This document shows positions 1-64,000 of a stretch of DNA of 64,000 nucleotides, piece after piece; the first letter of the stretch is position 1, and the number at the start of each line of letters is the position of its first letter. The notes under the pieces were generated by a model. The model was given only the letters and a program-made list of their open reading frames with translations, had not been told where the DNA came from and did no database searches. This DNA comes from Cristatella mucedo (lineage: Eukaryota > Bryozoa > Phylactolaemata > Cristatellidae), in NCBI GenBank assembly GCA_009760855.2, contig WPIO01000023.1, forward strand, positions 251,001-315,000. The letters are read 5' to 3'. A program made the translations under genes and the position numbers.

Positions 1-1407
1 CAGCCGTAATCGCAATGTATTGATAGCTCTAACCACTGAACATGCTTTCTTTCCATCACATGTCAAGTGCCTCGAAAGAGATTGCAGAATAAGGATTGTA
101 GGATGCAGTGTGAGTTGCTCACACAAGCGAAAGTGCTCTTAGACGCGATACTGCAGCAATACCCTCGTGATGGTGTGGTTCTTTGGGTGGGTACTCTCAT
201 GGCTGCCTGAGGCGAACGTACGGCTACTCTGCTGGCGCTGTTCACGCTTTTGTGAGCTTGATTCCTCGGTCTTTCAGAAGCGTAGATAAGTAGGTAAGCT
301 GGCCGATGGGGGAGCACCCTCAGGGAAGAGGCATCAGGCGCCGGTGAGGGGAGTGAAGTGTAGGCATTCTAAGGGCACTGGAGTGAATGCTGGTAGACGA
401 CGACCTTTTGCCACATCTTAAGCAGCATCTGCACTGTCTGGTTTTCTGTCGGTCTTTGTGGCCTACGTCACCTACACGGTGCAACTGTTCTGGACCGGTA
501 CGCGGATGAAGTAGAGACCAGCACCATTCAACTTCTTGGCCAAGGCGTATGGAAGTGTAGACCAGGTGACCAAACAGAAATGCTTTCAGTAAGCAAGGCT
601 GGTAACTGTTGTGTGAACAGAGCTTCTCGGACAAGCGACGGAAAACAGACAGATGGTAAACGACTGTGTAGATGCTCGTATATCGTCCATCAATTTAATG
701 AACAGGAAAGTAGTGGATAGAAATCGGAGGCTTTACTGGCGATGCTGCTTTAGCGGCATAGAGTCGGTTTGTCGGCATAGCCAATGCTGAGCAGATAGGG
801 GCCTGACTAATTAATAAGCGCCGTTTTCTGTCTTTGCATTTCTTTGCCTTTGCTCAAAAAAATCGAGCGAGACCCCTCGAGAGTATGTATGTATGTATGT
901 ATGTATGTATGTATGTATGTATGTATGTATGTATGTATGTATGTATGTATGTATGTATGTAGTGTGCACCACCCACACGAGGTGGTGGTAGTGGTCCTAG
1001 TCGTCGTGGCTGTGGCAGGAGAGGCAGCAGCTGCTGCTCTGACGAGGGGCGCCATGTTGTGACGTACTATAGTAGTGGCGAGCTTGCTCAGCCACCACTG
1101 AGTTGCACGGCAAACTGCGACGTTGACCGGGGTGGCAGAGGAGCAGGGACTCGGTGCTCGTGCGTGCGCTGCTACTCTGCCGAGCTCTTGCACGCTTGAG
1201 CCAGCACGACCGACAAGCACCCAGTAGTGCATCTGTTCGTCTGTCTGTGTCGTGTAGCGCGTGCTCTTTATTCGCCTTGACTTTACATCGTTCCAGCTTT
1301 TAGCCGTCGGTAGCTCGTTGGATGTGGCACGTTCTTTGCATGCTTCGTGTCGGGTCAGCTTGAGCCAGCTTACTGATTGGCGTAGCCACTGTCTCGCTCA
1401 CGTTTAG
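1..1407. other. Probable receptor intron/upstream DNA, no exon found
   Basis: Near 60-95 there is a LINE-type tail (AAGTGCCTCGAAAGAGATT). 883-961 is a TATG repeat. The region 990-1230 is GC-rich. I see no MRH-like frame, although the exon at 1408 enters in phase 1 and so needs a predecessor. Confidence 0.5.
883..961. repeat. (TATG)n microsatellite
   Basis: Nearly pure 4-bp repeat, about 19 units. It creates spurious reading frames on both strands. Confidence 0.98.
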
Positions 1408-1592
1408 GCGGTGCTATAAGCGCGTGTCTGGTGGCAACCACTGGCCAGCCGCTTGCACTTGGCTACATGAGGGCCGAGCCCACTAGCTCTGGTGACGGGT
1501 CGGTGCTGGTCAGCTTGACCAACGGCAGTGCCTGTCCGGACGGACCTGGACGGATACAGTCCAAGATCAAGCTATTCTGCTCTCAAGTAGAG
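1408..1592 (+). CDS. IGF2R: CI-MPR exon: repeat A, first strands
   Basis: Acceptor TTTAG before 1408, donor AG|GTGAGA after 1592. It enters in phase 1 and ends in phase 0. It encodes the end of the previous repeat (ISACL) and then the G..C..GRIQSKIKLFC block of repeat A. The arginine is nine residues before the cysteine, one off the usual ligand position. The preceding exon was not found in the window. Confidence 0.82.
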
Positions 1593-4500
1593 GTGAGAAG
1601 CCGATGCTGTGTCGTCGATGAGTGCATCATCTGTGATGACCTGCTCAGATGCCGAGCACGTGGCAAACCGTGATGATTGCTTTTTTAGCAGTGACCTAGG
1701 AGCCGTCAAGTGCTTCTGCTGTCTGACTGGCAAGCTGCTGCAGTCGATGTAGAAATGTGCCTGCCTTCGGTTAGCACAGCCTCCTCGGCTGTAGCCGTAT
1801 GAGCAGCAACCGATTATTTATGCGATTGGCCAATCATCGGCAAGCAGTCGAAGAGTAACTTCGTGTCAATCCCGTCTCTTGGTGGCACAGTGTAGCACTA
1901 CTACTGCCAAGTGGTGATGACTGGGAGTGGTTAGTCGTTTGCAGAACTGCTAGCCCCGGAAAACGAGTTTCCTGGACCTTGGTTGGTGATCGGAAGTCAC
2001 CTGTTCATCTGCATGGCTGGCCGGACAATATTCGTCTCAATTTCCTTCAAGTGTGTAGATGACTCATAGAGGTCTTGGTGGCACAATTTTAAATGGCTTT
2101 TGGCAAAGCTGTATTCACCTCTTTTTGCTGTTAAACATCGTTCGGCTGCCCTCTCTTTGCAGCTGAAGAGAGCTGTGCAAGTCCGGTTGTATTCAGTTTC
2201 AGGCCTTCTGCTTGGTCATAGGGGCCCATAGTTTATTGCTCCGTGGCCCCCTTCCTTACCCATCGCGTTGTGCACTCATCACATATCCGTCAGCCATTAC
2301 TGTGTTACACAGTAAAAGGGACAGTGGTTGTGCGATGTGAATCGATCGACTAGCTATTTAAGATTCTCGTGAGCACTTCTGTCCTCCGGAGTTTCAAATT
2401 TCACTCCTGACACTCGGCTGCCATATTGCCAAGTTCAGTCTATAGAGGTGGATATAATAACAATAATGTTCAGGGATTTGCTGTGCATAGTTGCTGCTGA
2501 GACGGCAAGGGGGCACTTAGAGCAGCAGAGGAGCCGCATAGTGTATGCACTCTTTTAGCAGCAAATACAGAGCAGCAGAAAATACTAGAGTGTGGCAAGT
2601 GTGGACCCGGAGAAAAAAATATAGCAAGCTAAGCACAGTACGATGGAACTGCTTTGCAGGTGATGTTATGTTAGTCACATACCTGCTTGGCATTGCTGGT
2701 GATCTTAGTAACAAAGGACTTTCTGGTATTTTCTGCTTGAAGTCGGCTCACCTCATTTGCCCATGCCGACTGCAGATGTCGCTGCTACGAATTGTGCATA
2801 TACAGCCGCAGGCCAGCCGCCATTTATAGCCAAGGATATTTGGGATTCAGTTAAGCAAAAACAAAAAAGCTCATGTCACTCTGTTATGGCTCTTCTTTTG
2901 CGTGGCCATGCCAGTGCGTCTGAGGGCCCAGACTGACCTCGAGCATCGCTACACTTGCCACTTGCAAAGAACTTTGTTGCGTGAAAGAACAGCACAAATG
3001 CCAGCTCCTTGTGGTGCCAGCCAACAGTACACTTGGAGCGCCCTATGTATGGCCTCCTATGTGGAGGCCACCTGTGTAGCCGGTGTTTGGTTTTTAACTG
3101 GCCTGGCAAATACAAGGTCATGTAAAATTGCATCTGCAGACTGGTAGAATTAATCCCAAAAGTGAACAAGGGTCAGAATGAGTATGTAGTGCTGCAGGGG
3201 CAGCTTGTGTGGGTGTCTGTTAGCGTCCGCAGTTTCATAGGTGTTAATCATGCTTGTGTGTGTTTGCTACCACATGTCTGCATGCATTGTGAGCATGCAT
3301 ATGTTTTCTGCAGGCTCATGTTGCTTGGTGGGTCCCCACTCCACCAGTGCCACGGGTTTGCCATTGAAGACCGTGTCATTTAGGGTCCTGCATCATGCAA
3401 TAGCAAGTAATGCCTGCTGACCTCCGGTGAGCTACTTCGGCTGTGTCTGTTAACTGTGTCAGATGCATACCTGCATGTACTTGACAGCCATGAAGCAAGG
3501 AGTAGCAGCCGTTCAAGCTTTGATGGACGTAAGCAGGGTGGTAGACACGAACGCTCTTCTCTCTCATAGCCTTAATTGTCAGCCCTCGCAGTAAAGGTGG
3601 CGTCAGGGAAGGGCCCCTCCCCCCTGCCTACCACCCACCTGTCGCTGGTCAGCTGCCACTGGTCAGCAGGCATTGCAAGAACATAAAAGGTTCTTGCTCG
3701 TGCTCTTTAGTGTCAATCGTCCTGCTGAATACTGGTAGCTATGTAGCTCACCACTTCAGTGCAACAGTCAAGTCTCTCTGAGCTGCATAGAATTTCAAAA
3801 TTTGGTTTTGCTTAGACTGGTGCGTGGAAAAATGCCTACACGAAAAAATATTCTCAGCACTAATCACCTTCGCTTTACGAGTTGGCATAGCAGCATTGGT
3901 ATCAGAACTGTAATTTCTTACTATCGATTACTGCATAATGTACACACTGTCTTAACTAGGTTTTTGTTAAAAGATGTTATTATGTGACTCAGAAATTGGA
4001 AAACCTGCTGCTCAAAATTGGCTCCGCTGAATCAGCAGGAATCCTGCATAATCCAGATGTTATGTTCCAAAGTTACCTTTCATTAGATGACCACATCAGC
4101 TCCACAGTCAAGTCTGCCTACTTTCAGCTACATAACATTGCTAAAATTCGGGCTTGTTCAGACAGGAATACCACATCTAAATTGGTCCCTGTATTTGTGA
4201 CACCCCGTCTCGACTTCTGTAACTCACTGCTTGCTGGTCTACCGGCCTGTGCAATCAGGTGCTTACAGCTGGTGCTAAACTCTGCAGCTAGGCTCATCTG
4301 TCGTGAACGTCGCAATTGCTACATCACACCACTTCTTGCCGACCTGCACTGGCTCCCAATCAAGCAGCGCATCGACTTCAATGTTCTGTCACTTGTATCT
4401 CCATTCTATGGCTCCAGCCCACCTATCAGAATTATTCCCCCACTAGGCGAAGAATCTTACAACCCACTGTTCTGACTCGAATCTTTGAACTATACCTCGG

Positions 4501-4800
4501 TACATACCTCAAAACCGTTGGAGACCATGCCTTTAGTTCCTATGCTCCCAAAGCCTGGAACTCACTACCGATGCACTTCACAACGTTCCTTGACATGACG
4601 GCATTTGAAAAGAAGCTTAAAGCGCACCTGTTTATTACAGCATTTGGTGGGTCTTTGTGATTCGTCCTTCGTCTATGCATGTACCTGCTTACACTATGCC
4701 TGCTGGTTGAGGATGTTACCACCAAATATTTGGTCATGCTTTATATGCAGCATCTGTAAAGTGCCTAGAGAGAGAGAGATTCAGTTCTCTGTGTGTGCTG

Positions 4801-4834
<34 letters not shown>

Positions 4835-7800
4835 CATCGATACGCATGGTCGGAGCAGCACAAAGCCTTTCAATTCGCCCTTATAACCTGCATGTAGTGA
4901 TGAATAGCAAAATGTGAATGCTTCCATTCATTTATTATCCAATACAATGCTCAGAAATTACTGGTTTGCTATCACTGTGACTATCCTGACCCATAAAGTG
5001 AAGGCGATTGACCGATGCGTGATGCGTGGTAATTTTTCCTATCACGTTTAGATTAGGGTACTATAGCAAAATTTTGTGACATCTTGTCTAGTGTTCAGTT
5101 ACTCTCTCATGGCATGTCTTCTGCCTCAGCAATAGGATGCGTACAGTTGGTGCAAAGCTAGGCTTGTCTGTCTCGAACGTCATAGCTGAAGCATTATACC
5201 ACTATCCACCGGCCTGCGGCTAGCTTCTAATCAAGCCTTTATCTGCTTCCATGGTCTTGTTACTCACGATTATTAGGTCCCATCATTCTCTACCTTTGGC
5301 TTACTTTTTTTAAATACTCGTATCCCACGGTACCACTCTGTCCTATGTCTCTGGTTGTTTGGCCATGCCTGCCACTAACCAACCTTAAATGATCTGAATG
5401 CAGCACCGACAGATCTAATGCACCTACTGCCTAACTCACTGCCTGTCGATGTTTTGGTCTCAGTGGTGGCCGAGCCGAGTATGATGGCTAGCCCCCCCCC
5501 CCCTTGCTGAGGCTGGTACATAGCCAGTGGGCAGGTAATGAGTAGGCCACCGGCATTAGAGTAGAAACCTGTATAGAGACTGGCTACCAGTATGACACGC
5601 GAACAGATCCAGCAGGCCTCCCGCTCAATCGTCAGATCCATTTAGACGTAGGCGCCTCCCCTGAAGAAGCCCGTGAAATATGATATCACTTTTATGCTAA
5701 CGGTACTCAGCTATATTTGTCATTCAAACCGTCGGAACCTGCTGCAGCAACTGGTAAACTGGATGCATGCCTTACCGACATTCGATCCTGGATGTAGGGA
5801 AACTTCTTGAAACTAAATGACGATAAAACCGTATTGCTGCTCATAGGACAACCTAAGCATGTGGCTGGATTAGAAGGCTTTGCTCTTCTCTAATAGGTGA
5901 TGCTGTTGTGCAACCCTTGCCACATGCTTGAAATTTAGGTGTCGTTTTCGACAGCTGCCTAAGTTTTAAAGGCTTCATTCAGAAGACTGCTTCTATAGCT
6001 AGCCATCACATCCGATCCCTATCTAAGATTAGGAGCTGTCTTCCACAGTGGCTTGCAAAAAATTAAATAGCTCCTTAGCTCTGTCTCGGCCTGATTATTG
6101 TAATTTCCTTTTGCTGGGCTACCAAAGAAAGCAACTAGGCCACTGCAGCTGGCTATGAAAATGGCTGCAAGGCTAACCTTCAAGTCCCAAAAGTTTGACC
6201 ACGCATCTCCTTTGCTAAAAAAAAAGCTTGGATGGCTGCCGGTTGATAAACAGATACAGAGCAAAGTTCTTACGCTGACGTACAAGGCCCTCCACGGCTG
6301 GGCTCCTTCGTACCTAGCTGAACTGCTGCACCAGTTTCAGCTTCTTCGTGCCCTCGGGTCCTGTATGGACAATAAATTAGCTGTTTCATTACTCCGCTTA
6401 AAGACCGTTGGCGACAGAAGCTTTAGCTCTGCAGGTCCTAGACTGTGGAACTCGCTTCCACAATTTTTACGAAACGACAACTACTCTCCTGCTGCCGACT
6501 GTGGCTCATCCTTTTCAGCAGTCCTGAGGTGCTACTTCCATGCTACTCACTATCCCAACTGCTCTCATGACTCTGCTATGCTTCCTACTTTCTCTTTGTT
6601 GTGTGAGACGAAGTCTGTTGGCTACCAAATAAATGCATACCAAAAGCCGTCTAGGCTGTGAGTGAACTAAGCAGAACTATCCTGCATAACACCCACATAG
6701 TCCTAATGACTTAGTGGAGTTACAGACGGAGAAGGTGACTAAGCTCCACTAAGCATCGGCTATCAGTTCAATGCGGGCGACTCCCAGTAGCTGTACTGAT
6801 TATTCGAGCCGTTAGAATCAAGTGAAGTTGAAATGAGATAAAGATAGGTAAAGGTAAACCTAACGTCCACCTAGCAGGCATTCGGTTCTGGATGTCGGCC
6901 GATTTGCTGAAACTTGGCAGCAATAAAAGAAAGCTTTTAAAAGGAAACCCTAAATGTAAGCGTTCGATTAAGTGACTTTGCTCTCCTAGTTAAAGGTGCC
7001 ATGGTGCACCATCGCCGAGTGCACGTTTTGTGTCCTCTGTGACAGCTGCTTGACTATTAAAAGCTTCTTCCAAAGACACCTCGGCAGCTGGTCGATGTGT
7101 TCCTATGCAAAAAGCATCATCAGTCGGTGACGAATATGGCCCCTATGTTGATCTTCAATTATCGATTGATCAGTGGATTTGGAACAAAACGCTGGCATTG
7201 ACCCAGAAGGCCTGCCATGCTGCTCCATGCCTGGCTGAACTAATGCACCAGTTTCATCCCCATTCATTCTCATCTTGCCTCCTCCTTCACTTCTTCTTCC
7301 TTGTGCCCCAGGTCCTCTCGGGATAATAACTAAGCTACTTCATTCTTTAATTTGAGGGCTTTTGGCTGAAGAGTGATTCGTTCTGCCTATCCTGGACTGT
7401 CTAGACTATCCTAGACGGTACCAAACTCTTACAACGTGCTGTCGACTCTGGCACGCTCTCTCCAGCCGTCCTATACTGCTGCTACTTCCTTGAGCATCTT
7501 CCTGGCTCAGCCACGCTCTTGCATTCTTCTTGTTGCACGAGCTCTAAAGTATTAGGATGGTCACTTGTGATGAACCGCAAGCCGTTGACATTGCACCATG
7601 ACTTGGCTAGCCCCTCGCAGGACCGGGCCGGTGCCAAGGCATAACGTCAGGGTATGGGCAGGCAGCTTCAGTAAAATCGATGCAATCTAATTAGTTCGCC
7701 CTTTCATTTTTGCCCAGCGATGAAGATGAAAATCGGTAGCCAGCCGCTGTGTGGTAGCCTGTGGGAATAGTGGCTTTGCTCTAGCTACACAGTCAAAGGG

Positions 7801-10800
7801 GGTGGCTCCTATGCATCTGCTAACCAGAATGCCTGCACCGTGTGACACTTGACTGCTCGTGAATGCCTTCATTATTTGAGACTGAGTGCCGAGCAAGCTG
7901 TATCAGTGGTGGCAGCCACAACTGCTTTCCAGTGCCGATCCTCGGCAGTGAAGCTGTGGTCTAAAGCCGAGCTTCGGCTCGACCTACCGAGACATGTGGT
8001 CGGTTCGTGATCCACCTGCACTTTTGTCGGCCGGCATCGAGTGCCACGGCAGACTGGGGGGCTGGGTGCAAATCCAGAGTTGCCATTCTCACCCTGCAGC
8101 GTGTAGGCACTCGATCCTCAAATACTCCCTGCTCTGCTTTGCTTTGCAGGCCCCATGCCACCCACGAATAAGTGCTCATAACTGACTATGCTGGTGCCTG
8201 AGCACCAGGACTCTGTGCATCCTGTCCACGAAAAACTGCCTAAGCTTTTTATGAGCTACGTAGAAAACTTTCCGGGGTTTCACACAATCGTCGTGGTTTC
8301 TGAGTTACAGATGGAGATGCATCCCTGCATTCCAGTTGAACAGTAGCACTTACAGCTTCAGCAACGATTTCTTTTTAAGGATTGGTGCAGTTTGCAGCCT
8401 GTGCAGCTCTAAACTAATTCCAGATGGTGTGTGTGCGTGTGCACGTGCATGGCGGATGAGCCATCTTTGATGGCTAATCATGGGATTTTAACTTGCTTGT
8501 AACTTTCATTTTTTCATATGTGCTACTTGATTGGCCTTTCTGCATTACCGTGGCGTTAAGTGCTTAATGAGAAGCTGCTGTCACGTCAACAAACGTCTGT
8601 GAGCTTATTTTCTGCGATTGTGGACACATGGAGCAAAACTTGTTATCCTTCCGAAATCGGAAATAAATTAGCGCTGTGTGGTATAACCAGAGCTGAACTC
8701 ACATTTTAAATTTCATTCTGACCCATGAAGTATTGGCTACGTTATGAAATTTACAAGGCCTCGAAGCTACACTGAAAATGAATCTGAATAAAAGTCATAA
8801 GCATGCACCTCAATAAGCGTCACACATGAACCTCGATCGATCAAAGTTCAACAAGTTGAGACGCAAGTCTCATATGATACTGAGATCGGCTGTAGCTATG
8901 TTTTTGACATTCCGACTCAGTGAGAGGGAAACTGCTGGCAGGAGGAGCCTATCCTTAGGGGTAATAAATGAGCAATCTTGGTGATCAATATACTGTGCCT
9001 TGTGCCATAGCCCACGTCCCAATCTGGGGCAAAAAAGTGTCAAACCATGGCATGTTTTTCTTGAGTTATGGAGATCTCTGGCATGTCTACTTTTTTGTTT
9101 ATTTCAAGTTATATTCTATCTCAGTGTTTATATGGATGGTGAGGCTTACCTTGACTGCCATTTAAGCACAACGCTTATTTCATGAAATAGTTTTGAAAGT
9201 GTCTAGTTAATTTTGTTTCTTCCATTTTAAGGCTGGTCCTAAATTTTACTCGAAAACTGGCTGTGAATACACGTTCTACTGGAATACTCCTCAAGCTTGT
9301 CCAATTAAGGTAAGTCTCCGGCTGCTCATCTGCTATGGCTTAACGTTTTTGCTAGGAAAATGTTGATGTGTGTAAAATGTCACAGACATCTATTATTGTG
9401 GTTAGCAAGATATATGCATTCTCAGTTTGACATGGCAAGCTGCTTTGCTTCTGCATTTTCTGCCATCCTTGGTGCAATGGGTAGTCATATCCATTATTTT
9501 TTGGGCGCACTAGATAAGTTATTATGAATCTTGCCTCTGGCGTCAAAGGCTGTAATCTTGACTCGTGGGGATGGTTCGAAATATTCTTTTTTTCTTTAAT
9601 AATAATAATAAAAATAATGACTTTTCATAGACAAGTACTGTAAAATTTATGCTCTGGTGTTTTACAATTTACAGCATGAAATTCAATAACTAAGGGTTAA
9701 GAATATGCACGGTATTCATGTTCAGACAAACATGCAAAAGTGGGCAAGTATCATGCTTAGACCCACATGCTCGCTAGCAAACACTCAGGACTACCGATTA
9801 AGTATCCTAGTTTAGTAACATGCACTTATTCATGCACAGGTATGCACGCAAAGCACGCAGGAACAAAAAGTTCTCTGAAGCCAAGGACGAGCTTTGCTGG
9901 AACAGATGAGTCTTCCGGTGAGACTCGCGTCGTACAAGGTCAACCCAGGTAGTGAAAGAAGCTGGAAACGAGTTCTAGACTTTCGATGCCTACGAACTGA
10001 AGGTGCAATGACCAAAAGATTTTGATGTAGTACGAGGAACTTTGGGGAGGAGCAGATGGTGCAAGAGCACAGTGAAAAAGCAAGAAGGTCGGATATGTAG
10101 GCTGGTGCAAGCAAGTGAATTGACCTGTAAGCCAGACTGGGAATCGTGAAATCGATTTGAGGCTTTATAAGAAGCCAGTGAAGCTCAGACAAAAGTGGTT
10201 TGCTGTGGCAGCAGTACCTTTTCCGACAGGTCGACTTGGCAGTCGAGGCGTTTTACTCATCCAGCCACAAGTCCTTTTTGAACAGTATGCCGAGATTATG
10301 GGCAGACGTTGTTGGAGTGATGCTAGGTGAACCCATCTTGAGTGTGAGGTTTTTGATCTCGAGAGTGTTACCAGCCTTACCCATTACTAATAGGTTGATC
10401 TTAGCATCGTTGAGCCTCAGAAAATTTCTGGCCATCCCTGGGCAACTGTCGTCAATGCAGACTGCAAGGAAATTAAATGAGCCAGCTGGGAAGCAAAGCT
10501 AAGACTAGTCGAAGGCGAGATGGAAGTGCTAAATATGTAGTATTATATGGCTGCAATCGGTTGCCTTAGCAGACCGACTATTGTTAACATGCTTGCATCA
10601 TTGCGGCCGCTTCCTCTTGCATCATCAGTTCTCGATGCCCTTTGCCTCGATGCTCCTTTCGATGTTTTGGTATCTCCTCTATCGATATTTCGACTGCTCT
10701 GGTCAGTTTTCTTGCTAGAACGTTATCAGTGCACACTCTAGTTGTGCATGCAATTCTGCTTATCCAGAAGTTCAAGTAGTGCCATAGCAGTGAAACCTGC

Positions 10801-13800
10801 TGGTACGCTGCATTGCTTTGTATCCGGCTCTAAGATGTGTCCGCCGTTGGCCAGTGTTAAACCCCTGTCGTTGATAAAAGCAGTCAGCAGCTGAGTAGCA
10901 CACAACCGAAGCACCTTGCTTTTCAGACACGAGTAGGCAGCAACTGTTCGGTGTTTGATCCTATTCGTGGCATACGTTACGACCTGTCATCCCTTCGTAA
11001 AGACACTGGCCACTACAGTATGACGGTGGGAAAGTACACGTATTTGGTCAACATATGTGGTGGAATCGGTGTTGGCGGTGCCACTGGAAGTGGCCTGTGC
11101 AGTGCCTCGACCGGTGTGTGCCAGAAGTCGACAGCCGGTACCGGCTTCGATGCTGGTAAGTGCCCCTGCCTCACTCACTCTCTTCTCTCCTCTCCTCTCC
11201 TCTCCTCTCCTCTCCTCTCCTCTCCTCTCCTCTCCCTCCCTCCCTCCCTCTCTCTCCCCCGGCTCTGTGCTGTCACTCTAAATTCGGCTGCCAGCTCACT
11301 TCGATCGGCAGACCCACGAGCTGTTTGGGTCGCGATGCTTTCTGTGTGGCGATGTCCTGTAGCTAGTTGCCTGCTGGAATGAAACATTCGGGAAGCCCGA
11401 GCCGAGTGACTCGCTGTCTGCATGCCCGGTTCGTCGAGTTCCACCGTGGCCGTTAGGAGCATCGAGAGGAAACTGTTCGAGTGGCTGTGCACAGAGAGCA
11501 CGAAAGCTGGCTCTGAGCAAAGTCACCTGCCCTTCCTCCAGAGCCAGCACCGAAGCAGCAGCTCGTGCGGTTTCTTTTCGGGCCAAGCAAACGGTCGTCG
11601 CTGCTGCTGCTGCGCTGCCGCCTCGACCGCGTGCACCGATGCGGCTTCGTCGTACGCGCGGTGCTAGGCCTCGCCAGACGCGACCGTCAGCCGGTGCGCT
11701 CTCGTGCAGAGCCATTCGTCGCGCCGAGTGCAGTTGCCCTCGTGGCAGCTGCTGCTGCAGCGGCCCTCCGTGCGCCGTCCTCGCTGCCGGCGTGCCGACC
11801 GGCGGGCAGATGGAGGCTCGCTGGCAGCGAGCACCACGAGCGCTGCTGCTATACGCGCTGCCCGTGCAGCTGCCAGGGTGGCAGCCTTGCCTAGTGGAGC
11901 AGCCGGGGACAGTGTGCCTTGTCGTTCATGCACGCGTCTCAGGCTGCCGTCGTCCGAACAGTACGGCCGAGCTCAATGTATGGGTACTTTAGCCAGCAGG
12001 CAGGCAGGCAGCCTGCCTGTCTGCCTGCCTGCAATAAGCTGGTGTGGTCGACTGTGGCAGCTCAGCTGGCTGCTAGCGCTGTCTAGGGGGGGGTGCTGCA
12101 AGCTAGCTGTAGTTGGTTGGTCGTGTTGGCTTGCAACCCCCTTGCCGATCGGCATTCGAGTGTTTGTTTGGCCCTGCATTTGGCAACATGCACAGATTCT
12201 TGTCGTGATGATGGCTAAACCAGTGTTCGACATGTATTTACGCCTGAGCTCACTGGCCGGGCAGAACTCCAGGCAGATCTCTGCTCCGGTGGTTGAACGT
12301 GTATATGTGTGCCTGTATTTCAGCATGCTAGTGTGTCAATTACTCGCCAAAGCCACGAAGACTAAGTGGGTTTTACATTGGAGTTTTATATAGGGAACTC
12401 AAACCTAAATCCACATTCTGTGCACACGCGTTAGCCATTGGACTTTGTCTTACTTGCCATCGAGAAAGTGAGAGGCTGAGTCAGGAGTGCAGTTGGGGAT
12501 AGTTTGAAAGTAGCAGCTCAGGACGGCTGGAAATTACACACCTGAACCGGTATCAGTAGTGAAGATAGCGTTTCGGGACAAGCGGATTTGACAGACTAAG
12601 ACTGCAGAGCAAGCATTTCCACCACTGAAGGTTTTAATTAAGTGAAAGAATGTGGCAGCTAATTGGTTGACCTGAAAGGACCTGGGGGACATGACTGGTT
12701 GAAACTGGTGCTATAGTTCAGCTGAGTATACAGGACCCAATCCGTGCCTTGTGGGTCAGAGCAAGAACTTGCTCTGTATCCGTTGATCAACCTTAGGCCA
12801 TCACTGTTCCTGTAGCAAAGTAGCCAGGTGATTGGCTTTCTTGGAATTCTTGACCAGCCTTGCAGTCATACGAATCTTTCTAGAGATTGACCTCGGCCTC
12901 ACTAAGGTCACCCTATTTAGACTTGCTTCCTGTACACATCGGCATCCTCTGCCGACATCCTTCAGGCAAGCACATCTTTTGTTGCTTCTTGTGCGAGTAG
13001 GCCTCTGCCTACCCGTGGATAGTTATTGTTGGGCACCTTATCTACTTCAAGGGTGAGATTTCCCTGGCCTCAGGCAGCGACACTGCTCTATGTTAAACGC
13101 GTGCCACCAGCCTGGGGGTCGGCTCTGCAGTCACTGGTCTTTTCTTAAATTTGTTATTGTTGACCTTTCTTATTCGGCCTTGTGTGAAGGCATCCTTACC
13201 GTGAACATGCCGGAAAGGCTCCTGATCGCACAATGGTGCAAGGTTTCTGCTCCAGTAATTTCATTGGCACACACAGTAGCAAAGAAGAAAGAGCGAGACA
13301 ATGACTATCAACTACAGAGGGATGGACAGGGGAAGAGAATTGACGGAGCGGAGTGGAGTTGAGCCTCTGCGAGGCTTGCAATGGGACAAAGGTTGGAGGC
13401 AGCTGAATGGGTAAAGCCTGAGTTGACATGCCTTGCTATCATTGATAGAACTACTCGGCTGTAGGGCACTAGAGCTACATCGATGTTGACATCTGACAAA
13501 GAGCTTGGTGATGAACTAGAAAAGGAAACACGGTTGGCATCATGCCAGGCGTGTAGTAAATAAGGAGCTGGTTGCATTGGATAGAAGTATAAATAAGGAG
13601 CTGGTTGCATTGGATAGAAGTAGAGAGCGGTGCCGCGACGAACCAGTGGCCATGGGAGAACGATGTGCTTGGCATGCAAAATCCAGCATGTCACCGGTTC
13701 CTACGTGGCAGCAAAGAAACAGATAGTCGCCCCCCCCCCCCTTGTGCTGAGCCCTCTGCCCACAATCAACTTCTGACCTGCTCTTGGCATAGCACCGCCT

Positions 13801-16747
13801 TACCTAGCTAGCAGGCTGTTGCTCGCATGCAAGATTCTAGAAAGCTTTCCTTATATAATTCATTTCTTTAGCGCCCTAAGAGAACTTGATCTCTACTCAG
13901 GTGCTTCACATATGCCATGGGGCTCAAGTCATGACGACCTTAGTCATCAAATAAATTAACCTTAACCTCGGTCGAGGTGAGCACCTCAACCACTGGGCTA
14001 AACCAGCCTGGCAGACTAGCAACCTGCTTAGCCGAAAGGTAGTATCCGTTTTCGAGAGTTCAAGCTTAGTGTCGAATCGGCATCCACCTGAGGGTCAAGT
14101 TGCATGTAGGGCATACTGTAAGTGCCGGCTGCTACTTGACCTCCCCAGGCCCAGCGCACCGTGTATGTTGACAGCCAAATGAATGGCGAGTCAATCCAGA
14201 TTTTGCCTTACCCTTTGCTGCTGTCGTTTGTTTTTCTTCTACATCTTTCAAAGGTCTGTGGTGCTTACATATCTCGATGACTACCACTTTACCAATGTGG
14301 CTGCAGTACTTAGGCCTGTCCTGTACATCCTAATTATGCTCACAGGTTCTTGAAATCCTGTGAACTGTTGCAGCCTACCATTGGTACCAGTGAATGAATA
14401 CACACCCTCTGTACTCCTAAACTAGATAAGATTTTGAAATGCTTCTCAAAATATGGACTTTTAGTCGTCGGTTAGAGCCGCAGACGACTGGGAAATCAGA
14501 ATCCCCTGTGAGGATATCATCCTCTTTTAGAAGAGCCGCTTGCATAGAAGGACGTTGACAATGCCTGAGCTGAATAGTATGGACTGAATGCATCGTACAA
14601 TCCTTTGTGCTAAATCCGGAGCTTCTGTTTGCGTTGGTCGACTAAGTCGTCTCGATGTCCTAGGATTCCCCAGGCACACCCTCCCAAGTATTAACTATGT
14701 TTTTAAACGCGTTACTACTAGCATACCTCCGAGCCGAAGGAAATCTCAAAAGAACGGAAGCGATACAAATGTTAGCACTGATTGTAAGACACGTTTCTCT
14801 AGGTGACACGTACCAGCCCAAAAAAACGCAATCCGAAATATATGGCTGCCTGTATTGGGCGGAGTCGCAATTGTGACCTTTGCCCCGCCTCGGTCCCAGT
14901 CAGCTGGCATAATGGATCGGGTTGTTGTCGTCACAGAATTGATTGACCCGAACGATTCTGACCCGTTCGTGGACTCCCCTCCCTCGCCTCTTCCGCGGCC
15001 TTCTTTCGTATCTGGGACGCTTCCGACGCCGCCGCCTGCGTACCCTAGTTGGAACATCGCTGTTGGAAACAAGGTTGTCTGCCGGATCTGGGCGCGTCGG
15101 CCGTAGCGGTTCACGCTATGGTCCCCACCACGGCGGTGCCGATTGCTCAAGCCAACCATAACTACAGCGTCGTCTCGAGTGTACCGAGGACCATTACAGA
15201 CGAATGGGGTTTACCTGCCGTCGTTCTATTCGGAATTTTCATGGTCGTCTTTATCGTCGTCGGTTTCGTCGGCAACCTGCTTGTCATGACTTCCATCGCT
15301 CTCTTCAAGGAGTTCCGCGGTCGGAGCATGTACTTCATATTTAACCTCGCCGTAACCGATCTGCTAACCAGCGGGATGGCAATGCCGTTGGCTCTGACTA
15401 CCCTCGTCTCTGGCCGTTGGCCTTTCAGCGACGCAGTGTGCACCTTCAACGGCTTTGCGACTGAGTTATGTTTCATAGCGACGATGCATACGCTTATGTA
15501 TATCAGCATTTACAGGTACGTTTCGGCTCGCCGCTGACCATTCTCCGTGCATTGCTTTGAGCCCGGGATGTTTATGTGTGCTCGGTGATGGACTAGTAGC
15601 CTTGTATTAGATTGTGTAGTAGAGGCGCTTGCGTGTCTGCGTTTTGGTTGTCCCCCAACCAAGTTCGCCATCTGCTGCCTCAGCGCTCGTTGTTACTCCA
15701 CCTCCTTATATGCCGTGTCCGCCTGAGCGATGGAAGCTTAGTCCTCATTTGTATGCTTGTGCAAAGTTTGGTGTGTGTCGCGGCCTGCCATTGCATGTGC
15801 TGTCGCTTTATCGATTCCGGCAGTCAAGGCAACTTATCATCTGCGACCCAACCGGGCCAGGTTCGTGTGCCAAAAGTGGGGGTAGTGAGTTAAAAATTCG
15901 CCGGCTTAACGTTTTCCTGGCTCCAAGAGCCGAGCTCTTGTCGCAATCCGTGGGCTTCGCATTTATCGTTTATCTGGCATTCCGTTCAGAATGCTGGGGC
16001 TTTCAGCTACTGGCACTTCTCGCTCTATAGTGAGTTCTTCAGTACCTTGGGTTTCATAGACTTTACTGGACAGAACATTGCAGTAATGAGAGAAGTGAGC
16101 TCTCACAATTCGTATGTGTACCCCTCACTATGCTCCTTGGACTATGCTCGCCATGCCCTGATGAAAGTTGTGCCTTGGCTACTGGCCATGTGGATGTCAT
16201 GCGCCGTACCCTTGAATGTGTGTGCTCGCGCATGCACACACAATTGTCGGAAGTTGGCAGGAGTCACTGTAGGCTTACCCTACCTTCTTGGAGCTTCATG
16301 CTATCTACTGGCTAATGCATACGTCTCATCTTCGAATCACGTTCGAGTTGCATTGTGGCAAAAGCCATGTCTGTCCAAGATCGTGCTTTCGTTGCCACTA
16401 GAGAACCGAAAGTTTGGAAGCTCATTCAAAAAATACCATTTTTATGATTGAACATGAACTGTTCTTCTAATATCCAAAATAGATAATCTTGCAAACGACT
16501 GTCTACTAGTGCTACACGTGTCAGTCCTCAAGAATGGCCTGCAAGCCCTCTCAGATTGGACCAACTGATTCACACCATTAATGCTGCTGCCACTTGGTTT
16601 GTGAGTCAATATTGCACGTGCTTGCTGCCGATGTCTTTGCAAATGATTGGTAGATTACTTGCCTGCAGTAGTCGATCAGGTGTGCATGTGGATCTCCTTA
16701 TCCTATGACCTGTGCCCGTGTAGGCAGCTGTGTTAATGCATATGTGG

Positions 16748-16817
<70 letters not shown>

Positions 16818-18847
16818 TGCATGTGTTTGGCCTTTCTCTGTGTTCGATATTTTACTAAACGACCAAAATGCACTCATAGAAGTCGTTCTAGCTTTCTTCA
16901 CAATCTCATGTGAAGCAATTAACCCTGCTCCAAGCCCTCATAAACATTTTGATCGATGCATTTTTCACATAAAGTAAGATTCGATCGGCTGCTTTTTTGT
17001 AAAGCTTATGCTGTCCATCTTCTGCTGGAGACCTCTACTCTTGCCTCGTGTCACCTTGTAGGTGGTGTGGTGATGCAGCAGAGCACTGCACAGTATGTGG
17101 CTTTGGTGCTCGCCCTGCAGCGAACGCATGCTTGCTGTACCTGTGAAAGTGTGGACAAAACACTTTTTCCTAGGTTCGTCTGCATCAATGACCCTCTAAA
17201 TAAAGGTCGGCTGAACAAGTGGGCAGTAGCTGCTATGCTGGCTGCTCCGTGGATCTGGGCTGCTATCATGTGCGGAGCCTCGTTTAATTCACTGGGCTCC
17301 TACGACTATGTAGAATTCACCACACAATGCGATCCCGAGTTTCCCAAGACTGCTGGGGGATTTGCTGACCTGTGGCTCACCATGACCACATGCTTCATCG
17401 TACCACTGGTCGTCATGTTGGTGATGTACACGCTGATCTTGTTCAAAGCACGCAAGCATCTGCAGCGGCTCAAGCTGTGCTCCAACATCGAGAACAAGGC
17501 GTTCGAGCAGCAGCAGCGCCTAGCCACCACTTTCTTCATGATACTAATAGCATTCATTTTCTGCTGGTGCCCGCTGATGATATATACCCTGTACAGCTCA
17601 TACGTCAAAGACACGAGATCGCTGCCATGGCTGGCGAATCCGATCGTGTATTGGCTGAGCTATGCCAACTCGGCCATCAACCCGGTGCTATACAGCCTTC
17701 GACTGCCCGTGCTCCGAGCGCTGGTGCGTCGCATGTGCGGACTGAAGCCGTTCACGGAGACCAATGCCGCCAGTGATACTGGCCGCCAGATGCACGCGGT
17801 CAAAAGTCATCAGCTGGTATCCGGTGGCGAGACGGAGACACCTTTTTTGTAGTTCCCTTTTTCCCCAATGATACTAGCGATCAAGCAACTGCTCTAGGGC
17901 TCGCCTGCAATCGGCCTCTGGCCTCCCCTTGCTGCAGTTCTTCTGCATTCTGCAGCCGATGGCCCGGCGGTCCGCTGGCTGCGTTTTTGTATAGACTCAG
18001 GCTCAGTATAAATATTGTGTATATTTCCATAAATTTGGGCGTTTTGTTCTACTTTGGTGTTCATCGAGAATTACCTGCTCACTCCTCAAGCATACCGGCG
18101 TTTAAAAAAAAAGTTTTCTCCTGTGCCTATGATGTGCATCCAGATTCAAGTGCATCGTCTGTTTGAGATCGCCTACTGGTATCGGAAAGCATGGGGTTAG
18201 AAAAAATTGTCCGACATTTTTAATTAGCTAGTAGAAACATAGCCCTTGGAGCGTGTCTTAACAAAGTGCTCTTTATAATTGGCTTGCAGAAATGGGCTGC
18301 TGTCCTCCTTGGACCAACCGAAGTCTATATCAAGCTTAAGATTCACCTCACTGAGAAAGTCGAGTGCGAAAATGTTGGTGACTTTCGTGCTGTTTTATTC
18401 CTAGAGGTTCAGGGTTAGGACTGTAGTAGCAAGCAGATGCCCAGTCGTGGTGTGTCGTTCCGCTCAAATGAGCAGCCGATTTGGTGCTTTCTTTGCCTTG
18501 GGTGGGACATAAATTAGAATCTTCATCGCTATGCCATATCCATCAGGTCATTCTGCATTATACAGATATCTCCATTGGATCAGCCCTCGTGGGTGTGCTG
18601 CTGCTAAAATTTCCAAGTTGTTCCTCTCCCTGATAGCACTGCTTCTGAGTATGGCAGAGAGAGGCTGCCGAGGGACCTAGTAGGAAGAGCGAGTGTAGAG
18701 AAGAAGAGGAAGCAGAAGAGGGAAAGAGCAGGAAAGAGGGAGGCAGAAAAGAAAATGTTTATTATGTGCCTGCATGCTTGTACATGTGTTTGTATGTGTG
18801 TGTTTTAGTATATATGTGTGTATGTGTGTGTATTTATATATATGTGT

Positions 18848-18904
<57 letters not shown>

Positions 18905-21900
18905 CATATGTATATTTGTTTGTGTGTATGTATACTTTTTAAATAATGTACATGTGTATATATTGCCTTGGTATTAGAATCAAGCAAGTGGCATGCCCTC
19001 GTGATGCGATTCAGCACTACACATTTATATCATGTAGTGGTATGCCATGCTGGTAGTACAGCCGTTGATGCTCGGCGTTGGTGCATGGGCTGCCATTAGA
19101 AGCTGCCACTGGTGCTGCTGACCGATCAGCTGCCGAAACATGAAATAGGCATGGCAACTGGCCCATGCGGTCCATTGAGCAGCTGTTCACTGCTGTCGTA
19201 TTGTCGTCTACCCCGTGGCCCTGGCTACCACGAGCTACCCCAATGCATTCGAGCTTAGCGGAGGTGCTACCGCCAGCCTTGGCTTGGCAGAGCAGGCTGC
19301 TGGCCATCGTGCCAATGTTGTATGAATGCACCGTCGGTAGTTTCGAAGCTCTTTGACCTTTAGGCTGCTGTTGCAGCTTCGGTTGGCACATCCCTAGCTG
19401 TTGAATCTTGGCCGAACGTTGTCTAGCGTTCATTTCTTCTCTGCTTCAAGGACAGGCCAACGGTGAACTGACTTTGGAGGGTGGCCTGCTGAAGCTGAAC
19501 TACACTGGTGGCAGCCGGTGCCGAAGCGGCCCTGTGCGGTCCACCGTGCTGGCGTTTGTCTGCGCTCCCACGATCAGCGGCACTCAGGGGCCCGTCTTTG
19601 CCAACGAGACCTCGTGCCAGTACTGGTTCGAGTGGTACACGAGCGCAGCTTGCGCCGTGCGTGAGACCGCCTGCTCCTTCAGGTACGCCCTCGCTGGCCT
19701 CTCCTTCCCCTGTGAGGGACTTTCTGCACCGTGCACCGTCTGCTTTACCTGTGCAATGACTGCATCCAGCTGGCTGGTTCCATGCGCCATTTGCAAGCAC
19801 AAAATAGTAGGCTGAGATGCAGCGCTTGTTGCGGTCGTCGCTCCATCGTGGCCTGCCACCTCCTGCTGCTCCTGCCGCCAATGCTGCCTGCATGCTTCCC
19901 TTTGCAGGCTGACAAATGGTAGTGTGTACGATCTCAGTGCGTTGACACTACCCTCATCCAACTACGTCATCGATGCGTCGACGACAGAAAACAGGACCTA
20001 CTACATAAACGTATGCAGGAATCTCATACATGCCGACGGCGTCGGATGTGCTGCTGATGCTGCTGCGTGCTACCGGGACGGCAGCACTAATACGTATGTA
20101 GAGAGCAGCGCGTTCATTCGGTTTACCGTCGTGGCATTTGTGCATGATGTGCCTCCTAGTGCTTGTGCTCCCCCACCGCTGCCTGCGGTGCAGTGGAATT
20201 GCTATGCCAGAACGAGGAGCGCCTGTATTCCTTTGTTCGGTCTCCTATGCCCTATTCCGCTTGGAGATTATTTCAAAGTTTCCTCCTGTACCTGAGCTGT
20301 TTTTCTAGCTGTGGAGCGATGCCGACTCGTGGAGCGTGCTGATTTTGTGCCGTATGTGTTCAGGGCATCCTTTTCAGCTTGTACATTGCCTGTGAGTGGT
20401 CTCTGCATGGCTAGGTTTCGTACTCAGGCAAACGATTGTCTACGATGTGCCATTAGAAACCCGCGGAGCTTGACCTTGCCTTCACCCTTCGTCTGGGCGT
20501 GGCTCGTAATGCTCGGCTCGGGTTTTGGTGTGTAGACACAAACACAGTCTCATTCTTGCGTTCCAACGTGCCCTGCCCAGCCTGTGGTTTTCAAGTAAGT
20601 CGGTAGGGAGATTGCTTGTATCTGCTAGAATGTGCGTGACTCACCTCGTCACTTTAGTGCTTGCGCACGTGGGTGAGCATGCACCAGTCCGCTCATCCGT
20701 GGGTCTCCATCGGTAACCCCTGTGTCAAAATTAACTGTCCACTTTGTTTCTCCAAGAGTGGTCCTCTTGCAGAGCTAAGACAAGTAGGCACCTCGGAAGT
20801 AGGAGGCTCGTAGTGTATTACAAAGACACCTAGCATTGAAGAGCAGCAGCTGGGGGGGTCGGCTGCCATGATTCGACACAGAGGTATCAGGTATGGGGAA
20901 TGTGATACCTTGGCAACAGCTCTGACAATGTGCAGCCCAGCACTGCCAGCAGCTCACTACTCGTGGAACTCAAAAAAATGTAATGAAAGCTAATTGTTTA
21001 GGCCAGTCTTGGTATCGAGTTACCAGTGCAGCTAGTCTGAATGAATCGCTGAGGACAATTCAAAAGACTATGCCCATTGGGTGTCATCGTGCCAGGAGTG
21101 CTGGTACCTTGGACCATACTGCTCTGACATTGTGGAAAAACATTCAGTGGTCTACATAGCATGTAGGATCGTGCTTACCACAGGATCTGGTCCTACAACC
21201 CCGTGTGGCAACCCCATAACGTTAGCCACTCTGCCTCTGGCCTTGCCTGTCGAGCCCTTAAGTAAGATGCCAAGCAAACTAATCAAGTTAGCGATCCGAT
21301 AATGCATGCGACACAACATGCGGTCCATAGCACTGGACTTGATGTCTTTCCATGTCTCTACCACGGAGCATCTTACTGCAGTGGGTTGACGGTATTTGTT
21401 TCACCTTAGGTTCGTCAACACCGGCAGAATTAGCCATGTTGTTCCTGTGAAGAATCTTTTTGGTGAAGTGCCTGTACTCGAGTATGATCACGGTGACGTA
21501 TGCCTATATGACAGGTCCAGAAAATTCATAACCCACATAATGGTATTGTGCGATCCAAGCAAAGAGGTAAGAAGCCGTAAGCAGTCCAACGGCCACCCTT
21601 GGCCCTAACTTTGACCTTTGCCAGAACTGGCAATAATCAAATGCATGTGGCTGGCGCCCAGCAGGTGGGCAGCACTAGCTATTGCCATTCTGAATTATGC
21701 CCTCGTGTTTACTTATCTGTGTGTCTTACCCATGTACTTTCAGTGGTGGTGAGTCCCATTAGTTGTATGCGTGTTCCGTGTAGGGACAACAAATTAGCTG
21801 TTCCATTGCTCCACTCAAGACCGTTAGCAACAGAAGCTTTTGCTCTGCAGGTCCTAGACTGTAGAACTCACTTCCACAATTCTTGCAAAACAACATATAC

Positions 21901-24717
21901 TCTCTTGCTGCCGGCTGTGGCACATCCTTTCCATCCATCCTGAGCTGCTTCTTCCACGTTACTCACTTTCTTAACTGCCCTCCTGACTCAGTTATGCCTC
22001 CCTTTCTCGTTGTTGCATGAGATGAAGTATGTTGGCTACCACATGTACACCGAAATCCACCTAAGCTTTGAATGCAAACTGGAAAATTGTCCTGTATAAC
22101 GTGCACTTAGTCTTTGTGGTTTTGTGTGTATAACGTGCACTTAGTCTTTGTGGTTTTGTGTAGTTAAAGACAGAGATACGTTACGTGTTTTTCTGATCAT
22201 CCGAGCTTTACTGTGAAATATTTTGCTATATAGCTTGATTTAGGTGGGGCATGCATTGATGCACGCATACGTGTGCACATATGTCCACACCCACGTGTAC
22301 ATATGCACACACATACCCATGCCTACTAAGACGCCTGCTAGCGCATTTCGTCAGTGAGTGCAGAATGAATAGTCCAAAGTTGCTCGATGAAACTGCACTC
22401 TCGTTTATGTTCACACTTGTTGGGTATATGCCTGGTTTGTAGGAAGGCTGCTTAAAGAACCAGCGACTGACTCAGCTGGGCATAGAGCAGCGCTTCATTC
22501 CCTGCCCCACCCCTCTAGCCATGTTTCTTCTGGACGCACTTGGCTGACTATCATTCTGCTCGCAGGCTGCCTTGTACTTATGAGCTGGGCAGAACGTTGC
22601 AGTCGTTGGCCAACCTATCACATTATCAATATGTACAGCTTTACCCTGCTACCTGTGGGGCTTGTCCATATTTGTTGCTGAGTACTGGTTAATCATTGTA
22701 GGCCAGCCTTCCTGCTGTAGTTGTCAACAAAGAAGATCAGTGCAGTGTCTTCCTCATATGGCGTCATGCCGTGGGCTGTGCCATTCGACCTTCTGTGTCA
22801 TCGGGGCAGTGCACCGTGACGAGCAGCACAGGTCAGGATCTAGCTGTTGCAATCGTCACTTAGCTTTTTTGTAATCTCTTGTCAACCTTGCTGGCGTTTG
22901 ATAGTGGAAAGCCAGATCTCAGTCATGACGTTATGACGTTGGTGCACTGCTTTTGATTATGAACGACCTGCTAGGAAGGCGCAGACTTGATCGATGTCGA
23001 ACTGTTTGGAAAAGGAAAGCAATGGCATTGACTCATCTTGCTGCATGCATACACTTCCGCACTCATCCTCATGGGTTTGTTACACGGGCTTTAAATTTTA
23101 TGTGGGGCACGTGCCTTGCATTGCCATTCCTATTGTGTTTTTTGTTGTATAGGATACCAGTTTGATCTGAATCCTCTCAGGAACCTGTACAACGTGACAA
23201 GCGGTAGCAGTGTGTATTACTTGAACCTTTGTGGTATGAATGGATCTACACCTTGTGGAAACACTAGAGGCGGTAAGTGCTTTTTTGTTCTAGCTAGTTC
23301 CTATGTGTGCCTCCCTGTTAGGGGGCTGCATGCCCATTCAACTTGAATGTGTGTTTTTAGTGAGCTACGTGTTCGTTGCCTGCCCTGGTCTGGCCCTGGG
23401 AAAGGTGTTTGCCTTTAATGACCAAGGTCGTGGGCTCGAGCCCTTTGGCACATGTATATCGACTGGATAAAGATGTGGTTCTCTTTGGTTGCTATGCAAA
23501 TGATGTACATTGGTGTTGTTATTAAGTAGCCTTACCCCTCTGCCGAGTGTTCAGCCATCATGGCAGCTGGCGTGTAGCCCTAACCGTTCTGCACATGTAA
23601 ACTGTGATCGGTAGCCATCGCTTGGTGCCGACAAAGGGCTCCATGTCAGGTCACTGTTCATGCTCGCGAAGACGTTGCATGGAACCCCCATTCCTCCTGC
23701 AGCCTGGCTGTGCATTGCTATTGCACCACCTCTTTGGTATTTGCGTGCTGACTTTTTCATCAGGTGTCATAGAAACTGGCATATCGGAAATGTGTGTTGT
23801 AAGCAGTAGCTCAACTAGGGCCTACCTATCCCATCCTATCGCGGAGCCTTAGGGGGGCATTTGCCACCCCCCTACGGTGGGGCAGTGGCCTGGGCCATCA
23901 CCAATCATTTGGTATGTTTTCTATAAAGTTCCTAGAAAGAGATTTAGTTCCCTGATGGCGCTATACAAATTTATTATTATCCATATTATTGTTAAGCCCT
24001 ATTCACCCCTAACCACGTTATTCTTGTTATGTATTGAACATGCTACCACTATTTGATCGTGCTTCCTTTGCAGCGAATGTGAAGTGCCTAGAAAGAGAAT
24101 GGGTTTTGTACTCCTATGCCCACCGACCTACGACGAAATTGTGTCTACATTCTACTCGATTAGCAACCGCCGAGTTTGCATCGAATAAACACTGATTTTG
24201 CACTATAATTTTGCAATAACTTTGGGCCTAGTCTCACCTACATGAAAATTTGGATGGTCTTTTCCCCTGCGTAAACATGTTTCAGGTCTGCCCCCCAGAT
24301 GAATATCCTCGCTCCGCCACTGATGGCATCAGCTATTGTGCTCCCACACACGGCATGTCAGCAAATATGCCTCAGTGTGCAATGCGCCCCCTTCCGGCCA
24401 CACTGTCTCGGGTCTCACTTCTCACCTGGCTGCACGTTCCTTCCAATAATTCGGTAGCCTAAGTGACATATGATCGTGCAACCTGTTTGCGAGCGAGCTG
24501 CCTGGTCAGTCGAGTGTCGACCGTTGTGATATCGAGGTCCTGCTTGGCAGCAGACTCGACCGCCTTACCTGGTCTTTGTAATAGCGTATGCCTGCATCGT
24601 CGGTCTAGCACTGCTGCCACAGCTGCTCGAGTTGAAGGAAGGAAATCTGCTGCAGCTCCCTGTAAAAGTTGGTAATTACATTGCTCAATAGATCATAGCA
24701 ACATCCGACAGCCTGGA

Positions 24718-24795
<78 letters not shown>

Positions 24796-27657
24796 TTCTT
24801 CCTCTCTCTCCCAAGCTAGATCTTAAAAGTCGCTTCCGATCACCAATTGTCCTTGTCATAAGTCTGGGCAGCATCAGTGACCTGGTAGTATTAGTGAGAG
24901 CGAGCGGTGCTGAAAGGTAGCCGACCACCCGTTGGGTGCCCGTGAACAGACCATGCTTTGATTGATTAGTTTTGGCGTGGTCGTGGTTTAAAATTTTTAA
25001 AGCGGCCAGCCCCCCTAAGGAATTCGTGGCGATGTCGTGGCAAACTCGAACGCCTCAGTCTAGAGCCCATAGAGTGGGAGCAGCTTTTCAGCTGTCCTGC
25101 CTACTCCTCCAGCCTTCTGCTGAACATGGGCCCACATTTGCTGGGTATTTGTGTTTGTAGGCAGCCACTGCAATCCCTATCCCTCACCACCACCACCCCT
25201 AAAGGTCAGGTAAAGCCTGTACCGTAACTCAGAAAAAGCTACATACATGACTATAATGGATTCTGGGGAAATATATGTGCACTTGCACTTGCTCTGGCAC
25301 CTTGTGCAGCTTATCTTGCATTGCACCTGATGATCGGCCATTATATGCTTCTTTTTTACCCTTTATTATCCGGCTTCGAGCTTTTATCTTTATTATCTGG
25401 CATCCCGCATGGTATCCAGAGCACGAGCTTCATGTGAGTGTCACTTGAGCGAGGCACTCACTTGCCCTTCGTAGCCCAGATACCATTGGCATTGGCTTTT
25501 AGTAAGCATTTATATCTTACCGACATGCCGGTACGGCATGGGTTTGGGCATCTCCATTTGTTCTGCACGGTGGGTGCCGGAGTCTCTGAGTTGTGTGTCA
25601 TCAGTCCGAAACTCGGGCCCCATTACTAGCACTCCCCCTCAACTCGTTCGTTGGGTGATTTTCCGACGAGAATGCATCTACATGCACACTTAATGTTTGA
25701 ACAAGCTTGAGTTATCAGCTAGCCCTAACTCAGTCGAGAAGTGATTAATGATGGTGTCGGTTGTCTGGTTTAGACTTGGACCTCGTCGAATGTGTCGGGT
25801 GCAGTGCACTAGCATGTGCCTGCGCTGAAGAGGGTTTGGCATTTTCACAGCGGTGCTCTGGGTTCGGGATTGGTTAGAAAGCGTGGAAGTGCGTGGCGGC
25901 GATGGACCGGCTTAGACAGGAAGTGCGCTCACTGGCGCACGTCACCCGCTGTCAGCCGCTGGTGCTCGCTCGTCCCCACTGCCTGGCCGGGACCGCCCTG
26001 GCCGGGACCGCCCTGGCCGGGACCGCCCTGGCCGGGACCGCCCTGGCCGGGACCGCCCTGGCCGGGACCGCCCTGGCCGGGACCGCCCTGGCCGGGACCG
26101 CCCTGGCCGGGACCGCCCCTGGCCGGGACCGCCCTGGCCGTCCCGGCCCTGGCCGGGACCGCCCTGGCCGGGACCGCCCTGGCCGGGACCGCCCTGGCCG
26201 GGACCGCCCTGGCCGGGACCGCCCTGGCCGGGACTGCCCTCGCCCCTCGATGCTTGGTGCCGCAGCAGTGGGAGAAAGAAATTTCAAGGCTAATGTGCTG
26301 TGGAATCAGCATGACGGTGCACGCATTCGTTCGCAGGGATCTGCATAGCTCCGCGTGGCGGCGGCAGCAGCAGCAGTAGAGCACCGCTGATCAGCGGGTG
26401 GCCGTCGTCGACTGGGTGAGTCCTCTCGCCCCCTGACTGCTGCTGCACCGGGTCACCGCCGCCCGGCATGGGCACTCGGGTGACATCCATCGTCGGTCAC
26501 TCCGCCTTCAGGCTGGATTACGACGCAGGCGTGCTGACCATGACCTACGTAACCGATGCTGCTTGCCCCGGCGGTGGCAACAAGTCGGCCGTGATAAGCT
26601 TTGCCTGCAACCCCTGGTCGGTTGGCCTGCCGGCGTACCTCGGCGATACGGACGACTGCATGTTCCAGTTTGCCTGGCGGACGGCCTACGCTTGCTCGCA
26701 CGAAGCGGTACGTAATTGCCACATGGGGGAGCAGGATGTGGGCTGGCTCACTGCTCTCGCTAGGGGGGGGGGAAGAACCTACCCCTTCCTTCCTCCCAAC
26801 CCTGATCGCAGCACTGCTGCCGGTACTGGCCGCTCGTCGGCTGTAACGGTGGTGAGACATTCCTATTCCTTCAAGAGCTATGTTCGGCTTTTTCAAAGCA
26901 GTCGTGGGAAAGCAGAAGGGATGTGCCTGCCGTACCCTCGTCAATCCTTCCGGGGGTTCTGCAGTTCTTTAAAGCCATTTGCGCTGCCTGCGTGTGGACT
27001 TGAGCGGCAGGTCTGTGCTTTGTCCGCCGTCAAGGTGCCGTGCTTGGTCAGCTACGGTTCGAGCGTGCTGGATCTGGCACTGCTCTCAAGGACCCCCTAC
27101 TACCCGGCCACTTCACGCGTGGACTCGCTGTCGTACTACGTGAGCGTCTGCCGACCACTGGGCGCCATCCCCGGAGTGGGTGGTGCATGCTCGGCCGGCT
27201 CGACGGTGTGCTCCGTCGATCCTCGAAGCGGAGGCGCAGCACCGCAGGTCAGTGCGAGCAGATTGGCTGCTGCTGCTGTGAGTACGCCCGGCAGCAGCTG
27301 CTTGCATGCCCTAGCTGTAGCAGCGACGGTGACTCTACTTTCCTTCGGTCGTACCAGTCGCTGGGTCACGTCGGCTCGTCGCCTCGAGTCAATCCCACCA
27401 CCGGCCGGATCGAGCTTCGCTATAGCTCCAGCTCGACATGCCCGTCGTCGGCTGCACTGGCTTCGACGACCGTCGTGTTTAGGTGCAGCAGCACAGGCCT
27501 GCTGGTGAGTTGCTCTTCGTCTCGGTGTCGGTTGGTTACCTCGTCTCTCACTCACTCTCTCTCACTTTATTATTTACTCTCTCCCTTTTGTCGCATGCCT
27601 CGTTCTTGCTGTCTTGCTCCAATCCTGTCTATCTCTGCCTTTCTCTGTTTCCCTCTT

Positions 27658-27705
<48 letters not shown>

Positions 27706-30700
27706 GCATACCGTGCCTCTGTCTCTCCTCTCTCTATCCATCTCTCTCTCTCTCACTGTCAGCCTCGTCGGCTGAACGACATGCAGCAGCTGTCCCTTAG
27801 CTTGCCACTTCAGTGTGTTTCTCACGTGAGCTCTGTTTCTAGCTGGTACTACATTTGTTCGAAGTCTGATTAGTGTGCTTGCTGCTGGCGCAAAACTCGG
27901 CATCTAGTCTGTCGTGAAAGGCGTAGCTGCCACATTACACCACTTATATCTGAGCTCGCTGGCTCCCTAACAAGCGTCGAATTGGTTTTTCAAGATGCTT
28001 AGTCTGGCTTTCGTCAGTTCACTCACTTGCACTAGCCTACCCATCCCTACCCTACCCAACCCATCCTTGCAGCTGTCGCACTATCCACTCCTTAGTATGC
28101 GGTCATTTCACTGTCCCTAAATTGAAATCGAGCAATCTGCTCATACACGCCGAAAGTCTCGAATTCACTGCCAGTTATAGTCACAACATGCAATGACCTT
28201 GCATCTCTTAAGTCTCAGCCAATGGTGCATAATATTAATGATAATAATAATGCACTCGATAAAGCGCCATCAGAGAACTCAATCTCTCTCTCTCTCTAGG
28301 CACTTTACATTTGCTGTGCATCAGTTCTGTTTAGCTTTCCCTTTGCCCCAGTGAACTTGTCCTTTTCCATTCCGCTGTGCTGTAAGTGCATGCACCTGTG
28401 CATGATTCAGTGCACTCTACTAGCCGGACGTCTTACTAAGCTGTAGCCATAGAGTGTCTTCATGTTGGCTTTGCCTGGCTGGCCCACGTATGATGCATGT
28501 GTTTGCATGCTTAATAATAATAATAATGCATTTGTATAGCACCCTGGAGAACTTAGTGTCTTTCTAGACACTTTACTTGCTGCAAAGGGAGCATGGTCGA
28601 ATGGTTAGTGGTAGCATGCTCAATGGCAACAAGCATAACATGGTTGTAGATGACATGCATAGGGCCAGCATGCAGATATGCTTAGTGGCAGCATGCTCTG
28701 TGTCAGCCCGCATAAGCACTGCTTGATACCGTGCATGTCACTAACCCTTGGGATATTTTCTCTTGCAGCAAGTTTTAAAGCACCTGCATAGAGATTAAGT
28801 TATCTTTGGATGCTATACAGACGGCCTGATATTATTATTATTCAATGTCCTTGCATATGCCCTCCTCACAAATGTCAAACTGGATTCAATGATCAGCCGA
28901 GAGGGTGCTTGATCCAGTGGTAACTGTCTGCTGTGTACGGCTGGTGTGCTCCTGCCGCAGCTTCTTGGAAGGGATGGCGCTCTGGCCGCGTTTGCCCATT
29001 TGAGGCATTGCATTGCTAAGTTGATAGATGATTCAACTCTCGAGGACATCCCTTTGTACTGCTTAGTTGTTTATCAGTCCATCTGAAGGTAGCTAAAAAA
29101 TGTTATCCCAAGTGCTGAAAACGCTGCCCGATTCACCAGCGAAGCAGCTACCTGTAGCATACAAGGTGGCTTGCAGTGCACGTGCCTTTAGCCCTTAGCA
29201 TTCGCTTTATAAGTCTGCCAATTTGTACCCGTGAAAATGCTAATTGATCTCCAAGTTGGGTTGCCGCTAGCTATCCTTGGCTGCTGCTGCCGCATGTATC
29301 AGCTCCATAACGATCCCTCTGCACCTCGATTTGCTTGAGCAGGTCGTTGTGGCCTGTCTCCATGCCTGGCAGCCTGACTGTCACACCCTCCTGGCTATTG
29401 AGCAATCACCTTGCCTTTGATGCCGTCGTGGACGGCTGAGCCGCCAAAGCCGATTACTGGCGCAGCTACATGACAGCTGGATGCTGCCAGGCTATGAGGC
29501 TTCATCGCCTGTTCACATAGTTATGTCACCGAAAGTGCTTGAACAAATGATCGTGTGCTCTCGTGAGGGTCCTTGACAGTATCGCTCTGTGCGTGTCTGC
29601 AGTAAATGAAAGAGGTCATGCTGGCCTGCAAAGTTCACTCGCTTTATATTTTGGTTTTAAATTAAACATTCGTTTTTTCTGCTCAGTGTTCTAAAGCTGA
29701 GATCTGGTCGCCCCGAGTTTCTGTGGCTGCCGCCCTGCCGCCAACGCACGCGTTCCTTGCCTGTGGCCATTGTGCGGCAGAGCAGCAAAGTGCACACTCG
29801 GCTGCAGGGTAATCCTGTCTTGGTGAGCATCAGCAGCCAGTGCGAGTACGTGTTCGAGTGGGAGACCAGCGCTGTCTGCCTGACGAATGCCACATCGAGC
29901 ACCGGCAAGGACTGCAAAGTGACGGACAGTTCGGGCTACGAGTTCGATCTCTCGGTGCTGCGCAACCTTAGCGCCCCCTACGTGATTCAGGTAGGTAGGA
30001 GCAGCTAGTGCGCTCGGCGGCCTCGTGCTGTACGTATACAGCGCCGGCCAAGGTCGTCGCTTCCATCTTGTCCCTCCCCTCGGCCCGCGAGCTCAGCTCC
30101 TTTGCTGATGAGGCCAGATCTTTGGAGAGGAGACAGGAGTGGACTGGGCCTGCTCGGCTACCTGCATCCGCCCTGCGTCGCCTGCTCTTCGCCAGCATGC
30201 GTGTCTGCTGCGCGCACAGGCACGCGCATTGCTTGCACGTCAGGCCGGCAACTACGTGTACAAGATCGGTGTGTGCGGCAAGGAGAGCTCGATCCAGCTG
30301 TGTGTCATCGGTGACGCGACGACTTGCAAGGAGCTGGGCAGGAGCCGAGAGGGCGACCTGCAGCTGCAGCCGGGCACCGGCGGCATAGCGCTGCAGTACC
30401 CCAGGACCGGCCAGTGCAACGCTGGCAGTGGTGGTGGTAAGCAAAGCGTTTCCTGCTGAGAAGGCTGCTCGCGCCACCAGAGCCACGAGACGGCTCGGCT
30501 GACCGACTGCAGATGTCACGTGGTCGTGCACCGGCCTTGGAGGCGGGCCGCGAGCGGTGAAAAGGGCAGCAGCGTAGCTGGGCACCGGAACCTGTTGCGC
30601 TGCGTCTGCTTCCACCGTTCAGCTACCAAGCTTGGCCTGCAGTGTTGGCTGGCAGTTCTGATCCTGAGCTACTATGAATCACTTGTCGCCTTCTTCGAAA

Positions 30701-33632
30701 AGTGAATCCGCGCTTCTGGTGGTTAGTCTGGGGGAGGGAGGCAAAAGCTCTTCCTTTTTACCGGTCGAGCCCAGTCACCCTCCAGCGCATCCTCTCTGTC
30801 CACAGTGTGGTCGCTCTGGAAGTCGCTTGGTGCTGTGACAGAGCACTCTAGGCATTGTGCTGCACAGGAGCTAATCGCGTGAACGAATGGGTGCTGCTGA
30901 GAGTGCCTAGGGCTGGGCACTGCAGGTCTGAGCACGTTGTCTCTGCTCCTTTGGCTGCAACTCGACACTTCTTCACTTTGCCCGCCACCCTAGGAACGCC
31001 GGCGCAGATCATATTCGAGTGCAGCGACGACGCCGACGTGCCCGGCACACTGTCGGTCGCCGTTGCCGACCAGTGCTCGCCGCTGTTCGTCTGGAAGACG
31101 CCGCTCGCCTGCAAGCCCGTGCTGGCTGCCGACTGTGTCGTGCACTTCGGCACGAGCAACTACGATCTCCTGCCGCTTGCTCGCAGTGCCGGCTACTGGT
31201 CCGTCGCATACAAGTCGACGGGGCCGGATGGAAAGAGCATGACGTGAGTCGCTGCCTCCGTCGTGGCAGCCCACGCACGAACCGGCAGCAGCCCAGGCGC
31301 GCCACTGTCGGCTGATCACGTGCTGCACCGTAGCTGTTTGCTGCCTCGCCCTTCACTTCCAGTGCCCGTGCATGCCCCCCACAGTGCCTGCATCTCGCTG
31401 TTGGTGCCTGGCAGGTCTGCAGCAGCAGTGCAGTCGTGCCGCCCCCTGCAGTGCCCGTGCTGTTCACTGGGCTCCTTGTTCTTGTGCCCACCGGATGCTG
31501 CTGTGCTACTGCTGCTACCGTGGATGAAGCCGGAATATGTTGCCTTTTGCAGGTTCTATGTGAACGTGTGCGAGAGCATTCACTTGGACAGCGGCCCCCT
31601 CAATGGTGTAGCTGTCGCTCTCAACAAGTCCGACCCCACTCTGACAACGATAGGGCTGCTGCGCACGCAGCGCGTCTTCTATGATGGTAAGTTTGTCGGG
31701 AGAGTTTGGTGTGTGCCGTGCCAATCCTTAGTGGAAAAAGCCGCTGAACCGTCAGCCGGAAGTGTGTAGGGCTTAACACCCTATGGGGTATCCTAAAAAA
31801 AAGTACTTGCTGATTTAACAGCCTCTTTTGTGTAGCGACAGAAGAGCCAAGAGGCCATCACCAACGCCGCTTACAGCAGCAATAAAGGATTGCTCACAGC
31901 AGGATTCGAACCCACGAACTCTGGGACCGAGGTCGTGAACAGCAACCCCCTTACCTAGTGAGCCATCACGGCTCACCAAACCTTATCGCTAGAAGGAAAG
32001 AATAATGTGTCGTGCCATCCTCTGTAGTTGAACCCAGTTCCTCCGAAACCGGTGGCAAGCCTGTCGGCAAGCTTGCCACCGTGATCGCTAATTACCTTGG
32101 CTCTCGATGCGCTGCGTGCCTGCCTGACGGCAAGCATTGGCACTTGCATTCGCTGCAGCACTCCTCTCTTTCCCTCTGCACTTCTTCTCGTCTGCTTGGC
32201 ACCGCTGCGCATGCCTAAGATAGCGACTCAACGGTGTTGCTAGCAGAACAGCTGGTGACAAACCGAATAGCCCAGCACTTCTGTGTCTAACTTCTTTCCT
32301 TGCCTCCCGAGTTCTTTTGCCGCTAAGTGCATTCGGGAAAGCTTTGCTAACGGCCTGTTTATGTGGGACAAAGGAGACGTGAAAGGGCATAGCTTAGTGG
32401 GTCATAAAGCTGCCGCAGGTGTGAACCCCCAGCCGTTCGCAGAAGTGTTATTACTTACCTAATCTAGTTTTGCCGTATGTGCTGCCTGGCAGATCCTAGC
32501 ATAAGTGTACCATCCATCGGCGTGCGGAAAGAGAGAGAGCAAAGAGAGAGAGCAGAGAGATAAAGAGAGAAAATTGCTCAATCAAGAGTTGTCTTCGCAT
32601 GAGAGAGGATTGCGCGAGCGAGACGCCAGCTTTGTGACAACGACTGAACACTTGCAAGAGGCTGACCGAAGCGGCTGCGACTGCTATACCATGACTCTGC
32701 CACGTCACAGTCACTCCCCGCTGCTGCTCGAGCCTCTCCCTCTTCTTTTGGTCTTGGTTGTTGCTATTTCACGAGCACTAAAACGTATGCTTTGTGCAAA
32801 CTTCTTCTGCCCTTTCGTGGATCCGTGGTTAAAAGGAAGCCGAATGGTACTGCAGAAACGTAACTGCCGAGATTGAATTCGAACCAGTCGGCATCACTGT
32901 GGAAACTACGACGAGGCAGCAATGGCATTTCACCAGTAGGCCTGCGGTACCCGGCCACCGTGAGAGTCTCGTGGCCACAGGCAGCCAGTTCGCCACCGCC
33001 GAACTGCATTGCAAATAAAAATTAGTGCACTGCTTGTGGTGTTCATGCCGTCGACAGGGAATGCCTTAGCTTGGCAATTCTGAGTACAGGGCGCTGCTCC
33101 CTGCTGCATTGCCTACATGCGTGCAGCTTCCTTTGTGTGTGCATGCATGCATGGGTATGCACACACGTGTGTCCATAATTGCACAGCCGACGATGGCAGT
33201 AATCACACATAGAGGTGGGTCACCCTTAGAGGTAGACACCTGGTGGTGTGCTCTGGATTACTGTGCTGTTGCATACCTTTCATGTTTGCTTTTGTTATTG
33301 GCTTCTATCGTAGCAGTTAAAGTTAACCCGTTACAACTATGGGCAGCTTACATTTTGCACCTCTGTTCGTTTTAGGCTCAAGTATAGTTTTGGGCTATTC
33401 ACAGAGCACGTTTGATTGTACATCATCTCAGCCCCATGCTCGGATAGCTTTTGCTTGTGGACCCCATTTGGGATCTCCATCGTATCAGACATTTGATTAC
33501 CAAACATGTGCCTACATGTTCACCGTAAGTATTTGAGCTCGGCAGCATACTTGCGCAATGTAACTTGATCTATGTAACTTGCACACACACAAACACACAC
33601 ACACCGACTCTCTCTTTCTCTCTCTCTCTCCA

Positions 33633-33668
<36 letters not shown>

Positions 33669-36600
33669 TCGGGTCTTCAGACCATGGTCAGCTCACTCTT
33701 ATCTCTTGCTCTCCCCTCTCCATTCACTGCCCAGCTGTTTTCTCACTTGCACCTTGCATGTCAAGCTGGAACGTTTATGTATGCACCATGACCTTTAATT
33801 GCAGTTCTCAAGGTCTGTGTGTATCTAATTCCACAAAGACTCTATGGGCGTTGCACTAGAGGGCTGATTTCTCTGCGGTACTCAAAGCTCAAGCGGCTTT
33901 CAGTGTGCAAATGGTATCCAATAGCCTTCAGCTCAACCATCAAAGAAAGTGAGAAGTGTAGCTGAGTCAAAATATGGTAGCAACGCAGGATGGCTGGAAA
34001 GCATCTGCCAGAGTTGATAGCAGTCGGTAGAAGACTTAGTCGCCTAACAATATTGGAACTGGGTAAAATAGTCAAAGACCGGCAGAGCAAAAGCTTGTGT
34101 TACCGAAGTGAATGAATGGAATAGCTCATTCATTGCCTTGAGGAGACTAGAGGGCATGAGGAGGCTAGAACTGATGAAACAGTTCAGAAAAATATGAAGG
34201 ACCTGGTTCGTGGTGGGTCTTGTGGGTCAGAATATGAATTTTGCTCGGTATCCGTTGATCAACCGGACACTATGTAGCTTTGGCTACTATCCCCCCTCGC
34301 AGGGTAATGTGCTGAACTCTAAAGACCGATGTTGTGGGCTCGATCCCTGCGGCATATGTAAAGCTCCTGGAAAAGATCCAGTTCCTGTACTTGTAAAGTT
34401 ACATACTCCAGCCATGTATTTAGGGTTTCTATGAGGAGGATTTTGATTTTATCATGGCTTAAGGAAATTAGCCGATATCCAGAACCAAATGTTGGCAAAG
34501 CAGGCTTTCGGTGCTTCAGTCAGTGCAGCAGATTCTGATGAATGGCAAGTGCAGTGCAGAGCTGGGTGTCGTCGGCAAAGAAGTGATTGTCGAATATTCG
34601 TCGACTGCTCTCGGTTAGCCTATCATTCAGCCATTCAAGCCTTGAGCTTCATGCTCAGCTGCCTTGTTTCCCCTGCTCTTCGTTCATCGTCAGTTGATCA
34701 ATCTTCGATGGGTGTCAGCGTGATGGCTGAATGGGGGCTGGTGGCTCGTCCTGTTCAAATGAGGTCTCCCTGATGCCTTCGCCCCATAGAGTCTGCCTCT
34801 GCATGTGGCTGGATGCATTTGTGCCGTCATTATAGGACTAGCCTCTTCTAACTTTTAGGCTGACTTGGCAAACGACTCTATGTGTGTAATCATACTTATG
34901 CTGTCTTTATAACTCTGCAGCTGTCACGCGGCTCAGGAATGTTGGCAGACTTTGCCTCCCCCCCCCCCTTAAGCCAAGCAACATGCCCCAGAAAGGACTC
35001 CATGCCCACTGCCCCCCACCAAGGCTTATAAAGGGCTGCTTCACCAGCCATGCATAATTTTTTGGTATGCTGTACGAGCTACCCATTGCTTTTGTTCGTA
35101 TTTGATAGGAAGAAGAGAACCGTGGCTGCCTGATGTATAAAACGCTAAGGCTAAGGGATGTAGAGAGAAAGAAGTTATCACCTGGAGAGGTCTTGCACTG
35201 AAGTGTGACAGCCGTGGCAGCTGTAGTCAGCAGTCCTGTATTTAGGGGAACTCTTGACCAATCTTTTGGCCGTGGTCTTAGTATAATATAATGATAATCA
35301 TCATAACTATAATCATAATAATGAGGCATTTATATGGCACCCTAACAGAACTAAATCTCTTTATAGGCACTTCACGTATGCCCATGTATGGGGAATGGAG
35401 GCATCGTTGGCAGTTGATTGAATGACATTTATCGATGTGACTTTATTTGTGAACAGTTCATCAGGGGCTGTCTGCATTTTTGCAGACAGGTAATTATTTC
35501 TTGTTAGTTATGCTCTGCCATGCTTGTAGCTTTGTTTTACTGTTCTGTTTTGCTTCAGATGATTTAATTGTCATTATTTGAGCGCTTGTGCTTTTTTGTT
35601 GTGTGACATGGTCTAATCATTTGCTCTTACAGTGGAGTACACACCTCGTGTGTCTTGAAGGTAGAAAAGAGGTGAGCATTGTGGATGGAAAGATTCTCGA
35701 TCCGATCAGCAACATGACTATGGATCTGACGTCTATCCTAAGCTACATGTATGTACATGGAGGGGCATTCCTAGCGTTTTGGGTAAACTTGGAATGTATG
35801 CCTAATATAAATATATTATATATTATATTATATATTATATATAATATATAATAATATATTATATTATTTGATATTATTATATATATTTATATATTATATT
35901 ATTATTATAGTATTATTATTATTATTATATTATATATATAATATATATAAATATATTTGTTTGTGTAGCACCCTAAGAGAACTTAATCTCTATTCGGGCG
36001 CTTCATATATCCCACAGGGCTTGAGCCCACGACTTCGGTCATCAGATACATTAACCTTGACCTTGGTCTAGGCAAGCACCTTAACCATTGGGTATGCCAG
36101 GATTATGGGCTTCCTTGGGTCATTAATCTGGTCATGCGAGCATAGATCCCTACTGTCTCTGGGGCATATTAGCAACGTAAAATTAGTCCAAAAGTGGACC
36201 TCCGTCACTTGCTTGGAAGTGTTCAGTATTTTTGTCTTGGTTGCAGGCATGAGCATTTGAAATTGCTCACCTCGCCTTTCATTTCACCTCCTATCGACCT
36301 TCGGAAGTTCAGATCAGCTATCATAGCATCGACATGTGATTATTTAAAACAATAAAAGGTCTCTTTCACCTAGCTAATAATAATAATACTAGCTGACTTA
36401 ACAGCCTCGTTTGTATAGAAATTAAAGAGCCTTTATGGCTATCGCCACTGCTTGCAGTGATGATAAAGTATCGCCCACCACAGGATTCGAACCCGGGACC
36501 GAAATCTTGAAAGCAACCGCCTTACCTAGTGAGCCATCACGGCTTACCGCTAAGCTACTCACCTTAGCCATTCAGGTAGATAACTTGACCTATACGACTC

Positions 36601-39600
36601 AATAAAGTCATGTCTGCTATTGTAAATTTGTAAAATAAGTCCATGTTTAAACCGAAGTCAATCAATACCTCTGATCAAGTGGGACATAACTAAGCACTTT
36701 TTCAGTGCTCTAGTAACTCCACTGCTGCAACTGACTTGCGATGCATTGCTCAAGAAGATCTTCCCCATGCCTTGTCACACAGAGCTGACCTGTTCCACAT
36801 CTGTGCCCATGTCGAGGATTTGTATGCATGCTATGCATCTAGCTCATTTTGCCCCTTTTTTGGGTGGCAAATAAGGGATCAGTATTTATTAGGCTTGTGC
36901 AGATTATGCCTCTGGTTTTAAGCAGTGTTGTAAAATCAAATGAAGCCAGTTTGGAGGTTGTTACTAGGGCTGCATCAAATAGTTGACTTTTGCTATTTGG
37001 CCAAATACGAATAATTGACCAACTACTCTGCCAAATACGAGTGGTTTATAGAACAGGTTAACGACAGCATTCTAATTTAAAATGCAAGCAAACGCTTCAG
37101 TTTAGTAAGTTTAACATGTAAACTAAATATGAACATTTAACATAATAATTATGCACATACATGTAAATGAAAGGGTTACCTCAGTCCACTCGCTGTGGAA
37201 ACCGAATATACCGAAATAGATTCACATGACCACTATTTTTAATCGGTCCGATGGCCTCTATTCGGCCGAATACCGAATAACTATTGTGCCCACTACTCGG
37301 CCCCAAAGAAAATATTGAAGTGAATGTTTAGTACAGCTCTAGTTGTTACCGAGTGACATAATAAATTTAGTATGTACTCCGAATCGTCAGCAAACCAGAT
37401 TGTGCAGACGAATTAAGCTTGAAGGAGAACTTCTTCTGTAGCCCACTACATTCTAGGCTCTGTGTATGCAAGCAGAATAACAAACAGGATTGTTTACGTG
37501 CAAGACAAATCTAAAAGGGCATAATCGAAAAATGATTCACAAAAAATAAAAATAAAAAGCAGACAGGTTGCCCATCTAATACTTATGCTGTTTCTGTAGT
37601 CTTTTTTCCATTCTTGCTTGTTACAGTACCTAGATGGCTCTTAGTTTTTCCTTGAGATTATGCACAAATGTACCTATTCGTTCATGTGTGGACATATGTT
37701 GTAGTTGATGCAGACTGTTTGATTTATTGGAGGGTTACAGTTATCAATACACCTATTGGTGTTAGGAATGTATTTTTAGGAGCACCAGAGAACCTTGTAT
37801 ATTGCATAGAGTTATGTAGAGCAGGTTGGTATTGGCTTGGGTCAGTTATCCGTATGGATCATTTTGTGTTGCATTTTAGCCCACAGCCAATCCAGGAAGG
37901 ACAAGATTCGGATACTTACATCTACCTGATTATGCTGAACGGGATTACACCAACCTCCAGCAGTTTGTTTCCTAGTGAGCTGAAGAATAAACTCGGTCGA
38001 TGTGTAGATCTGCCTACAGTCGTTTGTATGATCAACATCAAGGATCAGTCCATTCCTGCAGAGCCTGTTGGATTGCTTGGCCAGAGGAAGTTATATCTTA
38101 AAGGTTGGGAAGTAGACCTTTCTGCGTATTCCATTTGCATGTGCTGTCGTCTACAGTTGCATTTCACAGCTGAAGTGCAGTTTTGCTGTATTTGCTCGCT
38201 AGATTGTGCTTTTCTCCACAGACGGCTTACTGCAAGCTGTGATTGGTGCCAACACAATTTGCGAGCAGTCCGGTCGTCCTGTGGAGAGCATCATAGACTT
38301 CCATTGCGACCACACACTCCCTGAGGGACGCATCCGGTTTACTTACAAATCCAGTGCTTGTCAATATATCTTTGATTGGTACACCCCAGCCGTATGTGAA
38401 GATATAAATTCGTAAGTTGTGCTGTTTCGGAGCTATCCTCTGACAACCATCTGCTGGGCTTTTTAATTAATGTCCTGTGTGTTGTGAAATCCGTGTGCCT
38501 TTACTACTGCCTGGCTGTTCAAGTCCGAAAACTCCCATGACTAGCACCCATGCTGAGGATTAAGCTATGCTCGAGAATTTGGCAATGCTCCCAGCACCGT
38601 GATCTTAATAGCTCAGGCTATCGTCGTGTATCTCTTGTCTATGGATGGCTCTTCCTTAGACCTCTTGTGTTCCAGTGGCCGGTTCGCCTAGCCGGCAGCT
38701 GTCGATGTGTCATGCTTCCTTGCTTTCGAGGATCTACAGAAGTGGTTGGCGACACAGTCAAAGACTCTTTTTGTTACACGTCCAATCGAACGAGCAAATT
38801 TCAGTCGGGATTAGTGTAAGCAACTTCACGTAAACAGTGCTAATGCAAGTGCATAACGCTAATTCAGTATTGCCTGGACTACCGAGAAAAGCTATTGAGC
38901 ATCTGCAGCTGGCAACGATGTACATTGCTGGAGGTTACGTCAAAAAATCCCATAGGTTGAGCCAGGTCTCTCCTGTTCTGAAGGAGTGATGGTGGCTTCC
39001 GATCGATAAATAAATACAAAGCAAAATTTTTGCTTTGACCCACAAGGGCCATCCTTATTGCTTGGAGCTGCTACATTGGAGTTTTCTATAGCACATAAGC
39101 CGCCTGGTCGGCCTTTCTGTGCATATAATAGCCAATTAAATTTATTTCACACTCTAAAGAGTAAATAATGAGCCGTGCTGAGTAATGAGGACAACTGAGG
39201 ATATGGGTAGCTTAGGAGTAGCTGCACGGTGGGCAGCTGAAAAGGATGTGTCGGTGCCTCAAAGCCGGGAGAGATGTCGTTTCGAGTTGTGAAAGTGATC
39301 TTCGCATGAGTCTAGGACTCATAGAGTAAAGCGTTTGTCACCGAAAGTCTTTAAATGGAAGACTTGTACATCAAATTTATTGTAGAAACCATTGAAGCAG
39401 TTCAGCTATGTATGAGGAGGCCCAAGCCGTGGTGGATCCTCGGGTCCAAGTAACAATGTATTCTGTATCTGTTGATCAACAATAGCAATTGCGTCGTCTT
39501 TAGAAAATGTAAAGGCTAACCAGTGGCCATATTCATTGCTAACTGTAGCAGCTTTGTAGCATTTTATAGGCTTGCCAATGTAATGTAATGTAAGGTATCT

Positions 39601-41705
39601 CCGTCAGTAACTCCACAAAGTCATAAAGACCATGTGGGTGTTACGAAGGAGAGTTTTGTATAGCGCACTCACAGCCTAAGCGGCTTTCGGTACGCATTCG
39701 GTAGCCAACAGACTTCGTCTCACGCAACAAAGAGAAAGTGGGAAGCATAGCAGAGTCAGGAGAGCAGTTGAGGTAGTGAGTAGCATAGCAGTAGCAGTTC
39801 AGGACCGCTGAAAAAGATGTGCCATAGTCGGCAGTTGGAGAGTAGATGTCGTTGCGTAAGAGTTTTGGAAGCGAGTTCCACAGCCTAGGACCTGCAGAGC
39901 TAAAGCTTCTGTCTCCAACTGTCTTTAAGCGGAGGAATGGGACAGCTAATTTATTGTCCACACAGGACCTGAGGGCGCGAACAGACTGAGTTTCAGCAGT
40001 CTAGCTTAAAGAAAACCTGATATCTAGTAAGATCTTTAGCAGCCTACTAGGGGCTGTTATAAGTAGTCCTTAATCCTTGATGGGAGCTGGAAATTAGTAG
40101 GTGAGGCGGTCTTCCGATTAAAACTTTTAAACGTCAAGCAGCGGACAAAGTATGCCTGAATTACAAGTACTCAATTGTTTTCATACTAGGTCGCCTCCAA
40201 TTAGGGGGGCACAGTCATGTATTCTTGCCGTGCGTGCAGGGTTTCCTATGATAAGTACAGCTGGTTTTCGTCTGCACTCAAGTGATTTCCGGAGTGCCGT
40301 GGTCTCGCTTGAGCTCCACGACGATTGGCCATCCGGTTAGCCTTTTTTTAAGTACATATATAAGGTGATTCGTTCCAAGTCCTACAAGTCGTTTCACAGA
40401 TGATACCTTCCCCTCCAGCCGATTTAATCGCAATCTGCTGTATCATTTCTATGCAGATGACTCTCTGGTCTACCTTTGTTTTCTACTAGTATTTTAATTT
40501 TGGGTTTTCGTGTGAGCATGATTGATGATATGTAATCAGTTCTAAAATGATATATTGTATATTAGTGCTGATGGTGCAATCCAGATTCCTTGCTATTGCC
40601 TGAAAAGGACAGTTAATCTAACAGAAAGGGTGTAACCAGTAATGCTTTGCATAAGCACAGAATCAGCCTGCCGGACGGTGTCGGCAATTCCAATGCCGTT
40701 TTAAAACAGAGTATCCGTGGCTGTCTGACAATGCATGGCTCTACGATCTGCATAAAAAATACCATACGAGACCATGCTGCCTATGCCGATCTGATGGATG
40801 CATGTTACTCTTATACTGATGCACGTTCTTCAGTTATTTTTGATACCTTTTATCAGAGAATGGCTAGTCTTAGCTGTTGTAGAGCATCCACTGCAAATGT
40901 ATAAAGATCTTATCTCTGAGCTGGGCTAGATGGCTAACCTTTTTGTGTTGCCATCTAGGTACCATCTGTTATAGGTGTTCTCAATACGAATGCTGCTTTG
41001 TTACTGCAGACTCTGATGACGCGCAGCCCTGCCTTGTGATGGAGGGCCAGTTTCAGAATTTCGCTTCTGAACGATCTGGCTGTTTTTCTTTCACTGAGGC
41101 TTATGGCATCAATTGCTTATGTATTAGTAGTCACCACCACTCAAATGGTTTGCTCTCACCTGCCACCTCATCAAATCTGTTTTGCTTCCTGTAGTGAAAG
41201 TACTAACGTTGTTCCTTATGGACCAACGCAGCTGCCTGTCCTTGGGCATTCCTTGACCGCCGGTTCCATTGTGGGCATAGTCATTTCGGCTGCAGCCATA
41301 ATAGCAGCAGTAACTACGTTTGGCGTTATCAAGCTGAAGCGTCGAAGGTTAGTTTGGACTACTGGCAGCAGCAGCCTCAATTGCAGTACTGTATTTGTGT
41401 GTAACTGCTGATGACATGTCAATGCCACGCATTCCTTTAAAGAGATTTACTGTTGCCCGGCTCAACAACTTCTGCAAACTATGGCTCCGAATCATCCATT
41501 GGGTACTCTCAGGTTTGTGTTTCATGCTGCTAAAGGTTTTGGTAGATTGCTGCACGTAGCCTAATCCAAATTAAGCAGCTAATTGGCGATGATGGCATGT
41601 TTTCAGCTTCAGTCTTCAGAAGACCAGCCGAGCCTTCTGGGTGGCAGTCAGCTTCTGGGTTCTTTGCAGTATAATGACGACAGCGACGAGGATCTGATAG
41701 TTTGA
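1408..41705 (+). CDS. IGF2R: Cation-independent mannose-6-phosphate receptor homologue (spliced, 5' incomplete)
   Basis: Multi-exon type I membrane receptor; the family carries mannose-6-phosphate-tagged hydrolases from the trans-Golgi network to endosomes. The exons encode about nine tandem MRH repeats with the family pattern: a G..C..R..(I/V).F.C block, a CxYxFxWxTxxAC block, then (Y/F)DLSxL and YxxxVC....C. One transmembrane segment (exon 41195-41347) and a short tail ending DDSDEDLIV follow. Exon phases agree at every junction from 1408 to 38411; 40190-41120 is less certain. The human protein has 15 repeats, so the N-terminal repeats and signal peptide should lie left of the window. No fibronectin type II insert was seen. 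Introns are long and repeat-rich, and one contains a GPCR gene. A CD-MPR or another single-MRH lectin is excluded by the tandem repeats. Very sure of the family, moderately sure of the last MRH exons. Confidence 0.93.
3984..4830 (+). mobile_element. CR1/L2-like LINE 3' end (family A) with ATT tail
   Basis: Decayed reverse transcriptase C-terminus in two frames. The first has SAYFQLHNIAKIR, RLDFCNSLLAGLP and LHWLPIKQRIDF; after a frameshift, near 4316-4660, come HAFSSYAPKAWNSLP and AFEKKLKAHLF. The 3' end carries AAGTGCCTAGAGAGAGAGATT and then (ATT)n at 4801-4829. It is 5'-truncated. Confidence 0.9.
5090..5410 (+). mobile_element. LINE family A fragment
   Basis: A short, heavily mutated copy of the RT C-terminal region: CAGTTGGTGCAAAGCTAGGC near 5144, then a Leu/Ile-rich remnant matching the segment at 4260-4400. 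Many stops. Confidence 0.5.
5685..6690 (+). mobile_element. CR1/L2-like LINE fragment (family B)
   Basis: It begins at a degenerate RT catalytic box (FYANGTQLYLSF, where active elements have ADD). It continues with FLKLNDDKTVLLL and LGWLPVDKQIQSKVL, and ends with SSAGPRLWNSLPQFL and CGSSFSAVL. Frameshifts and stops lie in between. This is the longest RT remnant in the window. Confidence 0.88.
6840..7500 (+). mobile_element. Heavily decayed LINE family B copy
   Basis: Order and short words match the 5760-6540 element: GGATGTCGG with a Lys-rich stretch near 6895-6950, QLSIDQWIWNKTLALT near 7155 and LAELMHQFHP near 7230. No open frame. Confidence 0.55.
9232..9309 (+). CDS. IGF2R: CI-MPR exon: repeat A, CxYxFxW block
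   Basis: A 26-codon exon with acceptor TTTTAAG and donor AAG|GTAAGT, phase 0 at both ends. It encodes GCEYTFYWNTPQAC, a textbook MRH core. No glutamate precedes the first cysteine, so this repeat probably does not bind mannose-6-phosphate. A 7.6-kb intron separates it from the previous exon. Confidence 0.9.
9830..10460 (-). mobile_element. LINE RT fragment, minus strand
   Basis: NFLRLNDAKINLLVMG (10435 downward) is followed by LHWLLIKPQIDF and a diverged C-terminus ending near 9830, in the same order as the plus-strand elements. It lies in the intron between the repeat A exons at 9232 and 10927. Confidence 0.82.
10927..11155 (+). CDS. IGF2R: CI-MPR exon: repeat A, C-terminal half
   Basis: Acceptor CTTTTCAG, donor G|GTAAGT; phase 0 in, phase 1 out. 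It encodes the YDLSSL block, a YLVNICGG strand and the closing GVCQ. That CQ supplies the glutamine which, in MPR structures, contacts ligand together with the following repeat. Confidence 0.92.
11180..11250. repeat. (CTCCT)n microsatellite
   Basis: 5-bp unit, about 10 clean copies grading into CTCCC runs, directly after the donor of exon 10927-11155. Confidence 0.95.
11997..12032. repeat. CAGG/CCTG inverted repeat
   Basis: GCAGGCAGGCAGGCAG is followed directly by its near-complement CTGCCTGTCTGCCTGCCTGC, giving a long hairpin with almost no loop. Confidence 0.9.
12430..12800 (-). mobile_element. LINE family B 3' fragment
   Basis: On the minus strand it resembles the SFSAVL..CYF region of family B (TAGCAGCTCAGGACGGCTGG near 12510). 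The motif GTATCCGTTGATCAACC near 12777 recurs near 34249. Confidence 0.6.
13558..13622. repeat. 33-bp tandem duplication
   Basis: Two copies of a 32-bp block starting AAATAAGGAGCTGGTTGC, identical by eye, separated by one base. It lies inside a decayed minus-strand LINE remnant. Confidence 0.95.
13868..14013 (-). mobile_element. tRNA-derived SINE, family 1
   Basis: Read on the minus strand: an A-box-like TAGCCCAGTGGTTGAGG, a B-box-like region (mutated, near GACTTGAGCCCC), then a 3' tail GTGAAGCACCTGAGTAGAGAT and AGTTCTCTTAGGGCGCT, which is the LINE family A tail. Confidence 0.8.
14820..15117 (+). promoter_or_regulatory. Probable GPCR promoter/5' leader
   Basis: A locally GC-rich stretch immediately upstream of the GPCR ATG, with GC-box-like runs (TTGGGCGG near 14856, CCCCGCC near 14882) and several CpGs. 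No clear TATA box at a defined distance. It lies inside a receptor intron, so it would be an internal promoter. Confidence 0.35.
15118..15515 (+). CDS. GPCR exon 1 (N-terminus to TM3)
   Basis: It ends ...MYISIY plus two bases of the DRY-equivalent Arg codon; donor CAG|GTACGTTTC. It covers the N-terminus, TM1, TM2 and TM3. Loop 1 ends at SGRWPF, and the conserved Cys of TM3 is in DAVCTF. Confidence 0.93.
15118..17852 (+). CDS. Class A (rhodopsin-like) GPCR, two exons, orphan
   Basis: Exons 15118-15515 and 17174-17852 join in phase 2 (CAG|GTACGT ... TTCCTAG|G) to give 358 aa. The ATG at 15118 precedes a short N-terminus with an NYS glycosylation site. Seven hydrophobic segments are present with the family landmarks: GN in TM1, LAVTD in TM2, Cys at the top of TM3 paired with CDP in loop 2, FCWCP in TM6 and NSAINPVLY in TM7. 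The DRY position reads IYR. TM7 has the Trp/Tyr pair typical of amine receptors (WLSYANS), but TM3 has Thr at 3.32 instead of Asp, so a biogenic amine ligand is unlikely. There is no Lys at the retinal position, so it is not an opsin. Intracellular loop 3 is short, and the tail has a possible palmitoylated Cys (RRMCGL). The ligand and orthologue are unknown to me. Confidence 0.93.
15516..17173 (+). other. GPCR intron
   Basis: Canonical ends, GTACGT and CCTAG. It contains the GT microsatellite 16751-16816. I saw nothing else, and no conserved frame. Confidence 0.85.
16751..16816. repeat. (GT)n microsatellite
   Basis: Uninterrupted dinucleotide, about 33 units, in the GPCR intron. Confidence 0.99.
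17174..17852 (+). CDS. GPCR exon 2 (loop 2 to C-terminus)
   Basis: Starts after CTTTTTCCTAG with the last base of the split Arg codon, then FVCINDPL. It covers TM4 to TM7 and a tail of about 50 residues, ending at TAG 17850-17852. The 1.66-kb intron contains a long GT microsatellite. Confidence 0.93.
17853..19450. other. GPCR 3' flank and remaining receptor intron
   Basis: TATAAAT and CATAAAT near 18008-18036 might serve as variant polyadenylation signals, but no exact AATAAA stands out. Otherwise a GA-rich stretch (18690-18750) and the TG/TA repeat at 18785-18960. Confidence 0.45.
18785..18960. repeat. Compound (TG)n/(TA)n repeat
   Basis: Pure TG at about 18851-18901, flanked by mixed TATG/TGTA units. 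Confidence 0.95.
19451..19682 (+). CDS. IGF2R: CI-MPR exon: repeat B, predicted ligand-binding half
   Basis: Acceptor TTCAAG, donor CAG|GTACGC; phase 1 in, phase 2 out. It contains GGSRCRSGPVRSTVLAFVC and NETSCQYWFEWYTSAAC. The Arg lies eight residues before the Cys and the Glu five before the Tyr, as in known mannose-6-phosphate sites. With the upstream CQ, all four ligand residues are present. The preceding intron contains the GPCR gene. Confidence 0.95.
19908..20093 (+). CDS. IGF2R: CI-MPR exon: repeat B, C-terminal half
   Basis: Acceptor TTTGCAG, donor TAC|GTATGT; phase 2 at both ends. It encodes YDLSAL, YYINVCRNL and AAACYRD. The closing residues are CY rather than CQ, so the next repeat lacks the ligand glutamine. 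The intron before it is only 225 bp. Confidence 0.93.
21410..21566 (+). CDS. IGF2R: CI-MPR exon: repeat C, first strands
   Basis: Acceptor CACCTTAG, donor GAG|GTAAGA; phase 2 in, phase 0 out. It encodes the LEYDHGDVC strand and the FITHIMVLC block. The ligand arginine is not in register. Confidence 0.82.
21770..22095 (+). mobile_element. LINE family B 3' end fragment
   Basis: DNKLAVPLL then FALQVLDC..HFHN and a CELKYVGYHMYTE-like region, matching the 6365-6640 element. Near its end a 34-bp unit (TGTATAACGTGCAC...) is tandemly duplicated at 22093-22160. Confidence 0.8.
22093..22160. repeat. 34-bp tandem duplication
   Basis: Two adjacent identical copies beginning TGTATAACGTGCACTTAG, at the 3' end of a LINE remnant. 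Confidence 0.95.
22702..22831 (+). CDS. IGF2R: CI-MPR exon: repeat C, CxxxFxW block
   Basis: Acceptor CATTGTAG, donor ACAG|GTCAGG; phase 0 in, phase 1 out. It encodes NKEDQCSVFLIWRHAVGC, an MRH core in which the usual Tyr is Val. It is the most diverged core among the well-placed exons. Phase fits both neighbours. Confidence 0.75.
23153..23272 (+). CDS. IGF2R: CI-MPR exon: repeat C, C-terminal half
   Basis: Acceptor TTGTATAG, donor G|GTAAGT; phase 1 at both ends. It encodes FDLNPLRNL and VYYLNLCGMNG. The repeat's last cysteine strand is completed by the exon at 26337. Confidence 0.9.
23376..23505 (+). mobile_element. tRNA-derived SINE, family 1
   Basis: Plus orientation: TGGCCCTGGGAAAGG (A box) ... 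GGTCGTGGGCTCGAGCCC (B box), then a tail with GATGTGGTTCTCTTTGG. Just downstream of exon 23153-23272. Confidence 0.72.
23925..24115 (+). mobile_element. Two LINE family A tails
   Basis: CCTAGAAAGAGATTTAGTTC and CGCTATACAAATTTATTATT near 23930-23985, and a second AATGTGAAGTGCCTAGAAAG near 24077. 5'-truncated ends with no coding part. Confidence 0.7.
24721..24792. repeat. (CT)n microsatellite
   Basis: Pure CT, about 36 units. Confidence 0.99.
25981..26240. repeat. GC-rich 15-bp minisatellite
   Basis: About 16-17 tandem copies of CCCTGGCCGGGACCG, almost identical except for a one-base insertion near 26116 and a variant unit (CCGTCCCGGCCCTGG) near 26139-26153. Because 15 is a multiple of three, long open frames appear in several frames on both strands; none is a gene. 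Confidence 0.98.
26337..26415 (+). CDS. IGF2R: CI-MPR exon: repeat C/D boundary
   Basis: A short exon with acceptor TTCGCAG and donor TGG|GTGAGT; phase 1 in, phase 2 out. It supplies ICIAPRGG, closing repeat C, and a Ser-rich linker into repeat D. It lies 97 bp downstream of the 15-bp minisatellite and 96 bp upstream of the next exon. Confidence 0.75.
26512..26707 (+). CDS. IGF2R: CI-MPR exon: repeat D, first half
   Basis: Acceptor CCGCCTTCAG, donor GCG|GTACGT; phase 2 in, phase 0 out. It encodes LDYDAGVLTMTY, SAVISFAC and DDCMFQFAWRTAYAC. Lys stands where the ligand Arg would be. Confidence 0.93.
27011..27247 (+). CDS. IGF2R: CI-MPR exon: repeat D, C-terminal half
   Basis: The acceptor GCGGCAG has a weak pyrimidine tract; the donor is CAG|GTCAGT. 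Phase 0 at both ends. It encodes LDLALLSRT, SYYVSVCRPLG and STVCSVD. Confidence 0.88.
27358..27504 (+). CDS. IGF2R: CI-MPR exon: repeat E, first strands
   Basis: Acceptor CGTACCAG, donor CTG|GTGAGT; phase 0 at both ends. It encodes SLGHVGSS, the IELRYSSSSTC strand and STTVVFRC. A CT-rich microsatellite begins about 120 bp into the following intron. Confidence 0.92.
27600..27760. repeat. CT-rich microsatellite
   Basis: Pure CT at about 27660-27702 within a longer pyrimidine-rich stretch, just inside a receptor intron. Confidence 0.95.
27880..28320 (+). mobile_element. LINE family A remnants and inverted tail
   Basis: RT C-terminal relic with a SLEFTASYSHNMQ-like WNSLP segment near 28150. It abuts a tail in the opposite orientation at about 28240-28320 (AAAGCGCCATCAGAGAACTC). 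Confidence 0.65.
28500..28850. mobile_element. Two LINE/SINE-type tails
   Basis: 28505-28580 minus orientation (TTGTATAGCACCCTGGAGAA with ATA repeats on the left); 28775-28845 plus orientation (AAGCACCTGCATAGAGATTAAG, then ATTATTATT). Confidence 0.7.
28850..29807. other. Receptor intron remainder, nothing recognised
   Basis: Unique-looking DNA up to the exon at 29808. No frame with MRH pattern and no repeat seen. Confidence 0.5.
29808..29990 (+). CDS. IGF2R: CI-MPR exon: repeat E, core and DLS block
   Basis: Acceptor GGCTGCAG, donor CAG|GTAGGT; phase 0 at both ends. It encodes GNPVLVSISSQCEYVFEW, TSAVC and FDLSVLRNL. No ligand Glu is present before the Cys. Confidence 0.93.
30244..30436 (+). 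CDS. IGF2R: CI-MPR exon: end of repeat E, start of F
   Basis: Acceptor CACGTCAG, donor G|GTAAGC; phase 0 in, phase 1 out. It encodes YVYKIGVCGK, the ATTCKELG turn and the IALQYPRTGQC strand. One exon bridges two repeats. Confidence 0.93.
30994..31243 (+). CDS. IGF2R: CI-MPR exon: repeat F, core
   Basis: Acceptor CACCCTAG, donor AC|GTGAGT; phase 1 in, phase 2 out. It encodes AQIIFEC, DQCSPLFVWKTPLAC and YDLLPLARS. The tyrosine of CxY is replaced by Pro. Confidence 0.93.
31553..31686 (+). CDS. IGF2R: CI-MPR exon: repeat F, C-terminal strand
   Basis: Acceptor CTTTTGCAG, donor G|GTAAGT; phase 2 in, phase 1 out. It encodes FYVNVCESIHL and then GVAVALNKSD. The usual closing cysteine is missing, so one disulphide of this repeat is probably lost. 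Confidence 0.88.
31687..33375. other. Receptor intron with one SINE
   Basis: Contains the family 2 SINE at 31798-31977 and GA-rich DNA at 32525-32575. The rest is unremarkable. Confidence 0.6.
31798..31977 (-). mobile_element. tRNA-derived SINE, family 2
   Basis: Minus strand: GTGAGCCGTGATGGCTCACT (A box region), then GGGTTCGAATCC (B box) and a family-specific tail containing GCTGTTAAATCAGC. It is related to the copies at 36376, 48105, 53535 and 60815. Confidence 0.88.
33376..33524 (+). CDS. IGF2R: CI-MPR exon: repeat G, first half
   Basis: Acceptor CGTTTTAG, donor ACC|GTAAGT; phase 1 in, phase 0 out. It encodes STFDC, ARIAFACG and the first half of the core, TCAYMFT, which continues as WSTHLVC in the next exon. 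Confidence 0.92.
33590..33665. repeat. (CA)n and (CT)n microsatellites
   Basis: Short CA-rich segment followed by pure CT at about 33638-33662. Confidence 0.95.
33845..34100 (-). mobile_element. LINE family B 3' end fragment
   Basis: Minus-strand LSLLPTAINSGRCFPAILRC and AIGYHLHTESRL match the family B C-terminus at 6480-6650. Confidence 0.75.
34285..34435 (+). mobile_element. tRNA-derived SINE, family 1 (diverged)
   Basis: GGGTAATGTGCTGAAC..TTGTGGGCTCGATCCC with tail GTAAAGCTCCTGGAAAAGAT, ending near a GTTC run. The B box is clear; the A box is weak. Confidence 0.6.
35281..35400 (-). mobile_element. LINE family A tail
   Basis: ATA/ATG-rich left end, then GGCACCCTAACAGAACTAAA and TATAGGCACTTCACG, the inverted LINE A tail. 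Confidence 0.65.
35633..35748 (+). CDS. IGF2R: CI-MPR exon: repeat G, core end and DLT block
   Basis: Acceptor CTCTTACAG, donor AT|GTATGT; phase 0 in, phase 2 out. It encodes WSTHLVC followed by MDLTSILSY. Confidence 0.9.
35805..35957. repeat. AT-only low-complexity tract
   Basis: About 150 bp almost entirely A and T with ATT/ATA units, abutting the 3' tail of a family 1 SINE. Probably an expanded SINE tail. Confidence 0.9.
35958..36105 (-). mobile_element. tRNA-derived SINE, family 1
   Basis: Minus strand: A box CCCAATGGTTAAGG, B box GGGCTTGAGCCC as seen on plus, tail AGAGATTAAGTTCTCTTAGG, ending in the AT tract. Confidence 0.85.
36376..36548 (-). mobile_element. tRNA-derived SINE, family 2
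   Basis: Best-preserved family 2 copy. Minus strand: CCGTGATGGCTCACTAGG, then CCGGGTTCGAATCC, a perfect Pol III B box (plus-strand 36483-36494), then a body with TGCAAGCAGTGGCG. Confidence 0.92.
36965..37341. mobile_element. hAT-type MITE with 8-bp target duplication
   Basis: 377 bp with imperfect terminal inverted repeats TAGGGCTGCA / TGTACAGCTCTA, flanked by perfect 8-bp duplications GTTGTTAC (36957-36964 and 37342-37349). No coding capacity. It contains repeated CGAATA/CCGAATA words. Confidence 0.88.
37880..38103 (+). CDS. IGF2R: CI-MPR exon: end of repeat G, start of H
   Basis: Acceptor GCATTTTAG, donor G|GTTGGG (weak); phase 2 in, phase 1 out. It encodes DTYIYLIMLNGI, GRCVDLPTVVCMI and a linker. 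In the strand usually written YxxNVC, the cysteine is replaced by leucine. Confidence 0.8.
38222..38411 (+). CDS. IGF2R: CI-MPR exon: repeat H, core
   Basis: Acceptor CTCCACAG, donor TC|GTAAGT; phase 1 in, phase 2 out. It encodes SIIDFHC and SACQYIFDWYTPAVC, a clear MRH core. No arginine is in ligand register. Confidence 0.93.
38412..40189. other. Receptor intron with LINE fragments
   Basis: It holds a plus-strand LINE remnant near 38870-39130, then a family B 3' part in minus orientation to about 39990. No exon seen. Confidence 0.6.
39577..39990 (-). mobile_element. LINE family B, recent 5'-truncated copy
   Basis: On the minus strand: MDNKLAVPFLRLKTVGDRSF and SSAGPRLWNSLPKLLRND stay in one open frame to [12 protein letters not shown]. 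The 3' end has an (ATTAC)n tail at 39577-39595. It is nearly identical to 54302-54590. Confidence 0.93.
40190..40335 (+). CDS. IGF2R: CI-MPR probable exon: repeat H, C-terminal half
   Basis: Acceptor CATACTAG, donor G|GTTAGC; phase 2 in matches the previous exon. It encodes SCILAVRAG and GFRLHSSDFRSAVVSLEL, a plausible (Y/F)DLS-type block. It ends in phase 1, which does not fit the next candidate exon, so the boundary or the exon itself may be wrong. Confidence 0.5.
40395..40500 (+). mobile_element. LINE RT catalytic-box fragment
   Basis: A small fragment encoding NLLYHFYADDSLVYL, the YADD box of a non-LTR reverse transcriptase, between two receptor exons. Intact catalytic Asp pair but only about 30 codons. 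Confidence 0.8.
40640..40878 (+). CDS. IGF2R: CI-MPR probable exon: end of repeat H, start of I
   Basis: An open frame with SIRGCLTMHGSTICIKN, like the closing strand of an MRH repeat, and then RSSVIFDTF, like the opening strand of the next. The acceptor is unclear and the suggested donor T|GTAGAG is weak; both ends are approximate. An RT fragment lies just upstream. Confidence 0.5.
40959..41120 (+). CDS. IGF2R: CI-MPR probable exon: repeat I, core
   Basis: Acceptor GCCATCTAG. The frame encodes QYECCFVTADSDD and ERSGCFSFTEAYGINC, a diverged MRH core lacking the Trp. The 3' end is uncertain because no GT donor gives the phase needed by the transmembrane exon. Confidence 0.55.
41195..41347 (+). 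CDS. IGF2R: CI-MPR exon: transmembrane segment
   Basis: Acceptor CTTCCTGTAG, donor AG|GTTAGT. It encodes a juxtamembrane stretch and then about 23 hydrophobic residues (from AGSIVGIVISAAAII), ended by the stop-transfer KLKRRR. This gives type I topology with the MRH repeats in the lumen. Confidence 0.9.
41443..41512 (+). CDS. IGF2R: CI-MPR exon: proximal cytoplasmic tail
   Basis: Acceptor CCTTTAAAG, donor CAG|GTTTGT; phase 2 in, phase 0 out. It encodes a Ser-rich stretch ending GYSQ. Joined to the next exon, this creates YSQL, a YxxPhi adaptor signal at the place where vertebrate CI-MPR has YSKV. Confidence 0.85.
41607..41705 (+). CDS. IGF2R: CI-MPR terminal exon: sorting signals and stop
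   Basis: Acceptor TGTTTTCAG; 32 codons plus TGA. It contains EDQPSLL, which fits [DE]xxxL[LI], and the C-terminus DDSDEDLIV. The latter matches the acidic-cluster DxxLL-type signal read by GGA adaptors in vertebrates, with Ile for the second Leu and Val at the very end. The tail totals about 60 residues against roughly 160 in human. Confidence 0.95.
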   Translation, partial: LQSSEDQPSLLGGSQLLGSLQYNDDSDEDLIV

Positions 41706-42165
41706 CGGAAGTTTGATGATCTAAGCAACCCCTTATGGAGGGAGGTCTAACGATTAATATTCTGCAATTTAATGCAGCCATATCCCTGTGTATTTTTTAA
41801 ATGTGGCCGCCGTATTCCTAACGAGAAAATGTTTTGCCTCCTAGTTTCCATCGTGAGAATCGACCCGTCGATGTGCCACTGCCTTTTTCTCCTGTATCCC
41901 TTATTTTCAGATCTGCTATTGGTGCCTTAAAAAACGTGGCATCATTATTGACATGTCAGAAGAGATCTGTGAGTTACATTGGTACTCATGCGTGTCTTGA
42001 GCTGCTGAAGCATTGCCTCAAGCAAGCGCTCACCTGTGCTGTCGACATTTGTCGGCAGCCAGCCACCCGGTAATCTGCACTCTGTGCTTGCTCGTTGTAA
42101 GATCTCTGCTGCTATTCGGCAAGTCTGTCATAACTGGTGTTGGAAATTTTGTTAATGCACTTATC

Positions 42166-42171
42166 AATAAA
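42166..42171 (+). promoter_or_regulatory. Candidate polyadenylation signal for CI-MPR
   Basis: AATAAA about 460 bp after the receptor stop codon. It is the first exact hexamer I noticed downstream. No transcript evidence. Confidence 0.35.
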
Positions 42172-43059
42172 AGAAGGAAGGGCAAGTGTGAGATTGCTGC
42201 TTTGCCTCTGGTCTATCGCTTTTAGACTTTAGGCTTCTCAGGTGCTGAGTTCAGAGGTGGGGTAGTGTGTAGACTGTTCTATGTGGAACTTGTGAGTAAT
42301 TATCTGAAATACTAACCTTTGATTACTTGTCAGCTGTTCTAGTTCGCTGCATGCTTGGCTGCAATGTGATTATTGCTGCAGGACTGCAATGTATCATCCT
42401 GTACAATAGGATGTTGAGGTAAATTAGCCGCTTTACAGTGACAGGTTTGATACGAGAATGCAGGTTGGCATTAGAGTCTATTACTAAGCTAGTTGAACTG
42501 CCGTACACGAGTAGCACCGACCACTCTTGGGGAACATTTGCTATGTTTCCAAAGCTTCATGATTGATGGGGATGCAGTATAATACCAGCGTAACGTTGTG
42601 TCTGATCACGTCGCTCTCGGCTGATCTCAAGCAGCGCCTCTCGCTACTATCATCCTTACATCGTTCATCTGATGCCACAGTGATATCTGTAAATTTCATT
42701 TAAATTGGGTGCCCGCATGTTATGCATACCCCTACGTGAGCTCTCGGGCAGAGATCCTTGAATCCTGGGGCACAGGAATGCACAATAGGCTTACAGAGCA
42801 TCCCAGTTCTACTAGCTGATTCCTCGAAACTCGCTCCGAACGCCTTGGATGTCTGGACGTTAGGCTTCGAGTCGTGGTCGCTGTTATTGCACGGCTTGCT
42901 AAAGAGGCCTGCTTGCCTTTCGACACCGTTGAACCTACGCGACAGTGACTTGCTGAGAGGCTCATTGAGAAACTCGGGAAATCCGCTGTGCTCGAAGATC
43001 AGTCAGTCGCCTATGACAGACACGACGAGCTATCAGCTGAATAGAGCACCGCGCCCCCC

Positions 43060-43560
43060 CCCCCCCCCCGTTATTCAACCACGAGACGTCCAACAACCTG
43101 CGAAATCCAATACAAATTCACAGGTCGGCCCAACAAAGTCACCTAAGGCGATTTGCAGCGTGCCTAAACACATAAAGGACGTATACCGCAAAGACAGGGC
43201 GGGTGCCATTAAGGGCGTTCGGTTTTGAGCTTCAATTTAAATAAGTCTGGCGACGTCATGAAGTCAATTGGTAGAAAGTTCCAGACTTAAGGTGTGTAGA
43301 AACTGAAGTCACTACCATTAAAGGAATTCAGGTTCTTTTGAAGCACAGCTAAACAACCGGAATAGGTAAGCAAGGTAAGTATACCAGAAATCTGGAACTC
43401 GCTTAAGTCTACGGTCACTACATGCAATGAATGACCGACCGAGCATCCTTTAATTCTCAGCTAAAGCCGTATGTGCTCCGCTCTCGCTCCCTTTGCCCCG
43501 GTGAACTTTTCTTTTTTTCCGTGTGCTTTTCGTGCTTACCTGTGCATGAATCGGTGCGTG
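43060..43560 (+). mobile_element. LINE family A relics
   Basis: IWNSLKSTVTTCNE at about 43388 matches the conserved RT C-terminal WNSLP motif. VPKHIKDVYRKD near 43160 may belong to the same decayed element. Confidence 0.5.
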
Positions 43561-44139
43561 TTATTAGACATGCAGATGTGTTGCTAAGCGGTGGCCGCGA
43601 GAGGTGTCTGCTTTAGCATGCCGGCTTAAGTATGACGTCATTGCGAGCCATTTCCGCCGATACTGCATTAAACAGTATTTGATGAGACGGCTCGTAAAAA
43701 ATGCTCCAGCACATACTACAGCAACAGAAGATAGCAGATATTGCCACAGCAGAAGCTACCTCAGATTCTTCTGCAAAGTAAAAGCGCCAACATTGGCAGA
43801 CATGGATTTTGGATCGTGTACACACGCAGTGGAACTGAAGGTGCAGCACCTGGAATGACAAAACGAAAAAATGTCTGCTCAGCCCATTTTGCTGCGCCAG
43901 TGAGCAAGTTGTCATAAAAGGATCGAGATGCTAATTCTACGAATGTAGCTACCTGCATCCAATTTAATTTTAAAAAATCTCAATGAGGGCAAGCGTAAGC
44001 GATTAAAAGCAGCGGTTAAGTGGACGGGTTTTTATGCAGAATTGGTACTCTCAGCCAGCTTTTGAGCATGTTCTTATCAGCCCTAGAGGTGTAACGAAAA
44101 TTGATCCGGGGTAAATATCCGTTCGTAAATAAGTCTTGT

Positions 44140-44410
44140 CGCGCCTGCTTATTCATCTGAAATCCTTCCTAATCAGGCTTCGCATCGTACCACCAGCCTC
44201 TGACTCTGAGCGTCTCTGACTCTCAACCCCTCTGACTCTGGCCATATCCTTTGGAGATATCCATAGCTTTCTGTCCCTCTTGGCCTAAAGCTCGGAACTC
44301 ACTCCCGTCAGACATAATAAAAATAATAATAATGCACTTGGTAAAGCGCCCTCAGAGAACTCAATCTCTTCCTAGACGCTTTACATTAGCTGCAAAGGGA
44401 GGTCGTGACA
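44140..44410. mobile_element. LINE family A C-terminus and inverted tail
   Basis: A plus-strand relic (PKARNSLPSDI near 44270) meets a minus-orientation tail (TAATAATAATGCACTTGGTA, CTCAGAGAACTCAATCTC), the same arrangement as at 28150-28320. Confidence 0.7.
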
Positions 44411-46034
44411 TCCGTGACTTGACGGCCCTCTTAGGTAGAAACTAAAAGAAAAACATGCCACTCAGAGCCGAAATGCTCCATCGCCGAAACTTGTCCTTCG
44501 CGTGCTTACTCGTGCTAAAACTGCACTAATTGAGAATGTAATCACTTTCGCCAATTTCTCAAGCTGCCTTTCTAGCATATTTAAAGTGTGTACCTAGACA
44601 AAGATTTAGTTTTCTTAGGGTAATAGATAAATATTTGGTCATTATTACTATTGTTCTCATCTCCGATAGGCTATAAGAATAAGCAGCGAGAGTAATTACC
44701 AGAGTAATTACGGAACAGTGTAAATGCTAAAATAATCAGGTAATCCGGCTACCAGTGCCTACTCTGCTACTTACATCCGCCGGTGCTCATTTGGAAGTTT
44801 GTTGGTTGGAACAAGGCTCTAGAGTACGGGATTACCAGAAGATCGCTCCTTGGCGATGCACAACGGTGGGTCCTTGAAATTAAATATGTCTTTTTCGGCT
44901 TAATTTTCATAGCTGCTATACATCAAGGAGTTTCTAAATGCAGATCGACTGAAGACCGTCCATCGAGGTGTATCGAGTACCTGACCGGTCGGGACTACCG
45001 AGACTACAATTTCTGCGGTTCTCTATGCATGGCTTGAAGCAATGGTTTTAAATTTTCAATCGCGTGGTCGACCAGAATACCGGTGTTCCCGGACGACAAC
45101 TATGTACGCCAGCTACGGTCGACCATCAAAGACCATATCTACTACTCGGAGGTACACCGATCCTGGCAGGTGGGAATAACTCTCAAGAGCGCCCCCTGCA
45201 GCTGTGCTCGACACACCTGAATGTTTGAATACGCACATGGCAACCAGAGGCAGACACGACGGCTGCAAGTAAAACAAGCATTTTTAAAATAAAAAATGAT
45301 CGATGACTGTGGAACCGAATGCAAAATATTTCGCAAAATGCTAGAAACGATCTACAACCTCCCGAGTTAGCCTTGAACTCTCTCAGATTGAAACACCAGG
45401 ACTTAAACTTCTGCAGCATTCGACCCAGGACAAAAAAATAGGGCTTGAAATTTCTCACTTTGTACTCGAGCTGAATCCCCTACTACCTGACAGCAGTTCA
45501 GTGGCTAATGCCGACGGCCAACCGGAATGTTAGGCACATGATAACTGCCCCTCCCCTACGTTGTACTTTAAGCAGGTGCCAAAATGTTCATTTCGTTCAC
45601 AAGACCTCTACGTCTGACCGAATCGACAACTGGGACACGTACTTCACGATCCAGGTCGAGTCGAGTTCGAGTCTATCAGCAGACAATCCTTCGTTGCCCG
45701 CAGCACAAGGAGGGTGGGGTTGTGCTAAGCTCTTATGCTGCAATATAAAGCAGGCAGTTGAATCAGCTGACCTTTACTTGCCGACCTATATCGTGACCAC
45801 GAATAAAAAAAATGTGAGCAATATCTTATCAGCTAGCGGTATTGAACCCATTTCTTCGAATATCGGAAGCTAGTAAGCTCTCTTCGATTTAGAGAAGATG
45901 TTCAATTTGCCATGACAAATCTGCGTGAAGCACGAAACCGTCAACTCTTCATTTCGAAAAATTGTCGGCGAGAGTCCGACAGGCCACGCGCCCGATGGCT
46001 GAATGAAGCGATGTCGGAAGGGCTTAGCGGAAAG

Positions 46035-46787
46035 CTACACAAACTGCCTCAGGCAGCCAGCTTCTTCGCAACTGCTACAGCTACCGGCCAGAAGGAGGGC
46101 GGCATCCGCCGAGCTCGCGTGTTCGCAGGCCGCTTGGGGCGTGCGGCTAGCAGACCACAGCAGCGCCGGAGGCCCGAGATCCGAGGCGGGCTCGTCCTCG
46201 TAGCTCGAGTGGCACTTGACGCAGTGCTTAGATCTCGACGGGAAGTGCTGCCTCGGCAGCAGAAGGGCCAGCGCCACCACCAGGCGAGCTCTCCTCTCAT
46301 CCAGGCGCCGCTCCAGAGCGCTCTTGAGCCGCTCGGCGTCGATCGAGCGGAGCACCTCCCTCAGCCGAACGTAGTCATTCACGATGCAGGCGTCGCGGGC
46401 GATCCGACTGACCGCATCACTGTCCAGCGGGGACAGCTCAAGCGGTGGCGGCAGGGACGCTATGCGCTCGAAGGTGGGTGACGACGGCGGCCGAGGCACG
46501 GGCCGGTAGACTCTCGGCCTCGCCGAAAAATCGCACCCTGTGTGTGGCTCTCGCGGCGGCGGCGATCCCGAGCCGCCGCCGTTCACCCGTCGACCTGCCG
46601 TCGAGCGAGGCCCCTCACCTGCAGCGTCGGCTGCTTCGCCCTCCGGCGTGTAGCCGCGGGGCACCGGCACGTATGTTCGCGTGTCGGTGCGATCCGAGAA
46701 CGTCACCTTGTTCTTCTTCTTTCTTAGCCTGCTTCCGGAATCCGTACTGTCGAGGGAAGACGTGGACCGACGCTCCTCGGCGCTCAT
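46035..46787 (-). CDS. Unrecognised 250-aa protein with KVTF motif and CxxC
   Basis: A single 250-codon frame, strongly GC-rich and unlike the surrounding AT-richer DNA. The N-terminus has a Ser-rich stretch and then a basic cluster RKKKNKVTF, which fits the RVxF docking motif of PP1 regulators. Residues about 75-115 are Pro/Arg-rich. Residues about 120-175 look helical and charged (YVRLREVLRSIDAERL). Then follow a hydrophobic run, HCVKCHSSYE and a Cys-rich end. I do not recognise the family. The start is the first ATG and the frame is closed by a stop, but a good donor-like GCAG|GTGAGG lies inside near codon 55, so splicing cannot be excluded. It may also be only the first exon. Confidence 0.6.
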   Translation of the reverse strand: MSAEERRSTSSLDSTDSGSRLRKKKNKVTFSDRTDTRTYVPVPRGYTPEGEAADAAGEGPRSTAGRRVNGGGSGSPPPREPHTGCDFSARPRVYRPVPRPPSSPTFERIASLPPPLELSPLDSDAVSRIARDACIVNDYVRLREVLRSIDAERLKSALERRLDERRARLVVALALLLPRQHFPSRSKHCVKCHSSYEDEPASDLGPPALLWSASRTPQAACEHASSADAALLLAGSCSSCEEAGCLRQFV

Positions 46788-47056
46788 TTGCCGCCCCGCT
46801 GGCGGCGGAGGCGACAGCGTGAGACCGAGCTCGATACGGCCACGTCACATTATCTGGGCTGCTGTACGGCTCTTTCTGGCTAACGCATACATAGTAAACA
46901 GCTCTTCAGTGCCGCGCCACAAAGAGCCACCGGCGTGGCTAGCTGATTACCGCAGCCTCGAACAAAGCATGACGCCGTGGATGGCCGGAGCGCCGAATCG
47001 CCAGGTTAAGTAAATCGCTTTCATCTTCTATTGCTATATCTTGCTGCTGTTGCTGC

Positions 47057-47259
<203 letters not shown>

Positions 47260-47791
47260 GATTGCCCAGCTAGTCTTCAGCCGTACCGTGAATGACCGCC
47301 GCCTCGGCCTCGTTGGTCACCTCGAGCGAACGGCAACTACGGCCGCCTGACTGAAAGTTAATCCCGAGAAGTCAAACTGTAGGACGGTGTGGAGAACGGT
47401 GACCAGAAAGTGCGTATGCTCATCTTTACTAAAGAATGACTTACTGTAGCAAAAGTGCCCGTTATCTGCTTGGGCGCAAGAAGCGCATCAGAGGTAGGAT
47501 GATTTGGCCGGGCAGATGAGCACGCAAGGCAGCCAGATTGTCTTGGATTGTCCCATCTGCCGCCAGCCTGGCTCGGCTGCCTGGCTCAGCCTCAGTATCG
47601 CGAGTTCGGCCCAAAGCTCCTCCTCAGCGGCCAATGCAACTCAAACCCTTAGGATTGTAGAAATCGACAAAGTATACACTAGTTTATTTACCTTTCGTGC
47701 TAAATTATTGTGTTGACCAAAAGATTGTGGTCTTAAAAGGCCAGAAAACTACTGCAGGCAAATCAACGTTCTCAAATCAGTGCGAGATGCA

Positions 47792-47796
<5 letters not shown>

Positions 47797-47831
<35 letters not shown>

Positions 47832-47968
47832 CCTTTTTATAGCACCCAAAGAGAACGTAATCTCTATTCAGGTGCTTCACATATGCCACGGGGCTTGAGA
47901 CCACAACCTCTGCTAGATCTTGGTCGGGGGCTGCACCTTAACCACTGGACCAAACCAGCGCTGGCAAG
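47797..47968 (-). mobile_element. SINE family 1 with (TA)n tail
   Basis: Minus strand: GGTCCAGTGGTTAAGG (A box), a mutated B box, tail AGAGATTACGTTCTCTTTGG, then (TA)n at 47797-47829. Confidence 0.85.
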
Positions 47969-48104
47969 TTATATCCCCTGCTGCCAGCTGAACGGACAGT
48001 ATTCTGTTCTAGCGGCTAGTAATGGCTGAAAGACCTGCACCCTGTGCTCTGCTACGATTTGCAGAACATAAGACTTAAGTGTTGCTGAGTAGAGCAATAT
48101 ACAA

Positions 48105-48271
48105 TATTATATTAGCTTATTTAAAAGCCTCATTTGTAGAGTGGCAAAAGAGCCTTAACGGCCATCACTGCCACTTGCAGTTGGGAATACAAGATCTTCC
48201 ACTGCAGGATTCGAACCCACAACCGAGGTCGTAAAGTTCGAGCACCTTACCTCCGAGGCTATCACGGCCCC
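48105..48271 (-). mobile_element. tRNA-derived SINE, family 2
   Basis: Minus strand: GGCCGTGATAGCCTCGGAGG, GTGGGTTCGAATCC and a tail with AAATAAGC. Same layout as the 36376 copy. Confidence 0.85.
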
Positions 48272-48339
48272 ATAAACAGGATGCGAAGAGAAACATTACA
48301 TAACAACAAAAGCAAACTGAAGATACAACTCGCCATTTG

Positions 48340-48435
48340 ATCGTGTTTCCTTTGCAGCAAATGTAAGTACCTATAAAGAGTTTGAGTTCTCTGAGGGTGC
48401 TTCATCAAGTGTACTATTATTATTACTATTAGTAA
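48340..48435 (+). mobile_element. LINE family A tail
   Basis: CCTTTGCAGCAAATGTAAGT, AAGAGTTTGAGTTCTCTGAG, then ATTATTATTACTATT. Same 3' end as at 4740-4830. Confidence 0.72.
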
Positions 48436-51356
48436 GGTATGCTAAATGTTGATCAGAAAAACTAAGCTCTTATTCCACACTATCAACCTAGTGGTATTTT
48501 ATTTTCAGCCGTTACAGTCATGAAACTCTTAGGGAATTACAGTATATGGGAAGTTCTGCTCAATTCATACTTAGTCGTTATGCGTTAGTGAGTTTCATGG
48601 CTAAATTTTTCTAAGCTATTCATCTTATACGTTCGTCCTAGTATTCAACTGAGTATACGATCGTGGTCAATCTGGGCGCTCCTAAATCGTATTAAGCCAG
48701 GTGAGGTTCAATTTTATGGCCAAGTCGGGTGCATGTGAGAACCAGCTGACCAAGCATAACTGGTGCCTTCAGCAGCGAGCGCTTTCCATTCACAAAACAC
48801 ACATGCTACCGTCAAGAACGGCTACCGACAAGCTGCGATCACCGTGCACACCTAGCTTAAGGCAGCGTAGACTAAGGGAGCTAGCAGGCTTCAGCCATTG
48901 TCCCGCATTAAGATGCCACCAGGATTTATCAGAACGTGCAAGGTCAAGGTGTAGACCCTTTAGAGAATGTGGTTAATCTTGTGTTGAATATGGGGTGAGT
49001 TCCGATAAGAAACCGCTAAATATAATATCTAGCTTGAGAAAACTGCAGTCAAATGAGATCACCGTGAATTTTAGTCACTGGATCTGTCATTAGGAGTGCC
49101 GTGTTTCACACATACAAGCACAACCCTGCCAGCATTAGTAAGCGATAGCTACACTGGGGCTGTTCTTAGTGCATGGGTAGTAGTTGCACGATTCCTTAAC
49201 ACTAAACGCACTACCAATGATGGAGGTCGCTTGTGCTCAAGCACAAGCTAGACATTTCATCAGAGTTTATCGCTGGGACTACTGCTGCTTCTAGGCATTA
49301 GGTAAGTGAGAAATCGTCACATTCACTCGATGGCACCCGGAGAAGCTAAGATGAATGAGACTGCAAAATCTGGGCTATTTATATAATTTTTAATTTATAA
49401 TCGTGGGCTATTTATATAATGTTTTACCACACCAGATCGTCTAGGCTATTGCACTAGGTTACTTTAAAGTGGCTATTAATAGATACACGGATATTCCTCA
49501 TGAGTCCGATCATATCGCCACCTCAGACCGATGGGAGGGACAAGCAGTAGCTCAAGGGTCATACAGAGCTTCCCTCCAAACCCAGGGCTAAACGGCTGCG
49601 GCTTGGGTCGGAGAAGTTCCTCTGTTCTGCCACAGCCCCGAGGAATTTTACCAGACTCTCCCCTTGCATCTATCTCATCAGACACAATAGAATCAGCCAA
49701 ATGCTAGAAATGACGTCGGCAGGATTTACGATCAGTGCAGGGCACCCTAATGGAACTGCCTCAAACCCAGCAGATCTTCTCCATCCGAAGGTGTCCCCGG
49801 CAACGCTAAGAGCTAAGCACTTGGCCACTTGAATGTTCATCAACAAATACAGAAAAGCCAAGGAAGTGTCCCATAAGGCACACCGCTGCTAGGTGATGCC
49901 TATAACGCCTGTATGCAGCGAAGTCACAGGTAAATAACAATTTTTATTTCAACGGCCTAATATACATATACATCCTGGACTAGCCTCGGCTGTGTCCAGT
50001 TCGTCTGCGCTTCACGGCACGCAAGCAAGGTATTTTTACCACTTCATGCCGCGAGATGATAGGATCACTTCATAAAGTGGAGTAGAAAGAGATAAACCAA
50101 CATGCCTCCCATTGTCTCTCATAGGCAGCGATGCTGTTGCAGCAACTTGTGCAGCATCAACCGCTTGCTATGACCTGCTGTACCGGAAGTAAATGCTAGG
50201 CACCTTCTCTTTCTCGCTGAGACTGTGGGCCGTAGCTTTTGCTCGAAACATCGAAACCACCGCCGACCGTCTTAACATGGATCGTATGCACTTCATATGC
50301 CACGTGATCAGCCAGTGGCATGGGAAAATAAAAAAAAAAACTACGTGTCTCTGCTTCCACGAGGGCCTGTCGATGAATACGTCGGACTAAGCTCACAGCC
50401 AGGCTTGCGTGTCACTTCAGTTTTCCAGGCGATCCTAGGGACAAACGAGGATATACGCAGATGTGAGCGCAGGCATGGTCGGGCCAACCACAGCCAAAGC
50501 AAACCGTGAGCAATGCTAACGAAGCTCCCAAACAGAAGTGCAGCGGCATCGGTGTTACCGAGCCATGCCAGAGATGGCTCTTCAGAAAAGCATGCGCCGC
50601 AGCGCTGGCATGTAATAGCGATTACTATGGTCGCGCATTGAACGAGCCAGAATATGCGCGGCATGCCCACCGCCTTGCAAGCACAGACAGTGACGGCGCC
50701 GGGGCAGCGAGCGGCCTCAGCTTCGGTGCCGCTTGCAAGAATGGGCCACTCTCCGATGGCCCGACTGCTGCAGCGACAAGCGTGGCCACAGCGCTTTAGC
50801 GACAGCAGAGAAGAAGCGGCACGGGCTCAGCCTGCAGGCAACCAACCACAGCTGTGACACGATCTCCCGAAAGAAAGACGACCACCGACACGAAAAAGAG
50901 AGACCAGTGGACACACGAACGCCAAGCAGCGGGGTGCAGCCTGAGGCAAAGTTGACAGATACCGACAGACACATATAGACCAACGCAAAAAGGTGTACGA
51001 GCATGCTCATAAAAACGGGAGGCATGCTTACCATAATGCACACATCATTTGCGCTAAAAAAAAAGAGCGCAGCTGGTCCCATGCAGCTAGTGCATGCTGT
51101 CGGCTGGCGAGCTAACGAGGTGCATGAGTGGCTTCAGGCCACTCGATGGGGCCAAACTGAGCCTTAGGACGGCTGAAGCAGCAGGAGCAGAAGCAAGGGT
51201 TGTGGTTGGTGGGATGCTGCGGCAATGCGAGCAGTGCTGTGGCAGTCACACGCGCTACGAGCATTCGTGTGAGCACGCCAGCCACGCCGAGTCGACTTTG
51301 CATGCCAAACGACGTATGCGGCGCACAAGCCACTCAGCAGCACCACCATGAGCTAC

Positions 51357-51543
51357 CTGGATGGAGCTCATGACGCCACTTGCAAGGGTAGACAGCTTCG
51401 TGGCCACCTTGGTGACACCCTGTCGAACACCGTCTTTGATGTCCTGGAGGTCAGGGGCGTGACCCGAGTATGAAGGTGGGCGCTTGGTGTGTGAGTCTCC
51501 ACCGAAGTAATCATCGCTCGAGATGGCACTTGACCCCTCGAAC
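51357..51543 (-). CDS. ARFGAP2/3: ARFGAP2/3 exon: second Glo3 motif and amphipathic end
   Basis: Acceptor TTTACAAG, donor CAG|GTAGCT; phase 2 in, phase 0 out. [16 protein letters not shown] holds the second ISSxxxFG. It is followed by [20 protein letters not shown], the conserved C-terminal stretch. If the donor is not used, the frame runs on about 30 codons to a stop near 51262. Confidence 0.93.
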
Positions 51544-54500
51544 CTTGTAAAACCGCCAGAGCTGCCCTAAAATGGGGTCGCCAGGATGATATAGAGGGCT
51601 AGCAGCGGTTACTTACAGAAAGTGCTACAGTGCCAGTCGCTGCAAAAGCACACACCTTCTCGGGGGGGGGGGGAGTCAGAATCGACTGGACAACTCCTAT
51701 TTAGTGGGTCTGCTGCAGCGCAGACAATATTCAACCACAAGACGGCAACAAGAGGCAATTAGTGCACAAGTGTCGACGCTGAATCTCCTGCTGAACCCTG
51801 TGCCCAGGACAGCACCCATGCCCCAGTAGCCTGCTCTGCTGTCATTGCACTAATTAGTGTGCAGAATAGAAAGGGATGCCACCGGCCTGCTAGGCTGCTC
51901 ACACAAGCGAGATCAGCAATGAGGGTGAGGGGGCAGTAGGAGAGGCAAGGAGGATTGTGACTCACGGTCATAGGATAGATGCAATGCAAAAACGCCTGCC
52001 ACATGCCTGAGAGAGATTGCTGAGCAGAATGCCGGGCAATATGCTGCCCACAGGTACTTTTCGGACCTGCTCTGTACCATCTTGCAGCAGCATCAGAAGC
52101 AGCACCTGGCGCTCCGTTGCCTCATCCCAGCAGAGAGCCTGGTGGCATCACGGCCTTGGCAGCTACGAGTCCCTAGCCTTCACTAAAGAGGCTCCTTTGT
52201 CTCGAGGCCTGAGCAACTGAACGGCAGCGTATAGAAGAGTGGCAAGGCACGCACCTGCCCCTGGCTTTCGCCAAAAAGCTGAGACGACGATATCGACTTA
52301 GCTCCGCTGTACTTGCTGTAGACGTCACTAGCAGGCACGCCGTCTTTTGTCGACGACGCGCGCGCACTATCCGGCTTCCGACTTCGGGATGTGCTACAAG
52401 AATATGCAGCAGTAGCAGGACCGTGACCACAGCAATTGTATGCTGAGAGAAAAGTGCATAAAAAAAAAGCGGTGGCAAAACAGCAACAGCAGCGGCACCT
52501 GACTACAGCACGAGCCTGACTACAGCACGAGCCTGGTTCAGCATGAGCCTGGTACAGCATGTACCACAACGACATGCTGTCAGCCTCTGCAGCCGGAGCA
52601 CGAGTGAGGCGTCAAGCAAAGCACGAAGCAGAATAATGGTATGCATCTCTCGACTGCAGACACTAGTGCACGTGGAATAGACGTGGTAACCCACAATGGA
52701 TGGGCTCCTTCCAATACGACACCTGTATGGTACTACGAGACGATAACGTTTGAAACAGCTTCAACCTGACACACGCGGGCAAGCACGCACCCACCGAGGT
52801 ATAATGAGAGCACCCCAAGGCGTTTTTTTTTACAAGTAAGAACAGGCTCGGCAGCGCAAGGGTGCCGGCTAACCTATGCAACGACCTAATGCACCTCGAG
52901 GTGTGAACGCTTCCGGCACACTCACCGCTCTTTCTCCTTGGAGGACATATTTTCTTCAAAAAAGCTAGTTGTACTCTCGAACTTCTCCGTGTCCCACGAG
53001 CTCTTGGTGGCCGACGGTTTCTTGGAATCAAACGAGTCCCACGTGCTTTTTCCAGAGCTGCCACCAGCACCAAAGTCATCGATACTCTTTGATCCATATC
53101 TGCGAATGCACAGGACTATGAGCCCGGCTAGCTCCCACTCACGAGCATGCCATGGTGATGTACCAAAGCGGGCCAATCAATGCTGCAGTGGCAACTGCTG
53201 CCTGTGGCTACCTCGGAGGCGAGTCGATGACCTCGGCAGCATCGTCTTCCCAGCGACTCCTCGATGAGCTGCTGGCCGACAAACGCTCGGTAGCAAACGA
53301 ACGCCCAACAGTAGGCGTCTCCTGCTCAATGGTCTTCATATCGGAAACAGCCGAGTGGCTTATGCACCTAAAGCCACCAGAACGGTTGGACCCGCTGCAA
53401 GCGCGAGCAAAGCCAGAGAGCGAGTGTGAGCTAACCAACAAAATTGCCCTTTGCAGAGGAGGAGGAGGAGAGCGTGCCAGCTAGGCAGCCAATTGCGTCG
53501 GGGCTCGGCAAGAAAGTAATGCATCTTATAAAAAAAAACTAGCAGATTTAAAAGGTTCTTTTTGGATAGCTGCAAAAGAGCCTCAAAGGCTATCACCACC
53601 GCTTGCAGTGGCAATAAAGGATCGCCCACCGCAGGATTCAAGTATATTACATATTCGAACCCACGATCTCGGGGCCGAGGTCGTGAAAAGCAATCGTGTT
53701 ACCTAGTGTGCCATCACAGCTAGTCTTCCTGAGCTCTCTCTCTCTCCCTCCCTCTCTCTCTCTCGTGACTATAATGGACATCGTGTCAAAGGTTTGCACA
53801 TCGCCGAGAGTCACGAGGTATGACAATGGAATCAGAGTGGCTGGTAGACACAAATCAAGGTCAGCTTGAAAGCTGACATGGCTGTGGATGCTGCATATGC
53901 TTTGTGCAAAACACAACACCCACCGAAGCAGACCGTTCATCCCACACGTGAGAGTACTTTTTTCTTTTCTTTTTTGGAACGAAAAACGATGCTATGTCAT
54001 GCCTAGCTTCGTCTGCATTTAGAGCGGCTGCACGAAGCACGAGCATCAGCAAAGGCAATTTTGCTTGGACACAGAAGCGCCGTCGTGCCGCAGCTAATAA
54101 GGTGTTTTCCCAGCACAAACTCAAGCCCTCGAGCAGTTTTACTGTCAAGGCACTGACACAACTTGCAAGTTAAGTAGGGGTTAGGTAGGACACTTGTGCC
54201 TCGGCTGAAGCAGCACTCCCAAAGGGTAGAGGTAAGTAATGCTTACACTGATGGTAACAGCACTGGCAGACAAATGCAGCGATTTAACAGTGGCTCAGAG
54301 GCAAGTAATGTATTGTAATGTAATGTATCTCCATCAGTAACTCCACAAAGTCATAAAGACCATGTGGGTGTTACGCAGGAGTTTTGTATAGCGCACTCAC
54401 AGCCTAAGCAGCTTTCGGTACGCATTCGGTAGCCAACAGACTTCGTCTCACGCAACAAAGAGAAAGTGGGAAGCATAGCAGAGTTAGGAGAGCAGTTGAG

Positions 54501-57500
54501 GTAGTGAATAGCATAGAAGTAGCAGTTCAGGACCGCTGAAAAGGATGTGCCATAGTCGGCAGTTGGAGACAGCATTTGTCGTTGTGTAAGAAAAGTAAAA
54601 GGAAACTGCCGAGGCTGTCTGGTCGGCCAAATAGTGACATAACTGAGATCAAGTTGACAACAATCCAAGGTAAAGGAAAAATTTAGGAAATACATCACTT
54701 GATTTGACGACCGGTGCTGCCGGTAACCCAGCAGATTATTGGTTGCCCCATTGGTCAAGCCAGAACGCCTTCACAGGCACAGGCTTATTTATGAAGTTCG
54801 GCCGTACGAGTAACCGGACAGGCTGCCGATGCAATCAACAACTTCAAGGTAAGTGCCGGGAACTTGTACATACGACGGTATGGAGACTGGTGCTCAAACT
54901 AGAGGCAGTATGTCATGGCATCTATACGCTTCTGCTAATAAAGAATGGCTAAATTAAGACCGATTTAATTAAAGAGCAACTCATACATATATATTGGCAT
55001 CCTACTATGAGAGTGATCATAACTTTTCTGCATTTCACGACGACCTTAATGATTGAAGGGGCATACAATTGGGGGGGGGGGCAAAAACTTGTTCGCCTAA
55101 AAGCTGTATGGGGACTGTGTGGGCAGCTCTCGGCTGCTGACTTAGTGGCTTTGTCATTGTTTGACGGCTGCTTCAGTAGCCTGCAAAGCTGCATGCCATG
55201 TTCGCTCATGAAGGAGATAGATATCACGAATACGACTGCCAAAAAAGGCCTCGCCTAGCAAGTTGATGAAGGGGAATTGTGAGCTTCATTTTAATATAGA
55301 TCTAAATTTGAAGCAAGTACTTGGCACCAAGTAGGGATGAGACATACTCTCAGGAGGTCAAATCAGGTATGAGTCGTCACACTTGTGATTCGTTCTTCGT
55401 GTGCATGTACTGCTTACACTACGCCTGCTGCTTTCGGATGTTACCACCAATCATTTGGTAATTCTTTCTATACTGCATCTGTATTATAACTATAACTAAC
55501 CAGATCTATAATTATGGCAGTGTGGCATTTGACAGAATTTTTCAAACTGCATATCCTGCTACACATAGTAACTTATTTATTTTTCTAAGGGTGACAGCTC
55601 AAAATATGACTTATCATTTTGCTTCCATTTTTGCATTCTTAACCATTTCCATTTTCAGTTGCATTTACACGGTAAAACATATATATGAGCATTATTCACA
55701 CAAACAAGTTCTTCAATGAAATTTGCCATGAGCATTAGCGAGAACAGAGCAAGTTGACTGAGTTAATAGTATACAAGTTTGACCATGTGAATGCAGCTTT
55801 ATCCTTCACGTGGCATCAAACACAAAATAAAAAACCGAGTTCCCCAATTATTACTTCAGAAAAATAGAAGACCGGTGATTAATGAGGCTGCAAAAATTGC
55901 CATCTTAAGTACTGATTTCTGAGTTTTAAAAATGATAAAGAACCATTTAGGCAATCTGCATTATCACACCCACGTACTATTGGTGAAGAATTGGTCCAAC
56001 CTGCAGGCGTGAACAAAGCAGAAATCATGCGTGGCCAGATGTTAGCACCACGAAGTGTTTTGGAGGCATTGTCTGCAAGGGTTTTGAAAAAAGAAGGAAT
56101 TTCCATCTTCCTAGAAAATGTGAGGTCACACAGTATTTCTTTAACCAAACAGAGCAGACGTTTTGCAATTCAACTTTATGAGCACCAATTACAATAGCAA
56201 TTTGAAACTTATGGTGAATGTCCAATACAAGGGTTCTGATGCAATATCAGACTAAATGTTCTGCATCTTTTGAGTTCAGAGCTCGAGGAATTAATGTCTT
56301 CAATAAGAATCATGTACATGTGAAAACACAAAGTACTGATTGAAAGTGAAAAGATCATATTAGCCATGTTGATGGAACTCTCATCAATGCGGAGTCGTGA
56401 CGATGGCTTCTCGGTTTTGGCCACAGCAGAGTAAAAAATTGAATTAAACGCTTTTAAGCACCGCACGATCCAACGCCCCCACATTGCTTTCGAAGCAGTT
56501 GAAGTTAGAACTGGAGGTTGCTACAAGGGATTCAACCATGCTTAACATTGCTGCAAAGGACATGCACTAAACAGGCGACTACTTCGTGATTTATATAATG
56601 ATAGGGAGGCATACTATGCGGGCCTTTTTTCTAGGCTGACGAGAGATGCCTGCTTTGGGCTCTCAGATCAGTTATAAAAAAATGTTTCTGGTTGATCAAA
56701 AAAATGCAGATGAGACAAGAACCTCCACTTGGCTTGCCAATCTTGCATATTTAGCTGACATCTTTTAGTATATATAAAAGGTGACCAAACTAAAAAAAGT
56801 TATCTAATTACTTCCCAGAGATAGATACAGACCATCAGTTCAGTTGCAAATCTCACCAACATGCCAGCTTGCTAATTAATGTGCCTGAAAGATAGGCAGG
56901 GGCACATATTAAATTCTGTTCAAACTGAAACACAATTTCTGAACAAAACAAAGCTCCCATTTTCGGGCGTCAAAAACTGCCAAGGCTTTAAAAATTGTCC
57001 AAGAAGAAGCAATAACATTCTGTTGCCTTAGTTGCAAGGGCCTACGTTAAAACGACGTTAGTTTTCTATTCTCGAAAAACCTACCTGAAAACGAACATAT
57101 CGATTGGGCGCCCCAGCGAAAGCATCCAAGTTACTGATATTAAAAACTATGGAAGTAGTTCCATCAAAAAACCAAGCACATAACAAAAACCTGAAGCGAA
57201 CATACTTTTAGGAAAATCTTCACTTTTTTAATGTTTTCAATACATTGGTATTGTATGTGTGTACCAGAGCCCTCAACTGGGTACCCATACTCACATCCAT
57301 ATCCATGGGTACTGGGCGGGCGTGGGTAGCGTCTGTGATCTTGTGGGTGGGCGTGGGTGGGTAGTGGCCTGCCTTATCAAAATCCCACTTGAGGGTGCCT
57401 TTAGGAGTTCAAACGCCCGAGTCTTATGGGTAATGGGTGGGCAGGGCCGACTGCGCTTTAGCAATGGTTGCCCATGGGTACCCGCCCAAATGGCAATTGA

Positions 57501-60500
57501 GGGCTCTGGTGTGTGCAAATCTTACAACAGCATGCTAATATTTTAAACTATTTGATTTATTCCTGAAATATTAAATTTTGCGGGCGATTTCATTTAACAC
57601 AACTGCAAAGGTAGATTCACTCATTCACATCGTATTCTCGGTGTTACAAAAAAGCCCCCCTCCCCTGCTATGGTCTAGGACTTGCAGAGCTTAGGCATCT
57701 GTCAAGAGTTTTGAAAAAGAAGAATCTCCATCTCGTGTCACCAATAGTCTCTGAGCAAACGAAATTAGCAACTAATTGCTTGCTCACGAGAAGACCTGAA
57801 GCATGTGCCCGTCCTACCAGCAGCAACACAAACGCTAGTGTGCGCACGCGTGTGCTGAGCACCTTGTAGCGGAGGAAGACGACGAGGCAGCAAAGCCCAT
57901 GCCGAGGCGCTCGGCCTGCTCGGCTTTCTTCGGGTCGAGATGCCGAAGCCGCTCTTCCTGTTTCTTTTGCTCGGTGCTCAGGTCCTGATAGGCCAACTTT
58001 AGAGATGCCCTACAAAGGCAACAAGCTAGATGACCATGCGAGTGGTTGGGGGGCGGCGGTGGGGGCCCGCAGGTTGCCAGATCGCCGAGTCTCGGGCTCC
58101 TTTGTAAACATTCTCAGCGGCGCAGGTGGCTCCAGCACCGATGCTACTCACATCTTCTTCTGTGCATCCTCGGCACTCACAACCTGCGCAACTGCTGCCG
58201 CTTTCTCCGACTCCTCTTTAGCTTTGTCACGCTGCTGAGCCTGCACTTCTATGTCGGAGAAGTTGGCCTTCACACGCGTAGCACCAAGACCCTGGCAAAA
58301 GTTGGCGCACTCAGTCGAGTCAGTTACTCGAGCACTGGCACAGCCAGCGACAACGACTTATGCAACACTGAACAACAAACTGGAAATGTACGCACTCCTT
58401 TCTTGGCTGATGCAGGCTTCTTGGCACCAATCGTCGACTTCCGGGGTTCGGTGGTAGGTATGTGACCGCTTAGGGCTGCTTCCACGCTGGGACCACTCAG
58501 CTCAGTGCCATCTGTAGCGAGAGAGGGCGAAGCGATCTCAGGTACAGCTTTGGAGGAACAGATGACACACATGTGTCAAGCTATCCAAGTCGCTGATCAC
58601 GAACTTTTTGACAAATATTTCTTCCCACCCCAGCGGAACTACGCTGTGCTGGAGAAGAATGTGGATGATTACGATGCCAACTCCTAAGCTCACCACCCAG
58701 TAACAAGACCTCCTCACCTCCTTAGTGGCGACCTGTCGTTGGGTCGGCCTGTTAGCGCCCCAGCTAAGCAGCTAAAATGCAGGCCGTGATAATTTCCCAG
58801 GCCTTAAGCAAATAGAAGGCGAGCGCATAACAGGAGCCAAAGGTACCTTGGTACTACGTAGGTTTCAATCGACTTCATTACCTCTATCCTCAGCAGATTT
58901 AATCGCACAAGGCAGCCTCGAACAGCATCAGGCGTAAAGGATTTATGGTACCTTCTAAAAAGCATCAAACAACTGGTTCGACAAGCTTGGAATAACTGTC
59001 TTCATAAACTGTACGACTTAAAAGGTGAAGAAATATTGAACAGGGAGGCCCGTGTATCTGTATCCATTGAACTTGGTCTAAAAACATTCTAATTATATAT
59101 AACTTATAAATTAAAAATCAAATCTTAATTTATTAAAAATTTAATTAAAAAATAAAAATATGCAAATGTATAATATATATATATATAATCATATATATCA
59201 GCATTATGATTTCGCCTAGGGATAGCAGAATTAAATACGACAGATTTGTGTAACAATTCTATCCAGAGGCAATAAAAATTCGTTTAGCACTCATTGCTGG
59301 CTTTTCCACACAAGTAATGCAAAAGACAGCAACTCAACAAAGCACATAGCCACCTTTGTCGAGCAGGCTACTTTACCCCAATCCAGTATCTTGATCAAGA
59401 CATTGACCCTTTTAGGCAACAAAACAGTTATGCTTACCAATGCAACCTTTTAATCACATGCACTGAAGTGCACCAGCCCTCTTCAACTAGTTTGTCAGAC
59501 GATCGGTGCTATCTTGCTTCCATATAAAATTTCTGTGAGCGTACCTTACTATTTCCCTACATGAGCATACCACTTCCTGATGGTGAATAAGCAATTTTTA
59601 GCCCTCATAAAGCACAGCAGCCGAAGGCCCAACACCACTGCTAGACGCAAAGCAAGACTGAAGCAGTCAAGCTGAATGATTTCAGTGTACGCTAACAGCT
59701 AGAGCGCATGAATTGTTCTTTGACACTTGAAAATGGCATTGACACAGCTATTCTTTAAGGAATATGGAGAAATTGATGCTGCCTTGTCCAACAAGCTAGA
59801 CTAAACGTATCTTGTGCGTAAAGTGCTTCACTCAAAAAACCCTTCAATTTATCGATTCTTGAGGTACTTGGGGTGAGGCTCTCGCACAATAACTTCTACC
59901 TTTGTGGCTGAGTGTTAGCACATACCACAATTATGCCACAGCTGCCTCAGGACATACCGCTGCTGGACGCACCTGCTGGCTGCTCTTCGGCAGCAACAGC
60001 AACTGGCTGGTCAGTGTAGACAGTTCTCGAACCGTTGACGGCGGTTCTCTCAGACGCCACATCGTGCCAAACGTCGCCGGCTGCACCAGTTCCCCATTTC
60101 TCTTGCTCTTTAAAGAAGTCTGCTTCCTCGCCAGCAGTGGGCTGCTTAGTCACTCCTTCCGATCCATCGACGTAGAGCTGCGGAACGCATTGCCTAGCAG
60201 TCACTCGCGTCTTGAAGCAAGTTTTTCACTCATGCAGACAGGCACCCACATTCGGCTGCCCAAAAAACGGAGCCGCGGCCAGGCCACGGTCCTACGACAG
60301 GGCGCAGCACAGCAGGTTCAAATGTGAGCTTGTAAATAAGCACGGAAAAAACGCATGCAAACGCCACGGCTCAAGCGCTACATCCAGCGCACCGAGCACA
60401 GCAGGTCGACAAGACGTGTCATGGTTGCATGGCCGAGGCAAACTGAGCACCACGAAACAACACGGGCAGAAAATGAAAATGAGTGGGGGCATGGCAGGAG

Positions 60501-61270
60501 GCCAGATCGCAGCGGCTAGGAGTTTGCAATGGCAGTCTGCTCTGCTGCACAAGCATCCAGGCGAGCAGTAACAAGGAGACAGCGCAGTGCTGGGCTCAGC
60601 ATCGCTGCGAGACAGCAGCACTGGCGAGTTGTGTGAAGTGAAGACCTACTGAGCAACACACGTAGCAATGTGGGCCATCCATGGCATAGGTGTAACAAGC
60701 CGGGTAAGTGGTGCAACCGATCAACAAGCGGCACGGGCACACACATACACACACAATTCGCACACGTCACTGCTCATCTGAGAGCACACTGACATGGCAC
60801 AAACATTAAAAAAAAATCTTAGCTGATTTAACAGCCTCATTTGCATAGCGGCAGAACAGTCTTATCGGCTATCACAACTTGCAGTTGGCAATTAAGAGTC
60901 GCTTACTGCAGGATATGAGCCCATGACCTTGGTCGCGAAGAGGGGCCACCTTACCTCCTGGGCAATCATGGCCCTTAATGTCATATAACATAGAAATCTA
61001 GAGGATGCCCGGGATAGAGGGCTCGTCGGTCAAATGTGCTACACTGGTGGTTCAGCCCCCCATACAAAGCAGCAACACGCGCTCCTGAGTGGAGCATGCT
61101 AATACATGATGCCATTGCAAGCACTAGTATTTATTTACCTTAGCACCATTGATTCTTTGTGTCGACAAAGCTAGTTGATGAAGCTTCTCTTTATACAGAT
61201 GTGCTGCCCTGCTGTTATACTTCTGTTGTGCATCTTTCGTTGTGCAACCTTGTCCACGAAAAAATGCAGC
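51357..61270 (-). CDS. ARFGAP2/3: ARFGAP2/3 homologue (Golgi Arf GTPase-activating protein), incomplete
   Basis: In this family the protein stimulates GTP hydrolysis on Arf1 during COPI coat assembly and disassembly at the Golgi. Nine minus-strand exons were placed by signature: [19 protein letters not shown] (C-terminal half of the ArfGAP domain), [18 protein letters not shown] followed by [20 protein letters not shown] (lysine-rich coatomer/cargo region), [21 protein letters not shown], and two ISSxxxFG Glo3 motifs before a C-terminal amphipathic stretch. The zinc-finger exon with CxxC should lie right of the window. One exon is missing between 52254 and 51544 (a phase-2 end is needed), and the last exon after 51357 was not found. 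ArfGAP1 is excluded by the Glo3 motifs and lysine-rich block. Confidence 0.93.
52255..52393 (-). CDS. ARFGAP2/3: ARFGAP2/3 exon: first Glo3 motif
   Basis: Acceptor TTCTTGTAG, donor CAG|GTGCGT; phase 2 in, phase 0 out. [15 protein letters not shown] contains ISSxxxFG, the motif repeated in the Glo3 regulatory region. Confidence 0.92.
52926..53099 (-). CDS. ARFGAP2/3: ARFGAP2/3 exon: Ser/Lys linker
   Basis: Acceptor ATTCGCAG, donor CG|GTGAGT; phase 2 at both ends and continuous with its neighbours. Low complexity and rich in Ser, Lys and Asp, with repeated Sx[12 protein letters not shown] patterns. Confidence 0.88.
53212..53367 (-). CDS. ARFGAP2/3: ARFGAP2/3 exon: SHSxxSxMxxIEQE block
   Basis: Acceptor GGCTTTAG, donor AG|GTAGCC; phase 2 at both ends. 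It encodes [17 protein letters not shown] and then SRSRWEDD. It is separated from the previous exon by a 4.5-kb intron carrying a SINE, a LINE end and a hAT MITE. Confidence 0.94.
53535..53722 (-). mobile_element. SINE family 2 with interrupted B box
   Basis: Same layout as other family 2 copies, but the plus-strand GGATTC is followed by AAGTATATTACAT before ATTCGAACCC. A short insertion with duplicated ATTC splits the internal promoter. Confidence 0.88.
54302..54592 (-). mobile_element. LINE family B, recent 5'-truncated copy
   Basis: Encodes [20 protein letters not shown] and [10 protein letters not shown]. The 3' end has (ATTAC)n-like repeats at 54302-54328. It is truncated near 54590, where similarity to 39577-39990 stops. 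Confidence 0.92.
57265..57508. mobile_element. hAT-type MITE with 8-bp target duplication
   Basis: 244 bp. Perfect 12-bp terminal inverted repeats CAGAGCCCTCAA / TTGAGGGCTCTG, with GGGTACCCAT just inside both ends. Flanked by GTGTGTAC and GTGTGTGC (7 of 8 match). G-rich interior, no coding capacity. Confidence 0.9.
57863..58009 (-). CDS. ARFGAP2/3: ARFGAP2/3 exon: LGMGF block
   Basis: Acceptor CTTTGTAG, donor AG|GTGCTC; phase 2 at both ends. It encodes a charged helix ending AERLGMGF, a diagnostic motif of the family, followed by a Ser run. Confidence 0.94.
58152..58291 (-). CDS. ARFGAP2/3: ARFGAP2/3 exon: NFSDIExQAQ block
   Basis: Acceptor TTTTGCCAG, donor AT|GTGAGT; phase 0 in, phase 2 out. 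[20 protein letters not shown] continues the lysine-rich region and leads into an acidic, Glu/Lys-rich helix. Confidence 0.95.
58396..58547 (-). CDS. ARFGAP2/3: ARFGAP2/3 exon: TIGAKKP block
   Basis: Acceptor CTCCAAAG, donor GGA|GTGCGT; phase 1 in, phase 0 out. It encodes [15 protein letters not shown], the start of the lysine-rich region that in yeast Glo3 and human ArfGAP2 contacts coatomer and cargo. Confidence 0.94.
58548..59957. other. ARFGAP2/3 intron, nothing recognised
   Basis: Unique-looking DNA with an AT-rich stretch at about 59085-59195. No repeats with terminal structure seen. Confidence 0.5.
59958..60177 (-). CDS. ARFGAP2/3: ARFGAP2/3 exon: DFF linker
   Basis: Acceptor TTCCGCAG, phase 0. 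It begins LYVDG, equivalent to LWID of relatives, and contains [10 protein letters not shown]. Two in-phase donors are possible: GCG|GTATGT at 59958 and CAG|GTGCGT at 59973, differing by five codons. Confidence 0.88.
60815..60975 (-). mobile_element. tRNA-derived SINE, family 2 (diverged)
   Basis: Minus strand: GGCCATGATTGCCCAGGAGG (A box), B box mutated to GGGCTCATATCC, tail with GCTGTTAAATCAGC. Confidence 0.8.
61139..61270 (-). CDS. ARFGAP2/3: ARFGAP2/3 exon: end of ArfGAP domain
   Basis: A 44-codon exon with acceptor ATTGCAG and donor AAG|GTAAAT, phase 0 at both ends. It encodes [19 protein letters not shown] and then a basic helix up to RINGAK. It is very close to family consensus and the most reliable exon of this gene. 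Confidence 0.96.
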
Positions 61271-62084
61271 CTGCAATAATGTCATCGTTGCTTTAGAAGA
61301 CAGTACAGATTGCTGTCCACTTCTCTGCCTCAGGGGAATAAACAGCTCCAATAGTATAAGCTGCATCCGGCAAATTTAAAGGCTGCATCTGCATACAACT
61401 CTAACCTCATGCCCTGGTTTCTCACAAGATCAGAATGTGGAGGAAGAATAATATGAGTAATTTTGCAGCCTGTGCTGCATAATAATAGCACGGCTAGTGA
61501 TCTCCCTGTGGAGGAAATAATACAAGTACGACAGAGGTGAGCTGCTGGACTTGTGCTCAGAGAATGACTCGGTGCAGTGGAATTCCCGCTCAGCAAAGAA
61601 TTCTATGCACACCATGGGCTGCTCAAAGCTCACACTCTACTCAGCTGTGCAAAAAAATTGCACATGTATTGGGGTGCACGAAAGCAATACGCAGGGGAAA
61701 CTGCAGTCAGCAGCCACAATTCAGATGTCCACCACTATTGACACCAAGCCGTGTGCCTATACTGCTAAAACTTGCTCACGTAGCCCGAGGTCTCAAATTA
61801 GCTCGCACCTGCTGAGTGCTTAGCAACCCGCCTTCTTTAACCTTGCCTCACAATGCACGTGCTACACAAGAGACCTTAACCCGTGCCCAAACACCGGTTA
61901 CCTTGATCGACAAGAAGTCATTTTGCTCGACCACTTTTTGTCAACAGCTAAGCTAAGTCAGCTTCAATCAGACCATTCACATGCCCATTTCCAGAGTCAG
62001 CCACACCAAAACAGAACTCATATATTTGTTAAAGGAGACTATATTAACTTACACAGGCTAAACAGTTCTATCTTGGATATTTAT

Positions 62085-62236
62085 AAACTATAATTCATTT
62101 GCATAGCGCCTCAAGAGAACTTAAATCTCAAAAATTCAGGCGCTTCACATGTGCCGCGGGGCTCGAGCCCACGACCTCAGCCAGACCTTAGTCGGGGTGA
62201 GCACCTTAACTGCTGGACCAAACCAACTCGGCAATG
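62085..62236 (-). mobile_element. tRNA-derived SINE, family 1
   Basis: Minus strand: TGGTCCAGCAGTTAAGGTGC (A box), GTGGGCTCGAGCCC (B box), tail AGAGATT..AAGTTCTCTTGAGG, ending GCAAATGAATTA. Confidence 0.85.
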
Positions 62237-62253
62237 TCTCGTCTACAGGAAGA

Positions 62254-62255
<2 letters not shown>

Positions 62256-62300
<45 letters not shown>
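62256..62300. repeat. (TG)n microsatellite
   Basis: About 20 TG units ending in GCGCGC. Confidence 0.98.
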
Positions 62301-62301
<1 letters not shown>

Positions 62302-62640
62302 CAAACTCAAACGCATAAGTATATAGACTGTCTAGATTTGCTAGATTCCCATCTTTTCTTAAGCCCCCAACTGAACTGGAGCTGGGATAATTGTTCTGCC
62401 TGCTAATTCGATGCCCCAAGTATGAACTGTCATGATAGTTGGGCAACTTATGGACAATGTGCCCAAAATTAGCTTAAAAACCTTTAGGCCAATTTAAAAT
62501 GGCTGCTTCGGCCAGACTAGATCCTTGAGAAACGACCCCTTCATCTGTTCACGCTGGAACCGTGAGCCTGTGCACAAGCCGGAACTATACAGTGAACCCA
62601 TTGAGGATCACTTATTCAGTGTGGAAAAGAATATCAGTCA

Positions 62641-63675
62641 TGCCAAAAGTCGCGGAACTGCCGAGCTTCGTGAAGGGTAAGATCATGGCGCTGTACTAGG
62701 CTCAACAGTCCAACAGTCAAATTGCTATCTTATCAATTCCGAAGAGTACGGTTTTGTACAACGTGAACATGTTAAAGACCGGATGCCCTGAAAATTCTAT
62801 ACGATCGCCCCCCCCCCCTGCTACCACTTGGTGGGAAAACACCATCCTACAGTTGGAGGCACTAAAGGACCGTTTTTCATCAGCTAAAGCTCGGGTTAAA
62901 AGTCTTCGTGCATCGTCTGGGAAGCAAGTTAGCAGTGACATAATTAAAAAGCAATTAGCTGAGGCTGATCTGCATTGTCGAGTTGCAAAGAGAAAACCTC
63001 TTCTGTCGGCCGAGAATATGGTAAGTCGTTTAAAGTGAGCTAAGGCTCGAATCCACTGAATTGCTGACCATTGGGGTAGAGTTGTACGGAGTGACGAAAG
63101 CAATTCACTCTCTTTTCGAACAGCAAAACAAGGCTTTGTGTGTCGGCGACCCAACGAAGCCTACTCACCCTATTGCCTGCAGCCAACGATCAAATTTGAA
63201 GAAAACCTGACGTGCAGTATGGTGGTGCTTCAGCAGAAATGGCATTGGAGCACTGCACCGAATACCGTGCATCATGACCCAAGACTTCTATTTAGACCTT
63301 CAAAACGTAAACTCCTAAGTGTGATGGTACTTTATGCACAGGATTATATTTTCCAGCTCAACACCGATCCTAAACATACTGCTACCAAAGTCAAGTATTT
63401 TTTGGGCAATTTATTAGAATTCAGTTACCCTCCCAAGACGGTTATGGACTGGCCAAGTAGTATCCATACATTAACCCAATCGAACATTTGTGGGACGGAG
63501 TCGAGTGACGATTATGGCAGCTGGCCGTCTGTATCACGACTATCGATGTGCTTTTAATTACTTGTAACAGGCCCAGAGTAATATAACGGCCGATGTTTTC
63601 GAGCATTTGATCAGCTCCATGCCTGGGCCAGTCCGACAGATCGTAGCAAATAAGGGAGGTGCAATGTCATATTAG
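62641..63675 (+). pseudogene. Tc1/mariner-like transposase relic
   Basis: Readable in pieces and in the order expected of a Tc1 transposase. It starts MPKVAELPSFVKGKIMALY, then a stop, then SQIAILSIPKSTV (helix-turn-helix). After a poly-C tract come LAEADLHCRVAKRKPLLS, VVRSDESN (first catalytic Asp), NTDPKHTATKVKYFL (second) and, after a frameshift, NPIEHLWDGVE. It ends SMPGPVRQIVANKGGAMSY. At least one nonsense change and several frameshifts; not functional. Terminal inverted repeats not located. Confidence 0.9.
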
Positions 63676-63828
63676 CACAATAAATTAGGCATGATATATG
63701 ATAATGTGAGAACATATTTTTTCTCATTTCAACCAGTGCATACTTTCATTTACGAAAAATATTCGATATTTACTCGACATGCGGGTGAGGAGACCGTCAT
63801 GGTGTATGCCCTAGCCATCCAGATACTT

Positions 63829-63831
<3 letters not shown>

Positions 63832-63915
<84 letters not shown>

Positions 63916-63985
63916 TCTCCCATTAGTCTCTCTCTGTATATACATATATACACAAATAGGGAGAGAGAGAGAGAGAGAGAGACCA
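63832..63985. repeat. (GT)n and (GA)n microsatellites
   Basis: About 39 GT units at 63832-63910 and a short GA run at 63960-63981, close to the window edge. Confidence 0.98.
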
Positions 63986-64000
63986 ACGGGAGACATGGAG

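What the first reader, a model, noticed from the sequence alone, without database searches (positions are those of the whole stretch)
41443..41705. CI-MPR tail keeps a near-vertebrate set of sorting signals in only about 60 residues
The joined terminal exons give YSQL, EDQPSLL and the C-terminus DDSDEDLIV. Vertebrate CI-MPR has a YSKV signal and an acidic-cluster DxxLL end read by GGAs and AP-1. Here the spacer between the signals is greatly shortened and the last signal is DEDLI rather than DEDLL. YSQL is made by an exon junction (GYSQ|LQ), so alternative splicing could remove it.
Basis: partly seen in the sequence, partly recalled or inferred. Interest (0 to 1): 0.72.

Follow-up and report, generated by a model that had tools for sequence, protein, structure and literature searches.

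The report
Short sorting tail of lysosomal receptor
The stretch encodes the short cytoplasmic tail of what looks like an ordinary animal receptor that carries enzymes to lysosomes; it keeps two of the known address signals of its mammalian relative in a much shorter tail, a modest variation on a known system.

Summary
[quoted passage not shown] They encode one membrane span and a 61-residue tail ending DDSDEDLIV. YSQL aligns to bovine YSKV, 24 residues after KRRR/KERR in both. The end matches printed C-termini of human (DDSDEDLLHI) and mussel (DDSDEDLLA) CI-MPR except Leu to Ile. The same genome has one detected GGA gene with a VHS domain close to GGA1 and GGA3. The gene has about 15 repeats; repeats 3, 5 and 9 keep the recalled mannose 6-phosphate contacts. 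So this looks like an ordinary CI-MPR. DxxLI fits the published relaxed GGA pattern, and human sortilin has the same pair of signals. EDQPSLL is an AP-type dileucine, found in 27.5% of shuffles. The SNX-BAR retrieval motif of vertebrate CI-MPR is not met, though IGYSQ misses its upstream half by one residue. A tandem acceptor could delete only the tyrosine signal; no transcripts were available.

The parts
37880..38103 (+). exon with N-terminal half of the last MRH repeat (repeat 15); start approximate
   Evidence: open frame ...PIQEGQDSD...LYLK running into a donor AAAG|GT; no family match of its own was sought
38222..38411 (+). exon with C-terminal half of MRH repeat 15
   Evidence: best PDB match CI-MPR chain 6um1, E 1.1e-36 over all repeats, best stretch 2227-2287 at 34.2 bits; Pfam CIMR 23.7 bits against cut-off 22.5
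41195..41347 (+). exon with juxtamembrane segment, single membrane span and KLKRRR
   Evidence: splice borders and translation; aligned to the corresponding part of chain 6um1
41443..41512 (+). first tail exon, RDLLLPGSTTSANYGSESSIGYSQ (70 nt, not a multiple of 3)
   Evidence: splice borders; YSQ aligns to YSK of bovine YSKV
41607..41705 (+). last coding exon: L of YSQL, acidic dileucine EDQPSLL, terminal DDSDEDLIV, TGA
   Evidence: translation; end compared with human and mussel CI-MPR in print
41607..41612 (+). CTTCAG, which ends in the second AG of a tandem acceptor; use of that site would delete LQ and turn YSQL into YSQS in frame
   Evidence: translations from three acceptors; use not shown
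42166..42171 (+). AATAAA, probable polyadenylation signal of the gene
10978..11124 (+). N-half of MRH repeat 9 (numbered by order) ending in CQ
   Evidence: Pfam CIMR 26.0 bits for the frame that holds it
19480..19656 (+). C-half of MRH repeat 9 with R and E..Y of the sugar site
   Evidence: Pfam CIMR 36.6 bits for the frame that holds it

Best explanation
The finding is the C-terminus of an apparently single-copy, full-length CI-MPR in an animal genome. Most likely the receptor binds mannose 6-phosphate-tagged enzymes in the Golgi through repeats 3, 5 and 9. Its terminal DDSDEDLIV is read by the VHS domain of GGA, and the receptor is loaded into clathrin carriers with AP-1; YSQL is read by the mu subunits of AP-1/AP-2 for carrier loading and for uptake from the cell surface. 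The tail is a compact version of the vertebrate one: the two anchor signals stay and the long middle is missing. Return from endosomes then probably does not rest on the vertebrate SNX-BAR motif as defined in print, but on AP-1, retromer, or a weaker form of that motif. Shown here: family of the gene, exon joins that keep frame, position of YSQL, presence of a GGA with a matching VHS domain. Inferred: sugar binding and every adaptor and trafficking step.
For: CI-MPR chain 6um1 (bovine, as I recall) is the best PDB hit and the last repeat the best stretch. phmmer aligns span and tail start with YSQL on YSKV; 24 residues from the K of KRRR or KERR to Tyr in both. Printed C-termini: human LVSFHDDSDEDLLHI, mussel ILNPFEDAGGYHDDSDEDLLA. 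The relaxed GGA pattern covers DEDLIV. The 10 genome matches to PF00878 at E <= 0.001 (15 candidates scored) all lie on C155 between 225270 and 282217. One place matches GGA_N-GAT; VHS exons joined by eye hit GGA1 (E 3.1e-49) and GGA3 (E 6.8e-47) chains and Pfam VHS at 104 bits. CQ is seen in repeats 3, 5 and 9 and in none of the five other N-halves that reach that position clearly (2, 6, 10, 11, 12); 3, 5 and 9 also keep R and E..Y.
Against: No transcript or protein data. The tail with its span but without repeat 15 finds nothing in PDB at E <= 10, so the YSQL/YSKV alignment leans on the repeat beside it (that stretch scores 18.9 bits). The strict DxxLL is absent, and the VHS stretch GKFRFLNEMIKMVSPKYYG differs from GGA1 at three places (L to M, V to M, L to Y) of unknown effect. 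The maker of the mannose 6-phosphate tag and CD-MPR could not be sought because the genome search machine did not answer.
Confidence: 0.85

Rival explanations
1. The Leu to Ile change means that the GGA signal is degenerate; AP-1 and AP-2, through YSQL and EDQPSLL, do the sorting, and the acidic cluster is a leftover or serves AP-1 or PACS.
For: EDQPSLL fits [DE]xxxL[LI] and YSQL fits Yxx-hydrophobic; the strict DxxLL is absent.
Against: DDSDEDL is identical to human and mussel CI-MPR, which suggests constraint; the relaxed GGA pattern allows I; SorLA binds GGAs with MV.
Confidence: 0.15
2. YSQL is switched on and off by choice between tandem acceptors 6 nt apart (exon starts 41607 and 41613), giving a form taken up from the surface and one that is not.
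For: TTTTCAG^CTTCAG^TCTTCAG; the +6 site is in frame and removes only LQ, giving YSQS.
Against: Extra AGs just after an acceptor are common by chance (general knowledge); the first AG follows the TTTT run directly; no transcript seen.
Confidence: 0.08
3. The true main tail is longer, with its last exon after 41705, and the exon here is a minor form.
For: The vertebrate tail is longer: the 2499-residue chain has 134 residues after YSKV.
Against: The exon ends in the C-terminal signal itself, followed by a stop and AATAAA at 42166; that signal is at or near the C-terminus in human and, as far as the peptide shows, in mussel.
Confidence: 0.03

Closest known systems
[quoted passage not shown] human MPRI)
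   Same: about 15 MRH repeats, one span, Yxx-hydrophobic at the same distance from KRRR/KERR, terminal DDSDEDL
   Different: 31 instead of 134 residues after the Y signal; DLIV instead of DLLHI; upstream half of the SNX-BAR motif not met; Lys where bovine repeat 15 has Glu
Mussel (Bathymodiolus japonicus) CI-MPR
   Same: an invertebrate CI-MPR whose antibody peptide, positions 2447-2467, ends GYHDDSDEDLLA
   Different: keeps LL; only this peptide was seen, tail length unknown
Human sortilin tail
   Same: YSVL and HDDSDEDLL (823-831) in the cytoplasmic part. If Tyr 792 starts YSVL (recalled) it has 38 residues from Tyr to first Leu; here 32
   Different: VPS10 receptor, unrelated lumenal part
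Drosophila LERP
   Same: invertebrate relative of CI-MPR with GGA and AP-1 signals, ending SDDDMLL
   Different: five lumenal repeats; mannose 6-phosphate contacts not conserved (abstract)

Membership tests
CI-MPR | tandem MRH (CIMR) repeats, about 15, in one gene | tested here: met
   10 PF00878 matches on C155 and none reported elsewhere, 15 candidates scored; with my half-domain profiles plus that search 14 C-halves were placed by order, some pieces weak (E 0.05-0.11), and the C-half belonging to the N-half at C155 270927 was not found, making 15 by inference. Profile rows with E above 0.2 were dropped
CI-MPR | best match to CI-MPR among solved MRH proteins | tested here: met
   CI-MPR/IGF2R chains are the first 15 of 17 PDB hits, followed by ERLEC1 (E 0.11) and OS-9 (E 1); no CD-MPR chain at E <= 10. 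LERP was not compared
CI-MPR | mannose 6-phosphate contacts Q, R, E, Y in repeats 3, 5, 9 | tested here: met
   CQ; R ahead of the I/L-x-F strand; E-x(2)-C/R-x-Y in all three. Which residues are contacts is recalled and was matched to the printed rows by eye
CI-MPR | sugar site in repeat 15 | tested here: inconclusive
   Glu of HETADCQY is Lys in YKSSACQY, and the N-half reads VVCM where the binding repeats read CQ; the site may be lost
CI-MPR | fibronectin type II insert in repeat 13 | tested here: inconclusive
   the full crude pattern gave no match; its short core matched once, far upstream at C155 222371; no Pfam scan for it
CI-MPR | Yxx-hydrophobic signal near the membrane | tested here: met
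GGA cargo signal (DxxLL type) | D-x-x-L-L at or near the C-terminus | tested here: not met
   strict LL absent; DxxLI present, which meets the relaxed published pattern
GGA cargo signal (DxxLL type) | binding to a GGA VHS domain | not testable with these tools
   a reader is present in the genome; binding not measured
SNX-BAR (ESCPE-1) cargo | aliphatic-X-[FY]-X-[RK] or aromatic-X-[FY], then a hydrophobic-X-hydrophobic triplet 3-15 residues on | tested here: not met
   neither form of the upstream half occurs in the 61 residues; bovine letters give YKY as control. Near miss: IGYSQ at 25-29 (Q for R/K). Loose triplets such as LQY at 49 do occur (consensus)

The most novel reading that the evidence does not exclude
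This lineage runs a CI-MPR without a working SNX-BAR retrieval motif and with a terminal DxxLI matched by small changes in the GGA pocket region (L to M, V to M, L to Y), and it tunes surface uptake by a 6-nt tandem acceptor that erases YSQL. The tail would then be a minimal natural CI-MPR tail that separates forward sorting from the retrieval signal.
Probability: 0.06. Interest if true: 0.55.

Novelty: new member of a known kind. Interest (0 to 1): 0.24.

Why it matters
Whether retromer or SNX-BARs bring CI-MPR back to the Golgi has been disputed (stated in PMC7082075, passages). A natural CI-MPR that keeps the forward signals but lacks the SNX-BAR motif would be a useful comparison and could help date when that motif arose. 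Otherwise it is one more data point that a tyrosine signal and DDSDEDL- are an old core of the tail.

Tried and rejected
The span and tail alone find nothing in PDB at E <= 10 and no Pfam family at E <= 0.01; only with part of repeat 15 attached do they align. No relatives of the tail were collected: I ran no scan of the viral, metagenome or genome contig sets nor of the phage, plasmid and E. coli records, judging them unlikely to hold animal genes. The Sortilin_C locus was fetched to compare a second GGA cargo tail; it looks SorLA-like by eye (YWTD- and EGF-like sequence follows), and no convincing tail end was seen in the part searched, C685 465001-495100. I considered CD-MPR or a LERP-type receptor because of the tail length; the repeat count and the three sugar sites speak against both. 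The organism was not identified. Genome searches for CD-MPR (PF02157), the phosphotransferase (PF18440), all VHS domains (PF00790) and other DDSDEDL-coding places did not complete. Paper searches aimed at invertebrate CI-MPR tails were (of the hits of 18 and 67 only the listings were seen); they gave the mussel peptide and LERP, so I cannot say how common short tails are. Searches were for GGA, SNX-BAR and SorLA signals.

Full report
What is there. The window is bases 251001-315000 of contig C155 in a 572-Mb genome. The 10 matches of the CI-MPR repeat family in that genome at E <= 0.001 (15 candidates scored) all lie on this contig between 225270 and 282217, so the receptor gene starts upstream of the window and ends inside it; the organism was not identified. 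The exon at 38222-38411 matches CI-MPR chain 6um1 best (E 1.1e-36 over all repeats; bovine, as I recall), and its best stretch is the last repeat, 2227-2287, at 34.2 bits. Behind it, exons 41195-41347, 41443-41512 and 41607-41705 join in one frame. They give a juxtamembrane segment, one membrane span and a 61-residue tail: KLKRRRDLLLPGSTTSANYGSESSIGYSQLQSSEDQPSLLGGSQLLGSLQYNDDSDEDLIV. The frame stops at 41705, and AATAAA stands at 42166.

Signals. Three patterns are present: YSQL; DQPSLL of the type [DE]xxxL[LI]; and DEDLI of the type Dxx[LIMV][LIMV] at the end; the strict DxxLL is absent. In 200,000 shuffles of the tail a Yxx-hydrophobic occurred in 53.5%, at the exact position in 1.1%; the terminal GGA-like pattern in 2.0%; the AP-type dileucine in 27.5%; all three somewhere in 0.39%. 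HMMER aligned span and tail start to chain 6um1 with YSQL on YSKV; there is a one-residue gap just before KRRR/KERR and none from there on. That stretch scores 18.9 bits and includes the end of repeat 15; span and tail alone give no hit. From the K of KRRR or KERR to the Tyr there are 24 residues in both. After the signal the 2499-residue chain has 134 residues, if it is complete, and this tail 31.

The end. Human CI-MPR ends LVSFHDDSDEDLLHI (table passage, PMC4130503). The mussel antibody peptide reads ILNPFEDAGGYHDDSDEDLLA (passage, PMC10446485). The present end, YNDDSDEDLIV, shares DDSDEDL and differs in the second hydrophobic residue. A published search for GGA cargoes used D..[LIMV][LIMV] within three residues of the end, and D..[LI][LI] within twenty; by its authors' words it recovered most known human type I cargoes, and it found LERP (passages, PMC3127973). 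SorLA binds GGA1 and GGA2 with DDVPMVIA (passages, PMC5357279). So Leu to Ile is within the known range. EDQPSLL has its acid at -4 and belongs to the AP-1/AP-2 type (canonical forms as in PMC6345817, one passage).

The reader of the signal. A GGA_N-GAT match exists at one place, C11:8310947-8311042. Four upstream exons, joined by eye, give a VHS domain that matches GGA1 (E 3.1e-49) and GGA3 (E 6.8e-47) chains; the sets include entries 1jpl and 1jwg, which I recall as complexes with CI-MPR peptide. The blocks GKFRFLNE, SPK and AYxMLKxQGI, which I recall as holding the peptide pocket, are unchanged. Three nearby positions differ from GGA1 (NEL to NEM, IKV to IKM, KYL to KYY). Whether these touch the Leu/Ile position was not determined.

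The lumenal part. Half-domain profiles and the Pfam hits place 14 C-halves by order, and one N-half (C155 270927) has no C-half found, so 15 repeats by inference. The CQ of the sugar site is seen in repeats 3, 5 and 9; repeats 2, 6, 10, 11 and 12 read L, L, Y, F or L, and S after that Cys, repeat 7 is unclear, and the N-halves of 1, 4, 8, 13 and 14 were not examined for it. Repeats 3, 5 and 9 also keep the Arg and the Glu/Tyr pair; they are the mannose 6-phosphate binding repeats of vertebrates (recalled). In repeat 15 the Glu position is Lys and the N-half reads VVCM, so that site may be lost. A crude pattern found no full type II fibronectin insert.

What is missing. Binding of vertebrate CI-MPR to SNX5/6 needs a bipartite motif: a hydrophobic/aromatic stretch, then WLM or a like triplet (passages, PMC7082075). 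Neither form of the upstream half occurs in the 61 residues, while the bovine letters give YKY; the tail has no Trp. But IGYSQ misses the first form by one residue, and LQY further on would pass as a loose triplet. This receptor may therefore return from endosomes in another way, or by a weak form of the same motif. With one tail in hand, loss here cannot be told from later gain in vertebrates.

Splicing. Skipping the 70-nt exon shifts the frame and ends the protein at ...KLKRRSFSLQKTSRAFWVAVSFWVLCSIMTTATRI; keeping the intron after the span exon ends it at ...KRRRLVWTTGSSSLNCSTVFVCNC. The last junction has three AGs close together; the second, 6 nt downstream, is in frame and would turn YSQL into YSQS while keeping the other signals; the third shifts the frame.

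Verdict.

Noticed in passing
window 15049-15534 and 16956-17849, + strand: Two open frames of a rhodopsin-family GPCR (7tm_1, 64.6 and 82.8 bits) lie between the two halves of CI-MPR repeat 9, on the same strand: probably a nested gene.
   Followed up: partly
window 41597-41620: Tandem acceptor TTTTCAG^CTTCAG^TCTTCAG at the last intron; the +6 site is in frame and removes LQ.
   Followed up: partly
window 38221-38400: Repeat 15 has Lys where the bovine repeat has the Glu that I take for the sugar-binding one.
   Followed up: partly
window 44000-64000: AT skew changes sign at about 44 kb, suggesting genes on the other strand beyond the receptor; open frame 46038-46844 (-) has no Pfam match at E <= 0.1.
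   Followed up: no
window 6104-6658 (+) and 54354-54770 (-): Open frames that look by eye like pieces of non-LTR retrotransposon reverse transcriptase.
   Followed up: no
L020-L022, contig C685 about 484800-495100, - strand: SorLA-like gene: Sortilin_C match followed by YWTD- and EGF-like sequence; the only Sortilin_C match reported for the genome.
   Followed up: partly
C155 238598-238863, 240852-241125, 244082-246045; window 1494-9303 and 27400-29882: Several MRH repeats seem split by an intron at a similar place in the C-half (by eye), as expected if an already split repeat was duplicated.
   Followed up: no
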